Shown one piece after another: positions 1 through 33,901 of a DNA stretch of 33,901 bases. The translations under genes were made by a program, and so were the position numbers. Each line of letters starts with the position of its first letter. Within the stretch, counting starts at the first letter, position 1. The notes under the pieces were generated by a model. It ran no database searches, was not told the origin of the DNA, and saw nothing but the letters and a program-made list of their open reading frames with translations. The DNA is from Flavobacteriales bacterium (GTDB lineage: Bacteria > Bacteroidota > Bacteroidia > Flavobacteriales_D > Sanyastnellaceae), in NCBI GenBank assembly GCA_029245065.1, contig JAQWQB010000140.1, forward strand, positions 1-33,901, given 5' to 3'.

Positions 1-1
1 C

Positions 2-388
2 ATAGGAATCGTCTTCCAAACGGCGCATTTTGTGCAAAGCCTAAGCGTAGAAGACAACCTCATCTTACCTCAGTACCTTGCTGGTGGTGCTGTTGATCGT
101 TCCAAGGCGAAGGAGATTTTAACGCGGTTAAACCTCAAGCACAAATTGCAAGAGAAAACACGCAACTTGAGTATTGGAGAACAACAACGCGTTGCCATAG
201 CGCGCGCTTTGATGAACACTCCTTCCATCGTCTTAGCTGATGAGCCTACGTCGGCATTGGACGACAAAAATGCTGAAGAGGTTATTTCTCTTTTGGAGGA
301 GCAAGCAGCGTTGAGTGGAGCTGGGCTTGTTATTGTTACACATGATCAACGATTGAAAGATCGGTTCAGCAAACGAGTGGTCCTATGA
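2..388 (+). CDS. ABC transporter ATP-binding protein, LolD/MacB type (5' partial)
   Basis: This is the C-terminal part of an ABC ATPase; the start and the Walker A motif lie left of the window. The frame is open from base 2 and begins in the Q-loop region (IGIVFQTAHF). Visible next are the signature LSIGEQQRVAIARAL (a variant of LSGGQ), Walker B IVLADEPTSALD and the switch histidine in VTHD. This is the LolD/MacB/FtsE-like branch, which works with FtsX-fold permeases rather than classic importers. The stop overlaps the permease start by an ATGA junction at 385-388, so the two are translationally coupled. The ATPase would use ATP at the inner face of the cytoplasmic membrane to drive the partner permease. 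Substrate is not evident from this protein alone. Confidence 0.88.
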   Translation: MGIVFQTAHFVQSLSVEDNLILPQYLAGGAVDRSKAKEILTRLNLKHKLQEKTRNLSIGEQQRVAIARALMNTPSIVLADEPTSALDDKNAEEVISLLEEQAALSGAGLVIVTHDQRLKDRFSKRVVL

Positions 389-1569
389 ATCTGATCAAAA
401 TAGCCTGGAAAAACATTGCCTCGAAGCCGCTCAGTACATTCTTGAGTCTGATCCTTCTAGCGTTTGGAGTGGGAATTATTTCGCTCCTAGTGATTTTGGA
501 AACAAGGTTGCAAGAACAGTTTGATCGGAACATCAAAGACATTGATATGGTGTTGGGGGCGAAGGGAAGTCCGCTGCAACTCATTCTAGCAAATGTCTAC
601 CATATTGATGCTCCTACCGGAAACATCAACCGGAAAGAAGCCCAAAAAATCATGAGACATCCCTTTATTGAAGAGGGTATTCCGCTGGCCTATGGCGATA
701 ATTATAAGATGTTCCGAATTGTAGGAACCACACATCAATACCACAAACATTACGGAGTTGAACTGGCCGAAGGGGAACTATTCGAAGGGGCTTATAACAC
801 CACCATTGGCAGTAAAGTGGCGAAAGAGTTGGGATTGAAAGTAGGCGATGAGTTTTACAGTGCTCACGGCCTCAAAGATGAAACCGATGTCCACACAAAT
901 AAAACCTTCAAGGTCGTCGGGATCTTCAAAGAGAGCAAATCGGTTGTTGATCAATTGATTTTGACTGAAATGGAGAGCATTTGGGGAGTTCACGAGCAAG
1001 TAGGCGAAGAAACTGGCGAGGACCCTTCAGAGGAAATTACGGCGGTACTTCTCAAGAAAAAGAATCCATTGGCCATTGTTATGCTTCCTTCTCTCATAAA
1101 GGATTCCAACATGCAAATTGGCCTGCCTGCCATTGAAATTAACCGATTGACCCAGAATTTCGGAATTGGAATGGGAACCTTACGTGCCATTGCGGTCATC
1201 ATTATGGTACTTTCCTTCATTAGCGTGTTTATTTCATTGTACAATTCCATGCGCGAACGCAAGTATGAGTTGGCATTGATGCGCAGTATGGGAGCTTCGC
1301 GAAGCACGCTTTTCAAACTCATTTTATTCGAAGGGCTTTTAATGACCGTCGTTGGGATATTCTTTGGATTGTTGTTTAGCCGCATTGGCATGTTGATCTT
1401 GTCTTGGAAGATGCAAGATCAATTCAACTACGACGTAACAAACTTTGGCATTCTGAATTTGGAGTGGTTACTCGTAGGAATCACTATTTTTGTAGGAGTT
1501 TTGGCATCGTTATTGCCTGCTATTACAGCAGTAAGACTCGATATCTCTAAAATACTCGCAGATGGCTAA
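385..1569 (+). CDS. ABC transporter permease, FtsX/MacB-like
   Basis: A 394-aa membrane protein with the MacB/FtsX architecture. One N-terminal transmembrane helix (about residues 15-37, LSLILLAFGVGIISLLVI) is followed by a large periplasmic domain (about 40-265). Three C-terminal helices follow (about 268-290, 315-340 and 355-385). The cytoplasmic stretch NSMRERKYELALMRSMGAS before the second helix is characteristic of FtsX-domain permeases. It is coupled to the upstream ATPase by ATGA overlap and overlaps the following secreted-protein gene by 8 bases, so the three form one operon. Such permeases usually act as mechanotransducers or lipoprotein/efflux machines. The neighbouring DUF3299-like protein instead recalls the zinc-linked ZrgBC arrangement; that assignment is inference. 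Confidence 0.9.
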   Translation: MNLIKIAWKNIASKPLSTFLSLILLAFGVGIISLLVILETRLQEQFDRNIKDIDMVLGAKGSPLQLILANVYHIDAPTGNINRKEAQKIMRHPFIEEGIPLAYGDNYKMFRIVGTTHQYHKHYGVELAEGELFEGAYNTTIGSKVAKELGLKVGDEFYSAHGLKDETDVHTNKTFKVVGIFKESKSVVDQLILTEMESIWGVHEQVGEETGEDPSEEITAVLLKKKNPLAIVMLPSLIKDSNMQIGLPAIEINRLTQNFGIGMGTLRAIAVIIMVLSFISVFISLYNSMRERKYELALMRSMGASRSTLFKLILFEGLLMTVVGIFFGLLFSRIGMLILSWKMQDQFNYDVTNFGILNLEWLLVGITIFVGVLASLLPAITAVRLDISKILADG

Positions 1570-2125
1570 ATGGATGAAATACGTTAGTGTACTTATGGTA
1601 ATTGTTGCTGTAGCTTCTTTGAATTTGAGCTCAACATGCAAGCCTAAAGTCATGAATAACAACAAGTTGATAGAACTCTCTCTCAACCATCCTGCAGTAC
1701 CTTCTGTTGAAACGGTCTTCATCGAGAATGAAGATGCGGCGGCTATTAGTGAGTTAACTTGGACGCTTCTGGCCGACTGTGAGTTTCGTGATGTATACGT
1801 AGAAGAATTGGACGCTTATTACTGGAAACCGACTTTTGGAGCAAGTGTGCTTGAAAAAGAAGGACAAGATATTTTCATCACCGGCTACATGATTCCAGTA
1901 GATTATGACGAAGATTTCTACGTACTTTCTCGCTACCCATTTGCCAACTGCTTTTTCTGCGGAGGTGCCGGTCCTGAATCGGTTATCGATTTGCGCTTCG
2001 CTGCGAAGTCGAGAAAATATGAAACTGACGAACGTTTGACTTTTCGTGGTAAATTAGCCTTGAACGCGAACGACGTCTATCAAATGAATTACATCCTTGA
2101 AGGCGCTCGTGAGTACAAGCCTTGA
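1562..2125 (+). CDS. Secreted DUF3299-like protein of unknown function
   Basis: A 187-aa protein with an N-terminal hydrophobic export signal (about residues 6-22) followed by SSTC. The cysteine at 26 could be a loose Bacteroidota lipobox, although the -3 residue is not canonical. The C-terminal half has the pattern seen in DUF3299/COG3495 proteins: ITGYMIPVDYD, then VLSRYPFANCFFCGGAGPES and a short beta-rich tail including LTFRGKLAL. The CFFC pair could bind metal or form a disulfide. Its start overlaps the permease gene by 8 bases, which ties it to the ABC transporter. From memory, DUF3299-type genes occur beside ATPase/FtsX-type permease pairs, including the Vibrio zrg zinc locus. A role in metal handling is therefore a hypothesis, not shown here. 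Confidence 0.75.
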   Translation: MAKWMKYVSVLMVIVAVASLNLSSTCKPKVMNNNKLIELSLNHPAVPSVETVFIENEDAAAISELTWTLLADCEFRDVYVEELDAYYWKPTFGASVLEKEGQDIFITGYMIPVDYDEDFYVLSRYPFANCFFCGGAGPESVIDLRFAAKSRKYETDERLTFRGKLALNANDVYQMNYILEGAREYKP

Positions 2126-2128
2126 TCC

Positions 2129-2932
2129 TTGGAAGTAACTAAAATTGAACATTGTAAATCGTGTGGTGCAAAACTCGTTGGGCCTTATTGTGCGTAGTGT
2201 GGTCAAACACCGTACAAAGGTAAACTCACCTTCAAAAGAGCCATGCATGACTTATTTCATGCTGTTACCAACGTGGAACGTGGCTTCACCCACACCATGA
2301 TTAAAATGACAACCTCTCCCGGGTATGTCATCAAAGATTTCTTAGACGGCAAGACAAGACCTTATTTTTTCCTTGCCAGGTACGCGTTCATTCTAGTGAC
2401 TATTAGCACACTTCTTATGATCAAGACGGGCATTTTTGACATGTCTCAAAATGCGTTTTACAATCAAGGAGAGATGTCGGAAAACCAACGTATTGCTACG
2501 GAGCAAATCCAGCACTACATCAAGCAATTCCTGAATTTTTTCGTGCTCATTCAGCTACCTTTTAACACCTTCGTTTCGTGGCTTCTTTTCAAAAGTCGCG
2601 GTTATAACTTTGCGGAACACTTTGTAGCGAACACCTACATCATGGGGCAATTATCGCTCTTCGGACTGCTAATTCTACCCTTTTTCTACCTCCTTCCAGG
2701 AGAAGAGTTTGGAATGATTAACATGGGCATGTCCCTTGCCATCTCAGCAGCATTTTTCAGCTTTACCTTCAAACAATGGTTTAATGATCCTTGGGGCGAA
2801 TCCATTGCACGTGGCGTAATTACCTCACTTTTCGGACAGCTTCTCATGATTATAGGCATATTCGTCATATCAATGTTCATCGTTATGATGGTCATCCTCT
2901 GTGTTATTCAGGTAAAGCAAGTCACAGGTTAA
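2129..2932 (+). pseudogene. DUF3667 membrane protein with in-frame TAG in its zinc ribbon
   Basis: From 2129 (TTG, three bases after the previous stop) the frame encodes CKSCGAKLVGPYCA, then TAG at 2195-2197, then CGQTPYKGKLTF, and stays open to 2932. CxxCG...YCxxCGQ is the N-terminal zinc ribbon of DUF3667 proteins, and the following text (TTSPGYVIKDFLDGKTRPYF and several hydrophobic helices) also fits that family. The stop therefore falls between the last two zinc cysteines, where an ordinary residue is expected; CAG or GAG to TAG is a single change. If translation begins at the ATG at 2243 (AAAAGAG lies just upstream), a 229-aa protein without the ribbon would be made, keeping all membrane segments. 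Alternatives are a sequencing error or stop readthrough. Function of the family is unknown. Confidence 0.75.
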
Positions 2933-2935
2933 CCA

Positions 2936-2965
2936 AAAAGGGCCAACCAATCGGCCAGCCCTTTT
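2936..2965. terminator. Bidirectional intrinsic terminator
   Basis: AAAAGGGC at 2936-2943 pairs with GCCCTTTT at 2958-2965, leaving a 14-base loop. The stem is flanked by A-runs on one side and T-runs on the other, so it can end transcripts from both strands. It lies between the convergent DUF3667 gene (ends 2932) and the M36 protease gene (ends 2988). Confidence 0.8.
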
Positions 2966-2987
2966 CTCATTATCATTTCATATCTCC

Positions 2988-5900
2988 TTACGGACAAGCC
3001 GTATCGAATACGCCGAGGAATACGAGCATGTCAGTTGAATTCACAAGTCCATCGTTGTTCATATCTGCGAGGCAGTTGTCATTGCAACCAAAATCTCCTA
3101 GGAACATCAATAGGTCAGTCACATTAATGAATCCATCAAAGTTAAAGTCTCCCAGACAGGAATACACTTCGTCTCCTTCTACCGATCCATTGCAATTGTT
3201 ATCAATGTCTTCACCAGTGCCTGGAGCGTTTGGATATACATCTCCGTTGGTATCATCACAATCGGTGTTATCTGCTACATAGCCTGCTGGCTGAGCGCAA
3301 TCTGATAGTGACGATGCTGCATCACCGAATCCATCATTGTCAGTATCTGCGTACCATGTCAACTGAATGCACTCAAAGGCGTCGATTGAGCCGTTGCAGT
3401 TGTTGTCAATCCCTTCACCCGTTCCAGGAGCGTTTGGATACACATCGCCATTTGTGTCATCGCAATCCGTATTGTCTGCCACATAGCCTGCTGGCTGAGC
3501 GCAATCTGATAGTGACGACGCCACATCTCCGAATCCGTCGTTATCGGTATCTGCGTACCACGTTAATTGGATGCACTCACTTGCGTCAATCGAACCGTTG
3601 CAATTGTTGTCAATTCCTTCAGCGGTTCCCGGGGCATTCGGATAAACATCTCCATTTGTGTCATCACAATCGGTGTCATCTGCCACATATCCCGCTGGTT
3701 GATCGCAGTCAGTTAAAGATGAAGCTGCATCTCCAAACCCATCGCTATCGGTATCTGCGTACCACATTAATGGAAGGCATTCCGTAGCATCAATTGAGCC
3801 GTTGCAGTTGTTGTCTACCCCTTCGGCTGTTCCTGGAGCATTCGGATAAACGTCATCACGCGTATCATCGCAATCGGTGTTGTCTGAAATGTACCCTGCT
3901 GGTTGAATACAAGCGCTGATACTTACGGCATCGTTCCCGAAACCATCGGTATCTGAATCCTCGTACCATGTTACTGGTGTACACGTCTGTTCAAGGATTT
4001 GCGTGTATTGAGATGAGCAGTACGAAATGGTTTGATCACTTACGACACAAGCCGTGTTGGTGAAATCAACGAGTGCTTCACCGATAAAAATATCGTCTAC
4101 ATACCACCCTTCAGCGGCAACGAAGTTATCAGAAGCCAGGCGCCAACGAATTGAAATGGTCTGTCCTGTGAATGAACTCAGGTCAACAATCGTTTGAATG
4201 AATCCGCCACTGCCTCCAGACCAAGCGTTTTGACCGCTCAGTGCACTTGCAGGGTTCACATTCAAGGTAGAATTGTATCCGTTTTGCGTAATCAATGCTT
4301 CTGCGTCCACCCATGTTGTTCCGTCAGTAGATGTTTCAAGTACACCTCCATCCCAGTTCGCTTCGGTATTGTAGAAATGCCAGAAGCTCAAGAAAGTTGA
4401 AGCTGTAATGTTCGTTACGTTGGGCAACACCAAGTACTGGTCACTCTCCTGTCCTGGATCTGATGCGAACCATGAATTTGACGGACTATTTGCTCTCGTA
4501 GTGCTTACGCTCCAATCAAAACCAGGGATGTTGTTTGTTACGGTATATCCAGCAACTCCTGATTCAAGGTTGTCTTGAAATTCAATGATAGAGAAAGGTG
4601 TCGCCGGGGCAGAAACCTCATAAGTACATTGAATCGTAGCTCCGTCTGGTAAGTCACCTAGGTCGAAGGTCAAGTCATTTCCCACTGCGGTAACCGTGCA
4701 AGAAGCTGATCCTGGAACATAATCTACATCCGAAGGAACAAGATCTGTCACTACTACATTCGTTACCAAACCACCCGTGTTGTTAAAAATGTCTAACGTC
4801 ACGGTCATGGTACCGTTTGCTTCGATGGTATCGCTGCTTGTTTTCGAGATGCCAACAGCGCAGTCTCCACTCACATCGAATGATTCAACACTGTCATTTA
4901 CATCACTAGAAGAGCCTTGATCGGCATTCACACCGAGACCTCTTCGGGCAAAAGCTTCCCAAATCAAGCATTTGTTGACACCCCCATTTAGGAGTTCATC
5001 TGCCAAAAGGATTGCATCTCTACCATCCACAAATCCGGGAGAGCACGGTTGCAATTTCAACCCTTCAACAACCAGTTCAAGTGCGATGTTATTTCCGCCT
5101 GTTCCATTGTACAAATCGGGATCGTATCCATATTCGTCAATCAGTAACCAGGTCATATCCCACAACATAGTGCACCATACTGACCCCACACCGTGCGGAA
5201 TACTTACGGAGTTGATGTCTTGATACGTGAATGGGTTAACACTCATGTCTGTTGAGTAAGGAAAAGGTCTAATTCCAGGGCCGTTGATACCAGCACCGAT
5301 GGAATAGTTTCCGATTCCGCGTGCTTCCGCACCAAAATCTGCTGCGTCCATGGTCATGATCAATCCGAAGTAATCACTCCAACCTTCACCCATTTGCTCG
5401 TTGTTGAAGAGGCAACCTACGTTGTCAGCTCCGGCAGTAAGACGGGTTGAAATACCGTGTCCGTATTCGTGTGTAATAACGCCGTTGTCTAGGTCGCTAT
5501 CTCTGTTGACTGATGCCAACAGTGAAATCGTTCCACTGATTGTTCCAGCGGCAATGGCTGCCTTAATGGTATTACCATCGGCTTGTGAAATCATCACCGA
5601 AGGAATCGTCAAGCCTGGATCTACTCCACCCATTCCGAAAGGTGCATCACCAGTGTTTTGAGCTACAATAACACCAATGGCTCCTTCGTTTTCCGCGTTC
5701 AATACTTTGTCTGTGAAGTTACAGTTACCGCGGTCTATCAGTACGATTTTTCCGGCGTAACCCGTGCCTACTAACGCACTGCATGCCTCTGTTGGGTTGG
5801 CCGTACCGTCGTCAGCAACAATTAAGTCTCCTGTCCACGTTCCCACTTGCGGACCAAAAGCAGCGACCACTCCGTTGTAACCTGTTCCATCAACTGTAAT

Positions 5901-7148
5901 TGACGGTGCAGCGGCAATATCCCACTCAAACATTTGCATTCGTGGCTGTTGGCCATCTGGAGGCGTTCCAAAGTTGGCATTGTTCAAGCCAGAACCATCT
6001 TGTGCGTCTGCAATAACTTCATCGTTTCCGAGACCACCATTTCCGTAGTTGTTTACCTGGAAGTTTCCACTTTGTTCGTCGAAACCGTAGTTGTACATCA
6101 CATCGTGGATGAGGTTATTCCAGTAAAACAAGTTGGTAATTGCAGCGGCCTGGTAATTTACAGGCTCTTGTGTTAAGTCCAATGGGAAGTCGAAATCCAA
6201 GGTTGCTCCACCATCTGGTGAGAACCCTGGCACGTTGTCGTTGTCTCTATCTTCACTTGCCCAAACGTTGTTACCTCTGGTGATGGTGTATTCTGCACCC
6301 GAAGCACCATCCGTATCGTGCCATCCAAAAGGAGATGCTGATAGGTTGTTATTCCAAGGCGATGCTTGTAACGTTCTTCCCCCGTTGTATGGAGACTCAA
6401 ACGGCTCAGCATAAACGTTGTAGCTATTGGCCAACAAAGGGGCTGCTGGTGTGAGCATAGGATTTCTCCCAGCGCTTACGTGTTCTACGCAGTGGGTGGT
6501 GTGATCGTGTGTTTCGTTATCAAATTCACACGTGCTGATCCAATTGTCTTTTTCCAACACGGTTCCATTGGCGGCATCTACTCTAATTTGCCACCAGTTC
6601 ACGTTGTCATTCGCTCTGATTACTAATTCCCACGCTAGTCTAACTTCACTTTCATTGACTTTCACGTACACCAAGTTGAACGGAATGTCTTCAGAAGAAA
6701 TACCCGACTTGCTGAGCATTCCTTGCTGGTCCTGTCCTGAAGCTTGCTGTAGCATCTCCATATCTGAGATGGTAAGTTTCAGATGACTCGCGGCGAACTG
6801 CAAGGCTTGTTCAACGGTGAGCTGAGGCTGACCGCCAGCTACCATTCTTTCGATACCATGTAGGAATCGGTCGTTGATATGTACCACTTTCCCATCAGGA
6901 AGAGCAATCACATTTAAGATCGCATTGTGAACACGAATACCGTCAACACGCTGTTGAATGTAGTGAACAGAATGGCCTCGTCGTTTATTGACTACTTCGC
7001 GGAGGTGCAAAGCGCCAGCAAGTTCACGTTGTTTGAACTGCTCTTTTTCAATAAGTTGTTGTTGCAATTGATCCCAAGAAGTTTGGGCGAAGGATGGCAC
7101 CGACATTAGCATCACGGCCAATGTGATTAAAGTTAGTATATGTCGCAT
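2988..7148 (-). CDS. Secreted M36 (fungalysin) zinc metalloprotease with PA domain, MopE-like repeats and dockerin-like C-terminus
   Basis: A 1386-residue exported zinc endopeptidase. It has a signal peptide (residues 1-21, cleavage after SFA), then a fungalysin-type propeptide (about 35-200). The M36 catalytic domain carries H560-E-Y-G-H564, with E588 (GEGWSDY) as third zinc ligand. A protease-associated (PA) domain is inserted ahead of the active site (about 425-530). Downstream are a DUF11-like domain (about 762-846), a jelly-roll/MAM-like domain (about 855-1025), four 68-residue Cys/Asp-rich MopE-type repeats (from W1061) and two dockerin-like calcium loops (DFNFDGFINVTD, DMNNDGLVNSTD) at the end. 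It probably digests extracellular protein. I see no classic type IX secretion C-terminal domain; the dockerin-like end sits in its place. The gene stands alone and ends at a bidirectional terminator. Catalytic assignment is firm; the adhesive or anchoring role of the tail is inferred. Confidence 0.93.
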   Translation of the reverse strand: MRHILTLITLAVMLMSVPSFAQTSWDQLQQQLIEKEQFKQRELAGALHLREVVNKRRGHSVHYIQQRVDGIRVHNAILNVIALPDGKVVHINDRFLHGIERMVAGGQPQLTVEQALQFAASHLKLTISDMEMLQQASGQDQQGMLSKSGISSEDIPFNLVYVKVNESEVRLAWELVIRANDNVNWWQIRVDAANGTVLEKDNWISTCEFDNETHDHTTHCVEHVSAGRNPMLTPAAPLLANSYNVYAEPFESPYNGGRTLQASPWNNNLSASPFGWHDTDGASGAEYTITRGNNVWASEDRDNDNVPGFSPDGGATLDFDFPLDLTQEPVNYQAAAITNLFYWNNLIHDVMYNYGFDEQSGNFQVNNYGNGGLGNDEVIADAQDGSGLNNANFGTPPDGQQPRMQMFEWDIAAAPSITVDGTGYNGVVAAFGPQVGTWTGDLIVADDGTANPTEACSALVGTGYAGKIVLIDRGNCNFTDKVLNAENEGAIGVIVAQNTGDAPFGMGGVDPGLTIPSVMISQADGNTIKAAIAAGTISGTISLLASVNRDSDLDNGVITHEYGHGISTRLTAGADNVGCLFNNEQMGEGWSDYFGLIMTMDAADFGAEARGIGNYSIGAGINGPGIRPFPYSTDMSVNPFTYQDINSVSIPHGVGSVWCTMLWDMTWLLIDEYGYDPDLYNGTGGNNIALELVVEGLKLQPCSPGFVDGRDAILLADELLNGGVNKCLIWEAFARRGLGVNADQGSSSDVNDSVESFDVSGDCAVGISKTSSDTIEANGTMTVTLDIFNNTGGLVTNVVVTDLVPSDVDYVPGSASCTVTAVGNDLTFDLGDLPDGATIQCTYEVSAPATPFSIIEFQDNLESGVAGYTVTNNIPGFDWSVSTTRANSPSNSWFASDPGQESDQYLVLPNVTNITASTFLSFWHFYNTEANWDGGVLETSTDGTTWVDAEALITQNGYNSTLNVNPASALSGQNAWSGGSGGFIQTIVDLSSFTGQTISIRWRLASDNFVAAEGWYVDDIFIGEALVDFTNTACVVSDQTISYCSSQYTQILEQTCTPVTWYEDSDTDGFGNDAVSISACIQPAGYISDNTDCDDTRDDVYPNAPGTAEGVDNNCNGSIDATECLPLMWYADTDSDGFGDAASSLTDCDQPAGYVADDTDCDDTNGDVYPNAPGTAEGIDNNCNGSIDASECIQLTWYADTDNDGFGDVASSLSDCAQPAGYVADNTDCDDTNGDVYPNAPGTGEGIDNNCNGSIDAFECIQLTWYADTDNDGFGDAASSLSDCAQPAGYVADNTDCDDTNGDVYPNAPGTGEDIDNNCNGSVEGDEVYSCLGDFNFDGFINVTDLLMFLGDFGCNDNCLADMNNDGLVNSTDMLVFLGVFDTACP
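3153..3968 (-). repeat. Four tandem 204-bp coding repeats (MopE-like motif)
   Basis: Inside the M36 protease gene, units of exactly 68 codons repeat four times, each beginning WYxDxDxDGFG and containing AGYxxDxTDCDDT, VYPNAPGT and DNNCNGS. The unit ends fall near 3765, 3561, 3357 and 3153. For example CTGAGCGCAA recurs at 3291 and 3495, 204 bases apart. The Asp/Cys pattern matches the MopE-type putative metal-binding motif, likely calcium-stabilised. Near-identity of the two C-terminal units at DNA level suggests recent duplication or gene conversion. Confidence 0.9.
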
Positions 7149-7283
7149 TAGAGATCCTATGGTTAATGAGGCTATAAGATACGGAGAATTCCTTAAACGA
7201 ATATCACAGAAGAGTGTAGGGTGCCGAGTTTAGAGTAGGGAGTGCCGATTTTTGTGTATGGAGTTGCGAGGATTGACCTTTTT

Positions 7284-7368
7284 GTAGCCACGAGCCTAGC
7301 TCATGGGAAAATTTTTCATTGGGCGTGGGATTATAGATTAAAAAACCACGAGCTAGGCTCGTGGGTAC
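7284..7368. repeat. Inverted pair of REP-like palindromes
   Basis: The stretch 7149-7397 between two minus-strand genes has no convincing gene. It holds two hairpins in opposite orientation. The first, at 7284-7306 (+), is GTAG then CCACGAGC-CTA-GCTCATGG, with one arm mismatch. The second, at 7346-7368 (read on -), is GTAC then the perfect palindrome CCACGAGC-CTA-GCTCGTGG. A GTAG tetranucleotide ahead of a short imperfect palindrome, and inverted pairing of two such units, are hallmarks of REP elements mobilised by RAYT (TnpA-REP) transposases. No transposase lies in this window. A third copy is at 9281-9303. Confidence 0.75.
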
Positions 7369-7397
7369 AAAAGCGCAAGGTGTGGCGGATTTGGAGT

Positions 7398-8048
7398 TTA
7401 ACTCCCTTTCGTTTTGTAGAAGAGCCATAAATTTCCGTCCAACAATTCTACCACTTTCGTGGTTTTTCTTCGAATTGGCAGTGAACTCCAGGTTCGCACG
7501 TAGTAAGGGAAAGGCTTGTGCAACTGAATAAAATCAGGGCTTTTGATGATGAGTGCCTCGAACATGGGGTCATCTCCATTGCCTTCTACATTGCCGTGGG
7601 TGGTATCTGCTCTTAACAAGGTAAGCTCAGCTGTAAAGTGTGGCTTGCCCCCTTCAAAACGCATGATGGGGGGGGAAGGTTCCAGATCGTAATTATAGTA
7701 AGTTATGGAGTCCCATTGTTGGTTCTTGACGTGCTCGGTATCTGATGCTTTGAAGAAATACACCTCACTGAAAGTGTAATTGTGTTGAAATGCCTTCGCA
7801 ACTTGGTAGTTCTTCAGGTCCAGTTCTTTTTGAATGTTTTCTGCGCGTTTCACGAAGCCTTTTTCTAAGGCTAAGTTGATAGCGATTTGATTCTCTGGCA
7901 AACGTACTAAGAGTGCTCCGGTTTTGAGTTCTTGAATTTGGGTTACGGCCAGTTCTCTGAACCATTCATTGGACGGTCGCGTTTCGTCTTGGGCAAACCC
8001 AAAACACGTTAGAAAACAAAAGGCGCATCCAAAAAGAACTTTCATCAT
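7398..8048 (-). CDS. Secreted protein of unknown function
   Basis: A 216-aa protein that I do not recognise as a named family. Two ATG codons are adjacent (8048 and 8045), and either gives a signal peptide of the form KVLFGCAFCFLTCFGFAQ, ending near residue 20. The mature part is soluble and mixed in composition. It includes EWFRELAVTQIQELKTGALLVRLPENQ, an alpha/beta middle with many Tyr and Phe, and a C-terminal segment TTKVVELLDGNLWLFYKTKG, with no transmembrane helix. The pattern FRELAVTQIQELKTGALLVRL suggests a conserved Flavobacteriales periplasmic protein. It follows trhO on the same strand after a 42-base gap and may be cotranscribed. A REP-like pair lies just past its 3' end. Confidence 0.75.
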   Translation of the reverse strand: MMKVLFGCAFCFLTCFGFAQDETRPSNEWFRELAVTQIQELKTGALLVRLPENQIAINLALEKGFVKRAENIQKELDLKNYQVAKAFQHNYTFSEVYFFKASDTEHVKNQQWDSITYYNYDLEPSPPIMRFEGGKPHFTAELTLLRADTTHGNVEGNGDDPMFEALIIKSPDFIQLHKPFPYYVRTWSSLPIRRKTTKVVELLDGNLWLFYKTKGS

Positions 8049-8090
8049 TCCCTAAAGATACGCCTCAAGCTTGAAATATCAGTTCAATTT

Positions 8091-9128
8091 TTAGCGAGAA
8101 GATTTGAATTTTAACGCTTCAGACCTTCCTTTCTTGAAGATTTTGTTGCTGTTTAGTTTCCCTTTTCGCAGTTCCTTTTGATCTTCTATTGGCAGCGCGT
8201 GTGTTTCTTTGCATGTATTGGAGCAGCAATTATTCATTTCTGTCTTGCACTTTTCGCACTGAATAAACAAGAGGTTGCAAGCTACGTTGGAGCAATTGGT
8301 GTGTTCATCGCAGGCTTCGCCACATTGGTGACATATAGCAATGACGTCATCTGAGATGCGCTCTGCTCTTCGCTCATCAAAAACGAAGTTTTTACCAATA
8401 AACCGATTCTCCAGTCCTTCTTCATTCACTTGACGCGTGTATTCAATGATACCGCCTTCCAACTGATGCACATTTTCATAGCCTTGGTGCTTAAACCAAG
8501 CGCTTGCTTTCTCGCACCGAATTCCCCCTGTGCAATACATCACAATGTTTTGGTCTTCTTTGCCTTCCAGCATTTCTGTCACCACCTCTATTTCTTCACG
8601 GAAGGTATCTACATCTGGTGTGACTGCCCCCTTAAAATGTCCTACCTCTGATTCATAGTGGTTTCGCATATCTATCAAGATCGTATCATCTTGGGACGTC
8701 AACTCGTTAAACTCAGCTGCCGACAAATGTTTTCCAATGTTGGTGACATCGAAGGTCTCATCATTCAACCCGTCTGCAACAATCTTCTCACGGATTTTGA
8801 TCTTCAGTTTGTAGAACGATTTGCCATCGTCTTCCACTGCTACATTCAGTCGAATTCCGTCTAAGAATGTGACCGAAAAGAGTTGCTTTTTAAAGTTTTC
8901 GAATTCAGCCGTTGGCAGGCTAATTTGGGCGTTAATTCCTTCATTTGAGACATACGTTCGTCCGTAGACGCGCATTTCGTCCCAATTCGAATAGAGGAAG
9001 TCACGGAAAAAGGAAGGACTTTTAATGTGCGCGTATTGGTAGAAGGAAAGCGTCATTCTTTCTTCATCGCTTTGCTTCATGCGCTCAATTAGCACCTTCC
9101 TGTCAATTTGATTGTGTAGCTTTTTCAT
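8091..9128 (-). CDS. trhO: tRNA uridine(34) hydroxylase TrhO (rhodanese family)
   Basis: The protein of 345 aa belongs to the YceA/TrhO family, which uses oxygen to hydroxylate U34 of certain tRNAs to 5-hydroxyuridine. It has an N-terminal acylphosphatase-like domain (about residues 20-115, with SNEGINAQISL), a rhodanese domain (about 140-240) with active-site cysteine in CTGGIRCEKA, and a C-terminal Cys-rich segment. That segment (CHQCGEAC... CEKC... CC) probably binds zinc and is usual in the long form of the family. The start was set at the ATG at 9128. The frame extends upstream only to a TTG at 9191, and a TAnnTTTG promoter box at 9196-9189 would put that TTG upstream of transcription. 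It is a stand-alone or two-gene unit with the secreted protein downstream. Confidence 0.92.
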   Translation of the reverse strand: MKKLHNQIDRKVLIERMKQSDEERMTLSFYQYAHIKSPSFFRDFLYSNWDEMRVYGRTYVSNEGINAQISLPTAEFENFKKQLFSVTFLDGIRLNVAVEDDGKSFYKLKIKIREKIVADGLNDETFDVTNIGKHLSAAEFNELTSQDDTILIDMRNHYESEVGHFKGAVTPDVDTFREEIEVVTEMLEGKEDQNIVMYCTGGIRCEKASAWFKHQGYENVHQLEGGIIEYTRQVNEEGLENRFIGKNFVFDERRAERISDDVIAICHQCGEACDEHTNCSNVACNLLFIQCEKCKTEMNNCCSNTCKETHALPIEDQKELRKGKLNSNKIFKKGRSEALKFKSSR

Positions 9129-9188
9129 CACGGTACAATTACAAGTTATACGTGTTTGCGGTACAATCCTTTGCAGGATAATGTGGTG

Positions 9189-9196
9189 CAAAGATA
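9189..9196 (-). promoter_or_regulatory. Bacteroidota -7 promoter box for trhO
   Basis: The minus strand reads TATCTTTG, an exact match to TAnnTTTG, 60 bases before the trhO ATG. No TTG at the -33 position was seen, so the call rests on one element and its position. Confidence 0.5.
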
Positions 9197-9208
9197 GGAA
9201 AGTGGATT

Positions 9209-9235
9209 GAGTTGGGAGTTGGGAGTTGGGAGTTT
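9209..9235 (+). repeat. 7-bp tandem repeat (GAGTTGG, about 3.8 copies)
   Basis: Units start at 9209, 9216, 9223 and 9230; the last is degenerate and incomplete. The repeat lies upstream of the trhO promoter box and just before a segment shared with the 7235-7302 intergenic region. It looks like a slippage-prone microsatellite with no coding role. Confidence 0.7.
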
Positions 9236-9280
9236 GGAGGGGCGAGTTTTGTGTATTAAGTTGTGAGGATTGACCTTTTT

Positions 9281-9303
9281 GTAGCCACGAGCCTAGCTCG
9301 TGG
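9281..9303 (+). repeat. REP-like palindrome, third copy
   Basis: GTAG followed by the perfect hairpin CCACGAGC-CTA-GCTCGTGG. About 40 bases to its left (GTTGTGAGGATTGACCTTTT) are nearly identical to the flank of the copy at 7284, so the mobile or copied unit is longer than the hairpin. The remaining gene-free stretch 9304-9488 shows no convincing feature other than an ordinary AT-rich leader for the next gene. Confidence 0.72.
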
Positions 9304-9488
9304 TATCATTTAACATATATATCTTGTTCAAAACTCACCTTAATCCTCCACAATACGCCCTAATTGCTTTCGTTAATTTCTCAGCCACCCGTGAATTCTC
9401 AAGTTACTGTTAACAACTATTAAGGGTACCCCTGGTGGTACAACTGACTTGTTTCGTAACTTGAAATGCACTCTAAACCTGGAAGAAG

Positions 9489-9680
9489 ATGTTGGACTTT
9501 TGCAAGAAGATTTTGACCAAAGTGAGTTTTGACCGCATGTTATTCACCAAAGAGCTTTCAAAGGCCATCAAACGCCTTAACAAAGAAGAGCTTGTGAACT
9601 TGCGTACCTGGTGTAACCAACGATTTGGGAACATCTATGGTGATGTCATCAACGAATCATTCACCCTAGCTTTGGCTTAG
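9489..9680 (+). CDS. Conserved small protein of Bacteroidota, unknown function
   Basis: A 63-aa protein with GGAAGAAG just before the ATG. The text ([20 protein letters not shown], then a Lys/Glu-rich helix and [15 protein letters not shown]) resembles a small protein I remember from many Bacteroidota genomes, mostly helical and without signal peptide or membrane segment. Its function is unknown to me. The fixed order of a basic amphipathic helix, an acidic turn and a W-C-x5-G motif suggests a small folded or binding protein rather than chance. Its TAG at 9678-9680 interlocks with the TAA of queG on the other strand (shared bases 9677-9680), so the two genes converge without room for a terminator. 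Confidence 0.75.
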
Positions 9681-10615
9681 TCATTCAAAAAACGAATCGA
9701 TTCTTTTAATCCTTCGTAGCCTGCGCGTTTTACTGCAGAGCCGCGAAACACTTCATTGAATACATCACGTGTTATTTCATTCCACTCTTGAGAAGTCATC
9801 TCAAGCAGTGATTCATGCGGCATAAAAGCGGGTTCGTTGTGTTCTTTTGCGAACCGGTTCCACGGACAAACCTCTTGACAAATGTCGCAGCCAAACATCC
9901 AGTTTTCCATCTTTCCTTTGTACTCAACTGGTATGGCATCTTTTAATTCGATCGTGAAATAGGAAATGCACTTGCTACCGTCCACAACATAGGGTTGTAT
10001 AATGGCTCCTGTTGGACAAGCGTCTATGCAAGCTGTGCAAGATCCACAGTGGTCTGTCACAGGCCCATCTTCCTTGAGCTCCAGATCTATAATGAGTTCC
10101 GAAATAAAGAAAAAACTTCCCTCTTGCTTTCGAAGGAGGTTGCTGTGCTTTCCAATCCAACCTACACCGCTTTTCGCCGCCCAAGCTTTGTCTAGCACTG
10201 GCGCCGAATCAACAAAAACCCTTCCTTCTACTTGACCCAGTTCATCTTGTAAGTCATCGAGGAGATCTTTCATCTTACGTTTGATGACGTGGTGGTAGTC
10301 CTTTCCGTAAGCGTATGTAGAAATTTTAGGCGCAGTTGGATCGTGTTGTTTTGACGTCGTAAAGTAGTTGTAGATCAGCGAGACAACTGCTTTCGCCCCA
10401 GGGACCAGTAACGTTGGGTCCAATCGTTTATCGAAATGGTTGGCCATGTAGCCCATTTCGCCATGCATATTCATATTGAGCCAACGCTCAAGCCGAGGTG
10501 CCTCTTCTTCCAAAAACCCAGCCTGACTAATCCCACAATGGAGAAAGCCATGTTTCTGAGCCAATGACTTCAGGATTTGACTGTTTTTTTCTGCTTGAAG
10601 ATCTTGTGACGTCAT
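9677..10615 (-). CDS. queG: Epoxyqueuosine reductase QueG
   Basis: The 312-aa protein reduces epoxyqueuosine to queuosine, the last step of tRNA queuosine biosynthesis, using cobalamin and two [4Fe-4S] clusters in the cytoplasm. The N-terminal half carries the family pattern around [14 protein letters not shown]-like text (here [16 protein letters not shown]) and [20 protein letters not shown], which includes the catalytic Asp region and cobalamin-domain features. Ferredoxin motifs follow: [16 protein letters not shown] (about residues 192-207) and [11 protein letters not shown] (about 245-255). Length is short of the longest homologues because the C-terminal HEAT-like part is minimal. Its start lies 3 bases after the ruvB stop, so it is in an operon with ruvB. 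Its stop interlocks with that of the small gene on the plus strand. Confidence 0.95.
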
Positions 10616-10618
10616 GGG

Positions 10619-11638
10619 TTAGAATAACGTCTGATCTGAGCCTCCTGGAATTTTGCCTAGGTGCTTATAGGCGAGTTCTGTTACCTGTCTTCCACGTGGT
10701 GTGCGCACAAGGAACCCTTCTTGGATCAAGAATGGCTCGTACACTTCTTCCAATGTACCAGCATCTTCACCAACGGCAGTGGCAATGGTATTGAGGCCTA
10801 CAGGTCCTCCTTTGAATTTATCTATGAGGGTCGAAAGAATACGGTTGTCCATTTCATCCAGACCTCGTCCGTCTACATTTAAGGCGTCCAATGAATAATG
10901 GGTGATTTTAAGGTCTATTTGTCCGTCTCCCTTTATTTCCGCGAAATCTCTTACCCTTCGCAACAATGAATTCGCAATACGAGGTGTTCCACGGCTTCTG
11001 CCAGCGATTTCTCCAGCGGCTTCTACTTTTGTTGGAATCTTCAAGATCCCTGCACTTCGTTCAATGATGTCTGTAAGGGTTTTTTGATCGTAGTACGTCA
11101 GACGCAAATTGATGCCAAATCGAGCGCGTAGTGGCGATGTCAACAATCCGCTTCGGGTTGTAGCCCCAACAAGCGTAAAAGGATTCAATTCAATCTGTAC
11201 TGTTCGCGCATTGGGTCCAGTATCAATGACCAGATCAATTCTGAAATCCTCCATGGCAGAATAGAGGTATTCTTCTATGACCGGACTCATTCGGTGAATC
11301 TCATCAATGAAGAGGATGTCGTTTTCTTCGAGGTTGGTGAGCAGTCCAGCTAAGTCTCCTGGTTTATCTAGAACAGGGCCTGATGTTGTCTTGATATCAA
11401 CCCCCATTTCTTCAGCGATGATATTCGCCAGGGTTGTTTTGCCCAGTCCGGGAGGGCCATGCAAGAGTACGTGGTCCAATGCTTCCCCGCGCTGTTTAGC
11501 AGCTGCTACGAAAACACTCAAGTTATCTAGTACTTGTCGTTGTCCCGTAAAGTCATCAAATGACTTCGGGCGCAAGACACGTTCTATTTCTTTATCGCCA
11601 ACATTCGTGGCTTCCTCGTGATAATCGAAATCTTCCAT
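10619..11638 (-). CDS. ruvB: Holliday junction branch migration helicase RuvB
   Basis: This 339-aa AAA+ motor drives branch migration of Holliday junctions with RuvA during recombination and repair. Its N-terminal segment [11 protein letters not shown] is typical. Walker A is GPPGLGKT (about residues 60-67), Walker B/DEAH-like LFIDEIHRM, and sensor 1 lies in GATTRSG. An arginine-finger region and the C-terminal winged-helix domain end in [18 protein letters not shown]. Length is the family norm. ATG at 11638 follows the outer-membrane protein gene by 31 bases on the same strand, and queG begins 3 bases downstream; transcription of all three together is plausible. No LexA box was sought computationally. 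Confidence 0.97.
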
Positions 11639-11669
11639 TGTTCACTCAAATTTAGTCAAAAGAAGTTCG

Positions 11670-12299
11670 TCAAGAATTCAAATCCTTCCAGATATCACCA
11701 AATCGGATGCGAAAGCGCAATTCATACAAGGGTGCTGTGAATTGCTCATCGATTTTTCCGTTGTTGATTAACATGATTCTCAGGCCTACACCGGCACCAA
11801 TGCCAAAGTACCTCAAGAAACGGTATTCTGCTATCATGCCCGGTTCATACAAAAGCACACCTCCCTTATTCACTTCGTTGACTCCTTCTTCTAACAAGAC
11901 CCGTTCCTTGCTCAATCCGATACCTAGTTGAACCGGCATGGTAATTTCCCAACGTTTCTTACGGACAAAGATGTAGTCGAAATAAGCCGCTACATAGGAC
12001 ATTCTCAATTCGCGCTGTTGTTCTGTGGCTTCTCCTTCATTGTAGATGCGTACGTTGTCGTGTTCCAACCAATGAAAGCCGATTCCAAGTGCCACTTTGT
12101 TATTGAAGTTCGCACCTGCTTTGATTCCATAGGTTCGCACTGGTCTGCCAGTGACAAAGGAATTCCGGGTGTTGAATTTGGCTGTGAAGGATGGCTTTTC
12201 GTTAAACGCCAACCGCAGAGTATCAGACAAGCTCGGCTGTTGGGCCAACATATCTGTTGTACTTATAAAAAGAAGGCATAAAAAAAGAGTCCGTACCAT
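11670..12299 (-). CDS. Putative outer-membrane beta-barrel protein
   Basis: A 209-aa protein with a signal peptide (residues 1-19, LFLCLLFISTTDMLA followed by QQ). Its mature part alternates short amphipathic beta strands and turns: FNNKVALGIGFHWLEH, MSYVAAYFDYIFVRKKRWEI, MPVQLGIGLSKE, GIGAGVGLRIML, YELRFRIRFGDIW. This is the pattern of a small 8-to-10-stranded porin-like or OmpA-type barrel; no specific family was recognised. The ATG at 12299 and codons 1-7 lie within the terminator of the preceding cytochrome operon. The only later ATG (residue 17) would remove most of the signal peptide, so the first ATG is preferred. ruvB follows after 31 bases. Confidence 0.8.
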   Translation of the reverse strand: MVRTLFLCLLFISTTDMLAQQPSLSDTLRLAFNEKPSFTAKFNTRNSFVTGRPVRTYGIKAGANFNNKVALGIGFHWLEHDNVRIYNEGEATEQQRELRMSYVAAYFDYIFVRKKRWEITMPVQLGIGLSKERVLLEEGVNEVNKGGVLLYEPGMIAEYRFLRYFGIGAGVGLRIMLINNGKIDEQFTAPLYELRFRIRFGDIWKDLNS

Positions 12300-12328
12300 A
12301 AGCTTACGCTATAAAGGTACGGACTCTT
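12280..12328 (-). terminator. Strong intrinsic terminator of the act-cta operon
   Basis: On the minus strand AAGAGTCCGTACC (12328-12316) pairs perfectly over 13 bp with GGTACGGACTCTT (12297-12285), with an 18-base loop. The T-run covers 12286-12280. It starts 17 bases past the ctaD stop. Its right arm and U-tract also encode the first residues of the next gene (MVRTLFL). Confidence 0.88.
12312..12319 (-). promoter_or_regulatory. Possible -7 box inside the terminator
   Basis: TACCTTTA on the minus strand differs from TAnnTTTG at the last base. It spans the end of the terminator's left arm and the loop, 13 bases before the ATG at 12299. If used, the next gene would have a very short leader that lacks the complete left arm. 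Confidence 0.3.
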
Positions 12329-12345
12329 CAATAGGTTTATTGCGA

Positions 12346-14109
12346 TTAGTGCTCTTCTTCTCCTGCTTTGAGTGGAGTCGTTTGAGGCACGAAGTCTTCG
12401 TCGTAATTCGGGTTTGAGTAGTCATATGCCCAACGGTGAACTACTGGCAACTCTCCTGGCCAGTTTCCGTGAATTCTTTCCACTGGAGTAGTCCACTCGA
12501 GTGTATTCGATTTCCATGGGTTCTGTACGGCTTCTTGTCCTCTGAAGATGCTGTAGAAGAAGTTGAATAGGAACAACAACTGCGCTGCACCTCCAATGAT
12601 TGCGAATGTCGAAATGATTGGGTTCAAATCCATCACCCAGTCAAGGAATGGGAAGTTTGAATAGTCATAGTATCTACGTGGTGCTCCTGCCATTCCAACG
12701 AAGTGCATCGGGAAGAATACTCCGTATCCACAAACGATTGTAAGCCAGAAGTGAGCGTAACCAAGTTTCGTACTCATCATACGTCCGAACATCTTTGGGA
12801 ACCAGTGGTAAATACCACCAAGCATTCCGAAGATCGCAGACATTCCCATTACAATGTGGAAGTGAGCTACTACGAAGTACGTATCGTGAACGTTCACATC
12901 CAATGCTGAATCGGCAAGGATAATTCCTGTGAGACCTCCCGTTACGAACGTTGATACCAATCCTACAGAGAATAGCATCGCTGGTGTGAACTTGATGTTC
13001 CCTTTCCAAAGTGTTGTAATGTAGTTGAAGGCTTTTACCGCTGATGGAATGGCAATCAACAATGTTGTGAATACGAATACAGAACCTAAGAATGGATCCA
13101 TACCAGTAACGAACATGTGGTGACCCCATACGATGAATGAAAGGAATCCGATCGCGAGGATAGATCCGATCATGGCACGGTAACCAAAGATTGGCTTTCT
13201 ACTGTTAGTCGAAATAATTTCTGATGAAATACCTAGTGCTGGTAGAAGTACGATGTATACCTCAGGGTGACCTAGGAACCAGAAAAGGTGTTGGTACAAG
13301 ATTGGTGAACCACCTGTTACTGGTAGTGCCTCTCCTGCAATGTGAATTTCACTTAGGTAGAATGCTGTTCCTGCTGTTCTATCCATCAATAGCAATACAA
13401 CGGCAGACACCAATACTGGGAATGAAAGTACCCCAAGAATTGCTGTTACCAAGAATGCCCAAATGGTAAGTGGAAGACGTGTCATTTTCATTCCCTTCGC
13501 ACGAAGGTTGATGATTGTTACTACGTAGTTCAATCCTCCAAGAAGTGAAGAAACAACGAACAACACCATTGAAAGAAGCCACATAGTCATCCCTGTTCCT
13601 GAACCAGGCATTGCCTGAGGAAGAGCCGATAGCGGCGGATAAACCGTCCAACCACCAGATGCAGCACCGCCTTCTACGAAGAGTGAAGCAAGCATGATGA
13701 AACTAGATAGTAGGAAGAACCAGTATGACAGCATGTTCAAGAAACCTGATGCCATGTCTCGTGCTCCAATCTGAAGTGGAATCAATAAGTTTGAAAAGGT
13801 TCCAGACAATCCTCCTGTTAGTACAAAGAAGACCATGATGGTACCGTGAATAGTTACTAGAGCTAGGTATGCGTTTCTATCCAATACCCCGTCTGGCGCC
13901 CATTTTCCAAGAAGCGTTTCAAGGATTCCGAACGATTCACCTGGCCAACCCAGTTGAAGACGGAAAAGAATAGAAAGCATTACAGCTACAATACCCATCA
14001 CGATTGCCGTGATTAGGAACTGCTTCGAGATCATCTTGTGATCCATTGAGAAGACGTACTTCGAAATGAAACTCTCCTCGTGGTGATGTGCTTGTGCGTG
14101 ATCAGCCAT
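12346..14109 (-). CDS. ctaD: Cytochrome c oxidase subunit I (haem-copper oxidase, A1 type)
   Basis: This is the 587-aa catalytic subunit, which reduces oxygen to water at the haem a3-CuB site in the cytoplasmic membrane and pumps protons. Ligands seen: H88 (TIHGT) and H418 for haem a, H416 for haem a3, and H281, H330 and H331 for CuB. GHPEVY supplies the cross-linked Tyr285 and the Glu283 that marks the A1 subfamily with a D-channel end point. About twelve hydrophobic helices are evident. The N-terminal tail (AQAHHHEESF) is short and His-rich. It is the last gene of the act-cta operon, 32 bases after ctaC, followed by a strong terminator. Subunit III is not in the window and may lie elsewhere. 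Confidence 0.97.
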   Translation of the reverse strand: MADHAQAHHHEESFISKYVFSMDHKMISKQFLITAIVMGIVAVMLSILFRLQLGWPGESFGILETLLGKWAPDGVLDRNAYLALVTIHGTIMVFFVLTGGLSGTFSNLLIPLQIGARDMASGFLNMLSYWFFLLSSFIMLASLFVEGGAASGGWTVYPPLSALPQAMPGSGTGMTMWLLSMVLFVVSSLLGGLNYVVTIINLRAKGMKMTRLPLTIWAFLVTAILGVLSFPVLVSAVVLLLMDRTAGTAFYLSEIHIAGEALPVTGGSPILYQHLFWFLGHPEVYIVLLPALGISSEIISTNSRKPIFGYRAMIGSILAIGFLSFIVWGHHMFVTGMDPFLGSVFVFTTLLIAIPSAVKAFNYITTLWKGNIKFTPAMLFSVGLVSTFVTGGLTGIILADSALDVNVHDTYFVVAHFHIVMGMSAIFGMLGGIYHWFPKMFGRMMSTKLGYAHFWLTIVCGYGVFFPMHFVGMAGAPRRYYDYSNFPFLDWVMDLNPIISTFAIIGGAAQLLFLFNFFYSIFRGQEAVQNPWKSNTLEWTTPVERIHGNWPGELPVVHRWAYDYSNPNYDEDFVPQTTPLKAGEEEH

Positions 14110-14141
14110 TTTTCCCTTGTATTACGTTGTTCCTGTCTTGA

Positions 14142-15569
14142 TTAATCGATGGTTGCTGTTTGATCTCCAGCGTCTGCTGGTTCAGCAACGTTATCATCAG
14201 CAGGACTTACATCTTCTGATTCGTTGTTCTCTTTTGACTCATCAACATAGAAAGTCTTCTGTTGTTCAAGCCAAGTTTTGTATTGCTCTTCTGATTGCAC
14301 AACTACCTTCATTTGCATATTGAAGTGAGCCGCTCCGCATACCTTATTACAAAGCAATAGGTAATCAAATTCTTCGTTATCAGTGATCATTCGCATGCTA
14401 TCAGTTGTGATAGTAGGCGTCATCTTGAATCGTGTTGGTACTCCTGGTACACAGTTCATTTGTGCACGGAAGTGAGGCATGTAAGCCGAGTGAATTACAT
14501 CTCTTGATCGGAAAATGAATTCTACTTCTTGTCCAACCGGAAGGTGTAGTTCACGAACCACTTGGTCATCCAAACCAGCTTCCCACTCCATGACGTCACC
14601 AATGGTGTTGTTGTCAAGACCTAGGATACGTTGAAGTTGAAGTTCCAGACGGTAAATCTTTTCTCTTTTCGCTTCAATAGCTGCTTCTGTCAAAACCGTA
14701 GCCTTGTCAGATTCCATCATTTCTTCGATTTCAGCAATACGGTTCATGTTCACGTCTTTCCATGCGTCGTTGCCATGATGGTCATCTCCTTCTGCATGTT
14801 CGTGATCGCCATGATCATGCCCGTGATGGTCAGCTTCGTGAAGTTGGTGTTCCAATTCTTCCTTTTCAGCTGCCAACAAGCCACGCTCGTAAGCCAATTC
14901 CATTTTCAACTTGTCAACTTGCCCTTCGATTTCAGCTGTTACTTCTTCAATCCCATCATCTGTTACAATTCCCAATGGGTTTGTTGGCGTGATGAGGTTG
15001 TAAGAAGACAAACCGAATTCGCTATCTGTTCCAGCGTACCGAGCTGTCCAGTCAAATTGCTTTGAATAGATTTCTACACGTAGCGCTCCATCCTCTACTT
15101 CTCCAGTCATGGCATTCCATGTCTGCAAACCGTAGATGATTACAATGGCAAGCACCAATGAAGGAACTACTGTCCAAACCAACTCGAGTCGGTTATCATG
15201 TGGGAAGAACTTCGCTTTCCTATCCTTCTTGTAGTAGTACTTCGCAGAGAAGTAGAACAACAGTGTGTTTACTGCGAAGAATACAATGGTAATGATGATC
15301 ATGTTGAAACTCATCAACGTATCAACACCAACACCGTGTTCAGAAGCAGACACTGGAAGGTAATCTCCATATTCAATAAAGAGATAAATCACTCCTGCGT
15401 AGAACAACACCATGAATACAAGCCAAAGCATTGCGTTCATTTTGTTGTCTGCAAATGAGATTTCTTCTTCTCTCGTTTTGCGGAGCTTAGCTGTTAAATC
15501 GTACACGCGGCCTAGTTGCAACAATGCTGCAATACCAACTGCGATGACTAAAATGATAAGAATCTTCAT
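14142..15569 (-). CDS. ctaC: Cytochrome c oxidase subunit II with His-rich coiled-coil insertion
   Basis: This 475-aa subunit takes electrons at its CuA site and passes them to subunit I. CuA ligands seen: H360 (VIHSAYMPHF) and C407, C411, H415, M418 in CNKVCGAAHFNM. The N-terminal helices (about 3-20, 46-66, 88-108, 130-150) follow the Bacteroidota form. The start is the ATG at 15569; the frame begins only six bases earlier at a TTG. Odd feature: between QFDWTARYAG (171-180) and the cupredoxin strand ELHLPVG (about 340-346) lies roughly 130-150 residues, much more than usual. It is Glu/Lys/Leu-rich and coiled-coil-like on both sides of a His/Asp run (about 241-266, with at least ten His). 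The C-terminus adds an acidic tail. No CxxCH haem motif, so it is not a caa3-type fusion. Confidence 0.93.
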   Translation of the reverse strand: MKILIILVIAVGIAALLQLGRVYDLTAKLRKTREEEISFADNKMNAMLWLVFMVLFYAGVIYLFIEYGDYLPVSASEHGVGVDTLMSFNMIIITIVFFAVNTLLFYFSAKYYYKKDRKAKFFPHDNRLELVWTVVPSLVLAIVIIYGLQTWNAMTGEVEDGALRVEIYSKQFDWTARYAGTDSEFGLSSYNLITPTNPLGIVTDDGIEEVTAEIEGQVDKLKMELAYERGLLAAEKEELEHQLHEADHHGHDHGDHEHAEGDDHHGNDAWKDVNMNRIAEIEEMMESDKATVLTEAAIEAKREKIYRLELQLQRILGLDNNTIGDVMEWEAGLDDQVVRELHLPVGQEVEFIFRSRDVIHSAYMPHFRAQMNCVPGVPTRFKMTPTITTDSMRMITDNEEFDYLLLCNKVCGAAHFNMQMKVVVQSEEQYKTWLEQQKTFYVDESKENNESEDVSPADDNVAEPADAGDQTATID

Positions 15570-15590
15570 GACCAATTCTTTTCTTTCTTA

Positions 15591-16856
15591 TTAAATGTGG
15601 AAATCCTTACTCTCTTGCAAGAATGGATGATTCTTAGGTACAAGTGGTGCTTTTGACAGCGCTCTGAATACCGAAAATATGAATAGACCGAGGAACATAA
15701 TGAACATACCAACCTCTAATAAACCGAAATGGTTGTGATCGAACATGGTTCCAGGAATAACTAGCAGATATGTGTCCACGAAGTGCCCAACAAAAATCAA
15801 CAGTCCAGTTGGAATGATGAAATATGGGTTTCGTTTTGCATCACGCGAGATCATCACGTAGAATGGAATCGCGAAATTGATGAAGAACATCAAAATGAAT
15901 GGCGTTTTGTATTCAGTAAAGAATCGCTGAGTAAAGTACGTTACTTCTTCAGGAATATCTGAGTACCAGATCAACATGAATTGACTAAACCACAGGTACG
16001 CCCATAGCATTGAAATGGCAAACATCCATTTTGCTAGATCGTGTACGTGAGACTGTGTTAAGTCTTGGAAATAACCTTTCGTTCTGAGGTAAAGGATAGA
16101 TACCAGCGCAAAGATCATTGCTCCTACCCACATTCCAGAGAAGAGGTACCAACCGAATAGCGTAGAGAACCAGTGGGTGTCAATAGACATAATCCAATCC
16201 CAAGCTAAGGTTGAAGAGAACACGGCAAAGAACACCAAGAATAGTGCACTTCGTCTGTGTACTTTAAAGTGTCTTTCAATACTTGCTTCTTTGTCTTCTT
16301 CCAGTGACCATTTTCTGAAAAGACGAGCAAAAATCAAGAATACAGCCAAGTAAACAAATGTTCTCCCCCAGTAGAATAATGGGCTGAAGTATGCTGACTT
16401 GTTTGCAATAATTTCATCGTAGTTGGTATTGAGCACAGCTCCAGTTTCCGTAGCCTCTGCACAGTGTGCATGTCCGTCTGCCTCAATCACATATTCGCAG
16501 TACAACGTTGAGTCCATCCAGTGGTACAGGTGGTGTACGTGTGCTTGTCCTGCAATCAAGACAATCAATATCACACCCAGACCGATTGGTAAGTAACCAA
16601 CGAACATGGCTTCGAACATACGTTTCACGTAAGCAGACCAACCTACCTCTGCGGCATACTGCAGTGCATAGAAGAATAGCGCACCCAATGCAATGGCAGT
16701 AAAAAAGAAGCCATTCACGAGCAGGTTTGCCCAAAATCGTTGATTGAGGTGGGTATCACCTCCTGATGTAAACAGCCCGACGAGTAATCCGACGATTCCA
16801 ATCACCATTAAGGCAATTGATACTGTTTTAGCTTTTCCTTCGAACTTGAAATCCAT
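15591..16856 (-). CDS. actF: Alternative complex III subunit ActF (quinol-oxidising membrane subunit)
   Basis: A 421-aa polytopic membrane protein (about ten helices) matching the second NrfD/PsrC-like subunit of alternative complex III. Typical segments are VSIALMVIGIVGLLVGLF near the start, the long acidic/His loop with cysteines (HVHHLYHWMDSTLYCEYV), LVFFAVFSSTLAWDWIMSID in the middle and IPTGLLIFVGHFVDTYLLVIPG towards the end. In known complexes ActF is homologous to ActC and flanks it in the membrane; its proton-channel or quinone role is less certain. It lies 33 bases after actE and 21 bases before ctaC, linking the quinol oxidoreductase to the oxidase in one transcript. Confidence 0.93.
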   Translation of the reverse strand: MDFKFEGKAKTVSIALMVIGIVGLLVGLFTSGGDTHLNQRFWANLLVNGFFFTAIALGALFFYALQYAAEVGWSAYVKRMFEAMFVGYLPIGLGVILIVLIAGQAHVHHLYHWMDSTLYCEYVIEADGHAHCAEATETGAVLNTNYDEIIANKSAYFSPLFYWGRTFVYLAVFLIFARLFRKWSLEEDKEASIERHFKVHRRSALFLVFFAVFSSTLAWDWIMSIDTHWFSTLFGWYLFSGMWVGAMIFALVSILYLRTKGYFQDLTQSHVHDLAKWMFAISMLWAYLWFSQFMLIWYSDIPEEVTYFTQRFFTEYKTPFILMFFINFAIPFYVMISRDAKRNPYFIIPTGLLIFVGHFVDTYLLVIPGTMFDHNHFGLLEVGMFIMFLGLFIFSVFRALSKAPLVPKNHPFLQESKDFHI

Positions 16857-16889
16857 GGTCGCGTTCTTCGTAAAGTGTGTTTCGTTCTA

Positions 16890-17594
16890 TTATCCTTGAG
16901 TAGTGTCATCAGCATCTGGCTCAGCTGCATCAGTTGCTGCATCTGCCTTCGGCTCCATCACATTCCCATTTTCATCGAATTCTGGCATTGTTCCGCCATT
17001 CTGCAATACTTGCACGTATTGAATCACTTGCCAACGTTCTTTTTGAGAAAGTTGAGAAGCATGTGATCCCATCAATCCTTTTCCGTACTGAATTGAGTGG
17101 TACATGTTTCCTTCTGGCAGGTCTTTCAATTTCTCACTGTAAGAAGGGATTCCTTCGATGTGACCATTCTTCGAAATGGTTCCATTTCCTTTTCCTTCTT
17201 CACCATGGCAGTGGATGCACATGATTTCGTAGATCTCTTGACCTTCTTCAATGTTTGCCTGTGTTGTTGGCAACGGGCTTGTCAGTCCAGCTCCAGCTGC
17301 CTCATAACCTTCCGTTGTGTTTGGGTATGGGTAAGGCATTCCAAATGCCATTTGGTCTCCCATGTAGGCAATTGAACCTTGAGCTGGCTTTCTTGCCGAC
17401 ATGCGTGAATTCAACGAATCAACTTGGCTTTCACCAAAATGATACGGATCCATGCCGTAGTCAACATAAGCTTCAATAGCCGGTGAGCGGTACATGTCAG
17501 GCATGTACTCTAATCCAGGACTATTTTCGTCGCTGATGCACGAACCCAATAGGGCCGCCACACAGAGAAATAAGAATGTATTTTTAAGCAACAT
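16890..17594 (-). CDS. actE: Alternative complex III subunit ActE (monohaem cytochrome c lipoprotein)
   Basis: A 234-aa lipoprotein with signal LFLCVAALLGSC (lipid-modified Cys at 19). Its class-I cytochrome c domain has one haem site, CIHCH (about residues 125-129), and a candidate axial Met in GLMGSH. Conserved upstream text (YMPDMYRSPAIEAYVDYG and AYMGDQMAFGMPYPYPNTTEGYEAAG) is typical of ActE rather than of free cytochromes. The C-terminus is acidic and Ala-rich (DAATDAAEPDADDTTQG). It accepts electrons from ActA and delivers them towards the oxidase's CuA on the periplasmic side. It follows actD by 10 bases. Confidence 0.94.
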   Translation of the reverse strand: MLLKNTFLFLCVAALLGSCISDENSPGLEYMPDMYRSPAIEAYVDYGMDPYHFGESQVDSLNSRMSARKPAQGSIAYMGDQMAFGMPYPYPNTTEGYEAAGAGLTSPLPTTQANIEEGQEIYEIMCIHCHGEEGKGNGTISKNGHIEGIPSYSEKLKDLPEGNMYHSIQYGKGLMGSHASQLSQKERWQVIQYVQVLQNGGTMPEFDENGNVMEPKADAATDAAEPDADDTTQG

Positions 17595-17604
17595 AGCGTT
17601 GATC

Positions 17605-18141
17605 TTACTCGTAATCTTTAATGCTTAGTTCAACAAGGGGTGTGTCTTTCAACATCCCTTCAATTTCGTCCGCAGAATTACTGTGGTTCTCATCTGTTGT
17701 AATTTCCATTACGAACATATGGTCAGTTGTTCTAGGGTCAGGGTTGGTAGCGGGCATTCCTGGCAACGTTCCATTTCTTAGGAAGTAGGTAATTGCCATT
17801 CCGTGTGCGCCACACAGTACAGAAAACTCAAACGTTACTGGAATGAAAGCTGGCAAGTTCTCAATAAGAGAGAAACTTGGCTTACCTCCAATGTTCATTG
17901 GCCAGTCGTGGATCATGAAGTACCACATACCTAACAGTGCTAAGCATGTTCCTCCGGTTGCATACATGAAGGCAGCGATTGCCAAACGAGTTCGTTTTAC
18001 TCCGATGATTGGATCCAATCCGTGAAGTGGGAACGGTGAGTACACCTCCTTCACTTTCAATCCTTTCGCAACGAGTGTTTCTGCAGCGCGCATTAACACA
18101 TCGTCATCATCGTACATCGCATGAAAGACTTTTTTGCTCAT
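17605..18141 (-). CDS. actD: Alternative complex III subunit ActD (DUF3341)
   Basis: A 178-aa membrane subunit of the DUF3341 family. It has a cytoplasmic ferredoxin-like N-terminal part (KKVFHAMYDDDDVLMRAAETLVAKGLKVKEVYSPFP), the HGLDPIIGVKRTRL motif, and two transmembrane helices (about 62-82 and 97-118), with a short acidic C-terminal region containing FVMEITTD. It carries no cofactor and has a structural role in the complex. Spacing to actC and actE (10 bases each) shows tight operon packing. Confidence 0.94.
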   Translation of the reverse strand: MSKKVFHAMYDDDDVLMRAAETLVAKGLKVKEVYSPFPLHGLDPIIGVKRTRLAIAAFMYATGGTCLALLGMWYFMIHDWPMNIGGKPSFSLIENLPAFIPVTFEFSVLCGAHGMAITYFLRNGTLPGMPATNPDPRTTDHMFVMEITTDENHSNSADEIEGMLKDTPLVELSIKDYE

Positions 18142-18151
18142 CTTCTACTGC

Positions 18152-19537
18152 TTAGTGATTGTCTGTATTATGTAATTTCTTGTAATTCTCTCCTGAAGAC
18201 TTCAAAATAGTCTTCAACTCATTCAGTGCCAATACTGGGAAGAACCTAGCAAATAGCAAGAAGAGTGTTCCGAAGATTCCGATTGTTCCAACGAAGATTC
18301 CAATGTCAATTGGAGTTGCGTGGAATTCACCCCATGATGAAGGATCGTAATCTCTGTGGATAGATGTTACGATAATCACGTAACGCTCGAACCACATACC
18401 AATGTTTACCACGATTGACAACACAAATGTGAAAGCCAATGACGTTCTAAGTTTCTTGAACCAATATAGCTGAGGCGAAATCACGTTGCAGGTCATCATG
18501 ATCCAGTACGACCAGGCATACGGTCCGGAGAATCTATTGATGAAGGCATATGATTCATACTCAACTCCTGAGTACCAGCTAATGAAAAGCTCTGTTAAGT
18601 AAGCCACACCTACGATAGAACCCGTAACAATGATTACGATGTTCATGTACTCGATGTGCTTCGTATGGATGTACGCCTCCAGCTTCATTGCTTTACGCAT
18701 GATGAGAAGCAAGGTTTGTACCATGGCGAATCCTGAGAATACCGCTCCAGATACGAAGTATGGAGGGAAGATGGTGGTGTGCCATCCTGGAATTACAGAG
18801 GTTGCGAAGTCCATTGATACAATCGAGTGAACCGAGAATACAAGTGGAGTAGCGATACCTGCTAATACAAGCGACACTTCTTCAAAACGCGTCCAGTTCT
18901 TTGCTCTACCTGACCAACCGAAACTCAAGATTCCGTAGATTTTCTTAGGCAGTGGTTTCACCATTCTATCTCTGATGGTTGCGAAATCAGGAATCAATCC
19001 AATGTACCAGAATACCAGTGACACCGAGAAATAAGTCGAGATCGCGAATACATCCCATAGGAGTGGCGAGTTAAAGTTTACCCATAGTGAACCGAATTGG
19101 TTTGGCAATGGGAATACCCAGTAACCGACCCATAAACGCCCCATGTGAATACCGGGGAATATGGCGGCCATGATTACGGCGAAGATGGTCATCGCCTCGG
19201 CAGAACGGTTAATCGCCATACGCCATTTCTGACGGAATAGGAGTAGTACTGCGGAGATCAGTGTACCGGCGTGTCCGATACCAACCCACCATACGAAGTT
19301 CGTGATATCCCACGCCCAACCTACAGTTTTGTTCAATCCCCAAACTCCAATACCTGTTCCAATTAGGTACATGATACAGCCTACGCCGTAAAGAGCGACC
19401 AAACCGGTCAAAGTCACAAGGATTTTCCACGTTCGTGGAGCTGATCCTTCAATAGGGCCTACTACGTCGTTTGTGATGTCTTGGTAAGACTTATCACCGA
19501 AAATGAGGGGTTCCCTTATAGCTGCTTCTCTTTGCAT
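18152..19537 (-). CDS. actC: Alternative complex III subunit ActC (NrfD/PsrC-like quinol site)
   Basis: A 461-aa membrane protein of about ten helices in the NrfD/PsrC fold, which holds the menaquinol oxidation site near the periplasmic face next to ActB. It begins MQREAAIREPLIFGDKSYQDI, the normal ActC opening. Further family text includes GIGHAGTLISAVLLLFRQKWR, FPGIHMGRLWVGYW, FSVHSIVSMDFATSVIPGWH and WFERYVIIV. Start choice: the open frame extends 30 bases upstream only to a TTG inside actB, whereas the ATG at 19537 lies 13 bases after the actB stop and gives the family-like N-terminus. Confidence 0.95.
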   Translation of the reverse strand: MQREAAIREPLIFGDKSYQDITNDVVGPIEGSAPRTWKILVTLTGLVALYGVGCIMYLIGTGIGVWGLNKTVGWAWDITNFVWWVGIGHAGTLISAVLLLFRQKWRMAINRSAEAMTIFAVIMAAIFPGIHMGRLWVGYWVFPLPNQFGSLWVNFNSPLLWDVFAISTYFSVSLVFWYIGLIPDFATIRDRMVKPLPKKIYGILSFGWSGRAKNWTRFEEVSLVLAGIATPLVFSVHSIVSMDFATSVIPGWHTTIFPPYFVSGAVFSGFAMVQTLLLIMRKAMKLEAYIHTKHIEYMNIVIIVTGSIVGVAYLTELFISWYSGVEYESYAFINRFSGPYAWSYWIMMTCNVISPQLYWFKKLRTSLAFTFVLSIVVNIGMWFERYVIIVTSIHRDYDPSSWGEFHATPIDIGIFVGTIGIFGTLFLLFARFFPVLALNELKTILKSSGENYKKLHNTDNH

Positions 19538-19550
19538 GGATAGCGGTCTT

Positions 19551-22500
19551 TTATGCTTCCTCTTCAATGTTACGAACCTTCGTCATGTAGAAGATATTTG
19601 GCTTCACACCAACTTCTTCCAATGCGTGGTACGCACGATTATTTTCAGAAGTCTCACGGACTTCAGATTTCTTGTCATTCAAGTCTCCAAACTTGATTGC
19701 TCCAACAGAGCAAGCTTCTGCACATGCAGTCACTACATCTCCATCTGCAACTGGCGTGCTGTTCTTCTTCGCCTCAAGCTTTCCAGCCTGAATACGTTGA
19801 ACACACATGCTGCACTTCTCCATCACCCCACGTGCACGAACTGTAACATCAGGGTTCAGTACCATACGCGTTAGCATATCTTGAGAAGGGTTCACGTTCT
19901 TGAACTTGTCATAGCCCATGTAGTTGAACCAGTTGAAACGACGCACTTTGTAAGGACAGTTGTTCGCACAATAACGTGTTCCAATACAACGGTTGTAGGT
20001 CATTTGGTTCAGACCTTCATTGCTATGTGTTGTTGCAGCTACCGGACAAACTGTTTCACACGGTGCGTGGTTACAGTGCTGACACATCATTGGCATGTGA
20101 ACTGTCTGAGGATTATCTCCAGGACGTTCCATTCTGCCGTAGCTATCAATCACACCTACTCCTTCTTCTTCTCCTCTTTCTAGACTGTAGTCAGAAGAGT
20201 AGAAACGGTCAATACGCAACCAGTGCATATCACGGTGACGGTGAACTTCGTCTTTACCTACCACAGGAACGTTGTTCTCAATATGGCAAGCTGTAACACA
20301 AGCACCACACCCTAGGCATGAGCTCAAATCAACTGTCATTCCCCAGCGGTGACCAACACCCTCTACTGGGTGCTCATGCCACATGTCGAATTCACTGATT
20401 CCAACTTTATCGCTTGAATCAATTTTTCCATCGCCATTTACATCGCGGTGAACATTCAAAGCGTGTTTTTTATTCCAAGATGCTTCTCCTTTCGCCTTGC
20501 TCTTTTCAGCAAGGTAAGCACCAATTGTTGTCTCTTTAACCACAGAATCACGTCCCATGTACGTGCTGTGCATTTGAGTTGAAGCGAGGTTGTATTCTCC
20601 TCCTTCTACTTGCTCAATTGCTACATCTGTGTTGTTGTATACAGGGAAACCATTCTTCATGGTCACGAATGGGAATACATTGGCACCAACTGGCTTCATG
20701 TTTCCGTTTTCGTCCTTCACGTGTTCTCCGTTCTCTTTTGTTTCGAAAGCGGCACGTCCAATTTTTTCGTTTCCTGCACCACGACCATATCCTAAAGCGA
20801 TACCAATGGTACCTGGCTTTTGACCTGGCTGAGGGAATACAGGCAATTCAACGGTTGAACCATTTGCTGTTACACGAACAACAGACGCTGGGTCCCTTTG
20901 TCCGAGCTTCAAGCTCATTCCCATTGCTTCCATGTCTGCGAATGACATGGTCACATAGTTGTCCCACGTCACCTTCGTTACCGGGTCAGGCAACTCTTGG
21001 CACCAAGGGTTAGCAATGTGGCTTCCATCTCCAATACCAGTCTTCTGGTAAAGGAATACTTGCCAATTGCCTCCATTTTCTTTCTTCACATTTGAAACGG
21101 CGTCCGCAACATTCATGCTAGCAACAGCAGCAGGTGCTTCTTCAGCAGCCGTATCAACAGCTTCAACGGCCGGTGCAGCAGCTGCTGCCTGAACCATCAT
21201 ACCATTGTGAACAGCTTTGTTCCAATCTTGGTCTGTGTACATGCCTGCAGCTCCATAAGCTGGGTTGTACGTTTGACGAAGGAAAGTATAGTAATCCATA
21301 TCCATACCAGCCCACTTCAAGAGCGACTCTTGTGCGGCACGTGTATTGAATAGCGGAGTAATCGTTGGTTGAACTAGATCTACACGTCCAGCAGTTAAGC
21401 TGAGGTCGTTCCAAGATTCTAGCCAGTGGTTATCTGGACAGATAACGCTGCATTTGCTTGCTGTTTCATCAGCAAGACCATTCATAGCCACAGACATCTT
21501 CACTTTCGCAAGACCTTCTGTAAACTCTGATGATGATGCCCAAGAGTAACCTGGGTTCGCTCCGTATACTACCAACGCATCTACTTGACCACCCTTCATG
21601 TCGCGAACGAGGTCAGCAAATGCTTTGTCGTTTCCTTGGAACATGTTAATTGGAGTAGCCGTATCTATCGTAACGCCGTAGTTACCAAGCTCATTGTTGA
21701 TTGCGTTAACAATACGCTGAACATCCGGATCATTGCTTCCTGCAACAACCAATGACGCTCCTTTATTAGCCTTCAACGCGTTCACCGCATTGTTGAGGGC
21801 CATTTCAGCAACACCTTCTACACTTGCATTCCCTCCAGTCAATCCGGCTAGAATTGCCGCAGCAACTTTACCTTCTTGGTCTGGTTTGATTTGAACACGT
21901 GTATCAGCGTTGGTACCTGTCAATGACATTTGACCTTCGAACTGGAAGTGACGAGACATCCACTCTCCTTCTGGCTTACGACGCATTGCGTAATCTGGAG
22001 CGTAAAGGTTTGAAGTCAACCAGTTTGCCAAGAAATCAGCTCCAATGCTCACCACCACTTTCGCGTTGTCGAACTTGTATGTTGGAATGATTGCCTGACC
22101 CATGGTCATTCTATTCGCTTCGCGCATTCCGCTGTACGAAATAGCATCGTACTGAACGTGAGAAGCGTTGTATTTCGCCTTGAACACGTCGATTGCGCGC
22201 TGTGTACTAGGAGAAACAACGGTATTTGAAAGAAGTACTACTCTTCTAGCTGAAGATAGTCCGTCCATCACTGCCTTGTCTGCATCACTCCAAGAAGCAG
22301 CAGATCCGCCCATCATTGGTCCTTGCAAACGTGCTGAATCATAAAGACCAAGCACAGAAGCATTGATACGCGCATTTAAGGCACCTTTTGCGATTCCATG
22401 ATTGCGGTTTCCTTTAATGAAGATTGGACGACCTTCTCTTGTTTTCACAAGGAGGCTTCCGTAATCATTACCGTCGTAGTAAGTACTTGCGTAGTAATTC

Positions 22501-22787
22501 GCAATTCCAGGAGTAATTTCTTCTGGCTTGTTTACGTATGGCACCGATTTGATCACAGGTGTCTCACATGCAGCAAGCGTAGCAGCCGTGATAGAGAACC
22601 CCATAAACTTGAGGAAGTCTCTACGACCCGTGCTTGTTTCATTAAGACGGTCATCACCGAGGAATTCATCTACGCTGGGTTGCCCAGGGAATTCTTCTTT
22701 AACGGCTTCCTGATACGCCTCTGTCTTCTCGAGTTCTTCGAGGTCGCTCCAGTATCGCTTTGTGTTACCCATTTGTCCTGACTTCAT
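19551..22787 (-). CDS. actB: Alternative complex III subunit ActB (molybdopterin-oxidoreductase-like plus Fe-S domain)
   Basis: A 1078-aa periplasmic subunit. A Tat-type signal ([10 protein letters not shown]... LAAC, about residues 54-74, with a possible lipobox) precedes a molybdopterin-oxidoreductase-like domain, which in known complexes has lost its cofactor. Its Fe-S domain starts near 815, with C824-L-G-C827-G-A-C830 and C834, then [26 protein letters not shown], and CSMCVQRI with [11 protein letters not shown]. These clusters move electrons from quinol towards the ActA haems. Oddities: an Ala/Pro/Glu-rich linker (about 535-565, [20 protein letters not shown]) and an EF-hand-like loop, D782[11 protein letters not shown]793. 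It starts three bases after actA. An alternative ATG at 22772 (MGNTKRYW) matches how many homologues begin and is equally possible. Confidence 0.95.
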
Positions 22788-22790
22788 ATA

Positions 22791-24182
22791 TTAATAGTGG
22801 CACTTAGAGCATTCCCATCCCCCAAGTTCCTTAACTGTCACCTTTTCGTCTTCGAGGTATTTACGCAGTTCCTCGTTTCCGCGCATGTCGTCTTTGAGAC
22901 GGTTATGAATTTCCTCGTAGTATCCGTTATCTGTAGTTGTTACACCAACTTCTGCCTTGTTGTGGCATTCGATACACCATCCCATTGTAAGAGTAGGCTT
23001 CGAAAGCTGGATCAAACCAGGATAATCATCTACGAGTGCATTGATTTCCTCCACTGGAGCAATTCGTCCGCCTTTGAATGTTTGCACATCTCCGTGGCAG
23101 TTCTGACATTGCAACCCAGCCACTTCAACGTGCTGAGAGTGATTGAAATATACGTGGTCTGGGAGGTTGTGCACCTTCACCCATTCGATTGGTTGTTCTT
23201 CGTAATCTTCGATGTACTGACCGTTTTCAGGATTGAAACCGATCGCAGCGTAGATCTTACCAAGCTCTTCACCACCCCAACGAGATCCATTCTTGATTCC
23301 TTTGTGGCAGTTCATACAAACATTCGTTGATGGAATACCTGCGTGTTTTGACTTGGAAGCTGAACTGTGGCAGTACTGACAATCTACTTCGTTCTCACAA
23401 ACGTGAATACTGTGGTAGAATTTGATTGGTTGTTCTGGGTAGTACCCTTCGTAAACGCCTACCTCCATAGCTCCTTTGTAGGCCATGGTGATGAAAACAG
23501 CAGTAATAAACAATCCTGCAACAGATACCCAGGCCAAATGCCTCCAAGCCCATGCCTTCGCAGACTCAAAGTAAGACATGCTTGGTAGCGGCTCCTTTCC
23601 TTCTGATTCCAATTTAGCGTTCTCCAAGCTCTTCTTCACAGAGCCAGCAGAAACCGCAATGATGACAAACAACACAAACAAGATCAAGAACCAGATGGCT
23701 GAAGAGCTGTCTGAGTCTTCTGTTTGCATTTCGTCTATCGTAAGACACTCATTCTCTGAAAGCACAGGCTCAGCCACATCTGGTGGGTTCTGCACATAGG
23801 CCATGATGTCTTTCACATCGGCAGCAGATACTGCCTGGGCAGTCATCCACCCATACGTCCCAACGTAACGCTCAACAAGAGACTTTACGTAAGGATCTCC
23901 TGTAGCCGCCGCACCTTGTGGATTTTGGATCCACTTCACCAACATTTCGTCAGAAGAATCCCAACGATCCTTGATTCCGGCAAGTCCAGGGGCCGCCAAT
24001 ACTTCAGCAGTCACTTTGTGACAAGAAGCGCAGTTCGCTTTGAAAAGCGACTCGCCATTTGCAATATCACCTTCGTCCCATATACCGGCGAATACTGGCG
24101 ATAGCAGGGCAAAGGATAGCATGAGGGTTAGCGCTCTTAATGCGCTTTGAAATTTCGTCATTCCTTTAGATGGTAGGTTCAT
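22791..24182 (-). CDS. actA: Alternative complex III subunit ActA (multihaem cytochrome c)
   Basis: This 463-aa periplasmic, membrane-anchored cytochrome relays electrons from ActB to ActE. It has a signal/anchor (LTLMLSFALLSPVFA), then a class-I-like domain with haem site C51-A-S-C-H and possible Met ligand in YGWMTAQ. A transmembrane helix (about 157-177, SAIWFLILFVLFVIIAVSAG) and a second (about 210-230) follow, then CQYCH, CMNCH, CQNCH and CIECH. CSKCHY forms the extreme C-terminus. That makes six CxxCH motifs, while the classic family description is a pentahaem protein. The start was set at the ATG at 24182. The frame extends to a GTG at 24245, but that lies upstream of the promoter box at 24231-24224. 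It is the first gene of the act-cta operon. Confidence 0.93.
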   Translation of the reverse strand: MNLPSKGMTKFQSALRALTLMLSFALLSPVFAGIWDEGDIANGESLFKANCASCHKVTAEVLAAPGLAGIKDRWDSSDEMLVKWIQNPQGAAATGDPYVKSLVERYVGTYGWMTAQAVSAADVKDIMAYVQNPPDVAEPVLSENECLTIDEMQTEDSDSSSAIWFLILFVLFVIIAVSAGSVKKSLENAKLESEGKEPLPSMSYFESAKAWAWRHLAWVSVAGLFITAVFITMAYKGAMEVGVYEGYYPEQPIKFYHSIHVCENEVDCQYCHSSASKSKHAGIPSTNVCMNCHKGIKNGSRWGGEELGKIYAAIGFNPENGQYIEDYEEQPIEWVKVHNLPDHVYFNHSQHVEVAGLQCQNCHGDVQTFKGGRIAPVEEINALVDDYPGLIQLSKPTLTMGWCIECHNKAEVGVTTTDNGYYEEIHNRLKDDMRGNEELRKYLEDEKVTVKELGGWECSKCHY

Positions 24183-24223
24183 CTCTATTCTTTGTTGGAT
24201 CAGAACGGACATATAATCGCGGG

Positions 24224-24231
24224 CAAATTTA
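24224..24231 (-). promoter_or_regulatory. Bacteroidota -7 promoter box for the act-cta operon
   Basis: The minus strand reads TAAATTTG, an exact TAnnTTTG match, ending 41 bases before the proposed actA ATG. No clear -33 TTG was found at normal spacing. Its location excludes the GTG at 24245 as the true start. Confidence 0.55.
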
Positions 24232-24284
24232 TGGGATTTTAACACTCAGAGCGGGGCTGGCTGACAAAATTGTGACACTCTTTC

Positions 24285-24369
24285 CTAATTTAAAATCGTT
24301 CTAAATTAGCACCTGTTGGGTCAATAATTATGGTTTTCAGCGTTTAACGTCCATGAATCAGCGCTTAAC
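24285..24369. promoter_or_regulatory. Repeats in the divergent actA / SPOR-gene promoter region
   Basis: Gene-free region 24183-24427. A perfect 8-bp inverted repeat, CTAATTTA (24285-24292) and TAAATTAG (24302-24309), has a 9-base spacer. Two near-identical 12-mers, TCAGCGTTTAAC (24337-24348) and TCAGCGCTTAAC (24358-24369), are exactly 21 bp apart, i.e. two helical turns. ACCTGTT (24311) and AACAGGT (24367) are inverted to each other. These sit between two outward-facing promoter boxes and could be operator sites; no regulator is identified. Confidence 0.35.
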
Positions 24370-24402
24370 AGGTATGGCACAGTTCGTGCATGAAAATTAT
24401 CA

Positions 24403-24410
24403 TAGTTTTG
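24403..24410 (+). promoter_or_regulatory. Bacteroidota -7 promoter box for the SPOR-domain gene
   Basis: TAGTTTTG, an exact TAnnTTTG match, 17 bases before the ATG at 24428. No -33 TTG at standard spacing. Confidence 0.5.
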
Positions 24411-24427
24411 CAACGTAGATTTTTGAC

Positions 24428-24979
24428 ATGAAAAAGACCGCATCCATCCTGTGCACGCTTGCACTTTTAACTGTTTCCTCACAGTCGTTCTCCCAAGATG
24501 ATTCTTCTTGGTGGAGAAAGCTATTTAAGAAGGAAACGGTGGAAGAAATGAAAACGGAGGAACAGGAGGAGAAGCCTGCTCCAGTACCTCAAGATACCGT
24601 GAAGACATCACCCATTGATGCCCCAGTTGAAGTGGTTCCTACCGTGCCATCAATGTTGGACCGTCCGGGAAAGATTGAGGTTAGTACACCCAACCATTTC
24701 ACCAAGTTAGATAGCACTTTCCGAAAGAACCCTCCTGCCTTGGAAGGGTATCGCATTCAAATTTATTTTGGTGATTTAGAAAAGGCGCGTGCTATTCGCA
24801 CCGGATTTTTGAACAGTACAAAAGCACATCCGTGTTACCTTGAACAGAACCCACCGAGTTTCGTTGTTCAAGTGGGCGACTTTCGCACTTCATTGGACGC
24901 TCACAGAGCGCTGGAAGAGATTAAACTGAATTATCCAGGTGCTTTGGTAGTGCCTGCGGAAATTGAGATTCCTCGATAG
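24428..24979 (+). CDS. SPOR-domain secreted protein
   Basis: A 183-aa exported protein. The signal peptide (1-22, ending SFSQ) is followed by a charged, Pro/Glu-rich linker (about 35-85). A C-terminal SPOR-like domain (about 107-178) comprises GYRIQIYFGDLEKARAIRTG, CYLEQNPPSFVVQVGDF, and DAHRALEEIKLNYPGALVVP. SPOR domains bind denuded peptidoglycan at division sites or septa, so a periplasmic cell-wall role is likely. It is transcribed divergently from the actA operon and converges on infB; from memory, a SPOR gene between infB and actA is a recurrent Bacteroidota arrangement. A promoter box lies 17 bases upstream and a bidirectional terminator follows. Confidence 0.85.
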   Translation: MKKTASILCTLALLTVSSQSFSQDDSSWWRKLFKKETVEEMKTEEQEEKPAPVPQDTVKTSPIDAPVEVVPTVPSMLDRPGKIEVSTPNHFTKLDSTFRKNPPALEGYRIQIYFGDLEKARAIRTGFLNSTKAHPCYLEQNPPSFVVQVGDFRTSLDAHRALEEIKLNYPGALVVPAEIEIPR

Positions 24980-25026
24980 GCTTATCGACAATAACGTAGT
25001 GATGACTGCAAGTAATAGTAGTCACT

Positions 25027-25058
25027 AAAAAGGCCCAACAGATGTTGAGCCTTTTTTT
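25027..25058. terminator. Bidirectional intrinsic terminator
   Basis: AAAAAGGC (25027-25034) pairs with GCCTTTTT (25049-25056), with an inner CAACA/TGTTG stem and a two-base loop. Both flanks are A/T-runs, so it serves the SPOR gene (+) and infB (-), which converge here. Confidence 0.88.
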
Positions 25059-25091
25059 ATGTCGTTCAGATTCGTATCAGCGGTATGCTGT

Positions 25092-28010
25092 TTACTTATC
25101 TGTAAGTTTCTGTTTCACTTCTACTTCTTCGAACGCTTCGATTTGATCGCCTTCTTGGATATCGTTGAACTTGTCTACGTTCAATCCACACTCGTATCCT
25201 TTCGACACATCTTTCACGTCGTCTTTGAATCGCTTCAAAGATCCTAGCTTACCAGTATGGATAACAATTCCATCTCTAATGACACGGATCTTGTTGTTAC
25301 GTGCGATTTTTCCGTCAAGGACGAAGCAACCTGCAATGGTACCCACTTTCGAGATCTTGAATGCTTCACGTACTTCAGCAGTTCCAAGTACACGTTCTTC
25401 AATACGTGCAGAAAGCATGCCTTCCATGGCTTCTTTCATTTCTTCGATTGCCTTGTAGATGACAGAGTACAAGTTGATTTGAATTTCTTCGTTCTCAGCT
25501 AGTTTTCTAGCACCCGCAGATGGTCTCACTTGGAAACCAATGATGATGGCGTCAGAAGCTGATGCGAGGAGTACATCACTCTCAGAAATCTGTCCAACTG
25601 CTTTGTGAATGATGTTCACGGCAATTTTCTCAGTTGACTGTTTTTCGAGTGCATCACTCAAGGCTTCGATCGAACCATCCACATCACCTTTGATGATCAG
25701 GTTCAACTCCTTGAATTCTCCGATAGCAATACGACGTCCGATTTCTTCAAGCGTCATATGACGTTGTGTACGAACTCCCTGCTCACGTTGCAATTGCTGA
25801 CGTTTCGCTGCAATAACTCGCGACTCCTTTTCGTCTTCCAATACGTGGAATTTATCTCCGGCGCTAGGTGCACCGCTGAGTCCAAGCATGGAAACTGGCA
25901 TAGAAGGTCCCGCCTCATCGATTCGTTGACCACGTTCATTGTACATGGCCTTTACACGTCCACTGTACTGTCCAGCAAGGATCGCATCTCCAACACGAAG
26001 TGTACCGCCTTCTACTAGAAGTGTACATACATATCCTCGCCCTTTATCAAGTGATGATTCAATTACCGTACCTAGAGCACGTTTATCACCATTTGCTTTG
26101 AGTTCAAGAAGTTCCGCTTCGAGCAATACTTTTTCAAGCAGGGCATCGATGTTGGTTCCTTTCTTTGCTGAGATTTCTTGAGACTGGTATTTTCCACCCC
26201 AATCTTCAAGAAGAATATTCATTTGGGATAGTTCCTCGCGAATCTTGTCTGCATTCGCGGTATCTCTATCCATCTTGTTCAGAGCGAAGATCATTGGAAT
26301 ACCAGCTGCCTGAGCGTGGTTAATGGCCTCTTTTGTTTGAGGCATTACCGCGTCATCTGCCGCAATAACAATGATAGCTAAATCGGTTACCTGAGCTCCA
26401 CGAGCACGCATGGCCGTAAAGGCCTCGTGACCAGGAGTATCTAGGAAGGTAATGGTCTTACCGGTGTCAAGCATTACGTTGTATGCTCCAATGTGCTGGG
26501 TGATTCCCCCTGCCTCACCGGCAATTACGTTAGCTGCACGGATGTGGTCAAGAAGCGATGTCTTACCGTGATCTACGTGACCCATTACCGTTACGATAGG
26601 CGGGCGTTCTTCTAGATCTTCTGGCTTATCTTCCTCTTCTTGGATTGCCTCTTGCACTTCAGCACTTACAAATTCTGCTTCGAAACCGAATTCCTCCACA
26701 ATAATTTGAATGGTTTCTGCGTCCAATCGTTGGTTGATAGACACCATGATACCGAGCGACATACAAGCAGAGATCACATCATTCACGCTGGTATTCATCA
26801 TTGTTGTCAATTCTGACACCGTAACGAATTCCGTTAATTGAAGCACTGTTGATGCTTCTTCTAGTCTTGCTGCTTCTTCTTCTTGTTTCGCGGCACGTTC
26901 ATCACGTTTCGCTCTACGCAGTTTAGAAGACTTGGATTTACCTGCTCCACTAAGGCGTGCAAGTGTTTCCTTGATTTCTTTCTGGATATCCGCTTCGGTA
27001 ATCTCTGGCTTCTTATCGCCTCTACCTTTACCACGGTTATTTCCACCTCGGTTATTTCCTCCGCGGTTGTTTCCACCACCACGGTTATTATTTCCGCCTG
27101 AATTACCTCCACCTGGAGTATCAGTTGAAATACGTTTTCTTTTGCGCTTTTTACGCAAATCAGGATCAGACGAAGAAGCCACAGGTTGCTTTTTCTTCGG
27201 TCTTTCCACAGGAAGTTCAATTTTCCCAACTACTGTTGGGCCAGCAAGCTTTTGTGCTTCTGCACGAACAACCGTTTTCGGTTCTGCTTTCGCTGGTTCA
27301 GCTGGCTTCTCAGCAGCAGCTTCTTTTTTCGGCTCTTCCTTTTTCGGAGCTTCTTTTTTCGGCTCTTCTTTCTTTGCTGCGGGAGTTTCCTTCTTTTCAG
27401 CTGGTTTGTCTGCTGCCTTCTTCTTCTTTTTAGGAGCTAGGGCATCTAGGTCAACCTTGCCAACTACTTTAGGAGTTGTTGGCTTCGCTTCTTCAGCTGG
27501 CTTCTCTTCTTTTGTAGCGGGCGCTTCCTCTTTTGCTGGTTCAACTTTCGCTTTAGGAGCGGGTGCCTCTTCTTTCACTTCTGGTTCAGGAGTGCTTTCA
27601 GGAGCAGGCGCTTCCTCTTTCGCTGGTTCAGCTTTTGCTTCAGGAGCAGGAGCTGGCGCTTCTTCTGTCTTTTTCGCAACTTCTGGTTGCTTTTCAGACT
27701 GCTGGAATTGCGTCAAATCGAGTTCGAATTCTTCCTCTTCAGGCTTTTCCTTCTCTTTCTTAGACGATTCCAACGTAATCGTTTCGCGTTCGGTACGTGT
27801 TCGAGTCTGCGACTTGGCCTTTTCCTTCAACTTCTTTTCATCAGCGAAGGCACCACGCAGCATGTCGTACACATCTGGATTTATCTTGGTATTCGGGCTA
27901 CTTTCAACCTCGATACCTCGACCATCCAAATATTCAACAATAGTGGTAATACCCACGTTAAACTCGCGGGCTACCTTACTTAGTCGTACCGGTTTTTTTA
28001 CTTCGGACAT
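25092..28010 (-). CDS. infB: Translation initiation factor IF-2
   Basis: This 972-aa GTPase places initiator tRNA on the 30S subunit and promotes 50S joining. The N-terminal IF2 helical domain (about 1-60, [21 protein letters not shown]) leads into a long low-complexity region (about 95-340) of Ala/Pro/Lys/Glu, then a Gly/Asn/Arg tract (about 297-330) with NNRGG repeats. The G domain begins near 475 with [16 protein letters not shown] and NKMD, followed by domains II-IV and a C-terminal beta barrel (about 850-960). The long disordered N-terminus is usual in Bacteroidota. It is last in rimP-nusA-infB, 45 bases after nusA, and ends at a bidirectional terminator. Confidence 0.98.
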
Positions 28011-28055
28011 ATATTGTTTCCTGTATTCACTCTACTAGTTGGCTTTGAGTAAATG

Positions 28056-29291
28056 TTACTCAAACTCCGAGCTCAAGATACGTACTACTTCGCGTACGGT
28101 CTCGACCTCTAAATCTGTTCTTTTCGCTAGTTCTTCTGGTTCTAGTTCCAAGACACTTCGTGCTGTATCACACCCAATGCCTTTCAATGCATCAATGATC
28201 CAGCTATCAATTTCATCTGCAAATTCTTCCAGCTCAACGTCATCTAGTTCAGCTTCAGATTCACGGTAAACGTCAATTTCAAATCCAGTCAAACGACTCG
28301 CAAGCTTGATGTTATGTCCGCCCTTACCAATGGCAAGAGAAACCTGATCAGGCTTCAAGAAAACGTCTGCTTTCATGTTCTCGTTGTCAAGCGTAATCGA
28401 AGAGATTTTCGCAGGACTGAGCGCACGTGAAATAAGAAGTTGTTCATTGGCAGTAAAGTTAATTACGTCAATGTTTTCATTCTTCAATTCGCGCACAATA
28501 CTGTGGATACGAGCACCTTTCATACCAACACAAGCTCCTACTGGATCAATACGATCATCGTAAGACTCTACTGCTACTTTTGCTCTTTCTCCTGGCTCGC
28601 GTACAATTTTCTTAATGGTGATAAGTCCATCAAACACTTCTGGTACTTCTTGTTCGAAAAGGCGCTCCAAGAATTCTGGCGCTGTTCTCGACAAGATGAT
28701 TCGAGGTGTATTATTTCGCATATCTACCTCGGCTACAACCGCTCTTACTGTGTCTCCTTTTTTGAAGTAGTCACTTGGGATTTGGTTGGTCTTTGGCAGC
28801 ACTAATTCATTGTCTTCATCATCTACAACAAGGATTTCGCGCTTCCAGATTTGGTATACCTCACCGGCAATAATCTCTCCAACACGTTCCTTATACTTCT
28901 GGTAGATGTGATCTTTCTCCAGCTCAAGCACACGTGAAACCAAGTTTTGGCGCATTGAAAGCACGTTACGTCTTCCAAATTGCTCAATCTTAATTTCTTC
29001 GGACACTTCTTCACCAATTTCGAAGTCATCTTCGATTTTGAGTGCTTCGGTGATTCCGATTTCCATGTTCTCCTCTTCTACGTCATCATCTGCAACGATT
29101 TCTCTGTTGCGCCAGATTTCAAGGTCACCCTTGTCTGGGTTGATAATGATATCAAAGTTCTCGTCAGATCCATAATGTTTGATAATCATGGCTCTAAAAA
29201 TGTCTTCCAAGATGGCAAGCATCGTCTCACGATCAATGTTTTTAAGTTCTTTAAAGTCTTGGAAAGACTCATTTAGGTTGACAACATTCAT
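28056..29291 (-). CDS. nusA: Transcription termination/antitermination factor NusA
   Basis: A 411-aa RNA polymerase-binding factor that controls pausing, termination and antitermination. It has an N-terminal RNAP-binding domain (about 1-125, FKELKNIDRETMLAILEDIF), an S1 domain (about 130-205, ERVGEIIAGEVYQIWKREIL) and KH1 (about 230-300, with IDPVGACVGMKGARIHSIVR). KH2 (about 305-370) contains AIGKGGHNIKLASRLTGFEI. A short helical C-terminal extension shows the acidic GIGCDTARSVLELEPEEL pattern. It lacks the two full acidic repeats of the E. coli protein, as in most phyla. It starts 6 bases after rimP and shares its operon. Confidence 0.97.
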   Translation of the reverse strand: MNVVNLNESFQDFKELKNIDRETMLAILEDIFRAMIIKHYGSDENFDIIINPDKGDLEIWRNREIVADDDVEEENMEIGITEALKIEDDFEIGEEVSEEIKIEQFGRRNVLSMRQNLVSRVLELEKDHIYQKYKERVGEIIAGEVYQIWKREILVVDDEDNELVLPKTNQIPSDYFKKGDTVRAVVAEVDMRNNTPRIILSRTAPEFLERLFEQEVPEVFDGLITIKKIVREPGERAKVAVESYDDRIDPVGACVGMKGARIHSIVRELKNENIDVINFTANEQLLISRALSPAKISSITLDNENMKADVFLKPDQVSLAIGKGGHNIKLASRLTGFEIDVYRESEAELDDVELEEFADEIDSWIIDALKGIGCDTARSVLELEPEELAKRTDLEVETVREVVRILSSEFE

Positions 29292-29297
29292 TGTTCC

Positions 29298-29765
29298 TTA
29301 TTTAAATGAAATGACCACTTTGGCCACTTTGATGTCTTCAATTTTAATTTCGTGCACTTCTTCTACCCACTCTTTCGATTTTCGCCCTTCAATGCGGCGC
29401 TTTTCTCTGGTGGTTAGCTGAATGGCTTCGTCTCCAACTTCATTCATTACTCCTTCAATACTTCCGCCCTCAAGAAGAGACAACTTCATTGAACGTCCTA
29501 TGTTCTTTTTGTACTGACGCAAGACTTTCAAGGGTTGATCTAAACCTGGAGAAGACACTTGGAGTGAAAAATCTTCAACTTCTCGATCAAAGGATCCTTC
29601 TATTAACCTACTTACTTTAACACAGTCAGTGATGGCTATTCCATTGTCATTATCAACAAGAACCCGAATGTCATTTTGAGACGACACTTCGACACTCACA
29701 GCGAAGATGGGCGAGTCGCCGAATTCCGCTTCAATTAAGTGTTCCACTTGTGATTTAGTGATCAT
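29298..29765 (-). CDS. rimP: Ribosome maturation factor RimP
   Basis: A 155-aa protein needed for 30S subunit maturation. It shows the RimP two-domain layout: an N-terminal alpha/beta domain (DIRVLVDNDNGIAITDCVKVSRLIEGSFDR) with the family motif LQVSSPGLDQPLK near residues 86-98, and a C-terminal SH3-like barrel (about 100-153) that includes GVMNEVGDEAIQLTT and EIKIEDIKVAKVVISFK. Length is normal. It heads rimP-nusA-infB. A promoter box and an attenuator-like hairpin lie in its leader. Confidence 0.96.
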   Translation of the reverse strand: MITKSQVEHLIEAEFGDSPIFAVSVEVSSQNDIRVLVDNDNGIAITDCVKVSRLIEGSFDREVEDFSLQVSSPGLDQPLKVLRQYKKNIGRSMKLSLLEGGSIEGVMNEVGDEAIQLTTREKRRIEGRKSKEWVEEVHEIKIEDIKVAKVVISFK

Positions 29766-29778
29766 GAAAGAATGATTA

Positions 29779-29805
29779 ATAAAAAGAGGGACTTACTGCC
29801 CCTCT
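29779..29805 (-). terminator. Terminator-like hairpin in the rimP leader
   Basis: On the minus strand AGAGGG (29805-29800) pairs with CCCTCT (29790-29785), optionally extended by a G-U pair, with a roughly 9-base loop. TTTTATT follows. It lies 14 bases before the rimP ATG and after the promoter box at 29837-29830, so it could act as an attenuator or block ribosome access. The stem is only 6-7 bp. Confidence 0.45.
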
Positions 29806-29829
29806 CCTGAAGAATCCCCATTTCTGATG

Positions 29830-29837
29830 CAAATATA
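29830..29837 (-). promoter_or_regulatory. Bacteroidota -7 promoter box for rimP-nusA-infB
   Basis: The minus strand reads TATATTTG, an exact TAnnTTTG match, giving a leader of roughly 55-60 bases before the ATG at 29765. No -33 TTG is visible. The remaining divergent region up to 30017 shows only the plus-strand promoter box listed next. Confidence 0.55.
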
Positions 29838-29993
29838 GTAAAACCCTTTATGAAACGACTCGGTTTAAGAAATCTTTCATTTTAACCTAACATATGCCTT
29901 CATCGCACACCAAGAAGGCACCTCTTTCGTTAGAATACAATGGGTTGTGAATAAACTACAGGGACCCTATCCGAAGTCTTTCTAGTAGCACAG

Positions 29994-30001
29994 TACCTTT
30001 G
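29994..30001 (+). promoter_or_regulatory. Bacteroidota -7 promoter box for the MORN-repeat gene
   Basis: TACCTTTG, an exact TAnnTTTG match 16 bases before the ATG at 30018. No -33 TTG at standard spacing. Confidence 0.5.
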
Positions 30002-30017
30002 AATCAAATTTCCAATT

Positions 30018-31598
30018 ATGAAGCGCCTTATTGCTTGTTTACTCGTTTTAATTTCAGTGGTTTCTTTTGGCCAGAAACAACACTATGCAGACTTCTATGA
30101 AGGAAGCAAAAAACGTTCTGAAGGCTTCTATGAGCGTGGCCTCGAACACGGACAATGGACCTGGTGGTTCGAAAACGGAGAAGTGAAAGAGACTTCTATT
30201 TATTATTTCGGTCAACTAGACGGCCCAACCCTCACTTACTACGACAATGGCCAACTGAAACAGGAGGGCTATTTTATCAAAGGTGTGCAAGACAGCATCA
30301 TGCGTTCTTTTTCCAGAGATAGCGTGCTATTAGAAGAAGGTAAATACCGGAACGGCCGGAAAGTGAGCGAATGGAATTATTGGTTCGAAAATGGAGATGT
30401 CATGCTCCAAGAAATTTACCTCGATTCACTGAAGGAAGTATTCTATTTCCGGGATGAAGAAAAAGAGCAATTAGTAGATGGAACAGGCATCTACTTCGAG
30501 CGGTACCCGAATGGAACCAAAAAATTCGAGACAACCTATCAAAACGGACGAAAAAACGGGAGTCATATTGCTTGGTATAGCGATGGAACGGTGAAGGAAG
30601 AAGGAACATTTGAAGCACACCGGAGAGCTGGTGTTTGGAAGGAATACTTTCGAGATGGGTCCATTGAACGTGAAGCGCAGTTTACCAATGGCGAGCTGAA
30701 CGGGACCTTCAAGCAATACTTCAGGGATGGCATCACCGATGTAGAAGGTACGTATGCCGACGGAAAGAAAAACGGAGATTGGACGTGGTATTTCAGAGAT
30801 GGACAGGTTGATATGCAAGGACCTTTTGAAGCAGACCTTCAGCAAGGAGCATGGACCTATTACTACGGCAATGGCAATGTCCATTATGCTGGGAATTACC
30901 AAAAAGGGGAAATGGACGGGGTTTGGAATTACTTCTATTTCACCAGTGAAAAATGGAAAACGGGAAGTTACAGCGCAGGTCTCAAACAAGGCACCTGGAA
31001 TTACTGGTTCGAAAATGGAAATGATTTGATGACGGGTACTTTTGTTGATGACTTGGAAAATGGTGAATGGACTAGCTGGTACGAAAACGGAAACACTAAG
31101 GACGTTGGAAACTACACTCGCGGGAAATTAGACGGCAATTGGAAAGGTTGGTATCCGAATGGGGTGAACAACTATGAAGGTGCGTGGAAAAATGATTTCC
31201 GGGTTGGCATTTGGTCATTCTGGTGGGAAAATGGAAAACCGCATGAAGTAGCTGAATATGACAACGAAGGTGTTCGCAACGGAAAGTGGGAATCGTACAA
31301 CCAAGCTGGGATTTTAGAACAGAAAGGAAACTACAAAGCAGGTATGCCAGACGGTAAATGGTCTTACTACTTCCCAAATGGCTCTATTCAACGAATGCAT
31401 AATTACAAGCTCGGACGAATGGACGGACTTTCTGTTACGTATGACCGCAGAGGAAGGAAACTTCAAGAAACGGAGTACAAAATGAACAGGAAACACGGTA
31501 AATTTGTTACCTACAACGATCGTACCGGTGAAATTGAGCAGCATTTGATTTTTGAAAACGGTAAGATGGTAAAGACCGTCAAGGGATTGATGGAGTAA
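30018..31598 (+). CDS. Secreted MORN_2-repeat (YwqK-like) protein
   Basis: A 526-aa exported protein. After a signal peptide (1-19, ending SFGQ) almost the whole length is about twenty repeats of roughly 23 residues. The core is a G-x-W-x-Y-F-x-D/N-G or W-F-E-N-G turn followed by x4-G-x-Y/F-x-x-G (for example GQWTWWFENGEV, GAWTYYYGNGNVHYAGNY, GTWNYWFENGN). This is the MORN_2 pattern found in proteins named YwqK-family antitoxins, although no toxin partner or toxin-antitoxin layout is visible here. The repeats stack as beta hairpins into an elongated scaffold. The C-terminus lacks a recognisable type IX sorting domain. The next gene starts 33 bases downstream on the same strand. Confidence 0.9.
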   Translation: MKRLIACLLVLISVVSFGQKQHYADFYEGSKKRSEGFYERGLEHGQWTWWFENGEVKETSIYYFGQLDGPTLTYYDNGQLKQEGYFIKGVQDSIMRSFSRDSVLLEEGKYRNGRKVSEWNYWFENGDVMLQEIYLDSLKEVFYFRDEEKEQLVDGTGIYFERYPNGTKKFETTYQNGRKNGSHIAWYSDGTVKEEGTFEAHRRAGVWKEYFRDGSIEREAQFTNGELNGTFKQYFRDGITDVEGTYADGKKNGDWTWYFRDGQVDMQGPFEADLQQGAWTYYYGNGNVHYAGNYQKGEMDGVWNYFYFTSEKWKTGSYSAGLKQGTWNYWFENGNDLMTGTFVDDLENGEWTSWYENGNTKDVGNYTRGKLDGNWKGWYPNGVNNYEGAWKNDFRVGIWSFWWENGKPHEVAEYDNEGVRNGKWESYNQAGILEQKGNYKAGMPDGKWSYYFPNGSIQRMHNYKLGRMDGLSVTYDRRGRKLQETEYKMNRKHGKFVTYNDRTGEIEQHLIFENGKMVKTVKGLME

Positions 31599-31631
31599 AA
31601 ATTGACCTAACACTCATCAACGTTACATAGC

Positions 31632-32303
31632 ATGTCCTACGTTTTGGAAATGATTGCTGAAGGGGAACACCAACGGCAAGATTTTAAAATGCGCATTGAG
31701 GATTCGCGGAAAATTGCGAAAACCCTCGTGGCTTTCGCCAATACTGATGGCGGAAGACTCTTGATTGGAGTGAAAGACAATGGAAGCGTTAGTGGAGTAA
31801 ATGCTGAGGAAGAGTACCACATGATTGAAGCGGCAGCCGAAATGTATTGCAAGCCCGCAATTTCCTTTTCAACCCAAGTGTGGAAATCAAATTTCAAAGC
31901 GGTCTTGGAAGTCATTGTTGAACCCTCTTTAAAGGGTCCACACTTCGCCCAAGATGATGAAAAAGAGTGGCACGCTTATCAACGAAGGGAAGACCGAAAC
32001 ATCAGGGCGAATGGCGTGTTATTAAAAGTGTGGCAACACAAGGCTCAAGACATGAATGACGATTTTGAGTACACTAGACCTGTTCATAAGCTGTTCAAGG
32101 CTCTTCGAAACAATAACTCCATAGGATTTAAAAAAGTGAGTCGAATTGTTCGAATGAATCGCCTTCGAACGGAGGAATTGCTCGCGAAGCTTGTAGTATG
32201 GGAAGTGATAGACATGCAATTTAATGACAGCGGATGCCATTTTGTGTTGCTCGATGAAGGAAAAGCAGCGTTGAAAGAAAATGATGCTGAAGGAATCCAA
32301 TAA
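31632..32303 (+). CDS. AlbA_2 (Schlafen AAA_4-like) domain protein
   Basis: A 223-aa cytoplasmic protein. The N-terminal AlbA_2 domain (about 8-135) shows the family signature: EGEHQRQDFKMRI, then KTLVAFANTDGGRLLIGVKDNG and a later R-E-D-R-N-I-R motif (YQRREDRNIRANG). The C-terminal part (about 150-215) looks like a winged helix-turn-helix (LRNNNSIGFKKVSRIVRMNR and LVVWEVIDMQF). Such domains occur in nucleic-acid-binding regulators and in Schlafen-type proteins; the function here is unknown. It is not a nuclease by any motif I can see. The position between the MORN-repeat gene (33-base gap) and the porZ-like gene (36-base gap) suggests one operon. Confidence 0.82.
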   Translation: MSYVLEMIAEGEHQRQDFKMRIEDSRKIAKTLVAFANTDGGRLLIGVKDNGSVSGVNAEEEYHMIEAAAEMYCKPAISFSTQVWKSNFKAVLEVIVEPSLKGPHFAQDDEKEWHAYQRREDRNIRANGVLLKVWQHKAQDMNDDFEYTRPVHKLFKALRNNNSIGFKKVSRIVRMNRLRTEELLAKLVVWEVIDMQFNDSGCHFVLLDEGKAALKENDAEGIQ

Positions 32304-32339
32304 ATTCGCTGATAAAAACAGACATTACATACGATTTAC

Positions 32340-33901
32340 ATGAATCAATCGTTCACACATAGCACCAAGACACCTTTTATGCGTACCGCTTTTTCCTTGC
32401 TATTTGCCCTCATTACCTCATCGCTTACCGCTCAACTGGAAGTTGGAGGCTGGAGAGAACACCTCCCTTACGGCGAAACCATAGATGTCACCCACGGCGA
32501 TGGAAAAATTTTCTGCGCCACCCCTTTCTCTTTGTTTTCATTCGATACGGAAGACAATAGCATACAGCGCATCAGCAAGGTAGACCTTCTTTCAGGTTCT
32601 GACCTTTCTGCCATTCACTTCGATGACGCAACTTCAACCCTCATTGTGGCTTATGAGTCAGGAAACGTAGACCTATTAACAGGGTCCACTTCTTTTAACA
32701 TGTCAGATATTGCCCAGAGTAATGTTTTTGGGAGCAAGCGCGTGAACGAAATTTTAGTGAATGACAACTTGGCCTACCTCAGCTGTGGATTCGGCATTGT
32801 GGTGCTCAACATAGAGCGAAGAGAAGTGGCAGACACCTGGTTTCTTGATGGACAGGACAACCTTCTTGAAGTGAACGCTTTGGAATATGATGACGTTTAT
32901 TGGTATGCGGCAACCGAGGTGGGAATTTATAGAGCGGAGCGAAGTAACCCTGTATTGGCCAACTTTGAAGCGTGGGAATTGATGACTGATGTTCCCGTTG
33001 AAAATGCGAACTACACAGACATTATGATCCAGAATGATCAATTGTTCGTGGTGCGTGAAATTGAAGATGGTAGTGAAGTGTGGTATGCATCCATTACCGA
33101 TTTGAACTGGGCCATTCTGCCAGGCTATGAATCTACTGTTGTGCACGATATCAATAGCGGTGATGGAAGATTTGCCGTGGCATCCTTAAATCAACTTGAG
33201 ATCTTTAATGACGATCTTTCTGTGGTATCTACTCATGGTTCCATTGCTTCAGTTAACATTGATCCGACGGCCCTATTGTTTGATAACAACAACAATGTGT
33301 GGTTCTCGAATTTTCAAGGTGGGCTCTTACTTCGTCCATTTGATGGGTTCGAATTCAGCTACCAGCCTTCAGGTCCTGATTTCTTCAATGCACGACGAAT
33401 TGATAGCTACAACAAAAACACATGGATTGCCTCTGGAGGAGTTGATGGGACCTGGACAAACAACTACGATAAAAAAGGTATTTACGGATTGGTGAATGAT
33501 GAATGGGTGAACCTGTTTCCGCAGGCTGGGGAGAATGACATCACTTCGATCAATGACTACATGTCGGTTACCATCAATCCCATTGACAACGAAACAATCT
33601 TCTTGGGCTCTTGGGAAGAGGGGTTGGTTCAAGTAAAAGGCACCGAAGTAGTTGAAATCTACAATGAACTCAACAGTCCTTTGGAAATTGCTGACTTTGG
33701 CGGTTCTCCGCGAATTGGTGTTGCCGGCGTTGATTACGATCAAGATGGAAACTTATGGTACACCAACGCTTATTCTAAAAACCCGCTTCAGGTGAGAAAA
33801 TCCAACGGTGAGTTTGTGGCCTACAATTTCAATCCTGAAATTGGAAGTGATGTTTTTCTGGGCGATGTAGTTGCTTCCCGTCAAGGGTTTGTCTGGGCTA
33901 T
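32340..33901 (+). CDS. porZ: PorZ-like type IX secretion protein (3' partial)
   Basis: The frame is open from ATG at 32340 to the window edge (520 codons, no stop). An N-terminal signal (FSLLFALITSSLTAQ) precedes a beta-propeller. The opening VGGWREHLPYGETIDV, then FCATPFSLFSFDTEDN, IVAYESGNVDLL, AYLSCGFGIVVLNIERREV and WYAATEVGIYRAE, follows the PorZ pattern closely. Known PorZ is a surface component of the type IX secretion attachment complex, made of two-component-regulator-like propellers and a C-terminal sorting domain. The remainder, including any sorting domain, lies beyond the window. The alternative ATG at 32379 gives a shorter signal peptide (MRTAFSLLFALITSSLTAQ), which looks more natural; the first ATG would add 13 residues. 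Confidence 0.87.
   Translation, partial: MNQSFTHSTKTPFMRTAFSLLFALITSSLTAQLEVGGWREHLPYGETIDVTHGDGKIFCATPFSLFSFDTEDNSIQRISKVDLLSGSDLSAIHFDDATSTLIVAYESGNVDLLTGSTSFNMSDIAQSNVFGSKRVNEILVNDNLAYLSCGFGIVVLNIERREVADTWFLDGQDNLLEVNALEYDDVYWYAATEVGIYRAERSNPVLANFEAWELMTDVPVENANYTDIMIQNDQLFVVREIEDGSEVWYASITDLNWAILPGYESTVVHDINSGDGRFAVASLNQLEIFNDDLSVVSTHGSIASVNIDPTALLFDNNNNVWFSNFQGGLLLRPFDGFEFSYQPSGPDFFNARRIDSYNKNTWIASGGVDGTWTNNYDKKGIYGLVNDEWVNLFPQAGENDITSINDYMSVTINPIDNETIFLGSWEEGLVQVKGTEVVEIYNELNSPLEIADFGGSPRIGVAGVDYDQDGNLWYTNAYSKNPLQVRKSNGEFVAYNFNPEIGSDVFLGDVVASRQGFVWA

Follow-up and report, generated by a model that had tools for sequence, protein, structure and literature searches.

An act-cta terminator that may double as the promoter and short-leader start of an outer-membrane barrel gene in Flavobacteriales

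The window, the whole stretch of 33,901 nucleotides that was analysed (Flavobacteriales bacterium, assembly GCA_029245065.1, contig JAQWQB010000140.1), carries on its minus strand an oxidase gene cluster followed by a gene for a small outer-membrane protein. Pfam searches 5' of ctaD identified COX2, CBB3-type and multihaem cytochromes, ActD and NrfD, which marks an alternative-complex-III and oxidase (act-cta) cluster. Beyond the barrel gene lie ruvB and then queG, whose start is at 10615 on the minus strand; the gene order ctaD-barrel-ruvB is kept in relatives. A 1386-amino-acid fungalysin-like M36 peptidase with a PA domain and MopE-type metal-binding repeats is encoded elsewhere in the window (2988-7148, minus strand), and a weak dockerin match in it fell under the cut-off. 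The features of the junction are listed in the direction of transcription.

12346..14109, minus strand: ctaD (cytochrome c oxidase subunit I), terminal gene of the act-cta cluster; Pfam COX1, E 2.6e-139
12348-12346, minus strand: ctaD stop codon TAA
12316..12328, minus strand: left arm of the putative terminator, AAGAGTCCGTACC, non-coding; co-varies with the right arm in relatives
12312..12319, minus strand: -7-box-like TACCTTTA, with TACC in the arm and TTTA in the loop; one mismatch to the Bacteroidetes consensus TAnnTTTG
12315-12298, minus strand: loop of the putative terminator
12309..12311, minus strand: TAG in the barrel frame, which rules out a start 5' of the loop
12307..12307, minus strand: predicted barrel transcription start, from the box spacing of -12 to -5 in PMC9723704; 8-nt leader
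12297..12299, minus strand: barrel ATG; A and T at the loop edge, G paired at the start of the right arm
12285..12297, minus strand: right arm of the putative terminator, GGTACGGACTCTT, coding (end of the ATG, Val, Arg, Thr, Leu)
12280..12286, minus strand: T7 tract of the putative terminator, inside Leu-Phe-Leu codons of the signal peptide
11670..12299, minus strand: gene for a 209-amino-acid outer-membrane beta-barrel protein; signal-peptide-like N-terminus MVRTLFLCLLFISTTDMLA
11647..11654, minus strand: TAAATTTG, a consensus -7 box 8 nt 5' of the ruvB ATG
10619..11638, minus strand: ruvB, the gene 3' of the barrel gene; Pfam RuvB_N, E 1.4e-78

The barrel protein had no Pfam match at E 0.001, and its score against OMP_b-brl (18.7 bits) was below the cut-off of 28.7; the same family was matched by 13 of 34 barrel homologues (E <= 0.05). 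An AlphaFold2 model with a pLDDT of 88 found OmpA as its top Foldseek match (E 2.7e-6), along with the barrels of OmpX, NspA and OprF. Judged by this model, the product is an OmpA/OmpX-like outer-membrane barrel.

The preliminary description of this DNA had claimed a 13-bp stem and T-run that end the act-cta transcript, and all of the features it named were found on the minus strand. The stem comprises 13 bp, with a possible 14th pair (G-T), and lies 17 nt past the ctaD stop. Its predicted energy is -26.9 kcal/mol (z = -4.1; none of 200 shuffles was equally stable), and the T-run follows at once, so that a stable stem, an immediate T-run and a nearby upstream stop codon occur together. The ctaD hairpin probably ends the act-cta operon, since a stricter scan of the minus strand from 25031 to 7364 found it to be the sole terminator-like site. 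A looser scan of 5000-20000, whose loop limit of 8 missed the ctaD hairpin, listed three more minus-strand sites in that stretch (17459, 15036 and 10137) among 17 sites in total, vs 12.8 in shuffles. The pattern CCGTANCTTTN{3,18}GNTRCGG has a single match in the 3.19-Mb genome, the ctaD-barrel junction. The sole sub-threshold Rfam match, the amino-acid leader-peptide attenuator Thr_leader, scored 21 bits against a gathering score of 55 (E 0.32) and was rejected.

The right arm and T-run encode M-V-R-T-L-F-L. The earlier statement that stem and T-run hold the ATG and the first seven codons is therefore correct for the codons and needs amendment for the start codon, of which only the G is in the stem. 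ATG 12299 appears to be the only usable barrel start, because the loop TAG (12311-12309) blocks initiation 5' of the loop, and the first alternative downstream, an ATG at codon 17, lies past the signal peptide, which would be lost. A downstream start, raised in the preliminary description as an outcome that would remove the overlap, was thus not upheld.

A 344,527-base sample of the same genome, of which the window is a part, contained 23 co-directional pairs whose first gene is followed by a terminator; in six of them, a count made independent of gene-caller starts found that the second gene has an in-frame start codon within or next to the hairpin. The gene caller had set the start farther downstream in all six flagged pairs, the barrel among them; by eye, the barrel was the only one whose downstream start is worse. 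The G046 sample gave 5 flagged pairs out of 23, none of them convincing by eye. A separate case is lptC (L065:6640-7227, plus strand; Pfam E 1e-9), which starts at a TAATG on the preceding stop, upstream of a strong terminator-like hairpin whose T6 lies within lipoprotein-signal-like codons. It is a possible translation-through relative of the ctaD-barrel junction.

Comparison with the family of the window revealed that the arrangement recurs. The barrel gene was found in 43 of 114 genomes, and 41 of these 43 supplied a set of 43 loci. Seven of the loci had no ctaD end in the stretch (L011, L017, L040, L043, L044, L047 and L048); rows left out were L002 (the distant second copy of a genome), L032 and L033 (on contigs equal in length to those of L004 and L005), and L045 (G005) and L046 (G012), each a fragment or weak match. 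Among the 36 complete ctaD-barrel loci, the hairpin overlaps the barrel start in 24, ten have an ordinary terminator and then a separate start, and two fit neither group: in L036 the barrel gene is 1.2 kb away and L027 is without a terminator. The GC-rich L027 (genus g19) has a long stable hairpin at its barrel start region, without a T-run; here the terminator may have been lost and the structure kept.

In the overlapping loci the hairpin spans the open start region of the barrel gene, and an in-frame start lies in the loop or right arm in 22 of 24 (g1, g3, g4, g5, g6, g8, g11 and two lineages within g16); the only ATG of the two g15 loci is at the left-arm foot. Seven of the 22 (L001, L003, L006, L008, L009, L010 and L014) have no upstream in-frame start. 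The other 15 have an upstream in-frame start too (six in g3, seven in g6, L007 and L041), and the in-hairpin start is our assignment there. The start codon differs among overlapping loci (ATG, GTG or TTG), and a right-arm CGG faces a left-arm CCG in all 24, including L008, which did not pass the stricter terminator scan.

The wider order was covered by a search of 245 genomes, of which 71 have the barrel gene, 48 of them outside the family. From this search L090-L109 and L115, which repeat known places, were left out. Twenty-two of the 48 were covered; the barrel gene adjoins ctaD in 15 (families f8, f9, f10 and f12), and in seven the stretch examined yielded no match to ctaD (six in f2, one in f5). 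The start lies in the arm in five of the 15 order loci (L110, L111, L114, L129 and L131) and the ATG right after the T-run in eight; L128 and L130 are ambiguous. In family f10 the junction reads TACCTTTG-TTAG-GTG in L110 and L111 and TACTTTTG-ATAA-GTG in L114: left arm and loop carry a TAnnTTTG box without mismatch, and after a gap of 4 nt comes GTG-CGG-ACT-TTT-TTT, with an in-frame stop directly 5' of the GTG. Counted over family and order, two families have in-hairpin starts at the ctaD-barrel junction; these starts span 12 lineages in 11 genera, and in seven of the lineages they are unambiguous. L130 (G290) keeps the hairpin and the Arg-Thr-Phe-Phe frame, and its in-frame start codons lie only 57-60 nt upstream, within ctaD; a frameshift, an assembly error, an unusual start and coupling are all possible there.

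Genomes lacking the gene served as natural controls. Of 26 genomes without a barrel match two gave no hit, and 23 ctaD ends were used (L133-L154 and L156). A strict-scan terminator was found at 21 of these and no hairpin at one; by eye, a CCGTAnC-type hairpin was seen at none of the 23. The ruvB gene lies 80-139 nt downstream in 22 and 814 nt in one. On a quick tree of 74 rows the barrel-less state requires two changes, which fits loss of the barrel gene. The in-hairpin state requires seven changes on this tree (g15, g3 and g6 counted as in-hairpin, three rows long-branched) and the separate state four; because of these seven changes, a single origin of the in-hairpin state across families is not shown. 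Within the family, a ctaD and RuvB tree of 42 rows (35 labelled) gave two changes for overlap vs separate, with overlap on either side of the midpoint, and would fit an old overlap lost twice. Since the lineages are related, the locus counts are not independent.

The preliminary description had proposed comparing conservation of the stem in relatives, and the result, overlap at 24 of 36 complete family loci with arms that co-vary, makes its observation stronger than stated as far as sequence comparison can carry it. Family arms were paired in 160 of 169 cells (13 distinct pairs), the best of 2000 partner shuffles reaching 152. Family and order arms together (39 loci, 11 positions) were paired in 269 of 275 cells (25 distinct pairs; best of 5000 shuffles 244). 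The alignments are anchored on CCG/CGG, and in the family test the anchors were picked for maximal pairing, which favours the observed value; kinship among the sequences inflates the arm-pair counts. Both arms change together, for example at the codon after Arg (ACT to ATT, ACA or GCG). As the left arm of the window is outside both coding regions, the complementarity of the arms points to selection as a hairpin, and its recurrence in related genera suggests that selection keeps the interlocked junctions. Codon usage is supporting evidence only: phenylalanine within the four codons after the arm Arg is TTT 27 times and TTC once (21 distinct rows), vs TTT:TTC ratios of 83:84 and 60:104 in codons 2-12 of two genome samples. 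This count placed 25 of 27 loci, with the L010 row mis-anchored, and AT-rich lineages confound the excess.

A near-consensus -7 box across the left arm and loop had also been claimed, and TACCTTTA, with its one mismatch, is a candidate for it; the enrichment of the box in relatives supports the claim. Within the genome of the window, TANCTTTG occurred 20 times 5' of genes in the sample vs 1.9 expected, and TANCTTTA seven times vs 4.3; the window's own box is, on these counts, a weak form that is barely enriched in its genome. Among relatives, 31 distinct hairpins from 19 lineages were compared, and 16 of them (13 lineages) hold TAnnTTTG with at most one mismatch in left arm and loop, five times exactly; means over 29 permuted motifs were 3.48 and 0.07, respectively. 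It ranks first of 30 letter permutations; second comes GTNNATTT (12 of 31), which can lie across the same conserved GTAnCTTT. In control ctaD terminators the box was found in none of 10 at separate loci and one of 21 distinct ones at barrel-less loci. With right arms included, TAnnTTTG is only second of 30, because the right arm and T-run match permuted motifs, and barrel-less hairpins gave 2 of 22. In the bases before the start it occurs in 8 of 12 lineage representatives and ranks first, the next permuted motif reaching five. Exact boxes occur in L007, L110, L111, L114, L119 and L120. All 10 separate loci have a box with at most one mismatch 5' of the ATG; by eye the gap is 4-5 nt. A box within one mismatch was absent from both g15 loci and from six of seven g6 loci, the seventh, L031, being doubtful, and from 7 of the 15 order loci (L113, L116, L121 and L128-L131). 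In two genome samples (the window plus L049-L068, and L069-L088), terminators after genes carried an exact box in 0 of 36 and 0 of 44 cases, and one within a single mismatch in three, that of the window included, and one. On these counts the barrel gene usually seems to have a promoter to itself, and in many of the overlapping lineages promoter and terminator seem to have merged.

A -33 TTG/TTTG element is absent at the window box, and 93 consensus boxes, from this genome and from that of a relative, showed no enrichment of it either (3 of 47 and 6 of 46); the accessible part of PMC7366714 reports it as not identifiable in F. johnsoniae. A sigma-70 scan called no promoter at the junction. In F. 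psychrophilum the accessible text of PMC9723704 places the -7 box at -12 to -5, and this spacing predicts a leader of 8 nt in the window (GTAAGCTT, in which no Shine-Dalgarno sequence was found), of 0 nt in g3 and of 1 nt in g8 and in L003 and L006. Across the same two sets of upstream sites, an ATG stands exactly 4 nt past TAnnTTTG at 7 of 47 and 7 of 46 vs about one per offset farther on. Leaderless mRNAs may be common in the window's family; in F. psychrophilum, PMC9723704 gives, in the part accessible, a leaderless share of 5.5% of mRNAs.

Folding was predicted for the two kinds of transcript. The earlier claim that inner transcripts would be without the full left arm agrees with the predicted start, which lies 5 nt past the box and would drop the whole arm. 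The claim that read-through folds the start codon away is supported by prediction for the initiation region and not supported for the codon itself in the window: the unpaired probability of -3 to +15 is 0.15 on read-through vs 0.56 on the inner transcript, whereas that of the AUG is 0.54 vs 0.33. L010 is likewise reversed (0.38 and 0.23). Among the 16 boxed loci (of 24, by the rule of at most one mismatch), -3 to +15 is less unpaired on read-through in 15; in the sixteenth, L031, whose box is doubtful, this region is paired alike on both transcripts. The start codon is buried on read-through (unpaired at most 0.02) in 9 of 16.

From the anatomy, recurrence, arm co-variation, box enrichment and predicted folding observed above, we infer promoter activity, a start point, termination and a translational effect. 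The reading towards which we lean gives the act-cta terminator a second role, as promoter and short-leader start for the barrel gene: read-through RNA would fold the initiation region, and inner RNA would be without the left arm. In act-cta RNA, the 50-base ctaD-barrel junction would act as an intrinsic terminator. At the DNA level, its left arm and loop would carry the -7 box of the barrel promoter, and barrel transcripts would begin in the loop, a few bases 5' of the start codon and without the left arm. The barrel's own RNA could then not fold the terminator within its coding region, and its start would be open; were the promoter 5' of the left arm, barrel mRNA would terminate in its own signal peptide. 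Read-through RNA from ctaD would keep both arms, with the initiation region folded and poor translation expected. Polymerase coming from ctaD would meet the -7 box first and the stop signal after it, and would so cross the barrel promoter before stopping; interference is predicted, a consequence that the preliminary description did not mention. The switch proposed earlier is plausible and has good reasons behind it. Its description as insulation may hold for read-through RNA and does not at the DNA level, where the T-run is downstream of the -7 box; read-through occlusion with likely promoter interference is the better name. Tentatively, and with less confidence than in the reading itself, terminator, promoter, short-leader or leaderless start and signal-peptide codons could be seen as sharing bases in a recurring chromosomal element, the barrel being expressed only from the inner promoter and in mutual exclusion with act-cta transcription through RNA occlusion and DNA interference.

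Plain compaction offers a rival account, in which a deletion pushed terminator and gene start together and the overlap was tolerated, since the signal peptide accepts Arg-Ile/Thr-Phe-Phe; start folding would have no regulatory role, and promoter and terminator would each be normal. A hairpin arm that runs into a T-run should encode a signal peptide with ease. On the tree, at least two changes would account for the separate arrangement, and eight of the 15 order loci have their ATG just past the T-run and not inside the hairpin. However, only one convincing overlap was seen by eye in 46 terminator-followed co-directional pairs of two genome samples, the in-hairpin start recurs with co-variation in 12 lineages of two families (unambiguous in seven), and the position of the box inside the hairpin is left unexplained, and we consider compaction unlikely. 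In a translation-coupled attenuator, ribosomes ending ctaD would restart upstream, traverse the hairpin and block termination, and barrel expression would follow ctaD translation. The six g3 loci, whose ATG overlaps the ctaD stop (TAATGA) with the frame open, suit this account, as do the two g15 loci with an ATG at the left-arm foot, the upstream ATG of L128, the seven g6 loci with frames open upstream and a GTG within ctaD, and the upstream in-frame starts of L007, L041, L129 and L131. Such coupling is nevertheless impossible in the window, where the loop TAG intervenes, and in L110, L111 and L114, with stops before the GTG; L003, L006, L008, L009, L010 and L014 have no upstream start, and codons 3-7 of the g3 upstream frame vary in amino acid among genomes by eye. 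We judge attenuation improbable. Most doubtful of all, in our estimate, is a device in which interference at the DNA is the key effect and silence of the oxidase operon would raise barrel expression. The geometry would allow it: on one strand, the T-run (12286-12280) comes after both the box (12319-12312) and the predicted start (12307), and the boxes counted in relatives, being in the left arm or the loop, likewise precede the T-run. The effect could be weak, however.

Under the reading of a terminator that doubles as promoter and start, four signals, for transcription stop and start, translation start and protein export, appear to be packed in the same bases and bound to each other by co-variation across genera. 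The same locus offers natural controls, in relatives that have the parts side by side and in others that lack the barrel gene, and gene separation based on overlap becomes directly testable in bacteria without Shine-Dalgarno sequences.

A limited look at titles and abstracts of the open PMC literature, which is not proof of novelty, found none describing a terminator-start or terminator-promoter overlap of this kind. The ordinary terminator after ctaD, present at the ten separate loci and at 21 of 23 barrel-less ends (strict scan), shares the position of the element; its parts stand side by side, whereas the overlapping loci share bases. In IS200 tnpA, according to the accessible text of PMC12594629, a stable 5' stem-loop that sequesters the ribosome-binding site limits translation, which is similar; that structure is in the gene's own transcript, however, and the barrel's own transcript should be without the hairpin, making IS200 the weaker parallel. 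The nearest known logic appears to be that of phage T4 I-TevI and genes e and soc. As far as the accessible part of PMC2988022 describes them, I-TevI, I-TevII, I-TevIII, segB, e and soc have a hairpin that sequesters the ribosome-binding site and a late promoter whose position keeps late RNA from folding that hairpin; as proposed for the barrel gene, upstream RNA folds the initiation region and RNA from the inner promoter is too short at its 5' end to fold. The barrel hairpin differs in being, putatively, also the intrinsic terminator of the upstream operon, in having start and signal-peptide codons as an arm, with no Shine-Dalgarno sequence, and in belonging to a recurring chromosomal locus. 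Because a Shine-Dalgarno sequence is absent from the predicted leader, the barrel element would not be a member of the T4 I-TevI kind, but it may work like one.

Follow-up and report, generated by a model that had tools for sequence, protein, structure and literature searches.

Subunit II (CtaC) of the aa3 oxidase encoded in the window, by which we mean the whole 33,901-nucleotide stretch of Flavobacteriales DNA that was analyzed, carries an insertion of about 162 aa beside its CuA domain. The His codons at the tip of this insertion are under purifying selection, while the length of the loop and most of its residues vary. Binding of metal by the tip is likely because His is selectively kept, because His-rich tips are also found in other lineages, and because other proteins of the same genome bear the same motif. 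We hypothesize that the bound metal is copper, which then reaches CuA. A respiratory oxidase may thus carry its own metal-catching arm beside its copper center, in one uncultured flavobacterial family.

The ctaC gene and its surroundings

The following features place the gene in the window.

14142 to 15569, minus strand: ctaC, cytochrome c oxidase subunit II, 475 aa (Pfam COX2_TM and COX2 above cutoff)
14490 to 14492, minus strand: CuA ligand H360, invariant in the alignment of 66 CtaC proteins
14316 to 14351, minus strand: CuA motif C407-N-K-V-C411-G-A-A-H415-F-N-M418, with C407, C411, H415, and M418 invariant
12346 to 14109, minus strand: ctaD, oxidase subunit I, the next gene downstream of ctaC (Pfam COX1, 465 bits)
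15591 to 24245, minus strand: actA to actF, alternative complex III (ACIII), with Pfam cytochrome c, NrfD, ActD, Fer4, and molybdopterin domains; actF was assigned by position only

The ctaC gene is intact, the ATG at 15569 is most likely its true start, and the genome holds no other copy. The act genes lie directly upstream of ctaC and ctaD follows it, the arrangement of an ACIII-aa3 operon. The protein scored 50.6 bits with COX2_TM (cutoff, 22.8) and 24.0 bits with COX2 (cutoff, 22), and it reached 100 bits with the CoxB equivalog model TIGR02866, below the cutoff of 147.7. Despite this shortfall, there is no doubt that CtaC is subunit II, since its ligands, its fold, and its operon all agree. 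As the earlier note had claimed, the insertion is in frame and all CuA ligands are kept: the protein is read from one 475-aa frame, and H360, C407, C411, H415, and M418 are invariant in the 66 aligned CtaC proteins. The Glu of the CxExC motif is a CuA ligand via its backbone; in CtaC, the motif reads CNKVC, with Lys at the Glu position. When the model of CtaC was compared with Paracoccus subunit II using VIA-align, 209 residues were superimposed (Z, 17.3; rmsd, 2.5), and CtaC has the cupredoxin fold of solved subunit II by this measure.

Several other features of the region were recorded. Two extra N-terminal helices are predicted in CtaC before the canonical transmembrane pair (residues 2 to 29 and 39 to 67; window 15369 to 15566, minus strand), and the CtaC homologues in the alignment share the same N-terminal beginning. 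CtaD starts with a small His cluster, MADHAQAHHHEE (window 14074 to 14109, minus strand). Farther away, the window encodes what is probably a secreted M36 fungalysin protease (2988 to 7148, minus strand) and a protein built of many MORN-variant repeats (30018 to 31598, plus strand). The protease has four repeats of the Cu-binding_MopE motif, and its C terminus weakly resembles a dockerin.

Anatomy and predicted structure of the insertion

The insertion starts after QFDWTARYAG, at about residue 180, and ends before HLPVG (residue 341); it separates the aromatic electron-entry motif from the cupredoxin strand that follows. A phmmer comparison with Rhodobacter sphaeroides subunit II matched query residues 74 to 196 to chain residues 21 to 140 and query residues 343 to 438 to chain residues 175 to 258, so that 146 CtaC residues stand opposite 34 in the gap. 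An insertion had been noticed here before; its size, put at 130 to 150 residues, turned out to be slightly larger. Its parts are as follows.

14547 to 15032, minus strand: whole insertion, residues 180 to 341 (phmmer gap against R. sphaeroides subunit II; alignments)
14892 to 14960, minus strand: predicted hairpin helix 1, residues 204 to 226 (AlphaFold, alignment; common to the His-poor sister clade)
14826 to 14885, minus strand: predicted hairpin helix 2, residues 229 to 248 (AlphaFold, alignment; long form only)
14772 to 14849, minus strand: His/Asp/Gly-rich tip, residues 241 to 266, with ten His and no Cys or Met
14712 to 14774, minus strand: predicted hairpin helix 3, residues 266 to 286 (AlphaFold, alignment; long form only)
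14622 to 14687, minus strand: predicted hairpin helix 4, residues 295 to 316 (AlphaFold, alignment; common to the His-poor sister clade)

Helices and tip together occupy residues 192 to 338 (14556 to 14996). All ten His fall within residues 241 to 265 (HQLHEADHHGHDHGDHEHAEGDDHH), in line with the run of at least ten noted earlier. AlphaFold2, given 66 homologues, returned a model of CtaC with a mean pLDDT of 86.7; most helix blocks were above 90 and the helices at about 96, and the tip loop was of low confidence (about 54 over residues 251 to 260). The same four helices appeared when the insert was predicted alone. The insertion is thus predicted to form two antiparallel helix pairs with a disordered His loop at the far tip; helical flanks of the His run had been foreseen, although as two stretches rather than four.

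We then compared the insert with known folds. Foldseek gave no match under an E value of 0.001 and VIA-align none at a Z value of at least 8, and a known fold was rejected for the insert, as only generic coiled coils were matched. The weak neighbors were tricellulin, Rad50, prefoldin, SMC, and the arm of seryl-tRNA synthetase. As long, antiparallel coiled coils, they favor an extended two-storey hairpin over a compact bundle. The missing match is not evidence of a new fold. Judging from helix length, the tip would sit at the end of a coiled coil of about 40 residues, or about 60 Å if straight, and in such a model a large distance would separate it from CuA, unless the arm were bent or acted on a neighboring molecule. 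According to the alignment, the insert emerges from the protein near the rim where the cytochrome docks, the location of this rim being taken from established knowledge of subunit II.

Distribution of the His-tipped insertion

The long form with a His tip was found in all 47 sampled proteins of one clade, from 10 sampled genera of the window's family. Each of the 47 inserts contained at least eight His, and none had lost the tip. The SH-aLRT value was 82 for this clade, 100 for its His-poor sister group, and 96 for both together. At the same site, CtaC of Flavobacteriaceae (Polaribacter), like that of several other families, has about 40 residues with about one His, and many families, together with the sister clade in the window's family, have a short hairpin of 96 to 113 residues with 0 to 5 His. 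The suggestion that the insertion is not ordinary for the group was therefore borne out by the alignment across Bacteroidota, in which most Flavobacteriales CtaC proteins have 40 to 125 residues and 0 to 5 His at this position. In the alignment, the long form corresponds to a short hairpin whose tip has received a second pair of helices together with the His loop. In subunit II, a single loop has expanded from about 40 to more than 200 residues into an appended, probably functional element.

Nearly all CtaC frames listed for a class-wide sample of 396 genomes were 327 to 446 aa long, and among the matches listed, a single genome (G319) had a long CtaC outside the window's family. Long, His-rich inserts at the same site were also present in L123 (family f3, 22 His) and L160 (family f24, 10 His). 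The long His-tipped insert is neither general for Bacteroidota nor unique to the window's genome. By parsimony, the origins of the His tips require three changes on the tree. In the AU test, a single clade including L160 was marginally rejected (P = 0.044), and the joining of L123 to the main clade was not rejected (P = 0.28); on these sequences, a separate origin is only marginally supported for the f24 tip and not supported for the f3 tip. Part of genus g47, in another family (L117 to L122), has a long, His-poor insert of 164 aa with 2 to 5 His. This insert was lengthened separately, and its few tip His (HTGAHGH) vary among species.

Selection on the His codons of the tip

The tip consists of 34% His, 24% Asp, and 18% Gly, with His mostly spaced at i+2 or i+3. 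It is nearly devoid of Met and has no Cys, a composition that would not suit Cu(I). Neither the tips nor the flanks of the 47 inserts contained Cys, and hence none had a CxxC zinc hook of the Rad50 type. Tip length ranged from 11 to 111 residues, and tandem DNA repeats, with units of 6 to 63 nt and often 15 nt, were detected in 23 of 49 inserts.

Over 22 independent pairs, the ratio of changed to synonymous codons was 0.24 for the CtaC core, 0.41 for the insert flanks, 0.24 for tip His, and 1.03 for other tip residues; the tip values rest on gapped alignments, and the gap-free comparison consists of two pairs only. The hairpin helices were more conserved than the tip. At tip His codons, the amino acid had changed in 8.7% of cases, and the ratio stayed between 0.22 and 0.47 over all runs; Ala, Glu, and Ser in the tip loop changed in 25 to 60%. 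With composition-blind alignment scores, we obtained 0.22 to 0.36 for His, 0.7 to 1.1 for Asp, 0.5 to 0.8 for Gly, and 1.9 to 6 for Ala, Glu, and Ser. A neutral simulation on the same tips gave 3.4 to 5.7 for His, 3.9 to 5.5 for Asp, and 2.1 to 2.7 for Gly. Since repeat units of different origin, if aligned, can inflate synonymous His matches, the eight pairs with no detected tandem repeats were run separately, with values of 0.47 for His, 0.50 for Gly, and 3.2 for Asp. Conservation is firmly supported only for His and, to a lesser degree, Gly, because Asp was near neutral in these pairs. Chance or a neutral repeat was rejected by this codon analysis as the origin of the His-richness: at least eight His in every one of the 47 inserts, together with selectively conserved His codons, is more than chance.

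Metal-related proteins in the genomes

When the 3.19-Mb genome was searched with a single DNA pattern encoding H[DEG]H[DEG]H, 13 matches were obtained. Only three evident genes carry the motif in frame, namely, those for CtaC, a ZIP metal transporter, and a DUF4920 lipoprotein; it also occurs in frame in two more open stretches (L181 and L190), which were not gene-like. The lipoprotein (L193, 7446 to 8090, contig C55 of the same organism) has a His-rich head and tail with HDHDHDH and, from its sequence, is possibly a metal-binding envelope protein.

PCuAC is the usual second copper chaperone of CuA, besides Sco. No PCuAC domain (PF04314) was found in any of the 114 genomes of the window's family or in CtaC itself, and Sco was present in 109 of the 114. 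His-poor relatives lack PCuAC too, and its absence therefore does not explain the loop. First counts had suggested an extra Sco paralogue as a partner of the His tip, a candidate that we rejected. Four families whose CtaC is His-poor have Sco-B, at 50 to 55% identity; the His-poor sister clade lacks it, as does, it seems, the His-rich f3 genome. The distribution of Sco-B is therefore that of an ancestral gene lost in the sister clade and lends no support to a partnership. Two tandem Sco genes form a fused double-Sco frame of 411 to 424 codons in some genera and are separate in others (L149, 1417 to 2646; L146; genomes G043 and G107). An apparent in-frame TGA in Sco of G046 and G048 proved to be an ordinary stop, the match having overrun the gene end.

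Possible functions of the insertion

Our best explanation, which we hold tentatively, is a loop that binds divalent metal and supplies copper next to CuA or buffers it there. An antiparallel coiled-coil hairpin would have grown from a loop near the cytochrome-docking face and would end in a flexible His/Asp/Gly loop, which most likely has many weak binding sites for Cu(II) and/or Zn(II). In the manner of zinc-transporter His-loops, this loop would catch periplasmic metal and raise its local concentration. Copper would be passed to the adjacent CuA during assembly, probably with Sco, and the loop would also buffer excess metal near the oxidase. Copper delivery is the hypothesis favored by the location of the insertion, and it is compatible with the missing PCuAC. 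A bolder and rather unlikely version is a built-in metallochaperone arm, in which a boom-borne His loop captures copper and loads its own CuA in cis, and which evolved more than once in bacteria lacking PCuAC. If true, copper in such bacteria could reach CuA by a simple route in cis, through a metal-binding arm that belongs to the target subunit. No description of a His-rich CtaC insertion was found in the literature searched.

It is also possible that the hairpin is a structural arm that docks a partner, whether an ACIII subunit, a second oxidase, or an accessory lipoprotein, with help from a metal-bridged contact of the His tip, as in a coiled-coil metal hook. The helices are confidently predicted (pLDDT of about 96) and better conserved than the tip, and the best, though weak, Foldseek matches are long antiparallel coiled coils, including Rad50. 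The COX2 insertion of ciliates recruits a Tim hexamer (PMC10060162), and ACIII and aa3 form a supercomplex in Flavobacterium johnsoniae (PMC8361435). However, the contacts of that supercomplex were reported to run via subunit III (PMC8361435), and a precise interface would hardly tolerate a tip of 11 to 111 residues. The insert has a net charge of about -26 without His, and ActE has a pI of 4.4 and a net charge of -6 over residues 91 to 200. Because both are acidic, the simple electrostatic tether to ActE, proposed in the earlier note, is disfavored; a metal-bridged or purely structural supercomplex contact of the hairpin is possible.

Zinc inhibits oxidases from the outer side, and the loop might sequester Zn or excess Cu away from the outer face of the oxidase with no loading of CuA. 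The His composition and codon evidence apply equally here, and the tip would suit Zn(II) as well as Cu(II), but there is no visible reason why this clade only would need such protection, and we consider the idea unlikely. Still more doubtful is a His/Asp cluster that buffers pumped protons or guides ActA's mobile cytochrome domain: the insertion lies beside the docking rim, as judged from the alignment and established subunit II knowledge, and His titrates near neutral pH, but the acidic partners speak against charge steering. The least credible account is neutral low-complexity expansion, in which a permissive hairpin tip picked up repeats by slippage and is His-rich only incidentally, since despite the tandem repeats and hypervariable length, His is under purifying selection even in the repeat-free pairs (0.47 versus 3.4 to 5.7 expected), the tip was lost in 0 of 47 members, and His-rich tips recur in other families.

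Comparison with known systems

CtaC shares with subunit II in general (CtaC/CoxB/COX2; PF02790, PF00116, TIGR02866) the transmembrane hairpin, the CuA cupredoxin domain with all ligands, and an operon with ctaD; it differs in the Lys of its CxExC motif and in scoring under the TIGR02866 cutoff. It is about 110 residues longer than R. sphaeroides subunit II, the extra length forming the His-tipped hairpin. The order of act genes, ctaC, and ctaD is common to the ACIII-aa3 systems of F. johnsoniae and other Flavobacteriaceae, whereas in the Flavobacteriaceae CtaC sampled, from Polaribacter, the insertion site holds no more than about 40 residues with a single His.

Extra sequence in subunit II is also known from COX2 of ciliates, where it recruits other proteins, and from CtaC of actinobacteria; we know of no His tip in either. 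VIA-align to mycobacterial and corynebacterial CtaC covered 222 to 245 residues, against about 205, with Z values of 15 to 17; no sequence similarity was seen in the insert.

The 63-residue loop of ZnT7, with 21 His, captures Zn, which it then delivers to the site of transport (PMC10932157). Like the CtaC tip, the His-loops of the zinc transporters ZnT7 and ZIP are long, variable in length, flexible, and located beside a metal site, but they belong to another fold and another compartment, and CtaC is an electron-transfer subunit. The likeness is only an analogy of mechanism, drawn from tip composition and selection on His. PCuAC frequently has a His/Met-rich tail (PMC9145763). It is a separate protein with Met in its tail and is missing from the genomes of the window's family, but it would have in common with the CtaC tip a flexible His-rich element tied to CuA assembly.
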